A stretch of DNA of 64,000 bases from Allobosea caraganae (GTDB lineage: Bacteria > Pseudomonadota > Alphaproteobacteria > Rhizobiales > Beijerinckiaceae). The stretch lies in NCBI RefSeq assembly GCF_003351345.1, contig NZ_QQTO01000021.1:248001-312000 (forward strand), given 5' to 3'. The translations under genes and the position numbers were made by a program. Of this stretch, positions 1 to 64,000 are shown piece by piece (the stretch's first letter is position 1; every line of letters starts with the position of its first letter). The notes beneath the pieces were generated by a model. The model was not told the DNA's origin. It saw only the letters and a list, made by a program, of their open reading frames with translations, and made no database searches.

Positions 1-1149
<1,149 letters not shown>

Positions 1150-1182
1150 GCCGCTTTCGATCGTCTGGAGCGAAGCCATCGA

Positions 1183-1210
1183 GGCCCGGCATGGGATCCC
1201 ATGCCGGGCC
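1183..1210. terminator. Perfect 28-bp palindrome, likely bidirectional terminator
   Basis: A perfect inverted repeat (14 + 14 bases, centred on GGGATCCC) followed on the + strand by TTT. It sits between the stop codon of the ABC ATPase gene and the stop codon of the convergent beta-lactamase-like gene, which is where a shared terminator is expected. The T-run is short, so termination strength is uncertain. Confidence 0.7.
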
Positions 1211-1230
1211 TTTCGCTTCAGGCGCTCCGC

Positions 1231-2499
1231 TCAGCGCAGTACCTGCGAGGCGCAGCAGAAGTCGCGGACCGCGAGGGCCGGGGCCGGGTTCTTCAGGTGG
1301 CAGACCGAGTTGGGCTGCTGCGGCAGCGAGGGGCGCTCCAGCGTGTAGGCCTTGCATTGCGGCTCGTCCTCGCAGGCCTTGCGACAGACGTCCCCCTTCA
1401 TCTCCCGCGTCAGGATAAAGCTGCGGTAGTCATTGCCGGGCCGGTTGGTGCTGTAGTCGAGCTTGGCTTGCGGCGCAGGGCGCGGCAGCTCCGCCTCGAC
1501 CGGCAGCGACGCCTTCCACATCTCGTGCTCGAGGTCTTCGCCAAGCCCGTCGATCGATGGCGAGGCGTTCATGGCGAAGCCAATGCCGCTGCCCCAATAG
1601 ACGAAGCGCGCCATGAACTGATAGTTCAGCGTGGAGCTACCCCAGGTCCAGACGCCGGAGTGCACGGCGCTGTAGCTGTCATCCTCGTTGTGCCGCAGCC
1701 TGGTTCCGACGCTGTAGAACCAGCGATCGCCGAGATCCACTTTTGGCCAGTCGCGCGGGCCGGTCTTGAGCAGGCCGAAGCGGGGTTCGAAATGACGCAT
1801 GAACAGGGCCATGTCTCTGGCGGAGATGATCCAGCCGGCCCATGACGACATGAAGGGCTGGACGAGGCTGATATGGGCCGCGCCGGCGCCGGCCGGCTCC
1901 AGCACGAGCCGGCGGCAAGCCTCCTCATAGGGCTGGCCCGTGACCTGCTCGACGATCAGGCCGAGCACCTGGAAATTCTTGTTCTCGTACTGGTGCTTGC
2001 CGCCGGGGTCCTGGAACAGGCGCAGCTTGATCGTGTCGCGCATCTGCTCGGCGAGGCTGAGCTTGTGCTGGTCGATATTGGCGTCGCCGATGCCGCTGGT
2101 CTGGGTGAGGAGCTGCGCCACCGTGATCGAGCTGAAGCGCCGGTCGGCCGGGCGGCCGTAGCGGGCGAAATAGCCGGCCAGTACGGCGCCAAGTGGCGCG
2201 TCGTATTGCAGGCGGCCGGCCTCGACCAGCTTGACGATGCAGATGCCGGTAATGACCTTCGAGACGCTGGCGACCGGCTCGGGCTTGAGCGGCGAGGTCG
2301 CGCCGCTCTTGTCGCTGCCGACGATGTGCCCGTCGCGGATGATGGCGACGCTGCTCCGCTTCAACTTGTGCTTGGCGGTCCAGGCGCGGTAGGCGCCGAG
2401 CATGCGTTCCGCCACAGCATCGGCGCGAGCTGGGCCGGGCGCAGCCAGGGCCACCGCGATCCCCAGAAGCGCCGCCGCCGCGATCCGAAACCCGTTCAT
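1231..2499 (-). CDS. Secreted class C beta-lactamase-family serine hydrolase with C-terminal PAN-like domain
   Basis: Serine hydrolase of the beta-lactamase/esterase/DD-peptidase superfamily. I chose the start with a strong GGAGG 7-8 bases upstream; it gives a clean signal peptide (hydrophobic residues 4-20, cleavage near ARA-D, residue 27). The catalytic SxxK motif is S78-V-S-K81, the Tyr motif is YEN near residue 178, and an HSG triad (AVHSG) stands in for KTG. After about residue 345 a cysteine-containing tail with GNDY, CRKACEDEPQCKAYT and CCAS looks like a PAN/Apple-type domain, a module that binds protein or carbohydrate. Periplasmic location is predicted. The natural substrate (peptide, ester or D-amino acid amide) cannot be told. 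It need not confer antibiotic resistance. Confidence 0.85.
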   Translation of the reverse strand: MNGFRIAAAALLGIAVALAAPGPARADAVAERMLGAYRAWTAKHKLKRSSVAIIRDGHIVGSDKSGATSPLKPEPVASVSKVITGICIVKLVEAGRLQYDAPLGAVLAGYFARYGRPADRRFSSITVAQLLTQTSGIGDANIDQHKLSLAEQMRDTIKLRLFQDPGGKHQYENKNFQVLGLIVEQVTGQPYEEACRRLVLEPAGAGAAHISLVQPFMSSWAGWIISARDMALFMRHFEPRFGLLKTGPRDWPKVDLGDRWFYSVGTRLRHNEDDSYSAVHSGVWTWGSSTLNYQFMARFVYWGSGIGFAMNASPSIDGLGEDLEHEMWKASLPVEAELPRPAPQAKLDYSTNRPGNDYRSFILTREMKGDVCRKACEDEPQCKAYTLERPSLPQQPNSVCHLKNPAPALAVRDFCCASQVLR

Positions 2500-2732
2500 T
2501 GGCCGCCCTCCGAACCCTCCTGAAAAGGGGTAGCGGCACAGCTTTCTCGGGCCATCCCCCATATGGAGGACGAAACCTTTCGCATCTGGAGGCTAGTCTT
2601 CAGTCAGGATGAGTGTTCGGGCCGGGGGGCTACCGTGATGCGTCGTTCCGCTTACAGCATATGCTCCTGATGCGGCGCCGTTCGCGGCTCGCAAGGCGTT
2701 CCAACCCGCTTCTTGGTGGCTCGGGACGGTCT

Positions 2733-3872
2733 CTAGCGCGACCGGACCGGCAGCTCCGCGCCGCGCAGCAGGGCCGCGACCTGGCTCTGCTGGCGCATCC
2801 CGGTCTTCTGGAAGATGCGGGCGAGATGGGTGCGCGCGGTCGAGATGCGCACGTGCTGCTCCTCCGCCGCCTCGGCCAGCGACAGGCCGGAGGCGAGGGC
2901 CGAAGCGAATTTCGCCTCGGTCTCGGTCAGGCCGAAGAGCTGCTGCGCCGCTGCGACCAGATCGGCCGCCGGCTCCAGCGGCCGGATGGCGATCATCACG
3001 CTGGGCGAGGCGCTTGGCAGGCCGTAGCCCGGCGGCACCGGCAGCACGCACAAGGAGAGGTTGCAGCCCTCGGCTCCGGCGGCATGCGCCTGCAGGTGGG
3101 TGCGGCGGGCATTCGGATCATGCGCCGGGGCGAGCGTCTGCGCGACCAGGCGCTTGAGCGCGGCCTGATCCTGCGCGCTGCGGGCGAAGATGCGGCCGGT
3201 GCGCAGGCCGAGCGCGCCCTCCGGCTCGGCCAGGAACTGGTCGGCCGTCTCGTTGGCGTAGACCAGCCGCATCTGCGGATCGGCGATGACGATGCCGACG
3301 GAGAGCGTGTCGAGCGCAGTGCGCGCCATGTCCCGCTGCAGCGTCAGGAAGCCGATATGGCGGCGCAATTCGGCGACGCGGGTCATGATCGGCGTCAGGC
3401 GTTCGAGCAGGGCTGCGTCCTGTGCGTCGAAGGCGTCCTGGTTGCGGCCGCGCTGCACGTCGAAGAACCAGAAGGAGGGGCCGGCCTCCAGAACGCGGCT
3501 GCCCAGGCCGCCATACATGTCCTGCGGCGCCATCCATTCGCGCCAGACGCGGCTGGCGCGCAGGCGCTCCTCGCCGATCAGGGCGTGATCGGCATAGGTC
3601 TGGCCGATCGGCACCTTGTTGAGCGTCTGGCCGAAGGAGACGAACTCTTCGGCGAACTCCTCATAGGCGCGCTGGTGCATCACAGGATCGAAATTGGTGG
3701 TGACGGCGTCCTCGGGACCGAGGTCCGGCCCGACGCGGGCGAAGCAGGCTTTCGACCCGCCGAAGAGTTGCCGTATCTGTTCGACGGCGGCGGGCATCTG
3801 CTCGGCGTCATAAGCGCTGAGCAGAAGGCTATCGATCGTCGCGACGACCGCATCGAGATTCGCGCGCGCCAT
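2733..3872 (-). CDS. LuxR-family transcriptional regulator with PAS-like sensor region
   Basis: DNA-binding regulator of about 379 residues. The C-terminal 65 residues form a LuxR/GerE helix-turn-helix (LTETEAKFASALASGLSLAE, then STARTHLARIFQKTGMRQQ). A PAS-like segment precedes it near residues 195-245 (GIVIADPQMRLVYANETAD). The N-terminal half is a conserved but unassigned sensor region. I took the internal ATG as start because GGAG lies 6 bases upstream; a GTG 30 bases earlier lacks such a site. No response-regulator receiver domain is present, so the signal probably acts through the PAS region. The target genes are not evident from position. The neighbour on the same strand is a PfkB kinase about 170 bases upstream. 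Confidence 0.85.
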   Translation of the reverse strand: MARANLDAVVATIDSLLLSAYDAEQMPAAVEQIRQLFGGSKACFARVGPDLGPEDAVTTNFDPVMHQRAYEEFAEEFVSFGQTLNKVPIGQTYADHALIGEERLRASRVWREWMAPQDMYGGLGSRVLEAGPSFWFFDVQRGRNQDAFDAQDAALLERLTPIMTRVAELRRHIGFLTLQRDMARTALDTLSVGIVIADPQMRLVYANETADQFLAEPEGALGLRTGRIFARSAQDQAALKRLVAQTLAPAHDPNARRTHLQAHAAGAEGCNLSLCVLPVPPGYGLPSASPSVMIAIRPLEPAADLVAAAQQLFGLTETEAKFASALASGLSLAEAAEEQHVRISTARTHLARIFQKTGMRQQSQVAALLRGAELPVRSR

Positions 3873-4040
3873 AGCCAACTCCAGCGCCGCCGGACGTGTC
3901 ACGGTGCGTCACGCGGTTCGCCCCTGCCGCGCTCATTCGCCGCCGTTTTCGCCCTCAGCATGATCGGGCAGAACCCAATCGATACCGCGTTGGCGTGTTT
4001 ATGGAAAGTCCAAAAACGATCCAATGTGAGCCGGCGGCTT

Positions 4041-4982
4041 TTATCCGCGGGCGTGCAGGAAATCCTGCAGCGCCGTCGCGGTGGGCAGCGCCTCGAAAAC
4101 CCCGACGCGCTGCGTCACCAGCGCACCGCAGGCAGCGGCGCGGCGCAGCGCCTCCTTGAAGGGCAGGCCCGCGACCAGGCTCGCCGCGAGCCCGGCGGCG
4201 AAGGCATCGCCGGCGCCAAGGCTGTCGACCGCCTCGATGGCGAAGGCGGGCTGCCGCAACGCCGGCTCGCCCTTGCGGAAGGCGATCGCCCCGGCGTTGC
4301 CGCGGGTGACGACCAGCGTGTCCGGTCCGTGCTGGAGGATGGAATGCGCCAGCCGCTCGTCCTCGGTGGCCGCGGCATCCGAATTGCTTGCGGGCGGCAG
4401 CGCCTCCGCAAGGGCAGAGGCTTCGCTGGCATTGACGATGAGGATCGAGGTGTTGGCGAGAATCTCCGGCTTCACCGCGCGGAAGGGCGAGGGGTTGAGC
4501 AAGGTCCTGATCCCGGCCTGGCGCGCCAGCCGGAAGGCCTCGATGATCGGCGCGTCGGCAATTTCGAACTGCGCCAGCACCAGACCGGCCTGCCGGAGCG
4601 CGTCCGCCACGCTTCCGACATCCTGCGCGGACAAGGACAGGTTCGCACCAGCGTGAACGGCCAGACAATTCTCCCCGGTAGCATCGGTAAAGCCGACGCC
4701 ACCACCCGTTGCACCGGGAAACTGCTTCAGCATCGTCAGCGGCAGGCCGGCCCGGCGCAGCGCCGGGGCGGCAAAGACGGAGAGGGGATCATCGCCAATG
4801 GCCATCAACCCGTCGACCGCGGCGCCGAGCCGCACGGCGCCAACGGCGAGATTGAAGCCCTTGCCTCCCGGCTCTACGGTCAGCATATCGGCGCGGAGCG
4901 ATTCACCCGCGGCCGGGAAGCGTGCTACCTTGGCCGAGCAGGCGACGACGAAACTGCCTAGAACGAAGATGCTGCTCGCCAT
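4041..4982 (-). CDS. PfkB-family carbohydrate kinase (ribokinase-like)
   Basis: ATP-dependent sugar kinase of the ribokinase/PfkB family, 313 residues, the usual length. The N-terminal glycine pair signature is seen as EPGGKGFNLAVGAVRLGA near residues 37-54. The second PfkB signature, DSLGAGDAFAAGL, carries the catalytic aspartate D259 and the anion hole. It is cytosolic and phosphorylates a sugar or nucleoside on entry to catabolism. The gene is divergent from a GntR/UTRA regulator only a few dozen bases away, so that regulator probably controls it in response to a sugar phosphate. No transporter gene is next to it. Substrate unassigned (ribose, fructose, 2-keto-3-deoxy sugar or similar). 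Confidence 0.88.
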   Translation of the reverse strand: MASSIFVLGSFVVACSAKVARFPAAGESLRADMLTVEPGGKGFNLAVGAVRLGAAVDGLMAIGDDPLSVFAAPALRRAGLPLTMLKQFPGATGGGVGFTDATGENCLAVHAGANLSLSAQDVGSVADALRQAGLVLAQFEIADAPIIEAFRLARQAGIRTLLNPSPFRAVKPEILANTSILIVNASEASALAEALPPASNSDAAATEDERLAHSILQHGPDTLVVTRGNAGAIAFRKGEPALRQPAFAIEAVDSLGAGDAFAAGLAASLVAGLPFKEALRRAAACGALVTQRVGVFEALPTATALQDFLHARG

Positions 4983-5039
4983 GCCTGCTCACCCCTCACC
5001 CTGACCCCATCATAGCCAGTGCCGCGCAGAAGCACGCGA

Positions 5040-5831
5040 ATGCAGCCCCCGTTCGACACCGATCCCGCGACAGCCGCGTCGGCAAGGCCCTCCTTGCCGA
5101 ACCTGATCGCGCTGCGTGACGATACCGCGAAGCCGCTCTACCAGCAGCTCGAGGATCAGCTGACGCATCTGATCGGCGAGGGCATCCTGCCGGCCGGAAC
5201 GACGCTGCCGGCGGAGCGGCAACTGGCGGAGAAGCTCAAGATCAGCCGCGCCACCGTGCAGCGATGCTATAACACGCTGCGCCAGCGCAAGCTCCTGAGT
5301 GCGCATGGCCGCCTCGGCTCGATCGTCCAGGGCATGGGCGCGCGGCTGCACCCCGGCATGGACCGGCTCAAGGGCTTCACGGAGGAGATGCGCGAGCTCG
5401 GGCGGGTGCCCTCGTCGCGCATCCTGGAGCGGGCCGTGGTGGCCGACCGCTCGATCGCCTCGATCTTCGGCCTGTCCTCGAACGCGCTCTTCCTCAAGCT
5501 CGTGCGCATCCGCAGCGGCGACGACGTGCCGATGTCGCGCGAGGTCGCTTGGTACAATCTCCAGATCGTGCCCGAACTGGCCCAGGCCGACCTGTCGCAA
5601 TCGGTCTACGCCGTGCTGCAGACGCTGGGCGCGCCGCTCGTGCTCTGCGAGCAGACCATCGAGGCGGCGGCGCCGACCGAAGAGGAATGCGCCGTGTTCG
5701 GCTTCGAGCGGCCGGTGCCCTGCCTGCTGATCAAGCGCCGCAGCTACAGCCGCGACAGCAGCATGGTCGAATATGTCGAAGGTCTGTTCCGGGGCGATGC
5801 CTACTCCTACAAGCTGTCCCTGCGAGCTTGA
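5040..5831 (+). CDS. GntR-family transcriptional regulator with UTRA ligand domain
   Basis: HutC-subfamily GntR repressor. The winged helix-turn-helix lies near residues 27-95 (PLYQQLEDQLTHLIGEGILP, then LPAERQLAEKLKISRATVQR). It is followed by a UTRA ligand-binding domain to the C-terminus, ending in the typical VEYVEGLFRGDAYSYKLSL. UTRA domains bind small effectors such as sugar phosphates. I took the ATG; a GTG 21 bases upstream is an alternative start, and neither has a strong ribosome binding site. It is divergent from the PfkB kinase gene, the likely target. The intergenic space is very short, so the operator must overlap the start regions. Confidence 0.9.
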   Translation: MQPPFDTDPATAASARPSLPNLIALRDDTAKPLYQQLEDQLTHLIGEGILPAGTTLPAERQLAEKLKISRATVQRCYNTLRQRKLLSAHGRLGSIVQGMGARLHPGMDRLKGFTEEMRELGRVPSSRILERAVVADRSIASIFGLSSNALFLKLVRIRSGDDVPMSREVAWYNLQIVPELAQADLSQSVYAVLQTLGAPLVLCEQTIEAAAPTEEECAVFGFERPVPCLLIKRRSYSRDSSMVEYVEGLFRGDAYSYKLSLRA

Positions 5832-6039
5832 GCATTAGGCCTTTCGGACCCCCGATCATCCCCCATTTGCATGACGCCTGAACCGGCCCGCGCCGGTCAG
5901 ATGCCGCCATGTGCAACGCCGCCGCATCGCCCTGCGCCACAGGCCATGTCCGGATTTCGCCGCCGATCCCGTTTGACCCGATGAGAGGGCGCGGCAGGCG
6001 CGCCCTCCGGCGACAGCGATAGCGGACGGGGGCGAAGCG

Positions 6040-7392
6040 ATGGAACCGGGCGAGCCGCAAGGCAGGATCGGAGAAGGCCGGCAGGGTCCAGCCCGTACGG
6101 CCGTTGAGATGAAGCGGCTCGAACTGAAGTTCCGCCGCTATGTCGGCTGGCTTCCGCTGCTGCTCTTTCTGGTGCCGGTCGCGGGTTTTGCGCTCGTTGG
6201 GCTCGCGATCTCCTCGGGATCGGGCTTCGGCGTGATCGGCGGCATCCTCGGCTTCCTGCTGATCGTGATCACTGCCCTGGCCGGTGTGGCGATCTCCCTG
6301 GCGATTCCGGCCGCGGTCATCGGCGTCTTCGGCTATCTGGTCTGGTCCTATTACAGGAAATCGAAAGCGGGCTCGCCGCAGCCGGCGGGGGGCGGCCAGG
6401 CCGCGGCCCTCGTCCAGCCGCAGGCGCAGAACCTCGCGCAATTCTCGGGCGAGATCGCGATGCTCGAGGAGCTGCGCCAGCGGCTCGCGGCGGAGGCGAG
6501 GCGGCGAGTCCGGCTGTTCGTGCCGCCGGCGCTCGTCTTGGGGCTGCTGCTGGCGTGGGCCTTCACCTCGCTCGGCAACTCCGGCTCGCGAAGCAGCGGC
6601 TCGCCGCTCTTCGTCTACCTCTTCATGCTGGGCTTTGCCGGCATCGGCAGCTGGGTCTATGCGGTCGGCGGTCCCGGCGCGCGCTATGCGCTCGCCTTCA
6701 AGCACGAGCTCGTGCCGCGGCTGCTCAAGGCCTATGGCGATCTCCAGCACAGCATCGGCACGATGCCGCCGCTCGGCAGCCTGTGCAGCTACGGCGTGCT
6801 GCCGGGCCATGACCAGGCCAGTGCCGACGACGTGTTCGAAGGCACCTATCGGGGCCATGCGATCCGGATCAGCGAGATCGACCTGACCCGCAAGAACGAT
6901 GACGATGACGTCACGACCTTCCATGGCGTCCTGATTGACCTCGCCGTCGCGACGCCGTTCCGCGGTACGACGGTCGTCGCCGACAAGGCCGAGCGCGGCG
7001 GCCGCTTCTTCTCGGCGCCCGACGGGCTGATGCCGGTCAGGCTCGAAGACCCGGTCTTCGACGAGATCTACGGCGTCTATGGCAGCGACCAGATCGAGGC
7101 GCGCGCCGTGCTGACGCCGGCCGTGATGCAGCGCCTGCTGGTGATGTCGGACGGGAAGAGCTTCTTCCCGCCGCGCTTCCTGATCGAGGGCACGCGGATG
7201 AGCTTCGCGCTCAGCCGCTACCATCCCGGCAGCCTGTTCGAGCCGCCGGGGCTGGAGAGCCAGGATGCCGCCGCGCATCTCGCCAGCCTCGAAGGCGATC
7301 TCGCGATGATCTTCGGTCTCGCCGACGCGATGGTCGAGATGCACATCGCCGTGCGGCCGAGCACGGAATTCCAGCAAGGGGGCAAGCGATGA
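6040..7392 (+). CDS. DUF3137-family membrane protein
   Basis: A 450-residue protein with a cluster of hydrophobic segments near residues 38-105, then two more near 160-180 and 190-210. A large soluble region follows with the family's FEGTYRGHAIRISEIDL-type core. I recognise it as DUF3137, a family of unknown function often found beside lemA. Here the stop codon overlaps the start of a LemA gene by four bases (ATGA), so the two are translationally coupled and probably act together at the membrane. A second in-frame ATG at codon 24 is an alternative start. No biochemical role can be given. Confidence 0.8.
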   Translation: MEPGEPQGRIGEGRQGPARTAVEMKRLELKFRRYVGWLPLLLFLVPVAGFALVGLAISSGSGFGVIGGILGFLLIVITALAGVAISLAIPAAVIGVFGYLVWSYYRKSKAGSPQPAGGGQAAALVQPQAQNLAQFSGEIAMLEELRQRLAAEARRRVRLFVPPALVLGLLLAWAFTSLGNSGSRSSGSPLFVYLFMLGFAGIGSWVYAVGGPGARYALAFKHELVPRLLKAYGDLQHSIGTMPPLGSLCSYGVLPGHDQASADDVFEGTYRGHAIRISEIDLTRKNDDDDVTTFHGVLIDLAVATPFRGTTVVADKAERGGRFFSAPDGLMPVRLEDPVFDEIYGVYGSDQIEARAVLTPAVMQRLLVMSDGKSFFPPRFLIEGTRMSFALSRYHPGSLFEPPGLESQDAAAHLASLEGDLAMIFGLADAMVEMHIAVRPSTEFQQGGKR

Positions 7393-7961
7393 CGTGGGTT
7401 CTGTTGGTGATCCTGCTTGGTGGAGCGGTCGGGCTCTACATCTGGTACGCGGCGATCGTGACGCGCCGGAACAAGGTCGACGAGACGCTGGGCGGCATCG
7501 ACGCGCAACTGCAGCAGCGCCACGACCTGATCCCCAACGTGCTCGCCATCGCGCGCCGCTTCATGGAGCATGAGAAGACGCTGCTCGAGGAGATCACCGC
7601 ACTGCGCACCAAGGTGGCGCCGCAGGTCGGCGAGCGCGACTTCGCCAAGATCGGCGAGAAGTTCCAGGCCGAGGCCAAGCTCGGCGCCGATCTGACGCGG
7701 CTCTTTGCCGTCGCCGAGAACTATCCGGACCTGACCTCGTCGGGCCCGATGATCGAGGCGCAGCGCAGCTATAACGAGGTCGAGGCCAACATCGCGGCGG
7801 CCCGGCGCTTCTACAACAGCGCCGTCGGCGACCTGCGCAACGCGGTGCAGATCTTTCCGGGCGGGCTGCTTGCCGGGGTCGCCGGGGTGAGTACGCTGCC
7901 GCCCTTCTACGAGACGACCGAGGCGGCGCGGGCGCCGGTCAACGCGGTCGACCATCTCTGA
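7389..7961 (+). CDS. lemA: LemA family protein
   Basis: LemA-type membrane-anchored helical protein of 190 residues. A single N-terminal hydrophobic anchor (residues 2-22) is followed by the family signature RRNKVDETLGGIDAQLQQRHDLIPNVL and an all-helical body with the conserved YNEVEANIAAARRFYNSAVGDLRNAVQIFPGG region. The topology predicts a short periplasmic end and a cytoplasmic coiled body. The role of LemA proteins is poorly defined. The four-base overlap with the upstream DUF3137 gene supports a joint function. Confidence 0.92.
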   Translation: MTWVLLVILLGGAVGLYIWYAAIVTRRNKVDETLGGIDAQLQQRHDLIPNVLAIARRFMEHEKTLLEEITALRTKVAPQVGERDFAKIGEKFQAEAKLGADLTRLFAVAENYPDLTSSGPMIEAQRSYNEVEANIAAARRFYNSAVGDLRNAVQIFPGGLLAGVAGVSTLPPFYETTEAARAPVNAVDHL

Positions 7962-7977
7962 CGTTGAGGAACTCGCC

Positions 7978-8313
7978 ATGAGAACGGTGCTGGCCGCTAT
8001 GCTCGCATTTGCCGCTTCGGTCGCCTTTGCCGCCGAGGCCTTGCCCGGCCTGCCGAAGCAGCGCGACTACGGGCAGTTCCGCGTCAGCCTGATCAAGCAG
8101 GGCTGGCAGCCGACGAAGCTGCCGGGCGCCGACGAATGCTGGGAGGGCGACAAGCGCTGCACCGGCCGCGCCGAGATGTTCGCTTGCGCCGGCACCGGCG
8201 CCGCCAACTGCCTCTTCATCTGGAAGAAGGCCGGGACGCTGATCGAGGTCGCCACCAAAGGCGAGGAGCAGGCGATGGTCAGTGGCCTGCGCTGCCGCGA
8301 GGGCTGCAAATAA
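7978..8313 (+). CDS. Small secreted cysteine-rich protein, unknown function
   Basis: Not recognised. It has 111 residues with a clear signal peptide (MRTVLAAMLAFAASVAFAAEA, cleavage near residue 19) and six cysteines in the mature part (ECW, KRC, FAC, NCL, LRC, GCK), an even number that suits disulfides in the periplasm. It starts 16 bases after lemA on the same strand and may be part of that operon. It is convergent with the next gene, with stops four bases apart. Confidence 0.65.
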   Translation: MRTVLAAMLAFAASVAFAAEALPGLPKQRDYGQFRVSLIKQGWQPTKLPGADECWEGDKRCTGRAEMFACAGTGAANCLFIWKKAGTLIEVATKGEEQAMVSGLRCREGCK

Positions 8314-8317
8314 GCGC

Positions 8318-8662
8318 TTACTCGACCCGCTCGATGATGCGGCCCTGGCGGCCGTTGACCGTGACAGTCGGGCTCTTGCAGATGTCGACGCCGAACAGGA
8401 GCTGCTCGCGCGGCCGCCGGCCGAGCACGATGCGGATATCGTAGGCGCAGGCGCTGCCGGGCACGGTGATGGCGCGCTGCTCGCGCTCCATCAGGTTGGG
8501 TCCCATCCGGTCCGGCCCCCAATGATCCTCATTTGCCGGCGCGAGATGGATGCCGCGGATGACGTCGCCGGTGCCGTTGACGATGGTGACCGAGCGACCT
8601 TGTTGAGCGGCTGCGGCGCTGGTCAGGGCGACGAGCGCCGCCAGAAGTGGGAGGGCTCGCAT
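8318..8662 (-). CDS. Small secreted protein, unknown function (second of a pair)
   Basis: Not recognised. About 114 residues with a signal peptide (MRALPLLAALVALTSAAAAQQ) and a short beta-rich mature domain with two cysteines. The start is fixed by a TGATG junction with the stop codon of the upstream gene, so the two genes are translationally coupled. Both products are predicted periplasmic and probably act together. Confidence 0.6.
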   Translation of the reverse strand: MRALPLLAALVALTSAAAAQQGRSVTIVNGTGDVIRGIHLAPANEDHWGPDRMGPNLMEREQRAITVPGSACAYDIRIVLGRRPREQLLFGVDICKSPTVTVNGRQGRIIERVE

Positions 8663-9033
8663 CAGGGCTTCCACTGGCCGGGAATGGCGCGGCGCGCCTG
8701 GATGGTCGCGGTCGGGCTTTCTCCGGCCGAGAGCCAGAGGCGGCCGTCGATCGACAAGCCGGTGTAATAGGGCCTGGTACCGTCCAGCAGTTTGCGCAGC
8801 TCCGCCGGCGTTCCCGGGTCGATCGCGAGCTTGCCGACCGAGCCGAGCCGCTTGTTCTCAGCCACGATCGTATAGGAGCCGAGTGGGCAAGGCGGCACCT
8901 GGCACATGACCGGATGATAGGTGACGGTGAAGCGCCCGTCATAATCGGGCTTGGATGCGGGCGACTGCGCCGGCGCCTGCTGCGCCAGGATCAGCGCGGC
9001 GGCGATGAGGCCGGGTCGGATGCTTCCGCGCAT
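8662..9033 (-). CDS. Small secreted protein, unknown function (first of a pair)
   Basis: Not recognised. 123 residues with a signal peptide (hydrophobic residues 6-18, cleavage near AQS). The mature part has a Cys-rich knot (MCQVPPCPLGSY) and a segment LYIDGRLW-like in character (LSIDGRLWLSAGESP). It is coupled through TGATG to the next gene. Its 5' end lies opposite the upstream region of the Ser/Thr kinase gene, so the two promoters face each other within about 150 bases. Confidence 0.6.
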   Translation of the reverse strand: MRGSIRPGLIAAALILAQQAPAQSPASKPDYDGRFTVTYHPVMCQVPPCPLGSYTIVAENKRLGSVGKLAIDPGTPAELRKLLDGTRPYYTGLSIDGRLWLSAGESPTATIQARRAIPGQWKP

Positions 9034-9181
9034 GGGCGCACTCCACGAGTCGGCGTCATCGCAACATGTTTCCCGCCCGCCTTGCGTCCCTCATCTGGAG
9101 GACGCCGCTCCTGCCCGGCTCCTCGACAGTGATGCGCGGGTGGCGATGAGGGCCATGCCCATCCGGCTTCCTGGGATGACG

Positions 9182-11638
9182 ATGAAGCAGCCGATCGATC
9201 TGGAACGGGAACGCTGGATCAAGGTCCGCGCGCTGTTCGACGATCTGGTCGAACTCGCCCCCGCCGAGCGCCAGGTGGCGCTGGCGCGCTCGATCCTGCC
9301 GCGGGAATTGCTTGATGAGGCACGGGCGTTGCTGGCCGCTGCCGATAGCGCGGGTGATTTCCTCGAGCGCGGCGGCGCGACCGGGCTGACGGGCGGGGTG
9401 GCGGCTACGCCGGGCTACCAGTCGCTTGCTTCCGGTGCGCGGGTCGGCGCCTTCCGCGTGGAGGCGCTGATCGGGCGGGGCGGGCAGGGCGAGGTCTATC
9501 GCGCCGCCCGCGCCGACGGGCAGTTCGAGCAGGTCGTCGCGCTCAAGCTGCTGCGCCCGGAGGCCGCCGACCATGTCGAGCGCTTCCGGACGGAGCGGCA
9601 GATCCTCGCCGGGCTGGAGCATCCCGCCATCGCGCGCCTGATCGACGGCGGCACTGCGCCGGACGGGCGGCCCTATCTGGCGATGGAGTTCGTCGACGGC
9701 GCGCCGATCACGACCTATTGCGCGGCGGGGCGGCTCGGCCTCAAGGCGCGGCTCAGGCTGTTCCAGACCGTCTGCGCCGCGGTGGCCTATGCCCACCGCA
9801 ACCTGATCGTCCACCGCGACCTGAAGCCCGGCAATGTGCTGGTGACGCCGGAGGGGCAGGTCAAGCTGCTCGATTTCGGCGTGGCGCATATCCTGGCCGA
9901 AACCGGCAATGAGGCGCTGACGCAGGCGATCCTGACGCCGGATTATGCCGCGCCCGAGCAGTTCGAGGGCCGCCGGCCAACCACAGCCACGGACATCTAC
10001 GCGCTCGGCGGCATCCTGTTCGAGTTGTTGACCGGCCGCTCGCCCTGGCGGCTCCGGGACACGCCCTTCGCCGGAGCCCTGCGCATCATGCAGGACGCGC
10101 CGCCGCAGCCGAGCAAGGTCATGGCCCGGCAGGAGGCCCCGCCCGTGCCGGGCGAGCAGGTGCGCGGCGATCTCGACGTCATCATCCAGAAGGCGATGCG
10201 CTACGAGCCGGAGGCGCGCTACGAGAGCGTCGCGGCCTTGTCGGAGGATATCGAGCGGCATCTGGTCTTCCTGCCGGTCGCGGCGCGGGCGGGCGATTTC
10301 GGCTACCGGGCCCGGCGCTTCCTGCGCCGCAATCGCGGCCGGCTGCTGGCGGCGACGGCAGTCATGGTCGTGCTGGCGGGCGGCGTCGGCGGCGTGCTCT
10401 GGCAGGCGGGGAAGGCGCGGGCGGCGCGGCAGAGCGCCATCATCGAAAGCGAGCGGGCCTCCGCCGTGCGCGACTATGTCATGCTGCTGCTGCGCACGGC
10501 CTCGAGCGCCGGCGGCCCGAGCTTCGCCACTGCCAAGCAGGTGCTGGACGCCACCGCCGCGCAACTCGGGCGCGAGGCGAATGGCGGCTCCGTGACGCTG
10601 CTCGGCACGCTCGGCGAGCTCTATGCCGAGCTCGACGATTTCAACGCCGCTGCCCCGCTGCTCGAGCGCTACATCGCCATCGCAGAGCGCAACGGCGACG
10701 GGTGGGCCTTGGCCAATGCGCGCCAGACGCTCGCGGCCGTCTCGGTTCGCCGGGGACAGCTCGACCAGGCCGCGGCGCTGCTTGGCCAGGCCAAGGCGTT
10801 CTGGGCTGGGGACGCCGGCGCCTATGCCAGGGAACAGGCCGAGGCCGCCGGGATCGAGGCCGGCTTGCTGCGCGAGCGCAGCCAGCGCGACGAGGCGATA
10901 GCGCTACTGCGCGGCGCGATCTCGCGCCTGTCGGCTCTGCTCGGCGAGGGCGGCGACGGCATCGCGACGCTGCATCACAATCTCGGCGTCCATCTGCTCG
11001 AAGCCGGCCGGCGGGACGAGGCCGAGGCCAGCCTCAAGACGGCGCAGCACTTGCTGGAGCAGCAGGGGCGGACGCGCTCGGCGACCGGCATCGGCGTGAT
11101 GAACAACCGCGCCGCGATCGCCTTCCAGCGCGGCGACGTCGCAGCGGCGGAAGGGATGTGGCGCGAGGTGATCGCGCTGCGGCGCGAGCTCTACGGCCCC
11201 TCGATCGCGCTTGCGGCGTTGCAGCTCAATCTCGGCCGCCTGCTGCTGACGACGGGGCGGGCGGAAGAGGCCTTGCCGGTTCTCGAAGAGGCATTGGCGA
11301 TCGGCACGGCCTTTGCCGGCGAGACGAGCCCGGTGACGATCATGCTGCGCCAGAGCCGGGGGCTCGGCCTGCTGGTGCGCGATCGCGATGGCGAGGCGGC
11401 AGTCGAGATCGACAAGGCGCTGGCGGCCTCAGCCCAAGCCTTCGGCGCGCAGCACATCTATTACGGCATGGCGCTCTCGGTGCGGGCGCAGCTCTATTTG
11501 CGGGCCGCCGACTGGACTCGGGCCAGGGCCGATATCGATGCGTCCGAAGCGATCCTCGACAGGGCCGGGCCGGCTGGTGCGGTCCATCTGGTCGAGGTCA
11601 GGAAGCTGCGCGAGATCCTGGAGCAGAACGCCAAATAA
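9182..11638 (+). CDS. Membrane Ser/Thr protein kinase with C-terminal TPR-like region
   Basis: Hanks-type (PknB-like) kinase of about 818 residues. The Gly-rich loop is GRGGQGEVYRA near residue 98, the ATP lysine is in VALKLL, the catalytic loop HRDLKPGNVL is near residue 211, DFGVA near 231, and the activation/APE segment is TPDYAAPEQF. One transmembrane helix near residues 387-408 puts the C-terminal 400 residues outside the cytoplasm. That part is a run of helical TPR-like repeats rich in Leu-Gly-Glu-Ala. An ECF sigma gene is convergent directly downstream; kinase plus this ECF type is a recurrent pairing, so the kinase may sense an envelope signal and act on the sigma factor. I chose the ATG with GGGA five bases upstream; ATGs 6, 27 and 36 bases earlier are alternatives. 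Confidence 0.88.
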   Translation: MKQPIDLERERWIKVRALFDDLVELAPAERQVALARSILPRELLDEARALLAAADSAGDFLERGGATGLTGGVAATPGYQSLASGARVGAFRVEALIGRGGQGEVYRAARADGQFEQVVALKLLRPEAADHVERFRTERQILAGLEHPAIARLIDGGTAPDGRPYLAMEFVDGAPITTYCAAGRLGLKARLRLFQTVCAAVAYAHRNLIVHRDLKPGNVLVTPEGQVKLLDFGVAHILAETGNEALTQAILTPDYAAPEQFEGRRPTTATDIYALGGILFELLTGRSPWRLRDTPFAGALRIMQDAPPQPSKVMARQEAPPVPGEQVRGDLDVIIQKAMRYEPEARYESVAALSEDIERHLVFLPVAARAGDFGYRARRFLRRNRGRLLAATAVMVVLAGGVGGVLWQAGKARAARQSAIIESERASAVRDYVMLLLRTASSAGGPSFATAKQVLDATAAQLGREANGGSVTLLGTLGELYAELDDFNAAAPLLERYIAIAERNGDGWALANARQTLAAVSVRRGQLDQAAALLGQAKAFWAGDAGAYAREQAEAAGIEAGLLRERSQRDEAIALLRGAISRLSALLGEGGDGIATLHHNLGVHLLEAGRRDEAEASLKTAQHLLEQQGRTRSATGIGVMNNRAAIAFQRGDVAAAEGMWREVIALRRELYGPSIALAALQLNLGRLLLTTGRAEEALPVLEEALAIGTAFAGETSPVTIMLRQSRGLGLLVRDRDGEAAVEIDKALAASAQAFGAQHIYYGMALSVRAQLYLRAADWTRARADIDASEAILDRAGPAGAVHLVEVRKLREILEQNAK

Positions 11639-11647
11639 GCCGGCGGT

Positions 11648-12214
11648 TCAGCCGCCCTGAAGCTCGCGGAAGAGCCAGGCCTTGGCCTGGAGCCAGTCGC
11701 GCCGGACGGTGCGGGCGCTGATGCCGAGGATGCGCGCCGTCTCCTCCTCGCTGTAGCCGGCGAAGAAGCGGCACTCGACCACCTTCACCAGCCGCTCGTC
11801 GACCTGCTCCAGCGCGGCGAGCGCGTCGCTGATCCTGACGACGTCGCCATCGTCGACCTCAGGCAGCTCGTCATGCTCCTCGTCGAGCGGTACGGCCCTG
11901 ATGCCGTCGCCGCGCTTGCGGCTCAGGCGGGCGCGGGCTGCGTCGACCAGGACATGGCGCATCGCGGTTGCGGCGCTGGCGAGGAAATGCTCCTCGCTGT
12001 TCCAGCCGCGGCTCTGGCGCAGCTTCAGGTAGCTCTCGCTGATCAGCGCCGTGGTCTGCAAGGTCGCGGGGCGGCCGGCCCGCAGCCGCTCGCGATGGGC
12101 GATTGTGTGAAGTACGTCATAGAGCGAGCGCGTCAGGTGGTCGAGTTGTAGCGGCGGGGCCGGCGCTGCGCCGTCTCCGTGGGGCTGATCCGGGTCGACA
12201 TGATCCTGAGCCAT
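11648..12214 (-). CDS. ECF-type RNA polymerase sigma factor (kinase-linked family)
   Basis: Sigma-70 family, ECF group, 188 residues. The region-2 equivalent is LYDVLHTIAHRERLRAG...TLQTTALISESYLKL. The region-4 helix-turn-helix is FFAGYSEEETARILGISART, followed by VRRDWLQAKAWL. The TALxxExYLxL and HFLASAATAMRHVLVDAARA motifs mark the Sigma70_ECF (PF07638-like) family, whose members commonly neighbour Ser/Thr kinases, as here. No anti-sigma gene is visible nearby, which fits control by phosphorylation rather than by an anti-sigma factor. Its regulon cannot be read from the window. Confidence 0.88.
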   Translation of the reverse strand: MAQDHVDPDQPHGDGAAPAPPLQLDHLTRSLYDVLHTIAHRERLRAGRPATLQTTALISESYLKLRQSRGWNSEEHFLASAATAMRHVLVDAARARLSRKRGDGIRAVPLDEEHDELPEVDDGDVVRISDALAALEQVDERLVKVVECRFFAGYSEEETARILGISARTVRRDWLQAKAWLFRELQGG

Positions 12215-12343
12215 GCCCGCAGCCTAGCCGAGGCGTACGCCCATGACCAAGCAAGGTGCTCAAAGAAATTATTTTCGAATGTCCGAAACCGGATGCCGTT
12301 CTCGTGAAACCAACCAGGAGACACTGCAGCACGGGAACGGCCA

Positions 12344-12970
12344 ATGACACTCGCAATCGATTTCGGGCCACGGCATGAGGCCCACTTCACCACCGCCCGG
12401 CCCACACGCCACAGCAATGACGACGCGGTCAGCGACGGAACGGCGGTGTTCCTGGTCACCGAGGACCTGCGCATCCTCTCGCGCAACCGCGATGCGACGC
12501 GCCTGACGGGCGAAGGCATCGTCGGGGACGACCGGTTCAGCACCCGCAGCGCGAACTTCAACGCCCGGCTCCAGGGCTGGATGCGGCGCAACAAGGCCGG
12601 CGCGATGATGCCGGAGCTGCGGCTGGCGCTGGAGACGCGCAGCGAGCGGGTCCTGGCCGTCAGCGTCACGCCGATCGGCGCCTTCGCCGACGAGACCAGG
12701 TCGATCTTCGCCATCGTCGTCCGCGATCACAGCCGGGCGATCCGCTCCAGCATCGCCGCGATCAAGGTCTTCCACGGACTGACCCCGAGCGAGGCCAAGA
12801 TGCTCGGCCTGGTCTGCGAGGGGCTCGACACGATCGCCGCCAGCGAGCGGCTCGGCATCGCCAAGACGACGGCGCGCACCCATCTGCAGCGGCTCTTCGC
12901 CAAGACCGGCACGACGCGACAGAGCGAGCTCGTCCATTTCGTCGTCAGCTTCGTTCCCGGCGCGGAATAG
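12344..12970 (+). CDS. LuxR-family HTH transcriptional regulator
   Basis: A 208-residue regulator with a C-terminal LuxR-type helix-turn-helix (LTPSEAKMLGLVCEGLDTIA, then TTARTHLQRLFAKTGTTRQSE). The N-terminal 130 residues resemble a reduced PAS-like sensor (VFLVTEDLRILSRNRDATRL). It resembles the C-terminal half of the LuxR/PAS regulator at 2.7-3.9 kb, but the two are clearly different proteins. GGGA sits about eight bases before the ATG. It is divergent from the ECF sigma gene with about 130 bases between, so the regulators may share a control region. Confidence 0.82.
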   Translation: MTLAIDFGPRHEAHFTTARPTRHSNDDAVSDGTAVFLVTEDLRILSRNRDATRLTGEGIVGDDRFSTRSANFNARLQGWMRRNKAGAMMPELRLALETRSERVLAVSVTPIGAFADETRSIFAIVVRDHSRAIRSSIAAIKVFHGLTPSEAKMLGLVCEGLDTIAASERLGIAKTTARTHLQRLFAKTGTTRQSELVHFVVSFVPGAE

Positions 12971-12997
12971 CGCTGGCCGGCCGCGCCGAACTGCCGT

Positions 12998-13849
12998 TTA
13001 GGCCGCCAGCTCCGGCGGGCAGGGCGGCATCTCGCGCAGGAAGCGGTAGCGGCCATGCTGCTTGATGGCGTCGAGGTCGTGCGAGACGATGCCTTGCGGC
13101 CGGACGATCTCGACGCCGACATGGTCGCCATCGAAATCCAGCACGGCGAAGCCGCAGCGCGCGTCACCGTCGAGACCACGCCCGCCGGAGAAGGCGAGCG
13201 AAGGCAGCCAGAGATGGCGCAGGCCATCGATGCTGCGGTCGCGGTGCTTGTGCAGGTGGCCGCTGACGACCAGCCGGATATCGGCCCGGCACAGGCGCTG
13301 CACCAACTCGCCGCGCGGCGCCGGGCCGAGCGATGCGATGCTCGGCAAGGCCTCGTCCGGGCTTTCGACGAAGAGCGGCTTGTGCAGCACGAGCCCGACC
13401 CGGTCGCCCCTGCTCTCCGCGAGCATCGCGTCGAGCCAGTCGTTCTGCTCGGCCTCGCGGGCGAGGCCGGAGCCGAAGAGTTGGGCGTTGACGCCGAGCA
13501 GGGTCCAGCCGTCCAGGCGGAAGCGCCAGCGGTCGGCGCCGATGAAGGTGTCCCAGCGCGCGAGGCGGGCTTCGTTGACGATCTGGTTCGGGTCCTGGCC
13601 CGGCGGCTCGTCGCCGATATCGTGATTGCCGGGCAAGGGCAGCACGGTGCCCGGCAGCAGGGCCAGCGCCGTGGCGGCGAATGCCATCTCGGCGTCGCTG
13701 TCGGGCCCGTCGATGCAGAGGTCGCCGTTGACGATGGTGCAGGCGGCGTCGACCCGGGCGGCGGCGTCGCGGGCGAGCAGCCAGTTCTGCCAGAAGAAGC
13801 CGTGGGTCGGCGAGAGGTGCGGGTCGGAGAGGAAGACGACGCGGGTCAT
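12998..13849 (-). CDS. Metallophosphoesterase
   Basis: Calcineurin-like phosphoesterase of about 283 residues, with the ordered metal-binding motifs SDPHLS (residue 7), NGDLC, PGNHD, HKPLF and SGHLHKH. It hydrolyses a phosphomono- or diester; the cAMP-phosphodiesterase (CpdA) branch is one option but is not proven. No signal peptide, so cytosolic. Its ATG overlaps the stop codon of the upstream binding-protein gene by four bases (ATGA). That fixes the start and suggests co-translation with a transport function, for example processing of an imported phosphorylated compound. Confidence 0.87.
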   Translation of the reverse strand: MTRVVFLSDPHLSPTHGFFWQNWLLARDAAARVDAACTIVNGDLCIDGPDSDAEMAFAATALALLPGTVLPLPGNHDIGDEPPGQDPNQIVNEARLARWDTFIGADRWRFRLDGWTLLGVNAQLFGSGLAREAEQNDWLDAMLAESRGDRVGLVLHKPLFVESPDEALPSIASLGPAPRGELVQRLCRADIRLVVSGHLHKHRDRSIDGLRHLWLPSLAFSGGRGLDGDARCGFAVLDFDGDHVGVEIVRPQGIVSHDLDAIKQHGRYRFLREMPPCPPELAA

Positions 13850-15396
13850 GCGAAGCTCAGGTTGTAAGAGCGGAAATCCATGTAGTAGAGCGGGTAGTGC
13901 GTCCACTTCACGGCCCGGCGCTTGGCGAAGTATTCGCGTACGGGATAGAGGATGAGGGCCGGCGCCTCGGCCTCGTATTCGTCGAGCAGGCGCAGCCAGA
14001 GCCGCTTGCGCTCGGCCGGCTCGGTCGCGAGGCGCAATTCGTCGCTGATCGCGTTGAAGGTCGTCGGCCGCCAGAAGCCGGATTTCTGGATGAAGTAGTC
14101 CTTCGCCATGTGCACCAGCAGCCCGCCGCCGAGCGGGTCGGGGAAGCGGAAGGCGATCGAGGTCGGCCGGACGTCGGCGCCGGGGTTCACGACCTGCGAC
14201 AGGTTCTCCATCGTCTCCAGCCGGCTCTTGACGCCAACGGCCTCCCACATCTGCTGGATGACCTGCACGGCCAGCAGCATCTGGAGGTAGTAGCCGGGCG
14301 TGATCCGGATCACGATCTCCTGGCCGCCATAGCCCGCCTGCTTGAGCAGGGCGCGGGCGCGCTCGGGATCATAGGTGAAGCCGCGGCGGTCGGCATCGTA
14401 GAGCGCGCCGAACGAGGGCGTCTGCAGCGCCGCCATGCGCTTGAACTCCGGCCCCCAGAGCGACTGGCCGAGCGTGTCGTAGTCGACCGCATAGTTCAGC
14501 GCCTGCCGGACGCGGGCATCCTGCAGCACCGGGTTGCGGGTGTCGTAATAGAGGATATGGGCGAATTCGAGCGGCACATCGACCGCTTCCAGCGTCTTGT
14601 GGCCGGCGAGCGTCTGCGCCTGCTCGGGCAGGAGGTTGGTGATCAGGTCGTAATCGCCGGCATGCAAACCGGCGAGCCGGCTCGACGCCTCCGGCACCAC
14701 GGTGAAGACGATCTGACGCAGGGGCGGCTTGCCCATCCAGTACTCGTCATGGCTTTCGAGCACGGCGCGCTGGTCGCGCTGGAACGAGGCGAGGCGGTAG
14801 GGGCCGCTGCCGACCGGCTTCTGGCGCAGGCCGGCCTGGCCCTGCTCGTTGTAGAACTTGGCCGAATGGATCCAGCCGCCATAGGCGGCGAGGCGCTGCG
14901 GCATCACCACGTCGGGCGTCTTGGTGCGGAACAGGACGGTGTCGCGCGATTCGGCTTCGACGCCGGCGAGATGGCCAAAATTGATCCGGCCCTCATGGTG
15001 CTGGACCTGCGGGCCATACATGCGCTCGGGCGAGAAGGTCGAGAGCACGTCGTCGGCCGAGAGCACGGTGCCGTCATGCATGCGCACGTCGCCGCGGAGC
15101 TTGACCTCCCAGGTCAGCGGATCGCGCTGGCGCAAGGAGGTGGCGAGATGCGGCACGAGATGCTGGCCGCCCTCCTTGGCCTCCTTCAGGAAGTCGCGGC
15201 GCCAGAGCGTGTCGAAGACGTTGTCGGTGACGCGCAGGCCGACATTGGAGATCGCTTCGAGCGGCTCCAGCGTCGCAGGCAGCGCCTGGACGGCGACGCG
15301 CAGGACAGGACGCGTATCGCTCTGCGCCCGCGCCAGCCGGGGCAGGAAGGCAGGGGCGGCGAGGCCGGCGGCCAGGACGTGACGACGGGTGACCAT
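13846..15396 (-). CDS. ABC transporter substrate-binding protein, family 5 (peptide/nickel type)
   Basis: Periplasmic solute-binding protein of the oligopeptide/dipeptide/nickel family (SBP_bac_5), 516 residues. The N-terminus is a Tat-type signal (TRRHVLAAGLAAPAFL, cleavage after ARA near residue 24). The body follows the family order: LEPLEAISNVG start, LTWEVKLRGDVRMHDG, then VGSGPYRLASFQRD. No permease or ATPase gene lies beside it; the downstream gene is a metallophosphoesterase with a four-base overlap. It may use the transporter whose ATPase opens the window, but that link is inference. Ligand unknown. Confidence 0.9.
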   Translation of the reverse strand: MVTRRHVLAAGLAAPAFLPRLARAQSDTRPVLRVAVQALPATLEPLEAISNVGLRVTDNVFDTLWRRDFLKEAKEGGQHLVPHLATSLRQRDPLTWEVKLRGDVRMHDGTVLSADDVLSTFSPERMYGPQVQHHEGRINFGHLAGVEAESRDTVLFRTKTPDVVMPQRLAAYGGWIHSAKFYNEQGQAGLRQKPVGSGPYRLASFQRDQRAVLESHDEYWMGKPPLRQIVFTVVPEASSRLAGLHAGDYDLITNLLPEQAQTLAGHKTLEAVDVPLEFAHILYYDTRNPVLQDARVRQALNYAVDYDTLGQSLWGPEFKRMAALQTPSFGALYDADRRGFTYDPERARALLKQAGYGGQEIVIRITPGYYLQMLLAVQVIQQMWEAVGVKSRLETMENLSQVVNPGADVRPTSIAFRFPDPLGGGLLVHMAKDYFIQKSGFWRPTTFNAISDELRLATEPAERKRLWLRLLDEYEAEAPALILYPVREYFAKRRAVKWTHYPLYYMDFRSYNLSFA

Positions 15397-15502
15397 GGCA
15401 GGCGCTCCTAGCGGGAGCGCGTTCCATGATCCCCGGCCGTTACAGCGCCATGACGAGTTTCGGACCTTTTGGAAACAGAGCCCTTACCCAGAGGAGCCTC
15501 CC

Positions 15503-15593
15503 CCGTCATTGCGAGCGCAGCGAAGCAATCCAGGGGGTCTCGCTCGCGCAATCCCCCTGGGTTGCTTCGTCGCTGCGCTCCTCGCAATGACGG
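15503..15593. repeat. Intergenic palindromic repeat, family 1 (copy a)
   Basis: Long imperfect inverted repeat: the left arm starts CCGTCATTGCGAG, the right arm ends CTCGCAATGACGG, with a CCAGGGGG/CCCCCTGG inner stem. The same family recurs at 20320-20406. It lies just past the stop codon of the IlvD/Edd gene. Elements of this type are common between genes in Hyphomicrobiales; here it may also end transcription. Confidence 0.8.
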
Positions 15594-15604
15594 AGGTGGC
15601 GGGC

Positions 15605-17335
15605 CTAGTGAATCTCAGGCTCGGCGATCTTGGCGGTGCCTTCGAGATAGTCGAAGTCGCAGCCCTTGTCGGCCTGCTGGATATGGGCGGCCGACATCTT
15701 GCCGTAGCCGCGGGCATAGTCGCGGTTCGGCGGCGACCATTTGGCCAGCCGCGCGGCGATCTCGGCGTCGCTGAGCTCGACCGAGATGCCGCGCGCCTCG
15801 ACATCGACCGCGATGATGTCGCCGGTCTGCACTGCTGCGAGCGGGCCCTTGATATAGGCCTCCGGCGCGACGTGGAGCACGCAGGCGCCGTAGCTGGTGC
15901 CGGACATGCGGGCGTCGGAGATGCGCAGCATGTCGCGCACGCCCTGCTTCAAGAGCTTCTTCGGGATCGGCAGCATGCCCCATTCCGGCATGCCGGGGCC
16001 GCCGACCGGGCCGCAATTCTTCAGCACCATGATGTGGTCGGCGGTGACGTCGAGGTTCTCGTCGTTCACGGCGCGCATCATCGCGTCGTAATCCTCGAAG
16101 ACCAGGGCCGGCCCGCGATGCTTGAGCAGGCGCGGCTCGGCGGCCGAGGGCTTGATGACGCAGCCATTGGGGGCGAGGTTGCCCTTGAGCACGGCAAGCC
16201 CGTTCTCGGTCGAGATTGCGCGGTCGAGCGGGCGGATGACGTTGTCGTCATAGACCTTGGCGAGCGCGATGGTCTCGGCGATCGGCTTTCCCGTCACCGT
16301 CATAGCGTCGGTGTGGAGCTTGCTCTCGAGCTGCTTCAGCAGCGCGGGCAGGCCGCCGGCATAGAAGAAATCCTCCATCAGGAATTCGCCGGAGGGCCGC
16401 AGGTTGGCGATCACCGGCACCGTGCGCGAGAACGTGTCGAAATCATCAGGCGTCAGCGGCACGCCGGCGCGGCCGGCCATCGCGACGAGGTGGATGATCG
16501 CGTTGGTCGAGCCGGCGACCGCCATATGGACGGTGAGCGCGTTCTCGAAGCTCTTGCGGCTGAGGATGCGGTCGGGCGTCAGGTCTTCCCAGACCATCTC
16601 GACGATGCGCTTGCCGGCGGCCGCGGCCATGCGCGGGTGGGCGGCGTCGGCGGCGGGGATGGCGGAGGCGCCGGGCAGGGTGAGGCCCAGGACCTCGGCG
16701 TGGCTCATCATGGTTGCGGCCGTGCCCATCACCATGCAGGTGCCGTAGGAGCGGGCGATGCCGCTCTCCATGTCGCGCCACTGGCCGTCGGTGATGTTGC
16801 CGGCCTCCTTCTCGGCCCAGTACTTCCAGACGTCGGCGCCGGAGCCGAGCACCTTGCCGGCCCAGTTGCCGCGCAGCATTGGCCCGGCCGGCACGAAGAT
16901 GAAGGGCAGGCCGGCGCTGCAGGCTCCCATGATCAGGGCCGGCGTGGACTTGTCGCAACCGCCGAGCAGCACCGCGCCGTCGAGCGGGTGGGAGCGGATC
17001 GATTCCTCCGTCTCCATCGCCAGGAAGTTGCGATAGAGCATGGTCGTCGGCTTCTGGTACTGCTCCGAGGCCGACATCACGGGTATCTCGACCGGGAAGC
17101 CACCCGCCGCCCAGACCGCGCGCTTCACCGCCTCGGCGCGGTCGCGCAGATGGGTGTGGCAGGGGTTGATCTCGGACCAGGTGTTGATGATGCCGATGAC
17201 CGGCTTGCCCATGAACTCCTCATGGTTGAAGCCCATCTGCAGCGCCCGCGAGCGATGGCCGAAGGAGCGCAGGTCGCTGGCGCCGAACCAGCGGAAGCTG
17301 CGCAGGGTCTCGGGCGTCTTGCGGGGATGGGTCAT
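15605..17335 (-). CDS. IlvD/Edd-family sugar acid dehydratase (L-arabinonate dehydratase-like)
   Basis: Fe-S dehydratase that removes water from an aldonic acid to give a 2-keto-3-deoxy acid. It is 576 residues from the ATG that has AGGA eight bases upstream; a longer reading would add 24 residues of repeat-derived sequence. Cluster cysteines are C59 (NPCHTH), C127 (GGCDKS, with K129) and C200 (YGTCMVMG), the same numbers I recall for the [2Fe-2S] L-arabinonate dehydratase of Rhizobium. That favours a pentonate/hexonate dehydratase over true IlvD. Downstream in the same direction nothing follows; upstream genes on this strand are a DapA-type lyase and a GntR regulator, which fits a sugar acid pathway. 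Exact substrate uncertain. Confidence 0.88.
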   Translation of the reverse strand: MTHPRKTPETLRSFRWFGASDLRSFGHRSRALQMGFNHEEFMGKPVIGIINTWSEINPCHTHLRDRAEAVKRAVWAAGGFPVEIPVMSASEQYQKPTTMLYRNFLAMETEESIRSHPLDGAVLLGGCDKSTPALIMGACSAGLPFIFVPAGPMLRGNWAGKVLGSGADVWKYWAEKEAGNITDGQWRDMESGIARSYGTCMVMGTAATMMSHAEVLGLTLPGASAIPAADAAHPRMAAAAGKRIVEMVWEDLTPDRILSRKSFENALTVHMAVAGSTNAIIHLVAMAGRAGVPLTPDDFDTFSRTVPVIANLRPSGEFLMEDFFYAGGLPALLKQLESKLHTDAMTVTGKPIAETIALAKVYDDNVIRPLDRAISTENGLAVLKGNLAPNGCVIKPSAAEPRLLKHRGPALVFEDYDAMMRAVNDENLDVTADHIMVLKNCGPVGGPGMPEWGMLPIPKKLLKQGVRDMLRISDARMSGTSYGACVLHVAPEAYIKGPLAAVQTGDIIAVDVEARGISVELSDAEIAARLAKWSPPNRDYARGYGKMSAAHIQQADKGCDFDYLEGTAKIAEPEIH

Positions 17336-17364
17336 CGGCGGTTCCTCATTGGTCTTATTCGAGA

Positions 17365-17470
17365 CGTCATCCCGGACGGAGCGAAGCGGAGCTCCGGGAT
17401 CCATCATAGAGCACTGCGCTTTACGATGGATCCCGGAGCGGCGCCGCTAAAGCGGCTGTCCGGGATGACG
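17365..17470. repeat. Intergenic palindromic repeat, family 2
   Basis: Inverted repeat with arms CGTCATCCCGGA and TCCGGGATGACG and inner arms CTCCGGGATCCATC / GATGGATCCCGGAG. It fills the space between the DapA-type and IlvD/Edd-type genes, both on the minus strand. Different sequence from the 15.5/20.3 kb family. It may fold in the mRNA and affect expression of the downstream dehydratase. Confidence 0.75.
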
Positions 17471-17493
17471 GCGCGGGTGATGGAAAGTGGCGC

Positions 17494-18411
17494 CTATTCC
17501 GCCGCCGCGCGCTGGGCGCTCCAGCCGGCGACGATGCGGCGCAGTTCGGTGCGCTCGCCCTCGTTCAGCTCGGGCAGGCCGGGCAGGCGCACCGGGCCGA
17601 CCGGGGTACCGAGCAGGCCGAGCGCCTCCTTGACCACCGTGACGTTGGCGCCGTTGCCGTATTTGGTGCGCATGGTCTCGAAGCCGGCGATCTCGCTGAC
17701 CAAAGCACGGGCGCGGTCGTAGTCGTTCTTCTCCAGCGCCTGCCAGATCGCCAGCGAGCGCTCCGGCGCGACGTTGACGAGGCCGGAGGTGAAGCCCCGC
17801 GCTCCGAGCGCGTGGAAGGGCGCGGCCCAGCCCTCGGCGAGGCCGCAGATCCAGTTAGCGCTGGTGCCCTCGGTGGCGCGGACGCATTCGGCCAGCAGCA
17901 TGACGTTGGTCGAGGCGAACTTGACGCCGGCGACGTTGGCATGGGTCGCGACGCGGGTGAGGTCCTTCACGCCGATCGCGTCCGAGCGGATATAGGCGAC
18001 GACGGGTACGTCGAGCGCCTCGGCGATGGCGATGATGTAGTCGGCCTGCGATTGCGGCGCGGCGAAGGGGTCGAGCGGGTGATGCACCATCACCGCGTCG
18101 CAGCCGGCCCTGGCGGCGAGCTTGCCGGTCGCGACCGCCTCGCGCAGGGAGCGGCCGATGCCGGCCGTGACCAGCGCCTTGCCGGCGGCGGCCTCGGCCG
18201 CGACGGCGTGGCTGCGCACGACCTCGTCGGTGGTCATCGGATAGAACTCGCCGGTATTGCCGGCGGAGACGATGTTGTGGATGCCGGCCTCGGCGATGCG
18301 CCGGACGATCTTGCCGGTGACGGTCCAGTCGGCCTCGCCGTCACTGCCCCAGGCGGTGACGTGCACGCCGGAAATGCCGCGCAAAGCGCTACGCACGCGA
18401 TCATTCGTCAT
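17494..18411 (-). CDS. Dihydrodipicolinate synthase (DapA)-family lyase/dehydratase
   Basis: Class I aldolase-type TIM barrel of 305 residues. The Schiff-base lysine is K164 (VAGVKFAST), the catalytic tyrosine is Y140 (VVAYIRSD), and the pyruvate-binding loop GNTGEFYPM is at residues 51-59. In a sugar acid cassette this family splits or dehydrates 2-keto-3-deoxy acids (KDG aldolase, L-KDA dehydratase or 5-dehydro-4-deoxyglucarate dehydratase) rather than making lysine. The ATG overlaps the end of the upstream GntR gene by 11 bases, and the IlvD/Edd dehydratase follows on the same strand. This supports a two-step pathway: dehydration, then cleavage or second dehydration. Confidence 0.87.
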   Translation of the reverse strand: MTNDRVRSALRGISGVHVTAWGSDGEADWTVTGKIVRRIAEAGIHNIVSAGNTGEFYPMTTDEVVRSHAVAAEAAAGKALVTAGIGRSLREAVATGKLAARAGCDAVMVHHPLDPFAAPQSQADYIIAIAEALDVPVVAYIRSDAIGVKDLTRVATHANVAGVKFASTNVMLLAECVRATEGTSANWICGLAEGWAAPFHALGARGFTSGLVNVAPERSLAIWQALEKNDYDRARALVSEIAGFETMRTKYGNGANVTVVKEALGLLGTPVGPVRLPGLPELNEGERTELRRIVAGWSAQRAAAE

Positions 18412-19108
18412 AGGCCAGTCCCTCCGCATCCGCGCCGAACACCTGCCGCACATGGCTCTTGGCCGAGCGGACGATGTGGCTCCTCATCCTTTGCTCCGCC
18501 AGCGCCGGGTCATGCGCTGCCAGAGCGGCGAAAATTCCCTGATGCTCGACGAAGCCCTGCCGGCGCTCGGAGTTGACCGCCAGCAGCGCGATGCGCTGGG
18601 CGTGGTCGTACATGCGCTGCCCGTCGAGCCGGCGCTCCAGATAGGCGCAGCCGGAGATGCGGTGGATCATGCCGTGATAGGCCTCGTTCAGGTTGACGAG
18701 GTCCTCAAGCGCGCTGTGATCGGTGGCGTGCTCCATCTCGTCGATCAACCGCGCCATCTCGACGATCTCGCTGTCGCTGATGTGGTTGGCGGCGATATGG
18801 GTCATGACGCTTTCGAGCGCGGCCCGGCCGAGCGCCATCTCCAGCGCCTGCCTGGCGGAGAACTCGACGAAGACGCCGCGGCGCGCCTCGGTGCGCACCA
18901 GCCCCTCGCTCTCCAGCTTGCGGATGGCGTCCTTGACCGGCGTCGTGCTGACGCCGAGCATCTCGGCGAGCTGGCGCTCGTTCAGCCGCTCGCCATTGCG
19001 GAAGCTGCCGGCGACGATCGCCCGGCGCAGGCGCTCATGCACGTGCTCGCGCAGGGAGCGCAGCAGGTGAGGGGCGACGGGTTCGATCGTGGTCGGGTCG
19101 AGCATCAT
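18401..19108 (-). CDS. GntR-family regulator, FCD (FadR C-terminal) subfamily
   Basis: A 235-residue regulator: winged HTH near residues 18-80 (LREHVHERLRRAIVAGSF, RLNERQLAEMLGVSTTPVKDAI), then an all-helical FCD ligand domain with histidines that usually bind a metal and an acid ligand. It is first in the minus-strand operon with the DapA-type and IlvD/Edd-type genes. It faces a divergent Bug binding-protein gene across about 210 bases that contain a perfect 14-bp palindrome, the likely operator. Induction by the sugar acid or a keto-deoxy intermediate is inferred. Confidence 0.9.
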   Translation of the reverse strand: MMLDPTTIEPVAPHLLRSLREHVHERLRRAIVAGSFRNGERLNERQLAEMLGVSTTPVKDAIRKLESEGLVRTEARRGVFVEFSARQALEMALGRAALESVMTHIAANHISDSEIVEMARLIDEMEHATDHSALEDLVNLNEAYHGMIHRISGCAYLERRLDGQRMYDHAQRIALLAVNSERRQGFVEHQGIFAALAAHDPALAEQRMRSHIVRSAKSHVRQVFGADAEGLAYDE

Positions 19109-19201
19109 GGTTCCAGCAGGTGAGTCGGCCCGGCTCGGAATCCCGATCCAGGCAACAACCCTGCATCGTCAGCAAATACCAAAACATCAAGCCGAAGCAA
19201 G

Positions 19202-19215
19202 TCTGAAATTTCAGA
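19202..19215. promoter_or_regulatory. Perfect 14-bp palindrome, candidate GntR operator
   Basis: TCTGAAATTTCAGA, a perfect palindrome in the AT-rich middle of the divergent intergenic region between the GntR-FCD gene and the Bug binding-protein gene. Size, symmetry and position suit a dimeric FCD-type repressor controlling both directions. Confidence 0.55.
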
Positions 19216-19317
19216 TTTCAAATGCGAAAGCCTGTGCTATGTCGTCACTCCAAGAGGCCCGCCAAGGGCCGTGCCGGCTGCGCAGCGCAGCGGCGAACCA
19301 ACCCAAGGGAGGACGAC

Positions 19318-20295
19318 TTGAGCCATTTGACCCGACGCGCCGTGCTTGCCGGCGGCGCCAGCCTTCTCGCCGCTCCCGCCGTGCTGGCCCAGACGGCCTA
19401 TCCCGCCGGCAAGGTCGTCACCATCGTGGTGCCCTTCGCCGCCGGCGGCACGACCGACCTGCTCGGCCGCATCCTGGCCGAGCGGCTGGCGGCCCGGATG
19501 GGCGGGCGCTTCATCGTGGAGAACCGCGTCGGCGCCGGCGGCAATACGGGGGCGGCGACGGTCGCCCGCTCCGACCCGGATGGCTACACGCTGACCATGG
19601 GCACGGTGTCGAGCCATGCGATCAACCCGGGCGTCTACATCAAGATGCCCTATGACCACATCAAGGACTTCGCGCCGATCTCGCAGGTCGCGAGCGTGCC
19701 GAACATCCTGATGGTCAATCTCGACCTGCCGGCCAAGACGGTGCCGGAGCTGATCGCCCTGCTCAAGGCCAATCCCGGCAAGTACTCGTTCGGCTCCTCG
19801 GGGGCGGGAACCTCGACGCATATGGCGGCCGAGCTGTTCAAGGTCTCGACCGGCACCGACATGGTGCACGTGCCCTACCGCTCAAGCGGGCAGGTGACCC
19901 AGGACCTGCTCTCGGGCCAGATCCAGCTGACCTTCGACAACATCACCATCGCCTGGCCGCATGTCGAGGCCGGCAAGATCCGGGCTCTCGCCACCGCGAC
20001 GCCGGAGCGGCTGCCCATCGCCAAGGACCTGCCGGCGCTGTCCGAGTACATTCCCGGCTATGCCGCTGCCTCCTGGCACGGCTTCTTCGCGCCGGCGAAA
20101 GTGCCGAAGGAGGTCGTCGCCCGGCTCTCGACCGAGACGCAGGCGATCATGCGCGAGCAGGCTGTGATCGACCAGCTCAAGAAGCTCGGCGTCGATCCCG
20201 TCGGCTCGACCAGCGAGGAGTTCACCACCTACATCGCCGCCGAGACCAAGCGCTGGGCCGAGGTGGCGCAGAAGGCGAATGTGAAGATTGAGTGA
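19318..20295 (+). CDS. Bug-family tripartite tricarboxylate transporter substrate-binding protein
   Basis: Periplasmic binding protein of the Bug/TctC family, about 325 residues. I chose the TTG start because AAGGGAGG lies five bases upstream and it places a Tat-like signal (LTRRAVLAGGASLLAAPAVLA) at the very N-terminus. Family motifs are seen: ITIVVPFAAGGTTDLLGR-type start (TIVVPFAAGGTTD), VENRVGAGGNTG, DPDGYTLTMG, FAPISQVA and GAGTSTHMAAELFK. These proteins bind carboxylates. No TctA/TctB membrane genes are adjacent, so it is an orphan receptor. Divergent from the GntR/DapA/IlvD operon, probably taking up its substrate. Confidence 0.9.
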   Translation: MSHLTRRAVLAGGASLLAAPAVLAQTAYPAGKVVTIVVPFAAGGTTDLLGRILAERLAARMGGRFIVENRVGAGGNTGAATVARSDPDGYTLTMGTVSSHAINPGVYIKMPYDHIKDFAPISQVASVPNILMVNLDLPAKTVPELIALLKANPGKYSFGSSGAGTSTHMAAELFKVSTGTDMVHVPYRSSGQVTQDLLSGQIQLTFDNITIAWPHVEAGKIRALATATPERLPIAKDLPALSEYIPGYAAASWHGFFAPAKVPKEVVARLSTETQAIMREQAVIDQLKKLGVDPVGSTSEEFTTYIAAETKRWAEVAQKANVKIE

Positions 20296-20319
20296 GAGCA
20301 GTTGCCGCAAGGCGTGCTC

Positions 20320-20406
20320 CCGTCATTGCGAGGAGCGTAGCGACGAAGCAATCCAGGGGGATTGCGCGAGACCCCCTGGATTGCTTCGCTACGCTCGCAA
20401 TGACGG
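20320..20406. repeat. Intergenic palindromic repeat, family 1 (copy b)
   Basis: Same family as the element at 15503-15593: CCGTCATTGCGAG left arm, CTCGCAATGACGG right arm, with inner CCAGGGGG and CCCCCTGG. It separates the Bug binding-protein gene from the RraA-family gene on the plus strand. Confidence 0.8.
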
Positions 20407-20443
20407 TATCTGTTTCCCGCCCCAACCGCCGAGACGTTGAACC

Positions 20444-21154
20444 ATGATCCTTACCCCTGAGAACCGCGAAAAGTTGAAGCGCGTCTCGACCGCCACGCTG
20501 ACCACCGCCCTGTTCAAGCGCGGCTTCCGCAACGCCTTCATCCAGGATGTCAGGCCGGTGGGCGCCAATGCGCCGCGCATGGTCGGGGAGGCCTATACGT
20601 TGCGCTACATCCCGGCCCGCGAGGATCTCGATCATCTCGGCGTGTTCGCCGATGTCGAGCACCCGCAGCGCAAGGGGGTCGAGGCCTGCCCGCCCGGCCA
20701 TGTCATGGTGATCGACAGCCGCAAGGACCCGCGCGCGGCCTCGGCCGGCGCGATCCTGGTGACGCGCCTGATGCAACGCGGCGTCGCCGGCATCGTGACC
20801 GACGGCGGTTTTCGCGATTCGCCCGATATCGGGGCGCTGCCGTTCCCGTCCTATCACACCCGCCCGAGCGCCCCGACCAACCTGATCAGGCATCACGCGG
20901 CCGATCTCAACGTGCCGATCGCCTGCGGCGACGTCGCGGTCTATCCCGGCGACATCGTCGTCGGCGATGGCGAGGGCGTCTGCGTCCTCCCGGCCCATGT
21001 CGCCAACGAGGTGGCCGAGGAAGCCTACGAGCAGACGGCCTATGAGGATTATGTCGAGGAGCGCGTGCGCGCCGGCGACTCGATCTTCGGGCTCTACCCC
21101 GCCAACGAGGCGACCAAGGCAGCCTTCGCCGCCTGGCGGCCGAGCTGGAAGTGA
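20444..21154 (+). CDS. RraA-family protein (HMG/CHA aldolase-like)
   Basis: A 236-residue RraA-fold protein. The conserved core is RGVAGIVTDGGFRDSPDI, with the Arg and Asp that bind pyruvate-enolate and metal in the aldolase members, followed by CGDVAVYPGDIVVGDGEGVCVLP. Some family members inhibit RNase E, but those next to sugar acid genes act as class II pyruvate aldolases or oxaloacetate decarboxylases, which suits this place better. The gene follows the Bug binding protein on the same strand after a palindromic repeat and probably belongs to the same regulon. The substrate is not known. Confidence 0.85.
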   Translation: MILTPENREKLKRVSTATLTTALFKRGFRNAFIQDVRPVGANAPRMVGEAYTLRYIPAREDLDHLGVFADVEHPQRKGVEACPPGHVMVIDSRKDPRAASAGAILVTRLMQRGVAGIVTDGGFRDSPDIGALPFPSYHTRPSAPTNLIRHHAADLNVPIACGDVAVYPGDIVVGDGEGVCVLPAHVANEVAEEAYEQTAYEDYVEERVRAGDSIFGLYPANEATKAAFAAWRPSWK

Positions 21155-21182
21155 GGTCGTAGGCCAGCGAGACTGACTCCAG

Positions 21183-21365
21183 CCCTCATCCTGAGTGTCT
21201 GACTGGACATTCGAGCCCTCACCCTGAGGAGCCGCTTTAGCGGCGTCTCGAAGAGTGAACCAGTGGGCTTCCGAACCTCCTGGAGCATCCTTCGAGACGC
21301 GCTTCGCGCTCCTCAGGATGAGGGCTCAGGGAGCTATGAGTCAGACTCTCAGGATGAGGGCTGAG
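21183..21365. repeat. Intergenic palindromic repeats, family 3
   Basis: Several interleaved inverted arms: CCCTCATCCTGAG and CTCAGGATGAGGG at the ends, and inner arms around CTTTAGCGGCGTCTCGAAG and CTTCGAGACGCGCTTCGCG. This pattern is common between genes in Hyphomicrobiales. It lies between the convergent RraA and enolase-superfamily genes and could end transcription from both sides. Confidence 0.75.
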
Positions 21366-21378
21366 GGTCTGACAGGCT

Positions 21379-22530
21379 CTACGCCGCCGGGGCGAAGACC
21401 GGGATCGTCAGATCGACGCAGAGCAGCGGCGCGAGGCAGGCCTCATCGAGCGCGATGCCGAGCCCGCTTCCGCCTGGGACGGCCGAACTGCCACCGTCGA
21501 CGCCCGGCAAGGCGGGCGAGGCGAGCTCCCAGAACAGCGGCGTCTCGTCGAGCTGCATCTCCAGCATGGTGAAGCCGGGCAGCGCCGCGCAGGCCTGCAG
21601 GCTGGCGGCGTGGCAGACCGGGCCGGTCGGGTTATGCGGCGAGACCTCGACGCCCTGCCTCTGCAGTTCTTCGGCGGTGCGCAGCATCTCCGCGACGCCG
21701 CCGACATATTTCATGTCCGGCATCATCACGTCATAGGCGCCGGCCCGGGCGAAGGCGAGGAAGGCCTCGGCGCCGACGAACTCCTCCAGCCCGGCGAGGC
21801 GTGTGCCGCGCGCGTTCAGGCGCGAGCGCAGGGCGCGCAGGACCGGCATGGTCTCGGTATTCTCGATGATCGGGCATTCCAGCCAATGCAGGTCGAAGGG
21901 CGCGACGGCCTCGATCAGTTCGCTCGCCATCGCATCGTCGAAGCGCCAGTGGCAATCGACCATCAGGCGCCGCCCCGGGCCGATCGCGGCGCGCGTCGCG
22001 GCGATGCGGGCGAGGCCGGCCTGCATCGCGGCCGCTCCTTCGCCAGCGGCGCAGCGCTCGCGCGTGACCTCGTCGAAGGGCGCGATCTTGAAGGCCGCGA
22101 AGCCGCGCGCCACGGCATGGGCGGCGCTGGCGGCAAAACCCTCCGGCGAGCGGTCGGCGGTGCGGCGGTTGATATTGGCGTAGAGCGGGATCGTGGCGGC
22201 GGGATCGCCGCCGAGCATTGCCGCCAGGCTCGTGCCGGCGCGCCGGGCGGCGGCGTCATGGCAGGCGACGTCGAAGGCGGTGCGCAAGGCGGCGATGGGC
22301 TGTGCCAGGCCGGCGAGCGGCTCGTCGCCAAAGCCCCGTTCTATCCAGCGCGGCAGGTTCTGCGTGGCGGCGTCGATCAGCCCGCGCTCGCGGCCGTTCA
22401 GGCTGGCCTCGCCGATGCCCTCGACGCCGGAGGCGAAGCCGACGCGCAGGAAGGCCCAGATCGTCTTGGGGCTGATGCGGGCGAGCTGCAGCCGGACGCG
22501 GCGGATCGGGTCAGCGCGGGTGATCGTCAT
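21379..22530 (-). CDS. Enolase-superfamily (mandelate racemase/muconate lactonizing type) enzyme
   Basis: A 383-residue MR/MLE protein, a TIM barrel that uses a divalent metal to form an enolate from a carboxylate. Visible residues are the base lysine in AAFKIAPFD, metal ligands in VDCHWRFD, LECPIIEN and GLEEF, and an Asp-His dyad in MPDMKYVGG and SPHNPTGPVCH like that of acid-sugar dehydratases (galactonate/mandelate branch). So it probably dehydrates a sugar acid. Its ATG overlaps the stop of the GntR-FCD gene upstream by four bases (ATGA). The substrate is probably the ligand of the divergent Bug binding protein. Confidence 0.85.
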   Translation of the reverse strand: MTITRADPIRRVRLQLARISPKTIWAFLRVGFASGVEGIGEASLNGRERGLIDAATQNLPRWIERGFGDEPLAGLAQPIAALRTAFDVACHDAAARRAGTSLAAMLGGDPAATIPLYANINRRTADRSPEGFAASAAHAVARGFAAFKIAPFDEVTRERCAAGEGAAAMQAGLARIAATRAAIGPGRRLMVDCHWRFDDAMASELIEAVAPFDLHWLECPIIENTETMPVLRALRSRLNARGTRLAGLEEFVGAEAFLAFARAGAYDVMMPDMKYVGGVAEMLRTAEELQRQGVEVSPHNPTGPVCHAASLQACAALPGFTMLEMQLDETPLFWELASPALPGVDGGSSAVPGGSGLGIALDEACLAPLLCVDLTIPVFAPAA

Positions 22531-23183
22531 GGAACGGCTTCCGGGGCGAGGGCCATTTGCGCCAGCAGGTCCTGCCGCGTCTTGGTGACATGGGCTGCGG
22601 TCAGCACGCCGCTCGCCTCGGCGTCGCGGTCGCGCAGGGCGCGGATGATGTGGTCATGGTCGCTGGCGACGCCGCCCAGCCGCTCCGGCCGGTAGCCGAA
22701 GCGCGACCAGAGCGCGGCCAGCAGCAGCCAGTGCCGGTCGAGCACGGAGAGCGCCTCGTGATTGCCGGGGATCTCGTAGATGCGGCGGTGAAAGCGCTGG
22801 TTGGTCTGGACCGCTTCGCGGAAGTGGCCCTGCTCGGCCAGCCCGAGACGCTCTTGTTCGAGAGCCTCGATCTCGGCGAGGTCGCGCTCGGTGACCGCGG
22901 TCGCTGCTTCGCGCGCCAGCGTCACCTCCAGGGCGATGCGCATGCTGAAGAGATGGCCGACATGGCGTCGGTCGATGCTGACGACGCGGGCGCCCTTGTT
23001 GGCCTCCGCGACGACGAGCCCCTCGCCCGCCAGACTCCGCAGCGCCTCGCGGATCGGCATGTGGCTGGCGCCGTAGCGGCCGGCGAGTTCGTCGATGCGC
23101 AGCCTCGAGCCGAAGGCGAGCACGCCGGAGACGATCTCGTCCCGAATCTGGTCCTTGATGGCGTCAGCGCGGATTTGGCCCAT
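22527..23183 (-). CDS. GntR-family regulator, FCD subfamily
   Basis: A 218-residue regulator with a winged HTH (IKDQIRDEIVSGVLAFGSRL, GASHMPIREALRSLAGEGLV) and an FCD ligand domain carrying NQRFHRRIYE and a C-terminal DHDHIIRALRDRD metal-site motif. It is first in an operon with the enolase-superfamily enzyme (ATGA overlap) and divergent from a Bug binding protein. The perfect palindrome TTTGATCAAA lies immediately before its start codon, which points to autorepression. It is a paralogue in kind, not a copy, of the GntR-FCD protein at 18.4-19.1 kb. Confidence 0.9.
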   Translation of the reverse strand: MGQIRADAIKDQIRDEIVSGVLAFGSRLRIDELAGRYGASHMPIREALRSLAGEGLVVAEANKGARVVSIDRRHVGHLFSMRIALEVTLAREAATAVTERDLAEIEALEQERLGLAEQGHFREAVQTNQRFHRRIYEIPGNHEALSVLDRHWLLLAALWSRFGYRPERLGGVASDHDHIIRALRDRDAEASGVLTAAHVTKTRQDLLAQMALAPEAVP

Positions 23184-23187
23184 TTGA

Positions 23188-23197
23188 TTTGATCAAA
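23188..23197. promoter_or_regulatory. Palindrome TTTGATCAAA, candidate GntR operator
   Basis: A perfect 10-bp palindrome a few bases upstream of the GntR-FCD start codon. A related half-matching site (ATTTGATCATAT) occurs at about 23238-23249, before the divergent Bug gene. Two similar sites across a divergent promoter fit a dimeric regulator. Confidence 0.5.
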
Positions 23198-23261
23198 AAT
23201 CTGGTATGTTTGCCCGTGTCAATGAAAAATATTCTCGTATTTGATCATATTGGAGAAGAAC

Positions 23262-24248
23262 GTGCTTGTATGGGACTGGGGACGCCGTGTGCTCGGCGCG
23301 GCGGCGGCGGTTTTCGCGCTGGCCGGGGCTGCGCGGGCTGAAGGATGGCCGGAGCGGCCGGTCACGATCATCGTGCCGAGCCCGGCGGGCGACGGCTCCG
23401 ACATCGCGGCGCGGCTGATCGGCGAGAAACTGCGGATCGCGCTCGGGCAGGGCTTCGTCGTCGAGAACCGGCCGGGCGCCGGCGGCGTCATCGGCTCCCT
23501 GGCGACGGCGAGGTCGGCGCCGGACGGCTACACCTTCATCATGGCCAATGCCGGCTCGCACGGCATCAATCCGGCGACCTATGTCAACATTCCCTATGAC
23601 GCCCAGGCGGATTTCACGCCGATCTCGCTGATCTACCGCGCGCCCAACATCTTCATCGCGAGCCCGAAGCTGCCGGTCTCCAGCATGAAGGAGCTGGTGG
23701 CCTATGCGAAGGCGAACCCTGGCAAGCTCAGCTTCGCCTCGGGCGGCGCCGGCTCGTCGGCACACATGAGCACCGAATACCTCAAGGTGCTGACCGGCAT
23801 CGAGGCGACGCATGTGCCCTATCGTGGCGCCAGCCCGGCGCTGAACGACATCGTCTCAGGCCAGGTCGAGTTCATGGCGGTGAACCTGCCGCCGGCGATC
23901 GGGCTAGTGAAGGGCGGGCAAGTCAAGCCGCTCGCCGTCACCACGCTGAAGCGGGCTCCGGCCTTGCCGGACCTGCCGACCGTCGATGAATCCGGCGTCA
24001 AGGGCTTCGAGACCGTGGCCTGGTTCGGCCTGCTCGGGCCGAAGGGCCTGCCGCAGCCGATCGTCGACAAGCTCCATGCCGAGATCGCGAAGGCCTGCGC
24101 CGACAAGGAGGTGCAGGAGAAGCTCGCGGTGCTCGGCGGTGAGACGGTCTGCAACAGCCCGGCGGAGTTCCGCAGCTTCCTGGCCGCCGATATCGCGCGC
24201 TGGAAGGACGTGGCTGCGAAGGCCTCGATCAAGATCGAAGCTCAGTAG
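23262..24248 (+). CDS. Bug-family tripartite tricarboxylate transporter substrate-binding protein
   Basis: Periplasmic Bug/TctC binding protein of about 328 residues. I chose GTG as start because GGAGAA lies four bases upstream; a TTG 21 bases earlier is possible. The signal peptide is MLVWDWGRRVLGAAAAVFAL to ARA (cleavage near residue 26). Family motifs are VTIIVPSPAGDGSDIAAR, VENRPGAGGVIG, APDGYTFIMAN and GGAGSSAHMSTEYLK. No membrane subunits are adjacent. Divergent from the GntR-FCD/enolase-superfamily operon, so it probably captures the acid that operon degrades. Confidence 0.9.
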   Translation: MLVWDWGRRVLGAAAAVFALAGAARAEGWPERPVTIIVPSPAGDGSDIAARLIGEKLRIALGQGFVVENRPGAGGVIGSLATARSAPDGYTFIMANAGSHGINPATYVNIPYDAQADFTPISLIYRAPNIFIASPKLPVSSMKELVAYAKANPGKLSFASGGAGSSAHMSTEYLKVLTGIEATHVPYRGASPALNDIVSGQVEFMAVNLPPAIGLVKGGQVKPLAVTTLKRAPALPDLPTVDESGVKGFETVAWFGLLGPKGLPQPIVDKLHAEIAKACADKEVQEKLAVLGGETVCNSPAEFRSFLAADIARWKDVAAKASIKIEAQ

Positions 24249-24366
24249 CAGCGTTTCCCCCGGCCGAGACGGCGCCGCGGCGCGTGTTGACGGGGGCGGG
24301 CTTCTCTGGAAGAAGCGACGCTCCCGGAAAGGCGGACCTTTGTCGCCATCAGCTCAGGGTGGCCTC

Positions 24367-25707
24367 GTGACATCGGAAGCCGCGCGAAACTTCATCGATC
24401 GCGTCCGCGACCGCTCCGTCGTCATCGGCATCATCGGCCTGGGCTATGTCGGCATTCCGCTGGCGCTCGCGGCGCTGCGCCAGGGCATCAGGGTCATCGG
24501 CTTCGATGTCAATCAGGCGCGCATCGACGAGCTCAATGCCGGTCGCGGCGCATTCAAGCACATCCCGGCGGAGGAGATCGCCGCGGGCGTGCAATCGGGC
24601 CAGTTCGTCGCGACCGGCGATTTCAGCCGGCTCGGCGAGCCCGACGCGCTGCTGATCGCGGTGCCGACGCCGCTGACCAAGCAGCGCGAGCCCAACCTCT
24701 CCTATGTGGTCAAGACCAGCGAGGCGATCGCAAGCTGCCTGCGCAAGGGCCAGCTCGTCGTGCTGGAATCGACGACCTATCCCGGCACGACCAACGAGGT
24801 GATGCGGCCGATCCTCGAGCAAGCGAGCGGCCTGACCAGTGGCCAGGACTTCTTCCTGGCCTTCTCGCCGGAGCGCGAGGACCCTGGAAACGAGCATTTC
24901 GGCACCTCGACGATCCCGAAGGTCGTCGGCGGCGACGGGGCGGACGCGCTCGCCATGGCCGATGCGCTCTATGCGGCCATCGTGGTCAAGACCGTGCCGG
25001 TCTCATCGACCGCGACGGCGGAGGCGGTGAAGCTGACCGAGAACATCTTCCGCGCCGTCAACATCGCCCTCGTGAATGAGCTCAAGACCGTCTACGCCGC
25101 GATGGGCATCGACGTCTGGGAGGTGATCGACGCCGCCAAGACGAAGCCCTTCGGCTTCATGCCGTTCTATCCCGGGCCTGGCCTCGGGGGGCACTGCATC
25201 CCGATCGACCCGTTCTACCTGACCTGGAAGGCGCGGGAATACGACATCACCACGCGCTTCATCGAGCTCGCAGGGCAGATCAATTCCGGCATGCCCTATC
25301 TCGTGGTGAACCGGCTGGCTGAGCTGCTCGACACCCAGCTGCGCAAGAGCATGAGCGCCTCGCGCATCCTCGTCATCGGGCTCGCCTACAAGAAGAACAT
25401 CGAGGACATGCGCGAGAGCCCCTCGCTCAAGCTGATCGAACTGATCGAGCAGCGCGGGGCGCAGGCGGCCTATCACGACCCGCATATCCCGGTGGTGACG
25501 CCGACCCGGAGCTACCCCTGGCTCACCGGCCGCGCGAGCGTGCCGCTGACGAGAGAGCAGCTGGCCGAGTTCGACGCCGTGCTGATCGCCACCGATCATG
25601 ACGGCGTCGACTACGCCCTGCTGGCGGAGGCCTCGAAACTGGTCGTCGATACGCGCAACGCGTGTGCCCGTCACGGCTTGCACGGCGCGAATATCTTCAA
25701 GGCATGA
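24367..25707 (+). CDS. UDP-N-acetyl-hexosamine 6-dehydrogenase (WbpA/nucleotide sugar dehydrogenase)
   Basis: NAD-dependent oxidation of a UDP-hexose or UDP-HexNAc to the uronic acid, a precursor for surface polysaccharide. The NAD site is GIIGLGYVGIPLA, the thioester cysteine is in GPGLGGHCIPIDP, and the central ATAEAVKLTENIFRAVNIAL helix is typical. The KTKPFGFMPFYPGPGLGGHCIPIDP context is that of the UDP-GlcNAc dehydrogenase (WbpA/VipA) branch more than the UDP-glucose branch. The N-terminus is set at GTG; the reading frame stays open far upstream but overlaps the Bug gene and has no family match there. About 446 residues. First gene of the polysaccharide locus. Confidence 0.88.
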   Translation: MTSEAARNFIDRVRDRSVVIGIIGLGYVGIPLALAALRQGIRVIGFDVNQARIDELNAGRGAFKHIPAEEIAAGVQSGQFVATGDFSRLGEPDALLIAVPTPLTKQREPNLSYVVKTSEAIASCLRKGQLVVLESTTYPGTTNEVMRPILEQASGLTSGQDFFLAFSPEREDPGNEHFGTSTIPKVVGGDGADALAMADALYAAIVVKTVPVSSTATAEAVKLTENIFRAVNIALVNELKTVYAAMGIDVWEVIDAAKTKPFGFMPFYPGPGLGGHCIPIDPFYLTWKAREYDITTRFIELAGQINSGMPYLVVNRLAELLDTQLRKSMSASRILVIGLAYKKNIEDMRESPSLKLIELIEQRGAQAAYHDPHIPVVTPTRSYPWLTGRASVPLTREQLAEFDAVLIATDHDGVDYALLAEASKLVVDTRNACARHGLHGANIFKA

Positions 25708-26133
25708 TATAAGGATGCCTGAAGGCGCCGGCACGGCACGGGAATCCATGCCGCCGGGGCGGCGATCGCACCAAAGCGGGCCGGCAGATTTCGCGTTGTG
25801 ACGTATCGTCAACTTGCGAATCCGGGGATAGGTTCAGGGGGTATTGGCCTATCCGACAGGGGAGGTGCGAGACGCTGGCGAGTTTACCTGATCAAGGCTA
25901 CTCATCTCAGGATCGTGGGAGTTAAACTTGATGGTCCACCGCGATCTCATGCGCCATCGCTTTGTTACTTGTAGGGGCGTTCAGGCCAAGCTATTCAAAA
26001 TCCAAATGATCCGTTGGCATGATCATGCTCCAGCGAGCCGGCGGTGCGGGGGTACGAGCTTTTCCATGCCGTACCTGCGGAGCTCGGCAGGATATTGCTC
26101 CTGCACAGGTACTGGAACAGGCCGGCTATCTCG
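25708..26133. other. Intergenic stretch, no gene recognised
   Basis: About 430 bases between the nucleotide sugar dehydrogenase and the glycosyltransferase. Base composition falls from GC-rich to mixed here. No conserved frame, tRNA or strong hairpin was seen. It presumably carries the promoter for the downstream glycosyltransferase. Confidence 0.5.
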
Positions 26134-27054
26134 ATGCTAAGTGAGCAGTCATCCGGTTTGACTACCAGGCCTCCGCCAGTCGCTGTCGTTCTCTATAAGC
26201 CCGATGCCGCGCTGCTCGATCGTCTGCTCGTGCCCCTGACCGGCGATGGGCACAGGCTGATGATCTTCGTCAACGGGCCGATCGACGAGGCTTCCGAAAG
26301 GCTGATCGCAACGTTCGAGAATGCGCTGATCATCCGCTCCGCCGAGAACCAGGGGCTGGGTTTCGGGCTCAACCGCCTCGTCGAGGCGGCTAGGGACGAG
26401 GGCGCCAGCCAGATTCTGTTGATGGACCAGGATAGCACGCCCCAACCCGGCCTTGCCGCCAGGCTCGCCGGTGTTCTGGCCAGCCGCCAGGCGCAAGGGC
26501 GCAGGCTGGCCGTGGTCGGCCCGCGGCTCGTTCCTCCGCATGGCGAGAACTACCGGCGCCTGCGCTACGCATGGCGGGACAAGGCCGAAGGCACCGTCTA
26601 TTTTACGCCGACCTCCGGCTCGTTGGTCCCGATTGCCGCCTGGAACGAGATCGGACCTTTTCGAGCGGAGTATTTCATCGACGGGATCGACGTCGAATGG
26701 GGATTGCGGGCCTTCGGCAAAGGCTACGATTCGCTTGTGGCTTCGGAGATCACGCTCGACCATCGCTGGGGCGAGCCGACTGCGGCATGCGAAGCCCGCA
26801 CGCCGCAGATTTTGCGGTATCCCCGGCTGAGGTGCTTTTTCTATATCCGCAACAGCGCGGCGATGCTGAGGCTTCCATACGTTGCGCCGGTGTGGAAGCT
26901 CAAAGTGAGCGGGCGCCTTGCGATGCAGATTGGCCTGCTGTTGTTCTCGCGCCGGTTCGGCTGGGAAACCCGGCAGCTTGTGTGGCGCGCTCTGCGCGAT
27001 GGTTGGCACAATCGATTAGGGGCGGCGCCGGCCGAAATTGCGGCGAGCAGCTAG
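26134..27054 (+). CDS. Glycosyltransferase family 2 (rhamnosyltransferase-like)
   Basis: Cytosolic or membrane-face GT2 enzyme of about 306 residues that adds a sugar from a nucleotide donor during polysaccharide assembly. N-terminal VAVVLYKPD strand, NQGLGFGLNRLVEAA, a DxD-type LLMDQDSTP near residue 100, and TSGSLVPIAAWNEIGPFRAEYFIDGIDVEW, the acceptor/donor loop of rhamnosyltransferases. The start is placed at MLSEQSS; a longer frame upstream has no family match. Close to rmlBDAC, so dTDP-rhamnose is the likely donor. Confidence 0.83.
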   Translation: MLSEQSSGLTTRPPPVAVVLYKPDAALLDRLLVPLTGDGHRLMIFVNGPIDEASERLIATFENALIIRSAENQGLGFGLNRLVEAARDEGASQILLMDQDSTPQPGLAARLAGVLASRQAQGRRLAVVGPRLVPPHGENYRRLRYAWRDKAEGTVYFTPTSGSLVPIAAWNEIGPFRAEYFIDGIDVEWGLRAFGKGYDSLVASEITLDHRWGEPTAACEARTPQILRYPRLRCFFYIRNSAAMLRLPYVAPVWKLKVSGRLAMQIGLLLFSRRFGWETRQLVWRALRDGWHNRLGAAPAEIAASS

Positions 27055-27433
27055 AGTTCGCCCTCGCATTCTTCGTTATTGGCTTCCATGATCTTCTCGG
27101 TCGATTTCGCCGCCGCGGCAAATGCAAAGGGGAACCCTGGCTCGGCATGACGTTCTCCCGCGCGCTGGACCGTTGTTTGTCGCTTATTCCGAAGCCTCAG
27201 GCGGATTGGTTTTGGTCGCAGCAATGGAGGCCCGCTCGCGACCGGTGATCCGGGTTGATTGCTCGTGCATGACGGGGCTTGGCGCCAAGGCTGGGTTGGC
27301 TGGCGAAATTTGACGAGTGCGCGCGACGATAGGCAGGTGGCTTACGAATGGGCTGCGAATATGGCACGACGGGTGATGAGATACGGCGTTCGTTTCCCGA
27401 CCGGCTTCCTGGCTTAGCGATTCATCGGCACCC
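27055..27433. other. Intergenic stretch with dispersed repeat
   Basis: About 380 bases between the GT2 gene and the RgpF-type gene. It holds an 80-bp dispersed repeat (listed separately) and no convincing gene. Short open frames are present, but none shows a family motif. Confidence 0.5.
27229..27308. repeat. 80-bp dispersed repeat, copy A
   Basis: Matches 61611-61690 in the same orientation at roughly 86% by hand alignment, without gaps; the best block is GGCTTGGCGCC followed by AGGCTGGGTTGGC. It is intergenic in both places. The origin (mobile element remnant or intergenic repeat family) is unknown. Confidence 0.75.
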
Positions 27434-28375
27434 ATGTCATCGGCCAAGCGCTTCGGCGTCTTCTCGACCACATTCGCGCGGCACGTCGCGAAGAAGCTCG
27501 CCACGCTGACCATCGGCGGCGTGTTCGTCAGCGATGGCGCGCAAAGGCTCAGGCGCAAGCTGGCGCGCGAAGCTGCCGCGGTGAAGGGCGTCGGGCCGAT
27601 CGCCATCGTCGCCCATGCCTATTATCCGGAGCTGCTGACGGAGATCCTGAAGCAGCGTGCGCTGCTTTCCGGCGCTGTTCCGCTTCATGTCACGGTTCCG
27701 CACGACAAGCGGGAGCAGGCCGAGGCCATCGTCGCCGGGAGCGACCATGTGCACCTCCATTCCGTGCCCAATCGCGGGCGCGACGTCGCCCCTTTCCTGA
27801 GCCTGCTCAATGCGGGTGAATTGGACCGCTACGACATCGTCCTCAAGGTGCACACCAAGCGCAGCCCGCATTTGCTCGACGGCAACATCAGGCGAAAGCT
27901 GCTATTCGCCCTGCTGTTCGGCGAGAGCAACGCCAACCGGCGGGTCATGAACCTGTTCGCCGATCCCACCGTCGGCGTCGTCGGTTGGGGCGGCTGCTAT
28001 CACAAGAACCCGGCCTATTGGACGGACAATAAGGCGCGCGCGCTCGATCTGGCGGATCGGATGGGAGCAGGGGACGTCGCCCGGCTCGGCTTCTTCGAAG
28101 GCACGATGTTCTGGGTCCGGCCGGCGGCACTGGAGCCGCTCAGGCGCCTGGGCCTTGCCGTGGAGGATTTCGAGGCCGAGCAAGGCCAGACGGATGGAAC
28201 GCTGCATCACGCCCTGGAGCGCTGCTTCACCATTGCGGCATGGTCGGCCGGCTATGACGTCCTCGACCTGGGCGGACGGGTCCTCGACGCCGGGCGGCCA
28301 GGTGGCCCGGCATCGTCCGGTGCGATCAGGTCGCAGCCGGCGCGCAGCGCCGGAGCGGTCGGTCAGCCGCGATAG
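27434..28375 (+). CDS. Rhamnan synthesis F-family protein (RgpF-like)
   Basis: Polysaccharide assembly protein of 313 residues with the RgpF core: IAIVAHAYYPELLTEILKQ, VPNRGRDVAPFLSLL, YDIVLKVHTKRSPH and VGVVGWGGCY, then FFEGTMFWVRPAALEPL. RgpF proteins take part in rhamnose-glucose or rhamnan chain assembly. The gene is adjacent to the dTDP-rhamnose operon, which it meets tail to tail with a 13-base overlap. Together with the GT2 gene upstream this argues for a rhamnose-containing polymer. Confidence 0.82.
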   Translation: MSSAKRFGVFSTTFARHVAKKLATLTIGGVFVSDGAQRLRRKLAREAAAVKGVGPIAIVAHAYYPELLTEILKQRALLSGAVPLHVTVPHDKREQAEAIVAGSDHVHLHSVPNRGRDVAPFLSLLNAGELDRYDIVLKVHTKRSPHLLDGNIRRKLLFALLFGESNANRRVMNLFADPTVGVVGWGGCYHKNPAYWTDNKARALDLADRMGAGDVARLGFFEGTMFWVRPAALEPLRRLGLAVEDFEAEQGQTDGTLHHALERCFTIAAWSAGYDVLDLGGRVLDAGRPGGPASSGAIRSQPARSAGAVGQPR

Positions 28376-28926
28376 GTGAACTCGGAGCCGATCTCGCGCA
28401 GGAGCGGCGCGGTGCGGTCCTTGTCCGACAGGCGGGCGTCCTCGGCGGAAATCGGCCAGGCCACGCCGATATCGGGATCGTCCCAGCGCACGCCGGCATC
28501 GTGGTCGCGGCTATAGTAGTCGGTGACCTTGTAGATCACCTCGACATCCTCGACGAGCGTGCAGAAGCCGTGCAGGAAGCCGGTCGGAACCCAGAGCTGG
28601 CGCCAGTTCTCGGCGGAGAGCTCGACGGCGACATGCCGGCCATAGGTCGGCGATCCCACGCGGATATCGACGGCGACATCGAGGATCGCGCCCTTCGTCA
28701 CGCGGATCAGTTTGCCCTGCGCCCTCGGCTCTTTCTGGTAGTGCAGGCCGCGGATCGTGCCGCGGGCGGCCGAGGCGGAGTGGTTGTCCTGGACGAAGCG
28801 CACTGGCCCGGCCGCCTCCTCGAAGCGGTCGGCCCGGAATGCCTCGGAAAAGAAGCCGCGGGCATCGCCGATTCGCGTCGGCTCGATCAGCAGGGGGCCC
28901 TCGATGGGCAGCGTCTCGATCTTCAT
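28363..28926 (-). CDS. rmlC: dTDP-4-dehydrorhamnose 3,5-epimerase
   Basis: Third enzyme of dTDP-L-rhamnose synthesis, a cytosolic cupin dimer. The 187-residue length is typical. Motifs: GDARGFFSEAF, QDNHSASARGTIRGLHYQ-type core (GTIRGLHYQ with the catalytic His), WVPTGFLHGFCTL and VRWDDPDIGVAWP. The start at MKIETLPIEGP gives the standard N-terminus; a longer frame is spurious. Last in the rmlB-rmlD-rmlA-rmlC operon, 16 bases after rmlA. Confidence 0.95.
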   Translation of the reverse strand: MKIETLPIEGPLLIEPTRIGDARGFFSEAFRADRFEEAAGPVRFVQDNHSASAARGTIRGLHYQKEPRAQGKLIRVTKGAILDVAVDIRVGSPTYGRHVAVELSAENWRQLWVPTGFLHGFCTLVEDVEVIYKVTDYYSRDHDAGVRWDDPDIGVAWPISAEDARLSDKDRTAPLLREIGSEFTYRG

Positions 28927-28942
28927 GGCCGATCTCTCACCC

Positions 28943-29824
28943 TTACCGGTGCCAGTGCTGCTCGACGAGGAGCCGCTCCAGATATTGCCCATAGGGGCTC
29001 TTGCCCAGCTCGAGCGCCAGTGCCTTCAACTGGGTATCGTCGATGAAGCCGTTCTGCCAGGCGATTTCCTCCGGGCAGCAGATGCGCATGCCCTGGCGCT
29101 TCTCGATGGTGCGCACGAAGTTGGCGGCGTCGGTCAGCGAATCCGGCGTGCCGGTGTCGAGCCAGGCATAGCCGCGGCCCATGCGCTGCACATGCAGGTC
29201 GCCGCGTTCCAGATAGGCGCGGTTGACGTCGGTGATCTCGTACTCGCCACGCGCCGAAGGCTTGACCGCCTTGGCGATCGAGACGACATCGGAATCGTAG
29301 AAGTAAAGCCCGGTCACCGCCCAGTTGGATTTCGGGTTGGCGGGCTTCTCCTCGATCGACAGCGCCCTGCCGTCCTTGTCGAACTCGACGACGCCGTAAC
29401 GCTCCGGATCCGGCACGTGATAGGCGAAGACGGTCGCGCCGCTGCTGCGGTTCGAGGCGCTCTCGGCGAGATCAGACAGGCCGGCGCCGTAGAAGATGTT
29501 GTCGCCGAGCACGAGCGCAGCCGGGTTTCCGGCAACGAAATCCTCGCCGATGACGAAGGCCTGCGCCAGCCCGTTCGGAACGGCCTGCTCGGCATAGGAG
29601 AACTCGACGCCCCAGCGCTTGCCGTCGCCGAGCAGGCGGCGGAACAGCGGCAGGTCGTGCGGGGTCGAGATGATCAGGATCTCGCGGATGCCGGCGAGCA
29701 TCAGCACCGAGAGCGGATAGTAGATCATCGGCTTGTCATAGACCGGCACGAGCTGCTTCGAGACGGCGAGCGTGATCGGGTGCAGGCGGGTGCCGCTGCC
29801 GCCGGCGAGGATGATGCCCTTCAT
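28943..29824 (-). CDS. rmlA: Glucose-1-phosphate thymidylyltransferase
   Basis: First enzyme of dTDP-L-rhamnose synthesis: dTTP plus glucose-1-phosphate gives dTDP-glucose. 293 residues. The nucleotide-binding start is [18 protein letters not shown], followed by [27 protein letters not shown] (metal Asp) and [20 protein letters not shown]. The ATG overlaps the rmlD stop by four bases (ATGA), which fixes the start and shows translational coupling. Confidence 0.96.
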
Positions 29825-30726
29825 GTCCGCGTAGCCTTCGTTTCCTTGATGATCTCGTCCATGCAGCGCCCGAGCGCATCGCGCCAATCGGGCATCGCCA
29901 GGCCGTAAACCTGCTTGAGCTTGTCGCCGGACAGCCGCGAATTGGCCGGTCGGCTGGCCGGCGTCGGGTAATCGGCCGTGGTGATGGGCCTGACGCGGGC
30001 ATGCGGCAAGCCGCGTCCGGCGGCCTGGGCGAAAATCTCCTCGGCGAAGCCGGCCCAACTGGTCTCGCCCGCGCCTGCCAAGTGGAAGACGCCGCGCATT
30101 GCAGCCTCCTGCGGCTTGTCGCGCAGGCGCTGGGCGACGCCGAGCACGATATCGGCGATATCGGGCGCATAGCTCGGGCAGCCCTGCTGGTCGGCGACGA
30201 CCGAGAGTTCGTCGCGGGTCTCGGCCAGCCGCAGCATGGTGCGCAGGAAATTCTTGCCGTGCGCGGCATAGACCCAGGCGGTGCGCAGGATGACGTGATC
30301 CGGGTTCGCGGCTGCCACGGTCTCTTCGCCGGCGAGCTTGCTGCGGCCATAGGCACTGATCGGCCCGACCGGATCGTCTTCCAGATAGGGCGCTGTCTTG
30401 GTGCCGTCGAAGACGTAGTCGGTGGAGATCTGGATGATCGCCGCGCCCGCCGCGCGAGCGGCCGCGGCGACTGCGCCGGCGCCGGCGCCGTTCACCGCCA
30501 TGGCCAGCTCAGGCTCGCTCTCGGCCTGGTCGACGGCGGTGTAGGCGGCTGCGTTGACGACGATATCGGGCGCGAGCGCGCGGATGGCGGCAGAGGCGGC
30601 CCGAGCATCGGCGAGATCGAGTTCGGGCCGGCCGATCGCGACGAGCGCAATTCCGGGGATGGCTGCCGCGCGAGCGCGCAGCGCCGTGACGACCTGGCCG
30701 TTCGTGCCGGTGACGACGATCTTCAT
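29821..30726 (-). CDS. rmlD: dTDP-4-dehydrorhamnose reductase
   Basis: Last enzyme of dTDP-L-rhamnose synthesis, an NAD(P)H-dependent short-chain reductase, 301 residues. Rossmann motif VTGTNGQVV at the N-terminus, [23 protein letters not shown] and the catalytic YGRSKLAGE. The gene begins four bases after the rmlB stop and overlaps rmlA, so the operon order is rmlB-rmlD-rmlA-rmlC. Confidence 0.96.
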
Positions 30727-30730
30727 CGTG

Positions 30731-31810
30731 TCAGCCAGCCTGCTTCAGCAAGCCGAGCCGTTCGCCCGCATAGACCTTGTCGCGTAGCGGGCGCCACCAC
30801 CATTCGTTGTCGAGATACCAGCTCACCGTCTTCTCGATGCCGGTCTCGAAGGTCTCCTCGGCCCGCCAGCCGAGCTCGGTCTCGAGCTTGGTCGCGTCGA
30901 TCGCATAGCGCTGATCGTGGCCGGGGCGGTCGGTGACGTAGGTGATCAGCTCCTCGTGCGGCTTGGCGCCTGGGCGCAGCCGGTCGAGGATGCGGCAGAT
31001 GGTCTGGACCACGTCGATGTTGCGGCGCTCGTTGCGGCCGCCGACATTGTACTTCTCGCCGACGCGGCCTTCCGTGGCGATGACGTCGAGCGCTCGCGCG
31101 TGATCCTCGACGAAGAGCCAGTCGCGGATGTTGTCGCCCTTGCCGTAGACCGGCAGCGGCTTGCCGTGGAGCGCGTTCAGGATGACGAGCGGGATCAGCT
31201 TTTCGGGGAAATGGTAGGGGCCGTAATTGTTCGAGCAGTTCGAGATCAGGCCCGGGAAGCCATAGGTCCGCGTCCAGGCGGTGACGAGGTGGTCCGAGGC
31301 CGCCTTTGAGGCGGAATAGGGCGAGCTCGGATCATAGGCCGTGGCCTCGGTGAACAAGCCGTTCTCGCCGAGCGAGCCGTAGACCTCGTCGGTGGAGACG
31401 TGCAGGAAACGGAAGGCGTCGCGCCGCTCGCCCGGCAGCTTGTCCCAATAGCCGCGGGCGGCCTGCAGCATGCTGAACGTGCCGACGATGTTGGTCTCGA
31501 TGAAAGCGCCGGCGCCGACGATCGACCGGTCCACGTGGCTCTCTGCGGCGAGATGGACGATCTGGTCGGGCTGGAAGTGCTGAATCTGCGCCGAGACGCT
31601 GTCGCCGTCGCAAATATCGACCTGCGCGAACTGATAGCGGGGCGAGTTCCCGATATCGCGCAGCGAGGCGGGATTGCCGGCATAGGTCAGCTTGTCGAGG
31701 TTGAGGACGTCATGACCGGCGCCGACGAGGTGCCGGCACAAAGCCGAGCCGATGAACCCGCATCCGCCTGTAACCATTATCCGCCGCAACGCCATACCCC
31801 TTTTAATCAT
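30731..31810 (-). CDS. rmlB: dTDP-glucose 4,6-dehydratase
   Basis: Second enzyme of dTDP-L-rhamnose synthesis, an NAD-dependent extended SDR of 359 residues. NAD motif [24 protein letters not shown], catalytic [11 protein letters not shown] and [22 protein letters not shown] six bases before the ATG supports the chosen start; in-frame ATGs at codons 6 and 12 are alternatives. First gene of the rml operon. Confidence 0.96.
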
Positions 31811-32150
31811 TGCAAGCCCTGACCTCGCACGCGGTGCCCGATGTCCGGGCGGCGACGTGTTCGGTCAGTCTGAAGTGAAGGTTATCGTAAGGACCATACC
31901 GTGTGAAAGAATCGCTGCCCTTCAATGAGGAAAGGGCCCCGGCTGACGTGCCGCGTTACAGGACGCAGGTTTTCAAGGCAAGGGATGCTTGCCCAAAGGC
32001 AGATGTTCCATAGTCGAACATGGCGACCAGTTCTCCGCGATTTACTCCCATTGTCAGATGACAATTTGCTTACACTCGCAGCGACGGCCTGAACTGCTTC
32101 CGGCAAAGGCCGGGCAAGCCCTGGCCCTTTCAATTCAAGTTCCGGCCCTT
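31811..32150. other. Intergenic region upstream of rmlB
   Basis: About 340 bases between the 3' end of cysN-cysC and the start of rmlB, on the same strand. It is less GC-rich than either gene and should hold the rml promoter. A short open frame in it shows no family match. No clear terminator hairpin with T-run was seen. Confidence 0.5.
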
Positions 32151-34016
32151 TCAAATCTCGAGTCCGCGCTTGCGCAGCGCCGAAACCAGCATCTCTGCGG
32201 CCTGTTCGGGCGTCTGCTGGTCGGTATGCAGGTGCAGGTCCGGATTCAGCGGCTGCTCATAAGCCGCTCCCATGCCGGTGAAGCGCGGCATGCCGCCTTG
32301 CCGGGCGCGGGCGTAGAAGCCCTTCGGGTCGCGCTGCTGGCAGACCTCCAGAGGGGCATCGACGAAGACCTCGAGGAACCTGTCGGGCCCGATCACCTCG
32401 CGAGCCTCCTGCCGCTGTTCGCGGAACGGCGAGATCAGCGAGACGATGACGACGAGGCCGGCATCGGCCATCAGCGCGGCGACATGCGCGACGCGCCGCA
32501 TGTTCTCGACGCGGTCGGCATCGGAGAAGCCGAGATCGGCGTTCAGGCCGGAGCGGAGGTTGTCGCCGTCGAGCACGGTCGCGTGGCGCCCGAGCGCGTG
32601 CAGGCGCCGGTCCAGCAGATCGGCGACCGTGCTCTTGCCGGCCCCGGACAGCCCGGTGAGCCACACCACCGCCGGACGCTGCCCCATGCGCTTGGAGCGA
32701 TCCTCCGGGGTGACCTGCATCGCCTGCCACGGCGTGTCGCCGCTGCGCTTCTCGACCGAGAGGACGATGCCGGCCGCGACCGTCTGCGATGTCATGCGAT
32801 CGACCAGGATGAAGCTGCCCAGCGCATGCGAGCCGCTGAAGGGCAGGGCCGGCAGCGGCTTCGCCAGGGTAAGTCGGCCCACCGCGATATCATTGGTCCC
32901 GATCTCCTCGTCGGTCGAGGCGATCGTCAGGTCCTGGAGGTCGAGCCGGCCCTCGATGCGCGAAACGGTCGCGTTCGTCTCGCCCTTGCCGAGCTGGAAG
33001 GAATAACTGGCGCCGGGTCTGAGCGGCTCGTTCCCCAGCCAGACGAAGCGCACCCGCAGCTGCGTCGCCTGGGCGATCTCGCCGTCGCCGGATACCAGGA
33101 CGGCGCCCCGGCCGAGATCCCGCTCGGGAACCAGTTCCACGGCGACGGCCTCTCTGGCACCAGCGCGTTCGACGGCTTCGCCCGCAGACCAGAGGCGGGC
33201 GATCGTGACGTCGAGCCTGGCCTCCGTCTGCATCGCCTGGCCGACGGCAATCTCGCCGGCTGCGATCTCGCCGAAGGAGACCCGTCCGCCATGCGGCAGC
33301 CGGCCGGTGAGGGCGACCGGCAGGATCGCCGTGCCGCTGCTCGAAGCGGGCGGCTCGAAGGTTTCGAGCACGTCGAGCAGGGTTGGCCCCTCGTACCAGT
33401 CGAGGGCGGCACTGTGCTTGACGACATTGTCGCCGCTGCGGGCCGAGAGCGGAATCGCTGCGACGACCTTCAGCCCGAGGCTCGCCGCGAAGGCCTTCAG
33501 TTCGCCGGCGATCTCGTCGAAGGGCTCGCGGCGCCAGTCGACCAGGTCCATCTTGTTGATCGCCAGGACGACATGGCGCACGCCGAACAGAGCGGCGATC
33601 GCCATGTGGCGGCGCGTCTGCACCCTGACGCCGTCGGCGGCGGAGACGAGCACGTTGGCGAGCTGCGTCTGCGAAGCCGCCGCCGCCTGGTTGCGGGTAT
33701 ACTGCTCGTGGCCCGGAGCATCGGCGATCAGGAAGGCGCGCTTGGCGGTGGTGAAGTAGCGATAGGCGACGTCGATGGTGATGCCCTGCTCGCGCTCCGC
33801 CTTGAGGCCGTCGACCAGATAGGAGAAATCGAGCGTGCCGCCGCTCGCCCGCTCGGCTTCGAGGAGATGATCCTCGAAGACCGCGCCGGATTCGTAGAGC
33901 AGGCGGCCGATCAGCGTGCTCTTGCCGTCATCGACCGAGCCGCAGGTCATGATGCGAAGCCGCGGCAGCCGCAGCGGTTCGGGCAGCGTTTGCGCTGCGT
34001 GCGTTGCGTTCGCCAT
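32151..34016 (-). CDS. cysNC: Bifunctional sulfate adenylyltransferase subunit 1 / adenylylsulfate kinase
   Basis: NodQ-type fusion, 621 residues. The N-terminal EF-Tu-like GTPase (CysN) has G1 GSVDDGKST at residues 26-34, DAPGHEQYTRN and NKMDLVDW. The C-terminal APS kinase (CysC) has P-loop GLSGAGKST at residues 455-463, VLDGDNLRSGLN and FVDAPLEVCQQRDPKG. With CysD it turns sulfate and ATP into APS, then PAPS. The ATG shares one base with the cysD stop (TGATG). It sits inside the polysaccharide locus and no APS/PAPS reductase gene is near. This favours PAPS supply for sulfation, as with rhizobial NodPQ, over cysteine synthesis; that is inference. Confidence 0.95.
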   Translation of the reverse strand: MANATHAAQTLPEPLRLPRLRIMTCGSVDDGKSTLIGRLLYESGAVFEDHLLEAERASGGTLDFSYLVDGLKAEREQGITIDVAYRYFTTAKRAFLIADAPGHEQYTRNQAAAASQTQLANVLVSAADGVRVQTRRHMAIAALFGVRHVVLAINKMDLVDWRREPFDEIAGELKAFAASLGLKVVAAIPLSARSGDNVVKHSAALDWYEGPTLLDVLETFEPPASSSGTAILPVALTGRLPHGGRVSFGEIAAGEIAVGQAMQTEARLDVTIARLWSAGEAVERAGAREAVAVELVPERDLGRGAVLVSGDGEIAQATQLRVRFVWLGNEPLRPGASYSFQLGKGETNATVSRIEGRLDLQDLTIASTDEEIGTNDIAVGRLTLAKPLPALPFSGSHALGSFILVDRMTSQTVAAGIVLSVEKRSGDTPWQAMQVTPEDRSKRMGQRPAVVWLTGLSGAGKSTVADLLDRRLHALGRHATVLDGDNLRSGLNADLGFSDADRVENMRRVAHVAALMADAGLVVIVSLISPFREQRQEAREVIGPDRFLEVFVDAPLEVCQQRDPKGFYARARQGGMPRFTGMGAAYEQPLNPDLHLHTDQQTPEQAAEMLVSALRKRGLEI

Positions 34017-34915
34017 CAGAAATACCCCTCGCGCTTCTTGTCCTCCATCGACGAGCCGACATGGTCGATGATGCGACCAACGCGTTCGGAGGTCTTGGTT
34101 GCGAGGAGTTCCAGGATGATGTCCTCGACGCTGGTGGCGGGCGCTTCGATCGCGGCGGACAGGGGATAGCAGCCAAGCGTGCGAAAGCGCACCAGTGCGG
34201 TCTCGACCTGCTCGCCGGGGAGCAGCTGGAAGCGCTCGTCGTCGACGACGATGAACTGGCCGTTGCGGCGGACGACGGGGCGCTCCTTGGCGAAGTAGAG
34301 CGGCACGACGGGAAGCGCCTGCGCGAGGATGTAGCGCCAGATGTCGAGCTCGGTCCAGTTGGACAGCGGGAAGCAGCGCATGGTCGCGCCGGGCTGCAGC
34401 CGCGTGTTGTAGAGGCCGAAGAATTCCGGGCGCTGGCTGCGCGGATCCCAGACATGGCCGGGCTCGCGCAGCGAGAACACGCGCTCCTTGGCGCGCGAGC
34501 GCTCCTCGTCGCGCCGCGCCCCACCGATCGCGACATCGAAGCCATGCGCATCGATCGCCTGGCGCAGCGGCACCGTCTTCATCGCGAACGTATAGGTCGA
34601 GGCGTCGAAATCGAAGGGGTTGATGCCCTCGGCCAGCGCCTTGTCGTTGGTGGCGGTGAGTAGCTCGACCCCGTCGCGCGCGACCAGCTCGTCGCGGAAC
34701 GCGATCATGTCCTTGAACTTATAGGTCGTGTCGACATGCAGCATCGGCATCGGCAATTTCGTCGGAGCGAACGCCTTCTTGGCGAGATGGTAGAGGACCG
34801 AGGAATCCTTGCCGATCGAGTAGAGCAGGACCGGCCGGGCAAAGCAGGCGCGGGCTTCACGAAGGATCGCGATCGCTTCGGCCTCGAGCGCGCGGAGGTG
34901 GGAATCCATTGCCAT
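34016..34915 (-). CDS. cysD: Sulfate adenylyltransferase subunit 2
   Basis: ATP sulfurylase catalytic subunit (PP-loop ATPase), about 299 residues from MAMDSHLR, the family's normal length; ATGs at codon 1 or 3 are equally possible and a longer frame is spurious. PP-loop [49 protein letters not shown] and [13 protein letters not shown] are all present. Coupled to cysN-cysC by a TGATG junction. It starts the sulfate-activation operon, divergent from the DUF2793 gene. Confidence 0.95.
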
Positions 34916-35163
34916 CTTTCTGCTGGAAACGCTGTTGCCGGCTAGGCGGCGCTGTTGCGCGGATGTCTCTGCGGCGGCGAAGGCGAAGTCAAGCGCCAGC
35001 CGGCCGGCGTCCGCAAGAACGAGCGGTTTGGCGCGAGCTTCCCGACCGCCCCCGAGACGGGTCAAGGCGGCAATCCTGCAAGCTCGGCCGAATGGTAATA
35101 GGAATATAATCTTGACATTCCCGTCTGTTTATGCCACGCATCGAGGCCTGCACAGGAGGTCTC

Positions 35164-36393
35164 ATGGCCCATACGTCCCGTCTCGAACTGCCTTTGCTGG
35201 CCGCATCGCAGGCCCAGAAACACGTCACTCACAACGAGGCGCTGCTGGCGCTCGATGCGCTCACGCATCTTGCGGTGACCGATCGTCGCGCCACGCCGCC
35301 AGCCGCACCAGTCGAGGGCAGCCGCCATCTCGTGGAAGCAGGTGCAAGCGGCGCCTTCGCGGGGCAGGCCGGCAAGATCGCCGTCTTCGAGGATAATGGC
35401 TGGCGATTCCTCACGCCGCGCCAGGGATGGCTGGCCTGGGTGGCGCAGGATCAGGCGCCGCTGGTCCATGACGGCTCGGGCTGGACGGAGCTGAAAGTTC
35501 GCTCCTCCGATCGGCTCGGCATCGGCGCGACGGCTGACGCGACGAACCGGCTGGCGGTGGCGAGCCCGGCGGCGCTGTTCACCCATGCGGGGAGCGACAG
35601 CCGCGTCACCATCAACAAGGCCGCGGCCGGCAATACGGCGAGCCTGCTGTTCCAGACCGGCTATTCCGGGCGCGCGGAGATCGGCCTTGCGGGAAGCGAC
35701 AATGTCTCGGTGAAGGTGAGCAGCGACGGCGCCACCTGGCGCCAGCCGCTGACTGTGAAACGCGACACCGGCTTCGTCGGTATCGGCACGCCGGATCCCG
35801 GCGCGCCCCTGACCGTCGACAGCAGCACCAATTCGCTGCCGGCAGGCAATGGCAGCCTGCTGATCCAGGGCGACGCCAACAAGGAGCGGCTCGATATCCG
35901 CAGCGCCGGCGTGGCGCCTGGCGCAGGCATCCAAGGCTTCGGTGCGCGCGGCACGCTCGCGTCGCCGCAGGCGCCGCTCAGCGGCGACCGGTTGATGGCG
36001 CTGCTTGGCTCAGGTTGGGACGGTACCCAGTTCGTCATTCCGCTTCCCGCCCAGATCGACATGGTGGCTGACGGCGACTGGTCCTCTTCAGCCAATGGCA
36101 CCGCGGTTATCATCCGTACCACGCCGCCCGGACAGACAGTGGCTGCACGTGCGGATCGGATGAAAATTACGGGAGACGGCCGGGTCGGCGTGGGGACCGC
36201 GACGCCTCAGGCGCTTCTCGATGTCGCCGGCACTATGCGGGTGGGGCAGTACGGCAAGGCAGCTTTGCCCAGTGCGTCGGGAGTTGGCGCGGGCGGCCTC
36301 GTTTACGTTTCCGACGAAGTTGGCGGCGGCGTACTCGCCTTCTCCGATGGGGTCGCATGGAGGCGGGTCACAGATCGAGCTATCGTGAGTTGA
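35164..36393 (+). CDS. DUF2793 protein, phage/GTA spike- or tail-fibre-like
   Basis: About 409 residues, no signal peptide. The N-terminal 110 residues form the DUF2793 module (LPLLAASQAQKHVTHNEALLAL, then GQAGKIAVFEDNGWRFLTPRQGWLAWV). The rest is beta-rich and carries two tail-fibre style motifs, VGIGTPDPGAPLTVDSS and VGVGTATPQALLDVAGTM. DUF2793 occurs in phage tail proteins and, as I recall, in the head spikes of the Rhodobacter gene transfer agent that bind capsule. AGGAGG five bases before the ATG is a strong start. It stands alone between cysD (divergent) and the capsule operon (convergent), with no other phage gene. Function unknown; binding of the local polysaccharide is a guess. Confidence 0.8.
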   Translation: MAHTSRLELPLLAASQAQKHVTHNEALLALDALTHLAVTDRRATPPAAPVEGSRHLVEAGASGAFAGQAGKIAVFEDNGWRFLTPRQGWLAWVAQDQAPLVHDGSGWTELKVRSSDRLGIGATADATNRLAVASPAALFTHAGSDSRVTINKAAAGNTASLLFQTGYSGRAEIGLAGSDNVSVKVSSDGATWRQPLTVKRDTGFVGIGTPDPGAPLTVDSSTNSLPAGNGSLLIQGDANKERLDIRSAGVAPGAGIQGFGARGTLASPQAPLSGDRLMALLGSGWDGTQFVIPLPAQIDMVADGDWSSSANGTAVIIRTTPPGQTVAARADRMKITGDGRVGVGTATPQALLDVAGTMRVGQYGKAALPSASGVGAGGLVYVSDEVGGGVLAFSDGVAWRRVTDRAIVS

Positions 36394-36409
36394 CGCGAAT
36401 GGGCGGGAA

Positions 36410-36997
36410 TTACTGATCTGGATAGTCGCCAAAAAACTCCTTCTGGAGCTCAAGAGGCCTCTTTTTTCTTTCCTTGATTCGCTTGGCAGGCGTTCCTGCG
36501 TAAATGCTCCACGGAGCTAAGGATTTGTTAACGAGAGAAAGCGCGCCGACGGTTGCACCGGTGTCGATTGTCACGCCGGGCAGAACGACCGTTCCGGCGC
36601 CGACGACCACATGCTGACCAATGACGATTTGACCGGACGTTACTTTCCGTAGCTCCGGACGGATAAGTGGTCCAGTCATCGCTTCGCCTGAGAAGTCATC
36701 TGTGGATGATACCAAGCGTACTCCTTGGGAGACTCCAGCAAAATTCTTGATTCTTGCTCCTCCTGAGCCCAGAATCGAGACGCCTGCCGCTATGTGAACG
36801 TAATCCTCAATGTATATTTCTCCAGATGCAGATAAAATGCAGAAGGCATCTATTCTTACATTGCTCCCTAGAAAAATCTTATCCGAATTCGCTATAATGC
36901 ATGTTTTGTGAATTTTTACGTTATTCCCGATTTGTGCCCAATTAAAATTTGATATTTCACCATCGCTTAGGTATTCGGCATTATAGAATGTTTGCAT
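36410..36997 (-). CDS. Hexapeptide-repeat acyltransferase (CatB/LbetaH type)
   Basis: Left-handed beta-helix O- or N-acetyltransferase, about 195 residues. Hexad repeats run through VKIHKTCIIANSDKIFLG, IYIEDYVHIAAGVSILG, IVIGQHVVVGAGTVVLPGV and the final NKSLAPWSIYAGTPAKRIKERKK, the family's hallmark. It transfers an acyl group from acyl-CoA to a sugar in the cytosol. I prefer the internal ATG (AGGT nine bases upstream, 11 bases after the preceding stop); an ATG 30 bases earlier would overlap the upstream gene. Last gene of the sulfotransferase-to-Wzt operon. Markedly AT-richer than the genes to its left. Confidence 0.85.
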   Translation of the reverse strand: MQTFYNAEYLSDGEISNFNWAQIGNNVKIHKTCIIANSDKIFLGSNVRIDAFCILSASGEIYIEDYVHIAAGVSILGSGGARIKNFAGVSQGVRLVSSTDDFSGEAMTGPLIRPELRKVTSGQIVIGQHVVVGAGTVVLPGVTIDTGATVGALSLVNKSLAPWSIYAGTPAKRIKERKKRPLELQKEFFGDYPDQ

Positions 36998-37008
36998 TGC
37001 GCTGCGAC

Positions 37009-37926
37009 CTATCTTTGATAGTGCCATTCTTTAAGGAGCGGAACAATAACGCTGTTCGCGTCATTGTTCATCGTGTCGGATAGTCCATTGACATAGTCCG
37101 GATCATATATCTTTGATCTATCTAATTCTGCAGTTCTTAGGTAATGAATCACCCGAAAATCCTCTCTTTTCTTATGATTCAGTTTTTGATGGGTGGAATC
37201 ATTTGACATATTATATTCTGCTCCCAACGTAATAATCTTAAATTTTTCTCGCTGTGACACTAACGTTAGGCCAATCTGACAGCGCATGAAACTCTCTGTG
37301 ACACTTGTTAAGCGCTCGTGCACTTCATCGATTTTGCGCCCCAGTATTTCAAGCGCTAGAGGGTTCATTGCGACAAAGCCAAGATTAAAATAGGGTGGAA
37401 TTTTTGGTAATAGTCCCTCAGCGTCCATCGAATATTGATGTAGTTCTTTTGGCCATTCGATATTAAATATTCTAAATATTTCTGGCCAATATCGATCAGA
37501 AGTCGATTCCGGGAGTATGGTGCCTTTTGTTTCTGGTGGAGAATGAGCGTTGTGCCCAGCTATTGCTGGAAATGGGATATCAATTTGACGAATCACATCG
37601 TCTATGTCGCGCACAAGCACCGTGTCCGCATCGGATTGAATAACAACTTTAGCTTCAGTTTTATCATTGTAGCGCCAATTTGCAGTTCCGTACATGTCGT
37701 ACTTATTAAAAATTTGTTCTGGAACTGCTTTCCACTCGACGTTGTAGTCGTTACTCCACGAATTTTGCTTTATAGCTTCGCCAATTTTAAAATTTTCTCC
37801 AACATATACGTTTATTTTGGCCTCGGTGTAGATTCCACCAAGCCTACGCAGGCAGAAATTAAAAAATTCAACTTGCCCAAAAAAACCTAGTGTTGGCGCG
37901 ATCGGGATTCTGAACTCGATATTCAT
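37009..37926 (-). CDS. Probable GT-A-type glycosyltransferase, AT-rich
   Basis: Not assigned to a named family with certainty. 305 residues with a nucleotide-sugar transferase look: VVIQSDADTVLVRDIDDV holds a DxD-type metal motif, and PPYFNLGFVAMNPLALEIL resembles the acceptor side of GT8-like enzymes. It overlaps the DegT gene stop by four bases (ATGA), so it is in the capsule operon. Very AT-rich for this genome (for instance 18 of 60 bases are G/C at 37441-37500), a sign of recent transfer. Probably adds a sugar to the exported polymer. Confidence 0.65.
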   Translation of the reverse strand: MNIEFRIPIAPTLGFFGQVEFFNFCLRRLGGIYTEAKINVYVGENFKIGEAIKQNSWSNDYNVEWKAVPEQIFNKYDMYGTANWRYNDKTEAKVVIQSDADTVLVRDIDDVIRQIDIPFPAIAGHNAHSPPETKGTILPESTSDRYWPEIFRIFNIEWPKELHQYSMDAEGLLPKIPPYFNLGFVAMNPLALEILGRKIDEVHERLTSVTESFMRCQIGLTLVSQREKFKIITLGAEYNMSNDSTHQKLNHKKREDFRVIHYLRTAELDRSKIYDPDYVNGLSDTMNNDANSVIVPLLKEWHYQR

Positions 37927-39035
37927 TCCGTGTTGCCTTCAATCTGTTCAATAAGTGAGGCTAGCGCTTCTACGATCTCCTGTCGTTTGGCGAGATCGTT
38001 AGTTGCTCTCACCGGAAGCGCGCACATCCTGTCTGCGAGCGACTCGGAGACAGGGCATGCATGGGCCGTGTCGATCTCGGGCCAATTCGATAGGCTGGGG
38101 CGGTAGTAGCGGCGAAGCTCTATCCCAGCCATCGCTGCGCGCTGTTCCAGCTGATCTGCGGCGGATTTGCTTGACAGAAGGTATGGGAAGCACTGCCAAG
38201 GCGAGGAGCTGGCCGAGCCGGGTAATATTGTCGGCAGCCGAGCGAGATAGGCTGCTGCAAACTCCTGTCTGTAGCGCACGGCCTCGTCGATGATGTCCAG
38301 CTGAGCCAGGCCGATTGCAGCCTGAAATTCGGAAAGCTTTCCGTTGAAGCCCCAGTTCACTTTGCTCTGATACCCCCGGCCGAGGCCGAAATTGAGCGCG
38401 CTCTGTATATCCTGCAGACGTTCGGCATGGCCGAATATGAGCCCGCCTTCCCCTACCGCAAATGCCTTTGTGGCGTGTAGGGAAAATACCTCGAATAGGT
38501 TGAGATCCGTACAGCGTGGCTTGCGTGGCACGCCAAGGCCTGCAGCGTTGTCTATGACAACCGCGATGCCCCGGGCCAAGCAGAACGCTATCTCCTCGTC
38601 GAACCCATGATTGATGCCAAAGGGGGATACCAGCATGACCGCCGCAGGCAGAGAAGCCTCACAGTGCCTCGCAATTATTTCGACAGAGAGAGCCCAGGTC
38701 TTCTCATCTACGTCAGCTATGACGGGTCTCAAATTCGCAGCTCGTACGGCGCCAGACGATGCCGGGAATGTGAATGCCGGGACGAGGACATCGCCCTTCA
38801 CATTCGCGGCGATTAGCGCTGCAGAAAGCCCCGCGGTCGCGTTAGCTGCCGCTACGCAGCATTCGTTGGCGTCTCCGTACTTGGCGAGAATCTGTGCTTC
38901 GAACCGCCGAGAAACGGGGCCAAAATTGGAAAAAGTCCCGCTGTCATAGATTTGCTGGAAAAGCTCAAGGTAGGCGGAGACCGGTGGCAGCCTAGGCTCG
39001 ATGAAGCGATGCTTGAAGGTTGGGGTATGGCGCAT
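37923..39035 (-). CDS. DegT/DnrJ/EryC1/StrS-family sugar aminotransferase
   Basis: PLP-dependent aminotransferase of 370 residues acting on keto-sugar nucleotides. The PLP lysine is in SLHATKAFAVGEGG, the ring-stacking and aspartate region is VVIDNAAGLG, and the N-terminal FSNFGPVSRRFEAQI is typical. It begins four bases after the wzt stop and overlaps the next gene (ATGA). With the hexapeptide acyltransferase two genes later it would build an acylated amino sugar. The 4-keto substrate could come from RmlB, but the 3,4-ketoisomerase expected for 3-amino sugars is not seen here. Confidence 0.88.
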   Translation of the reverse strand: MRHTPTFKHRFIEPRLPPVSAYLELFQQIYDSGTFSNFGPVSRRFEAQILAKYGDANECCVAAANATAGLSAALIAANVKGDVLVPAFTFPASSGAVRAANLRPVIADVDEKTWALSVEIIARHCEASLPAAVMLVSPFGINHGFDEEIAFCLARGIAVVIDNAAGLGVPRKPRCTDLNLFEVFSLHATKAFAVGEGGLIFGHAERLQDIQSALNFGLGRGYQSKVNWGFNGKLSEFQAAIGLAQLDIIDEAVRYRQEFAAAYLARLPTILPGSASSSPWQCFPYLLSSKSAADQLEQRAAMAGIELRRYYRPSLSNWPEIDTAHACPVSESLADRMCALPVRATNDLAKRQEIVEALASLIEQIEGNTE

Positions 39036-39039
39036 TGTT

Positions 39040-40419
39040 TTAAATTTCCGCGTGCTGATCCACGCTGACGGGGCCGGCTTTCAGATTGATGGTGCTGGAG
39101 CAGAGGAGATCTGCGCCGAACTGATGCACGCGAAACACAAAGCCGTCGACGATGCGATGAGCATACATGACCTCGCCGTCTTCGTACTTACCTACTCCGG
39201 CATTACAATAATACAATCCGGGTGACAGAAGATTTAGAAAGGGGAACGTAACGATTAATTTCTCACCTTTGTTGAATTTCTTTCCTTTTCCTATTTCTCC
39301 TGAGCTTTGTCCAAATAGATGGAGGCCGGAAGTGTCGCGTATGGCCATGCCGAAACCCGCATTCTCGGCGCTTTCTAAGAATTCAACATCATACTGATAT
39401 CTATATGGCCTTCCGAAACTGATTGAATTAACGGCGTTTCCTGATTCATCCAATATTCTTATGTTTTTTATTTGCGCTCCATTTATCGTATATTCGACAA
39501 TGGACTCGCTTCTAAGATTTTCATCAAATGAGTCGTAGTTATGCGATGAGGTTTTATCCTCTTCTTGGCGGCTCTCGTCTTTTTGCCAAAATGAAGCGGT
39601 GGTTTCACCTTTGGGCGATGTGGTAGCTCCTATGGCGAGCCCTGATTTGATTTCTTGTCGATATCTTTTCTGGTCTTCCAAAGAGGCGGAGATAAGCCGC
39701 TGATATTGGTTGACTACCGCCTTCGGCTCTCCCTCCAGCAGCTTCTCTCCCGCATCCAGCAGGATCGCGCGATCGCAGAGCTGCACGATCGTCTGCGCTC
39801 CGTGGGAGACGAAGAGGATGGTGCCGCCGCGCTCCTTGATCGCTTCGATGCGGGCGTAGCATTTGCGCTGGAAAGCCTCGTCCCCAACCGCAAGTGCTTC
39901 GTCGACGATCAGGATATCGGGCTCGACGGCCGTTGCGACAGCGAAGGCGAGCCGGACATACATGCCGCTCGAATAGGTCTTCACCGGTCGTTCGATGAAC
40001 TCACCGATACCGGCGAACTGCGCGATCTGGTCGAAACGAGCGTCCATTTCCTCGCGGCTGAAGCCGAGGATAGCGCCGTTCATATAGACATTCTCGCGCC
40101 CGGTGAATTCGCCGGAAAAGCCGGCTCCGAGTTCGAGCAAGGCGGCGATACGCCCGCGGACTTTCACGGACCCTTGCGTCGGCTGGAGTGTGCCGCAGAT
40201 GATCTGTAGCAGGGTGGATTTGCCGCAGCCGTTCCGGCCGATAATGCCGATGGTTTCGCCGCGCTTGACCTCCAGCGAGACATCGTGCAGCGCAGCGAAC
40301 TCCTTGAACGGCCTGATGCGGCCGAGCGTCGCCATCTGCACGAGCCGGTGCTCCGGCTTGTTGTAGATGCGGTAAACCTTGGAGAGGTTGCCGACCGAGA
40401 TCGCGACTTCAGAGGACAT
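39040..40419 (-). CDS. wzt: Polysaccharide ABC exporter ATPase (Wzt) with C-terminal recognition domain
   Basis: ATPase of a Wzm/Wzt exporter, 459 residues from the ATG with AGGG eight bases upstream. The ATPase part (residues 1-240) has Walker A GRNGCGKST at 61-69, signature TYSSGMYVRLAFA near 148-160, Walker B ILIVDEALAVGD and the switch His in LFVSHG. The tail (about 250-459) is a beta-sandwich like the Wzt carbohydrate-binding domain, which reads the chain end before export. Composition drops sharply between the parts (68% G/C in 40141-40200, 33% in 39481-39540), which suggests that the tail was exchanged. The ATG overlaps the wzm stop by 11 bases. Confidence 0.92.
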   Translation of the reverse strand: MSSEVAISVGNLSKVYRIYNKPEHRLVQMATLGRIRPFKEFAALHDVSLEVKRGETIGIIGRNGCGKSTLLQIICGTLQPTQGSVKVRGRIAALLELGAGFSGEFTGRENVYMNGAILGFSREEMDARFDQIAQFAGIGEFIERPVKTYSSGMYVRLAFAVATAVEPDILIVDEALAVGDEAFQRKCYARIEAIKERGGTILFVSHGAQTIVQLCDRAILLDAGEKLLEGEPKAVVNQYQRLISASLEDQKRYRQEIKSGLAIGATTSPKGETTASFWQKDESRQEEDKTSSHNYDSFDENLRSESIVEYTINGAQIKNIRILDESGNAVNSISFGRPYRYQYDVEFLESAENAGFGMAIRDTSGLHLFGQSSGEIGKGKKFNKGEKLIVTFPFLNLLSPGLYYCNAGVGKYEDGEVMYAHRIVDGFVFRVHQFGADLLCSSTINLKAGPVSVDQHAEI

Positions 40420-41188
40420 CGGCGAAGCCCTTGCGGGTTTTCTGGAAAAAAGCGTAGCCAAGCGCGGCGACGATCAGGCCGCCGACGATTCCAAGCAGCC
40501 ACATAACGAGGTTGGGCAGGCGGCCGAAGATAACCGCCTCGCGCACCGTTTCGATGCTGAAGGCAAGGGGGTTGTTGGCTGCAAACGGGCGAATCCATTC
40601 CGGCAAATTGGAGGAAGGGTAAAAGATCGGACTCAGAAACATCAGCGCTGTGACGATAGATGGCATGAGCTGGCTGACATCGCGAACGTAGACACCTAAG
40701 GCAGCGAGAAACCACGTGACGCCCAGCGTGAACAGGCAAAGCGGGAGGACAAGCAGGGGCAATAGCAACACCACGGTGTGAAAGCCGGAGCCAAGCGTGA
40801 TCTGGAATACGAGCAGGACGACGATCGCGATTGCCGCTTGGAAAAGCGCGGAGCCCATTGCAACAATCGGTAGAACCGCCAGAGGAAATACGACTTTCTT
40901 CACCAGATTGGGTTGCGCGGTCACCAAATTCGGTGCGCGACTTACCATTTCGGCGAAAAGGTTGAAGGGTGTAAGCCCCGCGAAAACAATCAGGCCGAAC
41001 TCGGTCGGGCTTGTCTGCCCCTGACCCCAACGGGATTGAAACACCACCGCGAAGAAGAAGGTAAAGACGGCGAGCATGAATAGTGGTGTGGCGAGGCTCC
41101 AGATTAGGCCTAGCATCGAGCCGCGGTATCGAGATGCGACCTCTCGCACCGTGAGTTGGCTGATAAGGGAGAGGGGTATCTTATTCAC
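40409..41188 (-). CDS. wzm: Polysaccharide ABC exporter permease (Wzm)
   Basis: Integral membrane subunit of the ABC-2 type polysaccharide exporter, 259 residues. About six hydrophobic helices and the family start REVASRYRGSMLGLIWSLATPL. Also PTEFGLIVFAGLTPFNLFAE, LVKKVVFPLAVLPI and PIFYPSSNLPEWIRPFAANNPL. It forms the channel with Wzt, whose gene it overlaps by 11 bases, and sends lipid-linked polymer across the inner membrane. Confidence 0.93.
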   Translation of the reverse strand: MNKIPLSLISQLTVREVASRYRGSMLGLIWSLATPLFMLAVFTFFFAVVFQSRWGQGQTSPTEFGLIVFAGLTPFNLFAEMVSRAPNLVTAQPNLVKKVVFPLAVLPIVAMGSALFQAAIAIVVLLVFQITLGSGFHTVVLLLPLLVLPLCLFTLGVTWFLAALGVYVRDVSQLMPSIVTALMFLSPIFYPSSNLPEWIRPFAANNPLAFSIETVREAVIFGRLPNLVMWLLGIVGGLIVAALGYAFFQKTRKGFADVL

Positions 41189-41247
41189 GGCAACGGGAAC
41201 TCAATTTCATTTTACTTCTCGCGGAGTTCGAAGGAAAAATTGTGTTT

Positions 41248-42180
41248 CTAAATTCCATCCCCTTTTGTTAAGAAATCTTTGGTTAATTTTAACCCATCGT
41301 AGAGATTTACCTTCGGCGCCCAACCTGTTTCCCTGCTGAGTTTATTTATGTCAAGTATATTCCTTTCAACGTCAAATGATCTTGAGGGCTTGTAAATGAC
41401 ATTTGGGGGTGTGCCGACAATGGTCGATACGATCGCCAAAAGCTCGTTTAAGGACGTTCCGATGCCGCTTCCGAGATTGAATATTCTTTCGCGCCCGCTG
41501 TAGGCCAAGCTTGTCATCAAGCCTGAAACCGCGTCCGAAATGTAGATGTAATCGCGTATGACCGAGCCATCGCCCCAAATCTCTATTGTTTCGCCGCGCA
41601 GCGCCCGCGCCAAGAATACGGTTACGGCCCCCTGGGCGCTGGATGGCCTCTGGAATCGTCCATAAGGATTTGAGAGCCTATAGACTAAATATGGCAATTG
41701 ATGGAGGTGCCAAAAGAGTTCGAGATATTTTTCGATAGTAAGCTTGCAAATTCCATAGGATGAAAGCGGATGGTTTGGATGGGTTTCAGTGATCGGGATG
41801 GACTGAGGTTGGCCGTATACCGTTCCTCCTGACGAAACGAATACGATGCGGCGTACGCCTGCCTCTTTGGATTTCTGCAGGACGCCAAGCGTCGCGACAA
41901 CGTTACTAATGACGTCATGACGAGGATTGTCGTTCGACGTCTTTGGCAGCGTGCTACTTGCCAGATGAAAGACATATTCCTGACCTTCCAAGGCTCGCTC
42001 GATATCGGAATCGACGGCGAAATCGCCATTGACCCATTCCAATCGCGGATTGTTCCGAAGGAACTCAGGGGGCTGCACGCCCGCACGCTCCAGGATTCGG
42101 ACACAGTGCCCGGCGGCGAGTAGCGCCTCCGACAGGTTTAGACCGATAAATCCCGCGCCTCCTATGACAAGTGTTTTCAT
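41248..42180 (-). CDS. NAD-dependent epimerase/dehydratase (GalE-like)
   Basis: Extended SDR of 310 residues acting on a nucleotide sugar. NAD motif VIGGAGFIGLNLSEAL, VFVSSGGTVYG and catalytic YGICKLTIE; substrate region YRLSNPYGRFQRP. The GalE/WbpP-like branch (4-epimerase of UDP-hexose or UDP-HexNAc) fits best, but 310 residues do not tell the substrate. The ATG overlaps the stop of the large glycosyltransferase by four bases (ATGA). AT-richer than the rml and cys genes. Confidence 0.83.
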   Translation of the reverse strand: MKTLVIGGAGFIGLNLSEALLAAGHCVRILERAGVQPPEFLRNNPRLEWVNGDFAVDSDIERALEGQEYVFHLASSTLPKTSNDNPRHDVISNVVATLGVLQKSKEAGVRRIVFVSSGGTVYGQPQSIPITETHPNHPLSSYGICKLTIEKYLELFWHLHQLPYLVYRLSNPYGRFQRPSSAQGAVTVFLARALRGETIEIWGDGSVIRDYIYISDAVSGLMTSLAYSGRERIFNLGSGIGTSLNELLAIVSTIVGTPPNVIYKPSRSFDVERNILDINKLSRETGWAPKVNLYDGLKLTKDFLTKGDGI

Positions 42181-45155
42181 GCTCTCGGATTCCTGCCTGC
42201 AAGGAAGGATTGAACGGCTTCCTCGACATGGCGTTCGACCCTCTCCTCGAAGGCGGTCATTGTGAAGAATTTTTCGAAGACAGCGATCGCCGCCTTGCTC
42301 ATGTCGCGACGCTGCGACGGTGACATGTTGTGAACCCGCTGAATGACGAGGGCGATTTCCTCGGGGCTATTGTGCGACAAGACGAAACCGGAAACGCCAT
42401 GTTCCAGATAGGCGCTGGTACCTGTGGTCGCGCTGACGATCAGAATTTTACCCGACGCCAAGGCGTCGAGAGACACATAGGGCAGCGTGTCGTCCCTGGA
42501 TGGAACGATAACGGCATCCGAGTCTGCGAGCAGCGCGGCGTATTCCCGAAAGGGCACTTCTCCGATGAAGGAAACAGTATCCGGTGCGGAGGATTTGACT
42601 ATTCTTGCGTATTCCGGATCAAGCACTCGGCCTACGACGGACAAATGGCAGGAAGCTGCCGCCGCCGCGGGCAGGTACGACATCCCGAAAATCGCCAGGT
42701 CCTGCCCCTTGCGTGGCTCGAAAGAGCCGAACAGGCTGAGGCGGAGGTTCTTCGACGCCGGCCTTGTCTGTTCACGAAGCGAGGTGGGTTGAGATCGTTC
42801 GACACCGTACTCTAAAATTCTGCTCGGTATGGATAGCGCCTTCAGGGCATTCGAACCGCGCACGCTCCCGGTCACTACAAAAGGAAGCGATTTCGCGTCC
42901 GTAATGAGTTGGGATTTTGAGGCAGCCAAATCCAGGATCAGCTCACTCTCATGGGAGTAGAGCATGGTCGGTATCAGTCCTGCCAGTTGGGCGAGGGGCG
43001 GAGCGGACAGAATCGTATTGCCGATCGCAATATCGAACTGCTGATAAAGGTCTTTGATCGTATCGTGTCTGCGCATGACAAGCGCATCTGTGATTACAGT
43101 AACTCCTAACTCGGTAAGCTCTTGCCGTAGCGGTCCATCCGAAGGAGTTGTTACGACGACGAACCAGTTTTGGCGCGTTAGCAGCCTCGCGATCTCAAGG
43201 ACAACACGGGGCGCGCCGCTTGAAGTAAGATCATGCGAAAATATCACGGCGGACTTGCCGTCCGCCTTGTAAGCTCTCTTCTGTGGGGGGTGAATTGTAA
43301 ACTCTTCCTGAGAATCGACGAAAAGGATCGATCTCATGGCCTCAGGGAAGTATGGATCACGAGCCGTTTCCAGCGGCCAAACTTTGAGCAGCTCCAGGTC
43401 GTGTTTTTCGATAACCTTTTCTTTTGCCTCTTTCTTCGATGCTCCTATCGATAGGTGCCCAATATGCCTAAGAACGGAGTAGGGTGTGTAAATGCAACTT
43501 TTTCCAGCTTGCCGAACCTTGAAGCTGATATCAATGTCCGAATGTGCGATCGGGAATCGCTGTTCGTCAAAACCGCCGATTTCTGCATATAGGCTTGATC
43601 TGACGACCATGCAGGCTCCGCAGGCAATGGAGACTTCGCGCACACTTTGCGCGAAGTTGAAATGTGCGCTGGTATCCGGCGGGAACATGTGAAAGGCTGT
43701 GCCGACCAGCCGCCTTACGCCGGTCACCATGCCTGCATACTGAATTTTTCCGTTCTCATAGATAAGTTTCGGAGAAACTATTCCGACATCCTTATGAACA
43801 AAAATGTCGACGAGTTCGTCCAGCCAATCGCTCCTTATGGTGCGAACGTCATCATTGTAAAAACAGAGATATGTTCCATTGGACGCTAGAGCGCCGACGT
43901 TGCATTTCCTTGAGAAGGAGAATTTTTCGTCAAATGGAACGAATATAATGTTGCCATGCGGTTCTTCGCGCAGGCGACTGATGAGTTTACTGTTAGTTAC
44001 AATAACGATCTCGTAGTTCTTATATTGTGTTTTGTCTCGGATGCTGTCGATGGAGTGCTTGATGTTGGTATAATTATCCGAAGGGATGATAATCGATACA
44101 AGTGGGAGAGACGCTCGATCTGCATCTCGAATCTCAATTCTATTCGCCGCCGGCAGGGGGGCTGCCTGTCCGGGAATGTTGCGGCGTCGCAGGGCGTCCT
44201 GCAACGCTGCGATATTCGATGATCGCGCGTAAGGCTTTCCATCTGCTGCGGCTGAGCCGGCTATGGCCCGCCACCCATAAAGGTAGCGTGCCACATGCCG
44301 CACCGAAGTGGTGTGCTCAAAGACACGTAGCGCCAGATCATAATCCTGAGAGAAATCATACTTGGAACGAAAAGCGCCAACCCGTTCCACGAGTTCTTTT
44401 CTGTAAACCGAAAAATGTCCGGTATACATGCAATTGATCATCAAGGTCGGTGAAAAATCGGGCTTCGGGAACAGTTCTACGACTTTCCCGCTCTCCGATA
44501 TTTTGAATTCGTCCGAATAAACTACGTCGACTGATGCCTCTGAACTGATAGCATCGTTTATGGTCGCCAAGCATTCCGGCATCAAGACGTCATCATGATC
44601 AATGAGACCGATGAACGGCGCGGTCGCCATCTTCAATGCGCAGTTGGTGGCGTGGGCGATCCCGGCATTTGTGTCGAGCTTGCGATACTTAATTCTGGAA
44701 TCTTGCTGACGATAGCGATCGAGGGCGGCGTCCAGCGCTTCGGACATCGACCCGTCATCGACAATGCACAACTCCCAGTGAAGGAAGGTTTGGCTTTGAA
44801 CAGAGTGTATGGCGGCTTCCAAGAGCGCGATTGGAGTTTTGTACACCGGCATCAGCAGAGAAAAGTGTGGAGGTGTATGTGCCGCCAAAGCGCTGGGAAA
44901 CTGGGGCTCGGTCTTGGTAAGCGCGACAGTCAGTTCCTTGCAAATGTGCCCATAGCGCCCTTCAATCGTTTCGAAGTTGAAGGACGCGTCATCCTGCCGG
45001 GTAAGCAGAAGATTCGCGTTATACGGTAAGGGGTTGCCATGGCCCGAGATGAGTCGGTTGATGGCAAGCCTGACGCGATAAGCGGCGGGTATTCTAGCCT
45101 CAATATAGAGTACCGCCGGCCGGAGTGTCTTCTTTAAGCTGTTTCTCATTGTCAT
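42177..45155 (-). CDS. Three-module glycosyltransferase (GT2-GT2-GT4), 992 residues
   Basis: Large cytosolic enzyme with three transferase modules in one chain. Module 1 (about 95-330) is GT2 with FSLLMPVYKTP, CIVDDGS and LIDHDDV (D186-D189). Module 2 (about 350-610) is a second GT2 with LVSIIIPSDNY, CFYNDDVR and a GGFDEQRFPIAHSDIDISFK acceptor loop. Module 3 (about 640-985) is GT4-like with SGAPRVVLEIARLL, LFGSFEPRKGQDLAI and SRDDTLPYVSLDALASG. Such proteins can build a repeat or cap it. Start ambiguity is two codons (MTMRN). It leads into the epimerase gene by ATGA overlap. Each module's sugar is unknown. Confidence 0.88.
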   Translation of the reverse strand: MTMRNSLKKTLRPAVLYIEARIPAAYRVRLAINRLISGHGNPLPYNANLLLTRQDDASFNFETIEGRYGHICKELTVALTKTEPQFPSALAAHTPPHFSLLMPVYKTPIALLEAAIHSVQSQTFLHWELCIVDDGSMSEALDAALDRYRQQDSRIKYRKLDTNAGIAHATNCALKMATAPFIGLIDHDDVLMPECLATINDAISSEASVDVVYSDEFKISESGKVVELFPKPDFSPTLMINCMYTGHFSVYRKELVERVGAFRSKYDFSQDYDLALRVFEHTTSVRHVARYLYGWRAIAGSAAADGKPYARSSNIAALQDALRRRNIPGQAAPLPAANRIEIRDADRASLPLVSIIIPSDNYTNIKHSIDSIRDKTQYKNYEIVIVTNSKLISRLREEPHGNIIFVPFDEKFSFSRKCNVGALASNGTYLCFYNDDVRTIRSDWLDELVDIFVHKDVGIVSPKLIYENGKIQYAGMVTGVRRLVGTAFHMFPPDTSAHFNFAQSVREVSIACGACMVVRSSLYAEIGGFDEQRFPIAHSDIDISFKVRQAGKSCIYTPYSVLRHIGHLSIGASKKEAKEKVIEKHDLELLKVWPLETARDPYFPEAMRSILFVDSQEEFTIHPPQKRAYKADGKSAVIFSHDLTSSGAPRVVLEIARLLTRQNWFVVVTTPSDGPLRQELTELGVTVITDALVMRRHDTIKDLYQQFDIAIGNTILSAPPLAQLAGLIPTMLYSHESELILDLAASKSQLITDAKSLPFVVTGSVRGSNALKALSIPSRILEYGVERSQPTSLREQTRPASKNLRLSLFGSFEPRKGQDLAIFGMSYLPAAAAASCHLSVVGRVLDPEYARIVKSSAPDTVSFIGEVPFREYAALLADSDAVIVPSRDDTLPYVSLDALASGKILIVSATTGTSAYLEHGVSGFVLSHNSPEEIALVIQRVHNMSPSQRRDMSKAAIAVFEKFFTMTAFEERVERHVEEAVQSFLAGRNPRA

Positions 45156-45376
45156 TTCTTTGCTTGCTGGCGGCGCTCGCGAAGGCTATCTATTGTTAGG
45201 TTTTGTGTAAATTTGATATGGACTTAAGTTAAGATGTTTGGCCGTGAGTGAGAGAGCATAGGATCGAAATGTCTTCCGCTTCGTGACAGATCGGGAGACG
45301 ATAAAAACTGATGAGTGCCGACGTGTTCAGGGCTGGTCGATTTGCATCGAAGCGGCAGGTCGTGTCACGGCTCAAC

Positions 45377-46840
45377 CTAGATATCCTTCCCCGTCAGCCA
45401 GCGCAGCACAGATCTGAACGGATGCGTTCGAAGCCGATCCAATTTGCCCTGGAGCAGGTTTGCATGGGTTTGCATCTCAGCGAAAGAGGCCTCAAGATTG
45501 ATGCGGCGCGCTTCCGCCTCGTCGATCTGGGCTTTCGCCTCCTCGATCTGGCAAGACAGTTCGGATCTCTCACGCTCATGCTGAGCGATATGCGCCGCAT
45601 GCTCCTCGACCAGCGTGTCGTGTTGAACCCGTAGCTGATCGTAAGCTAAGTGCTGTTCTTGAAGCGCTTCAACCTTGGAAGCGAGCAGTTCATTAAGGTG
45701 CTGACGCTCCAAGGCGTGCTTTTGCGCTTCCTCACGAAGCGTTTCCTCAAGGTGGTGTCGCGTCTCGTTCGCTTGTGTCTGTTGCGCCTCAAATTGCGTT
45801 TCGAGCTCGACGATCTTCTGTTGATATGTGCCTTGCTCTTCGGCAAGATTATTTACGTGGCGCTGGCTCTCTTGCTCTCTGGCTAGCCTCTCACCAGAGA
45901 GCGCATCAGTCAGGTCCTTAATCTGATGTTCAAGGCTTCCTAGATCTCGTCCGAAAAGGCGCGTGGCATCATCAAACCTTATGCGTATATCGTCTAACGT
46001 CGCGCGCGCGCTGTTGGATTCCGGATTGCTAGCAAGCTCTAACAGAGCTTGGTAACTTGCCATCACCCATTCATGCATTTCAGGGTGAAGCTGGGCTTCA
46101 TCATTTGAGACATTTTCGTGTTTCAGCTCGACTGTTAGAAAACCGTCCACCTCGGCGGCTATAAGGTCTGTCAGTCTGGGCCACTGGATGTTCAATTTAA
46201 GCGCAACTTGTGACGCTTGCTCCTGCCAATCTTTCAGGAAGGCATTCCATGGCAGGACGGCGCGGGTCATTTCACGGGTCGCTGCTTCAGCGTCGAGCGC
46301 GTGCCGTAGCCACAGCAGCAGTCCGTGACTAAGAGGCGAGCCGTCGCGGGCCTTCAGCGATCGAGCCACTTCCAGCGGGGACCGCACAGGCAGGATGAGC
46401 CTGGGCGTGATGTCCTCTTCGGCGAAAATGTCGAGCCAGAAGCCAGCGAAGCGGCAGATACGCGGATCCTTCAGCACAAAAATTGGCGCGTCGCCGAATT
46501 CCGAGGCGAGCAGCGTTTTGGCCTGTTCCTTGAACCGCCCGGCTATCGGTGTGTCGTACCAGTCCGCATTGAACGACCGCCAATCGCTCCAATGGCTTCC
46601 CGCACTTGCCAGGAGTTCGTCGTGCATGGCGGTGATGACGTTGGACTCCCAATGACCCTTAGGATTGTCCGCGCCGCCAAACATCAAGGTTTTCGGGGGG
46701 GTTGCGCCGAGTCTGGCAAGCGTCCCACTGATCGCCGAGGTTCCGCTGCGATGCATGCCTAGGACAAGGAAGCCGTCGCGCGCGTGCTTGGCCGGGGCGG
46801 CGCGAGTTCTCTGGCGAATCCGCTTGGTCTGATCGTTCAT
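45377..46840 (-). CDS. PAPS-dependent sulfotransferase with long coiled-coil tail
   Basis: About 487 residues. The N-terminal domain (25-270) is a sulfotransferase: 5'-phosphosulfate loop VLGMHRSGTSAISGTL (GMHRSGTS at 28-35), FVLKDPRICRF and the 3'-phosphate motif LPVRSPLEVARSLKARDG. Residues about 300-470 are a continuous charged heptad coiled coil, likely for self-assembly or docking, ending in a basic FRSVLRWLTGKD tail. No signal peptide. I took the ATG at MNDQTK; an earlier frame start adds 12 weak residues. It heads the minus-strand capsule operon, and cysD/cysN-cysC 10 kb away make its donor PAPS. Sulfation of the local polymer is the natural inference. Confidence 0.85.
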   Translation of the reverse strand: MNDQTKRIRQRTRAAPAKHARDGFLVLGMHRSGTSAISGTLARLGATPPKTLMFGGADNPKGHWESNVITAMHDELLASAGSHWSDWRSFNADWYDTPIAGRFKEQAKTLLASEFGDAPIFVLKDPRICRFAGFWLDIFAEEDITPRLILPVRSPLEVARSLKARDGSPLSHGLLLWLRHALDAEAATREMTRAVLPWNAFLKDWQEQASQVALKLNIQWPRLTDLIAAEVDGFLTVELKHENVSNDEAQLHPEMHEWVMASYQALLELASNPESNSARATLDDIRIRFDDATRLFGRDLGSLEHQIKDLTDALSGERLAREQESQRHVNNLAEEQGTYQQKIVELETQFEAQQTQANETRHHLEETLREEAQKHALERQHLNELLASKVEALQEQHLAYDQLRVQHDTLVEEHAAHIAQHERERSELSCQIEEAKAQIDEAEARRINLEASFAEMQTHANLLQGKLDRLRTHPFRSVLRWLTGKDI

Positions 46841-47206
46841 CACGGGGCGCTTAAACCAGGTCGCTGCCGAGCGCAACCTAGCAGCAAGTCAGATGTCCAT
46901 GCCGCTTGAGCTCTTGGGCAAAAGCTGAAAGCTCGTGAATAAACGTCAGTCACGCCCGCTGTAGACGTTGTGCCGGCTCTCCTTATGCAACGGTGCAGCT
47001 TTTCGAGGAGGCAACGTCTTCTAGAAATGTCGGATCTCGTCATCGGAGCGCTGGAATCGTTGGTTCGACACCTCTGTTTCTGCTTTTGATCCATGATATC
47101 AGGCTTTGATCCGATATGATATTCGAGCGGCTGCCTTTTCTCCCTCGCGCGGTGCATTCCGGCTTGCGCGTGCCGGCAAGCCGGAATGTATCAGTTCACG
47201 TCCGTT
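46841..47206. other. Intergenic region between the sulfotransferase and TRAP genes
   Basis: About 365 bases with no supported gene. It must hold the promoter of the capsule operon (reading left) and, at its right end, the hairpin listed separately. Composition changes here from the mixed capsule DNA back to GC-rich genome. Confidence 0.5.
47155..47188 (-). terminator. 13-bp stem hairpin after dctP
   Basis: Perfect 13-bp inverted arms (CATTCCGGCTTGC / GCAAGCCGGAATG) around an 8-base loop, 19 bases past the dctP stop codon. There is no T-run on either side, so it is a terminator-like or mRNA-stabilising hairpin rather than a classical Rho-independent terminator. Confidence 0.55.
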
Positions 47207-48202
47207 TCAAACCGAGACCTTCTTGATCTGCTCCAGCACCTCGCCGCCGAATTTGCCGACGAACTCCTTTTCGACCTCCGCCTGGACGACCTTGGCGAAG
47301 GAATCGCGGTCGGGGTTTTCCACAGCCTGCATGCCGGCCTTCTTCAGGGCGTCGAGGCTGCCGGCTTCGGTGTCCTCGTTCATCTGGCGCTGCTGCACGG
47401 CGCAGGCGGCGGCGATCTCGACCAGGAGCTTCTGCACGTCGGCGGGATGAGCGTCGAACTTGGCCTTGTTCATCACCACCGGACCGGTGGTGAAGGCGTG
47501 GCGGGTCAGCGAGAGGTGCTTCTGCACCTCGTTGAACTTGGCGTTCAGGATCAGGGTGACCGGGTTCTCCTGGCCGTCGACCGCGCCGGTCTCGAGCGCC
47601 GTGAAGAGCTCGGTGAAGGCCATCGGGGTCGGGATCGCGCCGAGCAGCTGGAAGGCGCGGATATGGGCCGGGTTCGGCGTGGTGCGGATCTTCAGGCCCT
47701 TGAGGTCGGCGGCCACGGTGATCGGGCGCTTGCTGTTGGTCAGGTTGCGCCAGCCGATCTCCCAGGTCGAGAGCGCCTTCAGGTTGGAGCCTTCGAGATC
47801 CCGGCGCAGGCCGTCGCCGATCGGGCCGTCCATGACCGCGCCGGCATGCTTGCGGCTCTGGAACAGGAAGGGCAGGTCGAGCACGTTGAGCTTGGGGGCG
47901 AGGCCGGTGAAGAACGGGTTGCCGGTCAGGCAGATGTCGAGCGAGCCGCCGCGCACGGCGCTGATCGTCTGCGAATCCGAGCCGAGCGAGCCGTTCGGGA
48001 AGACCTGGACTTCGTAGCGACCCTGGGTGCGGGTCTTGACCTGCTCGGCGAAGGTGAGCGCGGCCTTGTGCCAGCTGTCGGATTCCGGGTGCGGGTGGGC
48101 GAAGCGCAGGCGGGCGGCCTGGGCGAAGGCGGGGTTGCCGATCGAAAACAGGGCGATGCCGGCGCCGGCGCCCTTCAGGGTGGTTCTGCGGGTCAGGGTC
48201 AT
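47207..48202 (-). CDS. dctP: TRAP transporter substrate-binding protein (DctP family)
   Basis: Periplasmic receptor of a TRAP importer, 331 residues. Tat-like signal LTRRTTLKGAGAGIALFS, cleavage after AFA. DctP motifs: LRFAHPHPESDSWHKAALTF, EVQVFPNGSLGSDSQTI, GPIGDGLRRDLEGSNLKAL and the LKGLKIRTTPNPAHI arginine region that binds the ligand carboxylate. It captures organic acids such as C4-dicarboxylates or sugar acids. Last gene of the amidohydrolase-DctQ-DctM-DctP operon, 63 bases after dctM. Confidence 0.93.
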   Translation of the reverse strand: MTLTRRTTLKGAGAGIALFSIGNPAFAQAARLRFAHPHPESDSWHKAALTFAEQVKTRTQGRYEVQVFPNGSLGSDSQTISAVRGGSLDICLTGNPFFTGLAPKLNVLDLPFLFQSRKHAGAVMDGPIGDGLRRDLEGSNLKALSTWEIGWRNLTNSKRPITVAADLKGLKIRTTPNPAHIRAFQLLGAIPTPMAFTELFTALETGAVDGQENPVTLILNAKFNEVQKHLSLTRHAFTTGPVVMNKAKFDAHPADVQKLLVEIAAACAVQQRQMNEDTEAGSLDALKKAGMQAVENPDRDSFAKVVQAEVEKEFVGKFGGEVLEQIKKVSV

Positions 48203-48265
48203 TGGTCTCTCTCCTAGACTTCGTTTGTGAATTTCGAGTGGGCAGAGCAGGCGCTGGCTGGATGG

Positions 48266-49549
48266 TCAGCGCCCGTAGAAGAACTTGGCCGGGACCGTCA
48301 CCAGCTCGGGGATGAAGATCAGCAGGGCGAGCACGAATATCTGGGCGAGGAGGAAGGGCATGACGCCCTTGATCACCTTGTCCATCGAGATGTTGCCGAC
48401 GGCGCAGACGACGTTCAGCACCGTGCCGACCGGCGGGGTCAGCAGGCCGATGGCGTTGTTCACGATGAACATGACACCGAAATAGACCGGGTCGATGCCG
48501 GCCTGCTTGACGATCGGCATCAGCACCGGGGTCAGGATCAGCACGGTCGGGATGAAGTCGAGCGCGGTGCCGACGACGATGACGAGGAGCATCATCGCCA
48601 GCATCAGCAGCGTCTTGTTGTCGATCAGCGGGCCGAGCAGCCGGGCGACCTCGCCGGGGATGTCGGCGATGGTGATGAGCCAGGCCGAGACCAGCGCCGC
48701 CGCGACCAGGAACATCACCGCCGCCGAGGTCTTCAGCGCCGAGAGCATGGCCGGGCGGATATCCCCGAACTTGAGCTCGCCATAGATGAAGTAGCCGACC
48801 AGCCCGGCATAGACCGCCGCGACGACCGCGGCCTCGGTCGGCGTGAAGGCGCCGGCCTTCATGCCGCCGATGATCAGGAGGGGCAGGGCAAGCGCCCAGA
48901 CCCCGTCGAGTGCCGTCTTGGCGACCTCGCGGGCGCTGGCGCGCTCGCTGCGCGCCACCGGCTCGTCGCGGGCGATGATGTACCAGGTGATGACGAGGGC
49001 GAGGCCCATCAGCAGGCCGGGGAAGATGCCGGCCAGGAAGAGCCTGGTGATCGAGACGCCGGCGGCGACGCCGAAGACGACGAAGCCGATCGAGGGCGGG
49101 ATCACCGGGGCGATGATGCCGCCCGAGGCGATCAGGCCGCAGCAGCGGTCGAGCCTATAGCCGGCCTGCTTCATCATCGGCAGCAGGATCGCCGCGAGCG
49201 CGGCTGTGTCGGCGACGGCCGAGCCGGAGATGCTCGCCATGACGAGAGCCGCGATGACGGCGACGTAGCCGAGCCCGCCGCGGACATGGCCGATCAGCGA
49301 GACGGCGAGCGCGATGATGCGCTTCGACAGGCCGCCGGCATTCATCAACTCGCCGGCGAGCATGAAGAAGGGCACGGCCATCAGCGGGAAGCTGTCGGCG
49401 CCGCTGACGAGGTTCTGCGCCAGGATCTGGGCGTCGAAATTGTCGAGCTCGATCATCAGCGCGACGCCGCAGACGAGCAGGGCAGTGGCGATCGGCATGC
49501 CGATCGCCATGGCGCCGAGCAGGGAGCCGAGGAAGATGAAGACGGTCAC
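48266..49549 (-). CDS. dctM: TRAP transporter large permease (DctM family)
   Basis: Twelve-helix membrane subunit that carries the substrate with sodium, 427 residues, full family length. Typical segments: PLMAVPFFMLAGELMNAGGLSKRI, GISGSAVADTAALAAILLPMM-like SISGSAVADTAAL, PPSIGFVVFGVAAGVSI and MLLVIVVGTALDFIPTVLILTPVLMPI, TPPVGTVLNVVCAV. The ATG overlaps the dctQ stop by four bases. Confidence 0.95.
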   Translation of the reverse strand: MTVFIFLGSLLGAMAIGMPIATALLVCGVALMIELDNFDAQILAQNLVSGADSFPLMAVPFFMLAGELMNAGGLSKRIIALAVSLIGHVRGGLGYVAVIAALVMASISGSAVADTAALAAILLPMMKQAGYRLDRCCGLIASGGIIAPVIPPSIGFVVFGVAAGVSITRLFLAGIFPGLLMGLALVITWYIIARDEPVARSERASAREVAKTALDGVWALALPLLIIGGMKAGAFTPTEAAVVAAVYAGLVGYFIYGELKFGDIRPAMLSALKTSAAVMFLVAAALVSAWLITIADIPGEVARLLGPLIDNKTLLMLAMMLLVIVVGTALDFIPTVLILTPVLMPIVKQAGIDPVYFGVMFIVNNAIGLLTPPVGTVLNVVCAVGNISMDKVIKGVMPFLLAQIFVLALLIFIPELVTVPAKFFYGR

Positions 49550-50091
49550 TTGCGGCGCTCCTCGGCCTGCTTGGCCTCGAAGGCGGTGAGCTCCTCCGAC
49601 TCAGCGCCGACGACGAGGGCGGAATCAGGCATACGGCCGGTGACGAGGTCGAACAGCGCGATCAGGTTGAGCGCGCCGATGCCTATGCCGCAGACGAAGC
49701 CGGCGGCGTAGATGACGGCGACCGGGATGCCGGTGACCGGCGCGGCGTTCTGGATGTTGATCGCCGTCTGGGTCCAGCAGCCGATGACGACGAGCGCCAT
49801 GCAGAACAGCGAGAGCCCTTCCGCCGCAAGCCGGCACCACCAGCGCCCGTTGCGGCCGAGCCGCTCGACGACGCTGGTCATGCCGAGATGGCCGTTATCC
49901 TTGGCGACGAGGAAGGCGCCACCGAAAGTCAGCCAGACGAAGATCATGCGCGAGACCTCCTCCGACATGATGATGCCGGAGTTGAAGCCGTAGCGCAGGA
50001 CGACATTGCCGAAGACCATGGCGATCATCACGGCGAAGCCGGCGATGAGCAGGTTCTCGACTGCCCGCAGCAGCCATGCTTGCACTGTCAT
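49546..50091 (-). CDS. dctQ: TRAP transporter small permease (DctQ family)
   Basis: Four-helix membrane subunit, about 181 residues. Signature MIAMVFGNVVLRYGFNSGIIMSEEVSRMIFVWLTF and KDNGHLGMTSV. The start is fixed by ATGA overlap with the amidohydrolase stop; the longer frame is spurious. A four-base overlap with dctM follows. Forms the membrane complex with DctM. Confidence 0.93.
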   Translation of the reverse strand: MTVQAWLLRAVENLLIAGFAVMIAMVFGNVVLRYGFNSGIIMSEEVSRMIFVWLTFGGAFLVAKDNGHLGMTSVVERLGRNGRWWCRLAAEGLSLFCMALVVIGCWTQTAINIQNAAPVTGIPVAVIYAAGFVCGIGIGALNLIALFDLVTGRMPDSALVVGAESEELTAFEAKQAEERRK

Positions 50092-51068
50092 CCCAGTTCT
50101 CCCGGCCCATTGGCCGGCTCGAGGCCGTACCAACGGGCTGCATTGTCGTGAAACAGCGCCAGCCTTTCCTCAGGCTTGCGCGAACGTGTCGCCGCCTTGA
50201 ACACGTCGAAGATCGTGCCGAAGGAGGCGGTGAGGCCATCGACCGGGAAGTTGCTGGCGAAGGCGCAGCGTTCGATCCCGAAGGCCGAGATGACGCCGTC
50301 GATCACCGGCCTCTGAAGGTCGAGCGTCCAGGGCTGGCCGGGCACGCCGATGCCGGAGATCTTGGCGCGGGTGTTGGGCTCGGCCGCCAGCCGCTCCAGC
50401 GCCGCCTGCCAGGCTCTGAGCGCCTCCGGGCTGCGGTCGGCCGGCAGGCCGGCATGGTTGAGGATGATCGTGGTATCCGGAAAGTCGCGAGCGAGCTCGG
50501 CCGCCTCAGCGAGATGCCACCAGGGCGTCTGCAGGTCGAAATGCAGGCCGGCGGGCCCAAGCCTGGCATAGCCGTCGCGCCAGCGCGGATCGCGCATCGA
50601 GCCCGGCGCGGCGAAATGGGAATCATGCGCCTCGCGGGAGGTCGCAGCCGGCTTGTGGCGGACGCTGCGGACCTTCGGCATGGCCGCGCAGGCCGCCACG
50701 ACCTCGGCCATATCGGCGCGGTCGAGCCAGATCTGGCCGATCAGCGCGCCGGCCAGGCCGTCGGCCTCAAGCCCGCTCGCCCAGCGCATCTCGCCGATCG
50801 GGTCCTTCGGATCCCATTCGCCCTCCATCAGCACGCTGCCGACGACGCGGTGGCCCTTGGCCGCCCGCCGGTAGTCCTCCGGCAGGAAGTTGCGGCAGAT
50901 GGCCGAGTAGTCGCCGTAGCGGAAGGTGCTCAGCCGGTGGTCGCTGAGCCAGGGGTGATAGTTGCGGTCGAGGTCGAAGAAATGGTGGTGGGCGTCGATG
51001 ATCGGCAGATCGGCATCGTCGCCGGAGGCGAGGAAGCGGGCTCGGAACTCTGCGGATGCTGCCGTCAT
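50088..51068 (-). CDS. Amidohydrolase (lactonase/PDC-hydrolase-like, Amidohydro_2)
   Basis: TIM-barrel metal hydrolase of 326 residues. Metal motif IDAHHHFFDLDRNYHPWLSD at the N-terminus, KTILNHAGLP-like TTIILNHAGLPAD, and a C-terminal CAFASNFPVDG. This branch includes L-fuconolactonase, L-rhamnono-lactonase and 2-pyrone-4,6-dicarboxylate hydrolase. It is first in the operon with a TRAP importer and overlaps dctQ by four bases, so it probably opens the lactone of the imported acid. Substrate not proven. Confidence 0.87.
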   Translation of the reverse strand: MTAASAEFRARFLASGDDADLPIIDAHHHFFDLDRNYHPWLSDHRLSTFRYGDYSAICRNFLPEDYRRAAKGHRVVGSVLMEGEWDPKDPIGEMRWASGLEADGLAGALIGQIWLDRADMAEVVAACAAMPKVRSVRHKPAATSREAHDSHFAAPGSMRDPRWRDGYARLGPAGLHFDLQTPWWHLAEAAELARDFPDTTIILNHAGLPADRSPEALRAWQAALERLAAEPNTRAKISGIGVPGQPWTLDLQRPVIDGVISAFGIERCAFASNFPVDGLTASFGTIFDVFKAATRSRKPEERLALFHDNAARWYGLEPANGPGELG

Positions 51069-51236
51069 GGGCGTCTAGGCAGCAGGCCGGGCCAGGCGCG
51101 GTGGCCTGGCGAAGTGCGGGTGAGGAGCGGATATGCGCATGCGCCATAGCCGTGCAGCAGGGCACGTCATCGCGATCTCCTGGCGATTCCTCGAGGGCTT
51201 CCGCGGCGCGCTTTACGCTACGGCGCCTTAATTTTT

Positions 51237-51251
51237 AGTATGCTGTATACT
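51237..51251. promoter_or_regulatory. Inverted repeat AGTAT-n5-ATACT with GTATAC core
   Basis: Symmetric 15-bp site in an AT-rich patch about 170 bases upstream of the amidohydrolase/TRAP operon. The GTATAC core resembles operators of GntR-FCD regulators. No such regulator gene is adjacent, so the controlling protein would be encoded elsewhere. Confidence 0.4.
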
Positions 51252-51364
51252 GCACATTAGGTACAGCGAGTCAAACCTCGCCGCGGCCATTCGGGATGCC
51301 GAAGCGGCTGAGCGACAGCGCTAGCGCGTTGCGATGTCGGTGATTTGAAGGCCTGCGGCCAGGG

Positions 51365-52396
51365 TCAGCCCGCGACGCCGTAGAACTCGCGATACCAGGC
51401 GACGAAGCGGGCGATGCCCTCTTCGATCGGGGTGTCCGGGCTGAAATCGGCACGGGCCGCGAGGTCGCGGACATCGGCATAGGTCGCCTGCACGTCGCCG
51501 GGCTGCATCGGCAAATGGCGCTTGATCGCCTGCTTGCCGCAGGCCTGCTCGATCACCGAAATGAAGCGGTCGAGCCGGACTGGCGTGTGGTTGCCGATAT
51601 TGTAGACGCGATAGGGCGCCGCCGCCGAGGCAGGGTCGGGCGAGGCGGCATCGAAATTCGGGTCGGAGGCGGGCGGCAGGGCGGCGAGGCGCACGATCGC
51701 CTCGCTGACATCATCGACATAGGTGAAGTCGCGGCTCATCTCGGCCTCGGCGTAGACGTCGATCGGCCGGCCTTCGAGGATCGCCTTGGTGAACTTGAAA
51801 TAGGCCATGTCCGGCCGGCCCCAGGGGCCATAGACCGTGAAGAAGCGCAGGCCGGTGACCGGGATGCCGTAGAGATGCGCGTAGGAATGGGCCATCAGCT
51901 CGTTGGCGCGTTTGGTCGCGGCATAGAGCGAGACCGGGTGGTCGGCGCCGTCATGCTCGCTGAACGGCACCTTGGCGTTGGCGCCGTAGACGGAACTCGA
52001 CGAGGCGTAGATCAGATGGCTGACCGGGTTGTGCCGGCAGGCCTCCAGCACGGAGAGGAAGCCGTCGAGATTGGAATGGGCATAGGCGCGCGGGTTGTCG
52101 AGCGAGTAGCGCACGCCGGCCTGGGCGGCGAGGTGGATCACCGCATCGGGCTTATAGGCGGCAAAGCTGGCTTGCAGCGCGTCGTAATCGGCAATGTCGA
52201 TCGGCTCGAAGGAGAAGCCGTTGCGGGGCGTGAGCCGGTCGAGCCGGGCCTGCTTCAGCGCCGGATCGTAGTAGGGCGTCATGTTGTCGATGCCGAGGAC
52301 CTGGACGCCCTGGGCGAGCAGGGCCTCGGTGACGTGGAAGCCGACGAAGCCCGCGGCTCCGGTCAGGAGAATGCGGCGTGGAGAGGCGTTCGTCAT
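51365..52396 (-). CDS. UDP-glucuronate 4-epimerase (NAD-dependent)
   Basis: Extended SDR of 343 residues converting UDP-glucuronate to UDP-galacturonate (LpsL-like). NAD motif LLTGAAGFVGFHVTEALL, IDNMTPYYDPALKQARLDRL (the family's DNxNxYYD loop), YASSSSVYGAN, catalytic YAATKRANELMAHSY and FFTVYGPWGRPDMAYFKF. GC-rich and set apart from the capsule island, so it may serve lipopolysaccharide core or the same polymer. No gene shares its operon. Confidence 0.9.
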   Translation of the reverse strand: MTNASPRRILLTGAAGFVGFHVTEALLAQGVQVLGIDNMTPYYDPALKQARLDRLTPRNGFSFEPIDIADYDALQASFAAYKPDAVIHLAAQAGVRYSLDNPRAYAHSNLDGFLSVLEACRHNPVSHLIYASSSSVYGANAKVPFSEHDGADHPVSLYAATKRANELMAHSYAHLYGIPVTGLRFFTVYGPWGRPDMAYFKFTKAILEGRPIDVYAEAEMSRDFTYVDDVSEAIVRLAALPPASDPNFDAASPDPASAAAPYRVYNIGNHTPVRLDRFISVIEQACGKQAIKRHLPMQPGDVQATYADVRDLAARADFSPDTPIEEGIARFVAWYREFYGVAG

Positions 52397-52705
52397 CTAA
52401 CCCCGCGCTACCAAGCTATCGTGGAGGCGCCGGGAGCCGGCAGCCATGGTCGAACGACCGGGATGCATGATCCGGGCCGCGACCGGAGCGATCGCGGCCT
52501 CATCCTATTCGGGCTATTCGCCGCGGAGATCAAGCAGGTGGCGCGGCAGCACTTTGCCCGGACAGGTGACGTGTCTCAGGCGCAACTAGCGATCACAGAT
52601 TTCAACAGCGTGACATCGTGTCCGGCAGTTAATCTGGACAGGGCAGGGATATTCGAGCCAAATTCGGGCTCGCACAGCAGGTAAAATGTTCCGGGAGAGG
52701 GGCGG
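52397..52705. other. Intergenic region, no gene seen
   Basis: About 310 bases between two divergent genes (the epimerase reads left, the Sel1 protein right). It should hold both promoters. I see no conserved frame and no strong palindrome. Confidence 0.5.
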
Positions 52706-53983
52706 ATGCGGTTTCGGGTTCTGGCGGTCCTGCTGGGAGTTGCTCTGCAAATCCCGGCGCAACTCTCCGCAAAGGAAGTCGAGCAGTTTCCGAACAATGC
52801 CGAGTCGCCGATCACCTTCTGGATAAAATTGGCCGAGCAGGGAAATCCCGTCGCCCAGTTCAACCTCGGCTCCTATTATCAGTACGGCTCGCGCGGACTT
52901 GGCCAGGACAACGCCCAGGCGGTGGCGTGGTATCGCAAGGCGGCGGAGCAAGGCTATGCCGCTGCGGAACTCGGCCTGGGGGCGATGATCCTGAACGGCC
53001 AGGCCGCCGGCGCCGAGAAGGCGCAGGCGGAGAGCTGGGTGCGCAGGGCGGCCGAGCAGGGCCACGCCGATGCCGAGAACTTCCTCGGCTTCATGTACCT
53101 GAACGGCAATGGCATCGCGCAGGACAGCGACAAGGCCCGGCAATGGTTCCGCAAATCGGCCGAGCAGGGGCAGCGGCAGGCGCAGAACAACCTGGCGCTG
53201 ATGTACTATAACGCCACCGGCGTCGCCCGGGACGACCAGCAGGCGGCGTTCTGGTTCCAGAAGGCGGCGACGCAGAATCACGTTCCGGCCCAGAACAACC
53301 TCGCCAACGCCTATGCCGCCGGGCGCGGCGTGCCGCAGGATTTTGCCCAGGCCATGGTCTGGTATCGGCTCGCGGCCGAGGCCGGCGACCGCAACGCGCA
53401 ATACAGCCTCGCCGGCCTGTACGATCTCGGCCACGTTTTCGGCATCAACCTGGAGCAGGCGGTCTATTGGCTCGGCCTCTCGGCGAGCCAGGGCATGCCG
53501 CAGGCGCAGCTGCGCCTCGGCCTTCTCAATGCGACCGGCCGCGGCGTCCCGCGCGACTACTCGCGCGCGGTGTACTGGTTCCGCCGGGCCGCGGAGCAGG
53601 GCAATGCCGAGGCCCAGTTCCGTCTCGGCGCGCTCTACGAGACCGGGCAGGGCGTGGCGCAGGACTACATCCAGGCTGCGCAATGGTTCCTCAAGGCGGC
53701 CGACCAGGGCTTCTCCGAGGCGCAGAACAGCCTGGGCGTGCTCTACGCCACCGGCCGCGGCTTCAGGCAGGACTACAGGCAGGCGGAGGTCTGGATCAGG
53801 AAGGCGGCCGAGCAAGGCAATGCCTACGCCCAGGTGACGCTCGGGGCCATGTACATCAAGGGCAACGGCGTCGAGCCCGACAAGGACAAGGCGATCGACT
53901 GGTATCGCAAGGCGGCGAAACAGGGCAACCGCGACGCGGCGACCAACCTGAAGGCGCTCGGGGTGACGACCGAACGGTTCTGA
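52706..53983 (+). CDS. Secreted Sel1-like repeat protein
   Basis: 425 residues with a signal peptide (MRFRVLAVLLGVALQIPAQL, cleavage near SAK). About ten consecutive Sel1/TPR-like repeats of 36 residues follow, each of the form A-x-x-N-L-G-x-x-Y-x-x-G-x-G-V-x-x-D-x-x-x-A-x-x-W. The repeats form a curved helical scaffold for protein contacts in the periplasm. Many Sel1 proteins work in exopolysaccharide regulation (ExoR type) or secretion, but the number of repeats and neighbours do not decide the role here. Confidence 0.88.
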   Translation: MRFRVLAVLLGVALQIPAQLSAKEVEQFPNNAESPITFWIKLAEQGNPVAQFNLGSYYQYGSRGLGQDNAQAVAWYRKAAEQGYAAAELGLGAMILNGQAAGAEKAQAESWVRRAAEQGHADAENFLGFMYLNGNGIAQDSDKARQWFRKSAEQGQRQAQNNLALMYYNATGVARDDQQAAFWFQKAATQNHVPAQNNLANAYAAGRGVPQDFAQAMVWYRLAAEAGDRNAQYSLAGLYDLGHVFGINLEQAVYWLGLSASQGMPQAQLRLGLLNATGRGVPRDYSRAVYWFRRAAEQGNAEAQFRLGALYETGQGVAQDYIQAAQWFLKAADQGFSEAQNSLGVLYATGRGFRQDYRQAEVWIRKAAEQGNAYAQVTLGAMYIKGNGVEPDKDKAIDWYRKAAKQGNRDAATNLKALGVTTERF

Positions 53984-54240
53984 GAGACCGCTCGATACTT
54001 CTACTGGCGTGGCCGTCTGACGGCTGTCTGCGCTTCCGGTGCTCACGTACAAACGGACGCTCCGCTCCGGTCCTCGACAGCCACGCCAGCCGACTCGCGC
54101 CAGCGAAATCTCAAACGGTCTCTGACGCGTTCGATACAGTTCCGTCGCGCGCAGCGACATCCGCTGCACCTAAAATTGCTCTAATCTACCCATTGGGTGC
54201 CCCTCGACGGGCGCTCCGCTCGCAAGCAAGGGTGGATGCG
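53984..54240. other. Intergenic region with nested inverted repeats
   Basis: Outer arms GAGACCG (near the Sel1 stop) and CGGTCTC (about 54117-54123), and inner arms TGGCGTGGC and GCCACGCCA (about 54004-54088). A long folded structure is possible. No gene seen; it leads into the corA-type gene. Confidence 0.5.
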
Positions 54241-55263
54241 ATGCCTCTCTCAAATGCCTCGACGCTCGTCACGGGCGCGCCCGAAGCGCTCGCTGCCGGA
54301 GTGGTGGCCTCGAGCGTCTATCTCAACGGCCGGCGCTTCGCCGACATTGCCATCGACGAGGCCGGCGAATGGGCGCAGAAGCCGGGTCATGTCGTCTGGA
54401 TCGGGCTGCTGGAGCCCGACCGCGACCTGCTGCACCGCGTGCAGGCGCAGTTCGCATTGCACGACCTCGCCATCGAGGACGCCGAGAACGCCCACCAGCG
54501 GCCGAAGCTGGAGCAATATGGCGATGCGCTCTTCGTCGTGGCGCGGACGGCGCAAATGCTCGACGGGCGGATCGCCTTCGGCGAGACGCATATCTTCGTC
54601 GGCAAGGGCTATGCGGTCAGCGTCAGGCACGGCGCCTCGACCTCCTATGGCGCCGTGCGGCAGCACTGGGAGACCTGCCCGAACTCGCTGGCAAAGGGCG
54701 AGGACTTCATTCTCTATGCCATCCTCGACTTTATCGTCGACAACTACATGCCGGTGCTGGAATCGATCAATGACGAGGTCGAGGCGATCGAGGACGGGGT
54801 GCTCAAGCAGCCGATGACCCGGGCCGACATCGAGCGGCTCTACATGCTGCGCCGCGACCTGCTGCGCCTGCGCAATGCGGTCGGGCCGCTGGTCGAGGTC
54901 TGCCGGCGCCTCAGCAACAGCGAGCTGCCGCAGATCAGCCCGGCCATGGGGCCGATGTTCCGCGACGTGACCGACCATGTCCGCACCGTGCAGGAGAAGA
55001 TCGACAGCCTGCGCGAGGTGCTGGCCTTCGCCTTCGAGGCGAGCCTCCTGGTCGGCCAGAGCCAGGAGAACGCGACCTCCAAGCGCTTCGCCGCCTGGGC
55101 CGCCATCCTGGCGGTGCCGACGGCGATCGCCGGCATCTACGGCATGAACTTCAAGCACATGCCGGAGCTGGAGCTGGAGTTTGGGTACTATGTCGTGCTG
55201 GGCTTCATCCTGACGATCTGCGGCTTTCTGTATTGGCGCTTCCGGCGGAGCGGCTGGATTTAG
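54241..55263 (+). CDS. corA: CorA-family magnesium/cobalt transporter
   Basis: Membrane ion channel of about 340 residues. Long cytoplasmic domain with HDLAIEDAENAHQRPKLEQYGDALFVV, a long helix near residues 180-275, then two C-terminal transmembrane helices. The family's GMN motif is in IYGMNFKHMPELE near residue 300. It admits Mg2+ (or Co2+/Ni2+) as a pentamer. The ATG matches the family N-terminus; the frame stays open far upstream only by chance. C-terminal basic FRRSGWI is typical. Confidence 0.92.
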   Translation: MPLSNASTLVTGAPEALAAGVVASSVYLNGRRFADIAIDEAGEWAQKPGHVVWIGLLEPDRDLLHRVQAQFALHDLAIEDAENAHQRPKLEQYGDALFVVARTAQMLDGRIAFGETHIFVGKGYAVSVRHGASTSYGAVRQHWETCPNSLAKGEDFILYAILDFIVDNYMPVLESINDEVEAIEDGVLKQPMTRADIERLYMLRRDLLRLRNAVGPLVEVCRRLSNSELPQISPAMGPMFRDVTDHVRTVQEKIDSLREVLAFAFEASLLVGQSQENATSKRFAAWAAILAVPTAIAGIYGMNFKHMPELELEFGYYVVLGFILTICGFLYWRFRRSGWI

Positions 55264-55499
55264 GGGGGGCTGCGAGGCCGCTTCCGCTTTGGCTCCTCAA
55301 GGTGAGTGGCGGAGTCGAAAAAGCCCCGCCAAAGCACGACGCCTGGCGGGGGGCCATATGCGAGGGACGAGCGATCTGGGTGGGGTGAACTCGCCCATGC
55401 GCGGCGCCGTTATGACGTGGCCCGCGGGCGCTGGCATCATTCGTTCAAAGGATATGGCGAGCGCGTTTGGCGGGGCCGTCCTAGACTAGCGTCGCCAGA

Positions 55500-56035
55500 T
55501 TCGCTCCAACCGCTTGTCGTGACCACCCAGCCAGAGGGCGACCGCAGCAGCTCGGCAATCTTGCGGGGCTGCCGTAGCGACCGTAGCGGCGGGCGAGTTC
55601 GACGATATCGGCCGTGAGCCGCTCCCCGTCGTCGCGTCCGCATTGGATCCGGCTTTGGGTCAAGCAATCCTGCCCGAGCACACGGCAGACCTACCGCTCG
55701 GACACCTTCAAGACAAGCCGCACATGCTCGATGCAGGCCCGGCGACGCGCGGGGCTTACGAGTTTCCCGACGCAGCCTCCTTGAGGATCAGTTTGTCGAG
55801 CGTCAGATCGACCGCGGTGTGGCGAAGCCGGGCATTCTCGGCCTCGAGTTCCTTCATCCGCCTCACCTGATCCGACTTCAGGCCGCCGAACTCTTGGCGC
55901 CAGCGGTAGTAGGTCGCCTCCGTCGCGTCGATCGAGCGGACCGCATCGGCGACGGGTTACCCCCGCGAGACTAAGCACATCGACCTGCCGCAACTTCGCG
56001 ACGATCTCTTCAGGCTTATGGCGCTTCTTCAGCAT
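55500..56035 (-). pseudogene. IS3-family transposase orfA/orfB remnant (frame-shifted)
   Basis: The start MLKKRHKPEEIVAKLRQVDVL is the OrfA helix-turn-helix beginning. Sequence from other frames continues it (TEATYYRWRQEFGGLKSDQ-type, then KELEAENARLR, then KLVSPARRRACIEHVRL of orfB). Later ERLTADIVELARRYGRYG and AELLRSPSGWVV show more orfB in two frames. At least three frameshifts and a truncation make it inactive. Confidence 0.78.
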
Positions 56036-56084
56036 TGCGGTCCTCCTGTCTGCCTCAAGACATATTCAGGGCGGACCAGTTCAA
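55500..56084 (-). mobile_element. Decayed IS3-family insertion element 1
   Basis: Remnant with one recognisable terminal inverted repeat at 56069-56084 (AGGGCGGACCAGTTCA on the + strand), transposase orfA and the start of orfB, all frame-shifted. The other end is lost near 55500. It lies just left of a methyltransferase gene, with a related remnant on its right. Confidence 0.75.
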
Positions 56085-56408
56085 TAGGGGGCCGCAAGCG
56101 TGCCGCAAAGTGGTGCGGCAGCTCCAAGCGAGTTTCAAAAGAGCTCTGGGCATGAAAAAAGCCACTGGAAGGCGGCGGATGGCGGCAAAAGGGTGGTTGT
56201 CCCTACTCGCGGGAATTGCGATAGGAAGGCAGAAATAATGTGATGGGTAGCCATGGCATCCGACCCGGAAACGGCCAACGACCTATGACAATGTCGCCGG
56301 ACGCAGCCGAAATTCACGGAGCCAAGCGGGATTGCCATTCGGCAATGACGCAGGCGGAACTCGTTCAGTGGTCACCAGAATGAAACGCGCAAGAAGAGGA
56401 AACGTGCC

Positions 56409-57539
56409 GTGGCCTACGAATTGAGCCGATTGCTTCCACTGCTCCGCTGCCCGCGAAGAGGAACGGAGCTTAGGCTTGTTGATGACAAACTTGTTTCCTC
56501 TGCCGGTGAAACCTATCCGATCATCAACGGCATCCCGATTCTGGTCCGGGAAATCCAAGCGATGCACGTGACGCCGCCGGATCAGTCGCACGTCTCACAA
56601 AACATTGCCCGGTTCGATGTGCCGGAGCAGTACAGACCCGACGCATTGGTGATCAATCTGGGCTCCGGCAATGTGCCGGCGCCTGACCCCCGCGCCTTGT
56701 CGATTGATGTCTTGCCGAATAGCAATGTTGATCTCGTCGCGGAAGCGGAACATTTGCCGCTCGTCGGCGGCTCGGCAGACCTCATCTGTTCCGGCGCTGT
56801 CTTCGAGCACGTCTACGACCCGATGGCGGCGGTCGCCGAAGTTCGCCGCGTTCTCAAGGAGGGCGGCGAATTCTACATCGACACCGCCTTCCTCCAAGGC
56901 TACCATGGCTATCCCAGCCACTTCTTCAACATGACCATTCAGGCAGCCGAAACGCATCTGGTCGATGACTTCATTCTGCTGGAATCGACAATCCCGACGC
57001 CTGGATCGCCGCTGGAAGCGGTATCGACGATCACGCGCCGCTTCCTTGAGGCCATCCCGGCCGCTGATGCGAAGCGGCTTCGTGCCATGAGCCTCTCCGA
57101 CGCGCTGGACGAGATCGAGCGCGACCGCAGCGGCCCAAATAAGCTGTTCAAGGCGATGAGCCCGTTCGATCAACGCGCCCTCGCAGCGAGCGTGCTGGTG
57201 CGAGGTAAGAAGCCGGCAAGCTACTCAGCGTTGCGGGGCGAGCTGAGTAGCCATATCAGGCGCGAATATTATGCAACTCGGCAGACAGTTTACCTGCGCC
57301 ATCATCAGGCTCTGCTCTACCGAAACCTCGCCATCGAACTCGGCTCCAAGCACGAGGATGTCGCCCCACCTGCGCTCAATGACATTTTCGAAGCCGCCGC
57401 CGTCGCCAATCCCATGTTGAGCGGTGCGTTCGAATCTGGGATCAAATCGCTAAACGAGAGCGAGAGAGAATTGATGGCCCTCCGCGATCGCTGGGTTGGC
57501 GAATATCTCCGAATGCGGGATAAGCCATCATCTAGTTAA
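56409..57539 (+). CDS. SAM-dependent methyltransferase (class I)
   Basis: 376 residues. Short N-terminal Trm112-like segment (LLPLLRCPRRGTELRLVDDKLVSSAGETYPIINGIPIL), then a Rossmann methyltransferase (INLGSGNVPAPDPRALSIDV, VDLVAEAEHLPLVGGSADLIC, YDPMAAVAEVRRVLKEGGEFYID), then a helical tail of about 150 residues. GTG start with AGAGGA eight bases upstream. It lies alone between two IS3 remnants and is less GC-rich than the genome, so it may have arrived with them. Its target could be a sugar of the surface polymer; that is a guess. Confidence 0.8.
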   Translation: MAYELSRLLPLLRCPRRGTELRLVDDKLVSSAGETYPIINGIPILVREIQAMHVTPPDQSHVSQNIARFDVPEQYRPDALVINLGSGNVPAPDPRALSIDVLPNSNVDLVAEAEHLPLVGGSADLICSGAVFEHVYDPMAAVAEVRRVLKEGGEFYIDTAFLQGYHGYPSHFFNMTIQAAETHLVDDFILLESTIPTPGSPLEAVSTITRRFLEAIPAADAKRLRAMSLSDALDEIERDRSGPNKLFKAMSPFDQRALAASVLVRGKKPASYSALRGELSSHIRREYYATRQTVYLRHHQALLYRNLAIELGSKHEDVAPPALNDIFEAAAVANPMLSGAFESGIKSLNESERELMALRDRWVGEYLRMRDKPSSS

Positions 57540-57737
57540 GTCGGCGACCCTTCTTGTCGCCATCCATATGTCGGAGGCGATGCATTCACGGCAGCCGGCG
57601 TCGCCCCGGATGAGCCGAACCGCTATTCGCTTTCGACATTCTATGCGGGTCAGATCATGGCAAACTGCCCGTCGGCCTAACGTGGCAGGGCTTTCTATTG
57701 GCCTTGTGCCGAGGCTGATGGGCGCTCGCGGATGGCA
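57540..57737. other. Spacer between the methyltransferase and the second IS3 remnant
   Basis: About 200 bases with no intact frame and no clear family match. It may be further decayed insertion-element sequence. Confidence 0.4.
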
Positions 57738-58161
57738 CCCCATCCTCGGGCATTCTCGGAGTCTTGCGCTGTGTCGAACGGTGCTGCCCCAGAACGCGGC
57801 AGGTAAAGCGCGCCGACACGCCATGCCGAGCGATCATATCACCCACGTAGGCGCTGCGACGGGCGGGGCTCAGAAGTCTCCCGACGCAGTCTCTTTTAGG
57901 ATCAGCTTCTCCAGCGTCAGACCCGATACCGCCCGCTGAAGCCGCGTGTTCTCAGCCTCGAGCTCCTTCAGGCGTTTGACCTGGCCGCCCTTCAAGCCGC
58001 CGTATTTCGACCGCTAGCGATAATAGGTGACTTCCGTCCCGCCTATCGATCGGAGCGCTCCCGCGACAGGGGGCCGGCGATGTCAGCACGTCGACCTGCC
58101 GCAGTTTGGCGACAATCTCCTCCGCCGTATGTCTCTTTCTCGGCCTTCTCTCGTTCCCCAT
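57738..58161 (-). pseudogene. IS3-family transposase remnant (frame-shifted)
   Basis: The orfA start is MGNERRPRKRHTAEEIVAKL, continuing RQVDVL before the frame breaks. OrfB text VGDMIARHGVSARFTCRVLG with QHRSTQRKTPRMPEDG follows in another frame and stops near 57738. Inactive. Confidence 0.75.
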
Positions 58162-58216
58162 CAGGCTCAAAGCCATACTTCAGGGAGGATCATTTTTCAG
58201 AGGGCAGACCACTCGG
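57738..58216 (-). mobile_element. Decayed IS3-family insertion element 2
   Basis: Second remnant, related to but not identical with element 1. A degraded terminal repeat (AGGGCAGACCACTC) is at about 58201-58214. The orfA start and the beginning of orfB are readable in separate frames; the right part of orfB is missing. Confidence 0.72.
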
Positions 58217-58374
58217 AGCCGGTGCCAAAGCTCAAGGGACGGGCTGATTTGCAAGCAATCGCAACAACTGACGATGAGTAAGGGAGGCTGAATTGACCTG
58301 TTCCAAGGTCGGATGTAAGGGGTACTGGAACCTAATTTCGGCTTGGCCTAAGACGCCATCCTAGAAATAGAAAG

Positions 58375-59862
58375 ATGGAAGGCGTGATATTCAGCTCTGC
58401 GATATTCTTATTTGTATTTCTTCCTATCGTATTGGTGCTTTATTACTTATCTGATTATCGGTTTCGTAACGTTATTCTTTTTGCGGCGAGCCTATTTTTT
58501 TACGCCTGGGGCGAGCCAGGCTATGTATTTCTTATGATTTTATCTATTTTATTGAATTGGTTTACCGGTATTCTGATAGATAGAGTTAAATCACGGCGGG
58601 TTGCGTTTTTAATACTTAGCGCTGGGGTGACAATAAACATTATAATACTCGTGTATTTTAAGTATTTTACCTTCTTTGCGTCCGTAATCATCTCTGCGTT
58701 GTCGGGACTATACGATTTTGGCGACCAACCAGAGGCCATCCCGCTCCCTGCCGGGATTTCCTTTTTCACGTTCCACGCGATCTCTTACATCGTCGATATT
58801 TACCGCGGGCAGGCCGGCGCGATCCGCAACCCGCTGACGATGGGCCTTTACATCTCCCTGTTCCCGCAACTTGTCGCCGGGCCGATCATCAGGTTTCACG
58901 ACATCGCCGAGCAGCTGAAGCTGCGCGTGAACTCATACGAGCGGTTTGGGTCAGGCATCGAGCGCTTCGTGTTTGGGTTGGCGAAGAAGCTGCTGATCGC
59001 CAACCCGCTTGGGCAGGTCGCGGATGCGGCGTTCGCCACTGCCGCCGCCGACCTGTCCACACCAACGGCGTGGCTCGGCATCACCTGCTATACGCTGCAG
59101 ATCTACTTTGACTTTTCCGGCTACTCCGACATGGCCATCGGCCTGGGCCGCATGTTCGGCTTCGAATTCCCCGAGAACTTCAATTATCCCTACATTTCCC
59201 GCTCGGTGCGAGAGTTCTGGCGCCGCTGGCACATCTCGCTGTCGACCTGGTTCAGGGACTATCTCTACATCCCGCTCGGCGGCAGCCGCGCATCGAAGGC
59301 AACGATGCGGATCAACCTGATCATCGTGTTTCTGCTCTGCGGCCTCTGGCACGGCGCCAGCTGGAACTTCCTCGTCTGGGGTGCCTTCCACGGGGCGCTG
59401 CTTTCGCTCGAACGAGGGCCCTTCGGAAGCTTCCAGGCCCGCCTGCCGCGCCCGCTGGCGCACGCCTACACGATCTTCATGGTGATGATCGGGTGGGTGT
59501 TCTTCAAGGCGGATACGTTGAGCCATGCCGTCGGCTTCCTGCACGCGATGTCCGGCCTGTCCGATGCAGTCGGCATTGCAGGTGATATCGCGCCGTTGGT
59601 CACGCCGAAACTGCCGTTCGTGATCGCAGCGGGCGTTCTGCTCTCGACGCCGATCGCGACATTCTGGGCCAGGGACTGGAGGACGCGACGCTTTCCCTCG
59701 CATTCGAAGGAACCTTACCCTTCCCCTCTCGGCGAATGGCTGGATAAGGACGGGCCGCCAATTTTCTTGGCGCGGGCGCTGCTTGTCCCGATCCTATTTG
59801 CCCTGTGCGTCTCCGAGCTGGCGTCAGCGACCTACAACCCATTCATCTATTTCAGGTTCTAG
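58375..59862 (+). CDS. algI: MBOAT-family O-acetyltransferase (AlgI-like)
   Basis: Inner-membrane acyl donor subunit for polysaccharide O-acetylation, 495 residues, about ten helices. Family start FSSAIFLFVFLPIVLVLYYL, IPLPAGISFFTFHAISYIVDIYRG, and catalytic H326 in CGLWHGASWNFLVWGAFHG with the second His at 339. It passes acyl groups to the periplasm for a partner of the AlgJ/AlgX type, whose gene starts two bases after this stop. The first 120 codons are AT-rich and the rest GC-rich (38% G/C in 58561-58620, 73% in 59401-59460), a sharp internal step that suggests recombination. Confidence 0.93.
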   Translation: MEGVIFSSAIFLFVFLPIVLVLYYLSDYRFRNVILFAASLFFYAWGEPGYVFLMILSILLNWFTGILIDRVKSRRVAFLILSAGVTINIIILVYFKYFTFFASVIISALSGLYDFGDQPEAIPLPAGISFFTFHAISYIVDIYRGQAGAIRNPLTMGLYISLFPQLVAGPIIRFHDIAEQLKLRVNSYERFGSGIERFVFGLAKKLLIANPLGQVADAAFATAAADLSTPTAWLGITCYTLQIYFDFSGYSDMAIGLGRMFGFEFPENFNYPYISRSVREFWRRWHISLSTWFRDYLYIPLGGSRASKATMRINLIIVFLLCGLWHGASWNFLVWGAFHGALLSLERGPFGSFQARLPRPLAHAYTIFMVMIGWVFFKADTLSHAVGFLHAMSGLSDAVGIAGDIAPLVTPKLPFVIAAGVLLSTPIATFWARDWRTRRFPSHSKEPYPSPLGEWLDKDGPPIFLARALLVPILFALCVSELASATYNPFIYFRF

Positions 59863-59864
59863 AG

Positions 59865-61457
59865 ATGCGACAGATTACGAACCTGATCATGACGATCACC
59901 TTCGTCCTCATGATTGGGGTTCCGTTCGTCGGCCTCTGGTTCGAGCCCGCAGCGAATGCCGAGCAAAGAAAGCTCGCATCGTTTCCCGAGTTGCAAACCG
60001 TGCGCGACGGAGCCCGGCCATTCACTCTCAAGCTGGAGGCCTTTGTCAATGATCGCTTCGGCTTCCGAAAGGCGTTCCTTGATCTGCAGGCATGGTTGAG
60101 TTTTTACGGCTTTGGCGTGTCATCGTCGCCAAGGGTCATCGCCGGAAAGGACGGCTGGCTCTTCTATACGGAGGATGGCTCGTTATCCGATCTTCTCGGA
60201 AAGACCCCTCCCGACCAGGCACTGACTGACGCCTGGGTAAGCAGCACGAAGCAACGCGCAGCATGGTTGGCCGAGCGTGGGATTCAATACCGGGTCGTCA
60301 TCGTGCCCGACAAGCACTCGGTCTATCGCGATAAGCTGCCGCCGCTGTTGCGCCCCGCGAGGAAAACCAGACTAGACTATTTGATGGCGGGCCTTGCCGC
60401 TGAGCCTAGCGTCATCGACCTGCGTGCCGAGATGACCGCAAAGAGGAGCTTCCCGCACGACCTGTATTTCAGGACGGACACCCACTGGAATTCTTTGGGA
60501 GCCTCGGTCGCCTATTCGAGGATCATGGCCTCACTCGATGCGCCGGTGGCGGAGGGCGAATTCGCATTGGCTCTGGGACCATCAAGGCCGCGAGATCTGG
60601 CGGTCATGGCGAGAACCGAAAGCTCCGAGGCGGATATTGTTCCTTCGCAGGGATCCAAAGCGACCTGCGCGCCGGGGCAAGTCTTGCCGCCTCTCGGCCT
60701 GGACGTGGGGGCAGTCCTAGCCATGTCGGCCGCAACCTGCCCAGGCGAGCAATCAACCGCCCTGATCTTCCATGATTCGTTCATGGTCTCCCTTACACCG
60801 TTCATTCGTCAGGGATTCGAGCGAACGGTTTTCGCCTGGACGAGGCCTTCCGACGACCTTTTTGTCCGAATGGTCGAGCAGGAGAAACCCACCGTCGTGA
60901 TCGAGGAACGCGTTGAACGGTTCATGAGCTTTGCGCCTGGGACCGATTTGGCCGGAGCTCGCGGCAGATACGCCAGCCTAGATTCCAGAAATTTCACAAC
61001 AGCGTCGCTGGCAGCACGCGAGAACATCTACCAACTCATACGCAACGGCGCAGTCGTGGAGGGCGATCGGATCGTCAGTCGTGGAGAGACTTGGGCTGAG
61101 ATAACGGGCGGCCCGGCGGACGGTGGATTCGTCGGCGTGGGCGCAAATCAAGACGGGAAGATTCTGCTTCACGGTTGGGCGGCGATGGTTCCCAAACTCA
61201 AACCCGCCGAATATGTTATCCTGACACGCGGAAAGAACGTCATTTTCACTGCTGGCGTAGGCACTTCCAGGCTCGATGTTGCCAATCACTATGACGCTCC
61301 AGCCATGGAGGATACAGGATTTGCTTTCCTGATGCCGAAAGATATCCTGAACAGCCGAAGCGGAGACGTCCGCATGTTCGCTGTGGCCGGCCGGATGGTG
61401 CATCGAATACAGCCTATCGACGGCGCGCTTGAGCGCCTCGGAGACTCCAAGCGCTAA
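59865..61457 (+). CDS. AlgJ/AlgX-like SGNH-type O-acetyltransferase
   Basis: Periplasmic partner of AlgI that puts the acetyl group on the polymer, 530 residues. An N-terminal signal/anchor helix (LIMTITFVLMIGVPFVGLWF) is followed by the ALGX/SGNH-like domain with DGWLFY, the catalytic D-x-H in FRTDTHWNSLG (about residues 204-208) and a nucleophile serine in IFHDSFMVSL (about 304). The last 130 residues are a separate beta-rich domain that may bind sugar. It starts two bases after algI, in one operon. Confidence 0.85.
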   Translation: MRQITNLIMTITFVLMIGVPFVGLWFEPAANAEQRKLASFPELQTVRDGARPFTLKLEAFVNDRFGFRKAFLDLQAWLSFYGFGVSSSPRVIAGKDGWLFYTEDGSLSDLLGKTPPDQALTDAWVSSTKQRAAWLAERGIQYRVVIVPDKHSVYRDKLPPLLRPARKTRLDYLMAGLAAEPSVIDLRAEMTAKRSFPHDLYFRTDTHWNSLGASVAYSRIMASLDAPVAEGEFALALGPSRPRDLAVMARTESSEADIVPSQGSKATCAPGQVLPPLGLDVGAVLAMSAATCPGEQSTALIFHDSFMVSLTPFIRQGFERTVFAWTRPSDDLFVRMVEQEKPTVVIEERVERFMSFAPGTDLAGARGRYASLDSRNFTTASLAARENIYQLIRNGAVVEGDRIVSRGETWAEITGGPADGGFVGVGANQDGKILLHGWAAMVPKLKPAEYVILTRGKNVIFTAGVGTSRLDVANHYDAPAMEDTGFAFLMPKDILNSRSGDVRMFAVAGRMVHRIQPIDGALERLGDSKR

Positions 61458-61892
61458 CGGATAAGATTAGCCACCCAGATGAATGGCGCGCGACCGACGC
61501 CCGGGTCGTTGCAGTAGCCAGATCTCGGCTCACTATAGGTTGTCTGCCCCAAGTTGGTTTAGGGTTCATCACGCAGCCCGTACGCGATCTGGAACTTCAG
61601 CATCGCTCCTGGCCCGCCCGCGATCGGTGGTCCGGGGTGATTGCTAATCCATGACTGGGCTTGGCGCCGAGGCTGGGTTGGCCGGCGAAGCTAGTCCGGG
61701 TTACGAGGCCGGCCACGATCTTCGGGGCGGGCGGCATGGAGCGCTACTGCGTCCTGTTGCATGGATCTCGCGCGGCCTTGTTGTAACCCGTTGAAATCAA
61801 ACGGGACGTGTTGTGTACGGATGCAACACAAAATCACATTCCGTTCTAAGGACGCGCGAGGCGCAAGCACTTGATTTATCTTTTCAAATGGA
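61458..61892. other. Intergenic region with dispersed repeat
   Basis: About 435 bases between the AlgJ-like gene and the tRNA. It holds copy B of the 80-bp repeat, a small hairpin (CCCGTT/AACGGG, 61787-61805) and an AT-rich part next to the tRNA 3' end. No gene supported. Confidence 0.5.
61611..61690. repeat. 80-bp dispersed repeat, copy B
   Basis: Same orientation and length as 27229-27308, about 86% identical by hand alignment. Together the two copies bracket the rml, cys, capsule, TRAP and algI segments. Confidence 0.75.
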
Positions 61893-61969
61893 TGGTAGCG
61901 GGAGAGGGACTCGAACCCCCGACACGCGGATTATGATTCCGCTGCTCTAACCAGCTGAGCTACCCCGCC
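61893..61969 (-). tRNA. tRNA-Met (CAU)
   Basis: Folds as a full cloverleaf of 77 bases with encoded CCA: seven-base-pair acceptor stem (GGCGGGG against TCCCGCT with G-T ends), D-arm GCTCAGCTGGTTAGAGC, anticodon stem GCGGA/TCCGC with loop ATCATAA (anticodon CAT), and T-loop GGTTCGAGTCC. It lacks the initiator-tRNA C1:A72 mismatch and the GGG/CCC anticodon stem pairs, so it is elongator methionine tRNA (an Ile2 tRNA with modified C34 cannot be excluded from sequence alone). Confidence 0.95.
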
Positions 61970-62038
61970 CCGACCTCGTGCGCCGCAGGGCGGCGCTCCA
62001 TCGAGACGGCGCGATATAGGGGGAGGGGCGCTAGCTCG

Positions 62039-62719
62039 TCAAGCCTCAAGGGCGAGTTGCTCATCGCCATTTGCCGCCTGGGGCTGCGCGGAGGCGAGCT
62101 TGCGCAGCCGCACCACCCGGAAATAGCCTCGCCCGATATGCACGGTCTCGTAGCGGCCGGTGGCCTTGGCCCAGTCGGTCAGGCGGCTGACCTTGAAATC
62201 GGCGCTCCAGCCGATCGCCTTGGCGATCGGGGCGAGCGCACTCCAGAGCGGGGCGGCGAAGTCGCGGTCGTCGACGAGACGGCTGGCGATGACGATCTCG
62301 CCGCCCGGCTTCAGCACGCGGTCCATTTCTGCCAGCGCCTGCTCGGCATCCGGCACGAGCGTGATCACGAATTGCGCGGTGACCGCATCGAAGCTTTCGG
62401 TCGCGAAGCCGAGCCGGCAGGCATCCATCACCATCAGGCCGAGCACGTGGTCGAGGCCCTGGTTCGCGACCTTGCGCGCGGCCATCTTCAGCATGTCGAG
62501 CGAGAGGTCGACCGCGACGACGCGCGACCCGGGCGTGAAATATTGCAGGGTCAGCCCGGTGCCGACGCCGATCTCGAGGATGTCGGGCCCGCAGGCGCAG
62601 GCGGCGGCGACGGATTCGCGCTGCGGCTGCTCCAGCATGCCCTGGTAGATCTTGTCATAGACCTTCGCCCACACTGCATAGGCCCGCTTCTGGCTTTCCA
62701 GATGATGTGTCACGGGCAT
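62039..62719 (-). CDS. Class I methyltransferase, phosphatidylethanolamine N-methyltransferase-like
   Basis: 226 residues, SAM-dependent. Motif I ILEIGVGTGLTLQYF, VVAVDLSLDMLKMA, FDAVTAQFVITLVPDAEQAL and VLKPGGEIVIASR. The N-terminal YAVWAKVYDKIYQGMLEQPQRE is like the Rhodobacter/Bradyrhizobium PmtA family that makes phosphatidylcholine. The ubiquinone-type methyltransferases are an alternative. Cytosolic, membrane associated. It begins about 40 bases past the mnmA stop on the same strand. Confidence 0.75.
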   Translation of the reverse strand: MPVTHHLESQKRAYAVWAKVYDKIYQGMLEQPQRESVAAACACGPDILEIGVGTGLTLQYFTPGSRVVAVDLSLDMLKMAARKVANQGLDHVLGLMVMDACRLGFATESFDAVTAQFVITLVPDAEQALAEMDRVLKPGGEIVIASRLVDDRDFAAPLWSALAPIAKAIGWSADFKVSRLTDWAKATGRYETVHIGRGYFRVVRLRKLASAQPQAANGDEQLALEA

Positions 62720-62759
62720 GGCGCGGCTCGGTCGGGTCGGGGTGGAACGGGCGCGGCAA

Positions 62760-63938
62760 TCAGGAGGCGAGCGCTAGGTCGGGACTGGTGGTGCTGATGC
62801 GCGCCGTCGGCGACAGGATGGTGCCGCCGCCGAGGACGCGGGCGCCGGGGCGGGCATTCTCGTAGATCACGCAGGCCTGGCCGGGCGAGACGCCCTCCTC
62901 TTCGCCCGCCAGCACGACCTTGAGGCCGGCCTCGTCGCGCAGCAGCCTGGCTTCGCGCGGGGCGCGGGTCGAGCGCACGCGCACGGCGATGTCGAGCCCA
63001 TCCTCCGGCAGCGCGTCGGGGGCGACGTCGCCGAGCCAGTTGAGGTCGCGCAGCCTGATCTCGCGGATGCCGAGCGCCTCGCGCGGGCCGACGATGACGC
63101 GGGCCGCGTCGGCATCGAGCCGGAGCACGTAGAGCGGCTCGGCGGCGCTGAGGCCCAGGCCCTTGCGCTGGCCGACCGTGTAGCGCAGCACGCCCTCGTG
63201 GCGGCCGAGCACCCGGCCGTCGAGATGGACGATCTCGCCGGGGCGGGCGGCGCCGGGCTTCAGCCGCTCGATCACGTCGGCATAGCGGCCGTTCGGGACG
63301 AAGCAGATGTCCTGGCTGTCGGGCTTGTCGGCAATGGCGAGGCCGAGTTCGGCGGCGAGCGCGCGGGTCTGCGTCTTGTCGATCTCGCCGAGCGGGAAGC
63401 GCAGCAGGTCGAGCTGCTCCTGCGTCGTCGCATAGAGGAAATAGCTCTGGTCGCGGTTCTCGTCGGCGGCGCGGAACAGGCCGCGATGGCCGTTCGCGAG
63501 CGCGCGGCTGCTGACATAGTGACCGGTCGCCAATGCGTCGGCGCCGAGCTCGCGGGCGAGGCCGAGCAGATCGCGGAACTTCACGGTGCGATTGCACTCG
63601 ACGCAGGGGATCGGCGTCTCGCCGGCGAGGTAGCTTTCGGCGAAGCGCTCGATCACGGCGTCGCGGAAGCGGCTCTCATAGTCGAGCACGTAATGCGGGA
63701 TGTCGATCGCCTCGGCGACGCGGCGGGCATCGTGGATGTCCTGCCCGGCGCAGCAGGCCCCGGCGCGATGCACGGCGGCGCCGTGATCGTAGAGCTGCAA
63801 GGTGACGCCGATGACGTCATAGCCCGCACGCTTCAGCAGGGCCGCGACCACCGAGGAATCGACGCCGCCCGACATCGCCGCGACGACGCGCGTGGCCGCG
63901 GGCGGCTTGGCGATGTCGAGGGAGTTGAGCGCGGTCAT
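62760..63938 (-). CDS. mnmA: tRNA-specific 2-thiouridylase
   Basis: Adds the 2-thio group to U34 of Lys, Glu and Gln tRNAs; cytosolic, 392 residues. N-terminal PP-loop [14 protein letters not shown], catalytic cysteine in [32 protein letters not shown] and the second cysteine in [11 protein letters not shown]. The C-terminal beta-barrel is [13 protein letters not shown] to LARIS-type end (TARISTTSP). The ATG is the only good start. A core housekeeping gene that closes the window. Confidence 0.96.
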
Positions 63939-64000
63939 GAGGGGCGGGGCGGTCCGGTTAAAAAACGGTATGTGGCGGCTCTATACCGGCTTTGCCAGAA

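Follow-up and report, generated by a model that had tools for sequence, protein, structure and literature searches.

A tail-fibre gene, very probably of the gene transfer agent, within a polysaccharide locus of Allobosea caraganae

We analysed a 64,000-nucleotide stretch of the Allobosea caraganae genome (here called the window, to which all unprefixed positions refer) and found that the gene at positions 35164–36393 in all likelihood encodes the tail fibre of the strain's own gene transfer agent (GTA), a fibre that would grip a surface glycan, probably the polymer produced by the surrounding locus. By sequence and fold, this reading is based on four observations: an N-terminus of the megatron-binding rod and knob type, a GTA cluster with an open megatron gene in the same genome, the co-occurrence of fibre and GTA genes among related genomes, and a promoter box present at two sites of the genome.

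Results

The gene and its product

The gene is an ATG-start open reading frame of 409 codons preceded by an AGGAGG motif. The following features were identified in and directly before it.

35099–35116, forward strand: predicted GTA-type promoter box TAGGAATATAATCTTGAC, located by pattern and matrix; the second of the genome's two copies precedes the GTA cluster
35154–35159, forward strand: ribosome-binding site AGGAGG, read from the sequence
35164–36393, forward strand: GTA tail-fibre gene (DUF2793 protein, 409 aa), assigned from Pfam, PHROG, sequence and fold matches
35230–35484, forward strand: DUF2793 domain (residues 23–107), which together with the N-terminal helix is the counterpart of rod and knob in the R4C fibre
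35767–36288, forward strand: outer fibre part (residues 202–375), similar to Bdellovibrio MAT fibre tips

DUF2793 was the sole Pfam match of the protein (107 bits over residues 23–107, cut-off 27), and this gene gave the single match to PF10983 in the 6.17-Mb genome. PHROG tail-fibre families matched the protein too, in agreement with the DUF2793 head and tail-fibre motifs described in an earlier, sequence-only reading of this DNA. No signal peptide or membrane anchor was seen in the N-terminus by eye. The same reading had noted the lack of phage neighbours, and this was borne out: none of the 10 flanking proteins matched PHROG structural families (1e-5), and the 13 proteins of the genome's own GTA cluster had no match anywhere in the 64-kb window.

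The N-terminus is of tail-fibre type

The first part of the protein matched a chain of the roseophage R4C structure (PDB 8gtc, chain S) by sequence (7.3e-14) and by profile (4e-30), with a fold match of 38% identity over 92–95 aligned columns and an rmsd of 2.2–3.0. The PDB label of this chain is “Ribonuclease III”; we take it to be the R4C fibre because it has 230 residues and is present as nine chains, and from the cited passages of the R4C paper (PMC10276861). That fibre is described as composed of a rod, a knob and a foot, of which the rod binds the fibre-binding domain of the megatron (PMC10276861). The first ~110 residues of the window protein are the region matching rod and knob.

The sequence-only reading had assigned the protein as a GTA head spike, and this part of it had to be abandoned. 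We replaced “head spike” with “tail fibre” because a published survey assigns DUF2793 to the tail fibre of GTAs, counts it in 225 of 293 genomes and reports that it co-evolves with GTA genes (Kogay 2024, PMC10883770), because of the match to the R4C fibre, and because the head spikes of the Rhodobacter capsulatus GTA (RcGTA) are a different pair of proteins, Rcc01079/Rcc01080 (PMC7296036). The head fibre is described there as starting with a different, Leu-Gly peptide, which is absent from the window protein. The distinction from head spikes thus uses the published description of their N-terminus, and the solved folds that were matched are fibres. The TspA tailspike was also rejected as an identity, given a protein of 409 residues with DUF2793 as its only Pfam hit versus a ~763-residue right-handed beta-helix with a PF12218-like cap.

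The genome carries a GTA cluster

Along with the earlier reading, a search for GTA structural genes elsewhere in the genome had been proposed, and it located a cluster on a different contig (C41) from that of the fibre gene (C38). The GTA_TIM and capsid families gave one match each, ~9 kb apart. The further reading frames of this stretch were assigned by reading, yielding the series terminase, portal, capsid, g6, g8, g10, tape measure, g12–g14 and megatron, and the megatron frame is open over 1323 residues. Eleven other clusters of the genus have an identical gene content within the sequence covered. Two tandem trypsin-family protease genes (Pfam Trypsin; L062:12971–14758) lie between capsid and g6 of the strain's own cluster on the opposite strand, and both were matched by tblastn in 11/11 other genus clusters examined (L111–L121).

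Fibre and GTA genes occur together

Among 67 genomes of the genus, a strong DUF2793 match (E below 1e-20; weak matches of 1e-7 to 1e-9 in G005, G024 and G033 were left uncounted) was present in 48 of the 56 with GTA_TIM versus none of the 11 without it (Fisher p 6e-8), so that eight GTA-positive Bosea genomes had no strong match. A usable rpoB was available for 58 of the 67. On the resulting tree the GTA status changed at least four times and all nine GTA-less genomes were without the fibre; a paired test on the tree was not significant because it offered only three to four independent pairs. Across 249 genomes of the order, both genes were found in 152, GTA only in 18, DUF2793 only in 12 and neither in 67. 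DUF2793 was thus present in 152/170 GTA-positive versus 12/79 GTA-negative genomes (Fisher p 3e-31, uncorrected for kinship). With the GTA cluster and the R4C-type rod and knob, this co-occurrence sustains the earlier proposal that a GTA part is encoded beside capsule-type genes; the protein is very probably such a part.

Among the matches listed, DUF2793 was located 2.0–4.5 kb from GTA_TIM, approximately at the end of the megatron, in 66 of the 107 genomes for which both were listed. The remaining 41 showed no linkage among the matches listed; one of these (G184) has DUF2793 linked to a megatron, and since linkage rests on the matches listed, more of the 41 may be linked. No GTA-cluster proteins were found in the 48 Bosea fibre loci, covered to at most ~9 kb on each side and less at six contig ends. 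GTA_TIM was present in 13 of 14 genomes queried from among those with named fibre loci, the exception being a Mesorhizobium MAG (L129). In one Bosea genome (G004, contig 28, L066) we observed a further cluster, GTA-like or of a prophage, in which a short DUF2793 gene immediately follows the megatron; none of the 48 other Bosea fibre genes shows this order.

A promoter box common to the fibre gene and the GTA cluster

The starts of Bosea GTA clusters share the box TAGGAA-N4-RTC(C)TTGAC, and the box in the window ends 47 bases upstream of the fibre ATG. In the 6.17-Mb genome the pattern has two sites, before the fibre gene and before the GTA cluster, and the reversed pattern has none. The pattern was written after both sites had been seen; therefore, we built a matrix that excluded the strain's own sites and drew on 48 sites, representing 12 distinct strings, from other genomes. 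Forty of these 48 sites lie 13–16 kb from GTA_TIM on the same contig, six lie on another contig and two lie at distances of 32 and 68 kb. The window box scored 29.1 bits with this matrix, the next best site of the 64-kb window 17.5 and the best of 39 random loci 18.0. The fibre gene and the GTA cluster may share regulation via the predicted promoter box.

The genus has 54 copies of the box, spread over 50 genomes that comprise 49 of the 56 GTA-positive genomes and one of the 11 scored as GTA-negative. The latter (G041, L374), so scored by GTA_TIM, contains a box-led, broken GTA cluster in which portal and capsid pieces are fused and no terminase match was found; its contig ends in the tape measure, and the genome is without a fibre gene. 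Two genomes carry a second GTA-type box before a non-cluster module (G006, L371:3984–7502; G062, L372:4219–7707). According to families from the L371 copy, this module encodes a ParB_N and DNA-methylase protein, a small protein and a terminase-like protein. The box provides a sequence handle on the Bosea GTA regulon.

The exact box is absent from all 47 other Bosea fibre genes. An ATCCCCG element was found upstream of 32 of the 48 (e.g., L063, L074 and L097), and the looser variant TAGGA..CCTA was detected by scan in three Bosea fibre promoters (L092, L094 and L107). With the exact box at one and ATCCCCG at 32 of the 48 genes, we rejected the GTA box as the general control of all Bosea fibre genes; the ATCCCCG element perhaps represents a second type of control. 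Close variants of the box precede two of 100 fibre genes beyond the 48, those of YIM 77505 (L124) and Phreatobacter (L125), in a set of 100 that repeats some Bosea genomes.

The surrounding polysaccharide locus

The neighbours on both sides of the fibre gene in the window are polysaccharide, sulphate-activation and export genes. One flank runs from CysD to the UDP-glucose-type dehydrogenase and the other from the hexapeptide transferase to the glycosyltransferase.

23986–25707, forward strand: UDP-glucose/GDP-mannose dehydrogenase; reading frame as listed, true start probably internal
27434–28375, forward strand: RgpF (rhamnan synthesis) domain protein, by family match
28363–31810, reverse strand: dTDP-rhamnose genes rfbC, rfbA, rfbD and rfbB, by families; the rfb names are our reading
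32151–34016, reverse strand: CysNC-type protein (GTPase and APS kinase), by families
34016–35065, reverse strand: PAPS_reduct-domain protein (Pfam), which we read as CysD, the sulphate adenylyltransferase small subunit
36410–37027, reverse strand: hexapeptide-repeat transferase (Pfam)
37923–39035, reverse strand: DegT aminotransferase (Pfam)
39040–41188, reverse strand: Wzt (with Wzt_C domain) and Wzm, a polysaccharide ABC exporter (Pfam)
41248–45155, reverse strand: NDP-sugar epimerase and multidomain glycosyltransferase, by families

The locus had been called a capsule locus. Genes for polysaccharide synthesis and export do surround the fibre gene, but the product could equally be an O-antigen, because the ABC protein has a Wzt_C domain.

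Glycan genes near fibre genes of other genomes

A glycan-synthesis gene was among the seven nearest reading frames at 13 of 20 Bosea fibre loci, hand-picked for different site types among the 48, versus one of 20 random Bosea loci. By the same criterion, nine of 20 fibre loci of other families were positive versus none of 19 random loci; these 20, listed as unlinked, were hand-picked for different families among the 41 genomes without listed linkage, and one of 20 controls was lost as it covered a fibre locus (L336). Pooled, the random loci gave one positive in 39. The nine positive loci represent seven of the 15 families sampled, and the other 11 had no glycan gene among their seven nearest reading frames. 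One locus listed as unlinked (L292) turned out to be megatron-linked and was counted as a miss. The glycan seeds came partly from the tested sets, and with non-set-specific seeds only the counts were 7/20 versus 1/39. Pfam tallies of fibre loci versus random Bosea loci, which are independent of the seeds, agree (25 families listed), with sugar transferase, epimerase, glycosyltransferase and UDP-GlcNAc 2-epimerase leading at the fibre loci but not at the random Bosea loci.

The 48 Bosea loci are not independent, as most have common neighbours such as WcaJ, IlvD and a carbamoyltransferase. A Phreatobacter locus matched GT2, RgpF, cysD, cysNC, the fibre, an rfbB-like epimerase, rfbD, rfbA and rfbC; this set is much like that of the window, but in a different order and on a single strand. 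In Aminobacter, cysNC lies close to the fibre gene at four loci, and at one of these cysD is present too. At one Bosea site (L069) the fibre gene lies near a sarcosine-oxidase-type gene.

The outer half of the fibre

Across 18 named loci, the first 200 residues were 49–64% identical to those of the window protein and the ends differed widely. By Pfam, fibre ends included the Peptidase_S74 chaperone (L069, L086 and L125), C1q (L193) and a sub-threshold BclA_C (L169). This repertoire of ends resembles that of phage tailspikes. One end type has 34 members among 40 Bosea loci; the end type of the window protein is common to G000, G010, G045 and G062, genomes that do not group next to one another in the rpoB tree.

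The end of the window protein matched the Bdellovibrio MAT fibre tip 8oml by sequence (4e-14). A MAT tip also topped the fold search of the outer part (1.9e-9), but with TM-scores of 0.26/0.32. In the first AlphaFold model (mean pLDDT 48) only the knob was confident, and the second, from alignment A5, reached a pLDDT of 72 and a pTM of 0.39. Because these models are monomers of a likely trimer, the fold match to MAT is supportive but not proof. One Bdellovibrio MAT protein is reported to bind bacterial surface glycans (PMC10769870).

The earlier reading had also proposed looking for co-variation of the gene with capsule type. Over 40 of the 48 loci (seven genomes had no usable rpoB, and L085 was excluded because its end looks frame-shifted), the fibre and its neighbouring genes co-varied more than the species tree accounts for (partial Spearman 0.73). 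No co-variation particular to the outer half was found in these 40 loci. The N-terminal anchor co-varied as strongly as the end, so that simple linkage suffices to account for the result.

Discussion

We infer that particles are assembled with this fibre and that it binds the strain's own polymer. In rare producing cells, a GTA activator would act through the common box on both the cluster and the fibre gene; the fibre protein would trimerise, dock on the fibre-binding domain of the megatron and leave with the particle on lysis. Its outer part would then attach to a glycan on the surface of recipients, probably the polymer of the surrounding locus, although whether the glycan bound is the product of this very locus we regard as evenly balanced. 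Since the fibre gene lies within the polymer locus, fibre and polymer could be inherited, exchanged and selected together, and a matching of the particle to the local polymer is a reasonable hypothesis.

A prophage remnant, that is, a lone and functionless tail-fibre gene from a siphophage with a GTA-like baseplate, would be consistent with the DUF2793 fibres carried by phages and with the GTA- or phage-like cluster of G004, where DUF2793 directly follows the megatron. We rejected this explanation as very improbable in view of the open frame with its ribosome-binding site, the lack of phage structural matches among the ten flanking proteins, the GTA-type box upstream and a DUF2793 presence that follows the GTA in the genus and the order. 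The setting in a polysaccharide locus and the resemblance of the outer part to MAT fibre tips could instead indicate a cell-surface adhesin or lectin of the capsule locus, comparable with the Bdellovibrio fibres. Such a protein is hardly credible here, as the rod and knob that bind megatron form the N-terminus, inspection by eye showed neither a signal peptide nor an anchor, and the gene is missing from the GTA-less genomes of the genus.

The placement of a genuine GTA tail fibre may also be neutral, with capsule islands collecting insertions and no selected matching of fibre and polymer. The equal co-variation of N- and C-terminal parts with the neighbours, the Bosea site near a sarcosine-oxidase-type gene and the 11 of 20 other-family loci without glycan genes all favour this account, and it is a substantial possibility, albeit not the one we prefer. 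Against it stand the glycan genes near fibres in seven of 15 sampled families versus one of 39 random loci, the Phreatobacter fibre with much the same gene set as the window, and cysNC near the fibre in Aminobacter. Our preferred reading remains that of a GTA tail fibre that grips a surface glycan.

An extension of this reading, which we offer only tentatively and consider rather doubtful, is that the fibre gene acts as an address label moving with polysaccharide islands, so that a polymer swap by gene exchange, perhaps via the GTA itself, brings the matching fibre. If this were true, particles would continue to bring DNA to cells that share the coat, and the constant rod and knob, the varied ends and the repeated settling in glycan loci would amount to kin recognition built into gene transfer.

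GTA genomes spread over several loci, the DUF2793 tail fibre, and the position of the RcGTA head-spike genes next to capsule genes, with shared regulation, are already known. In the open literature searched, we found no description of a GTA tail-fibre gene in a polysaccharide locus. As far as that search extends, three points are new: the siting of a tail-fibre gene within a capsule-type locus, a promoter box that this genome carries only at the fibre gene and the GTA cluster, and the recurrent location of unlinked fibre genes among glycan genes in the order. They suggest that particle and coat may be kept matched. If particles reach only kin, this would be one answer to why costly, self-destructive GTA production persists. 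A receptor-binding gene in the locus of its likely receptor, behind a GTA promoter box, makes this idea directly testable, and the repeat of the pattern across families makes comparative tests possible.

Comparison with known systems

The RcGTA tail fibre is Rcc00171, which we take to be accession ADE83936.1. Like the window protein, it is a DUF2793 tail fibre of the kind that co-evolves with GTA genes (PMC10883770), and its gene is placed in an ectopic locus (PMC13420450, section 3). The RcGTA tail fibre is also reported to bind capsule, as proposed here (PMC10218006). It differs in its foot, which has been compared with a pyocin lectin domain (PMC7296036), whereas the end of the window protein compares with the MAT tip. 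In R. capsulatus, moreover, the genes described beside the capsule genes are those of the head spikes (PMC10218006). These, Rcc01079/Rcc01080, resemble the predicted product of the window gene in being receptor-binding proteins of a GTA whose genes stand next to those for the capsule, with which they are regulated together in R. capsulatus (PMC10218006), but they are other proteins, situated on head vertices, and their described N-terminal Leu-Gly peptide is absent from the window protein.

TspA (Rcc02623), the detachable RcGTA tailspike, is likewise an ectopic GTA part acting on polysaccharide; it differs as a beta-helix enzyme with residues numbered to 763, and the cited passages report it only in Rhodobacterales (PMC13420450). 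The Bdellovibrio MAT fibres (Bd1334 and Bd2439) share the outer fibre part by sequence (4e-14) and fold, but are located on the predator's surface and start with a signal peptide (PMC10769870). The R4C fibre belongs to a phage and, at 230 residues, carries a short lectin-like foot (PMC10276861); in common with the window protein it has the rod and knob, at 38% identity over 92–95 columns.
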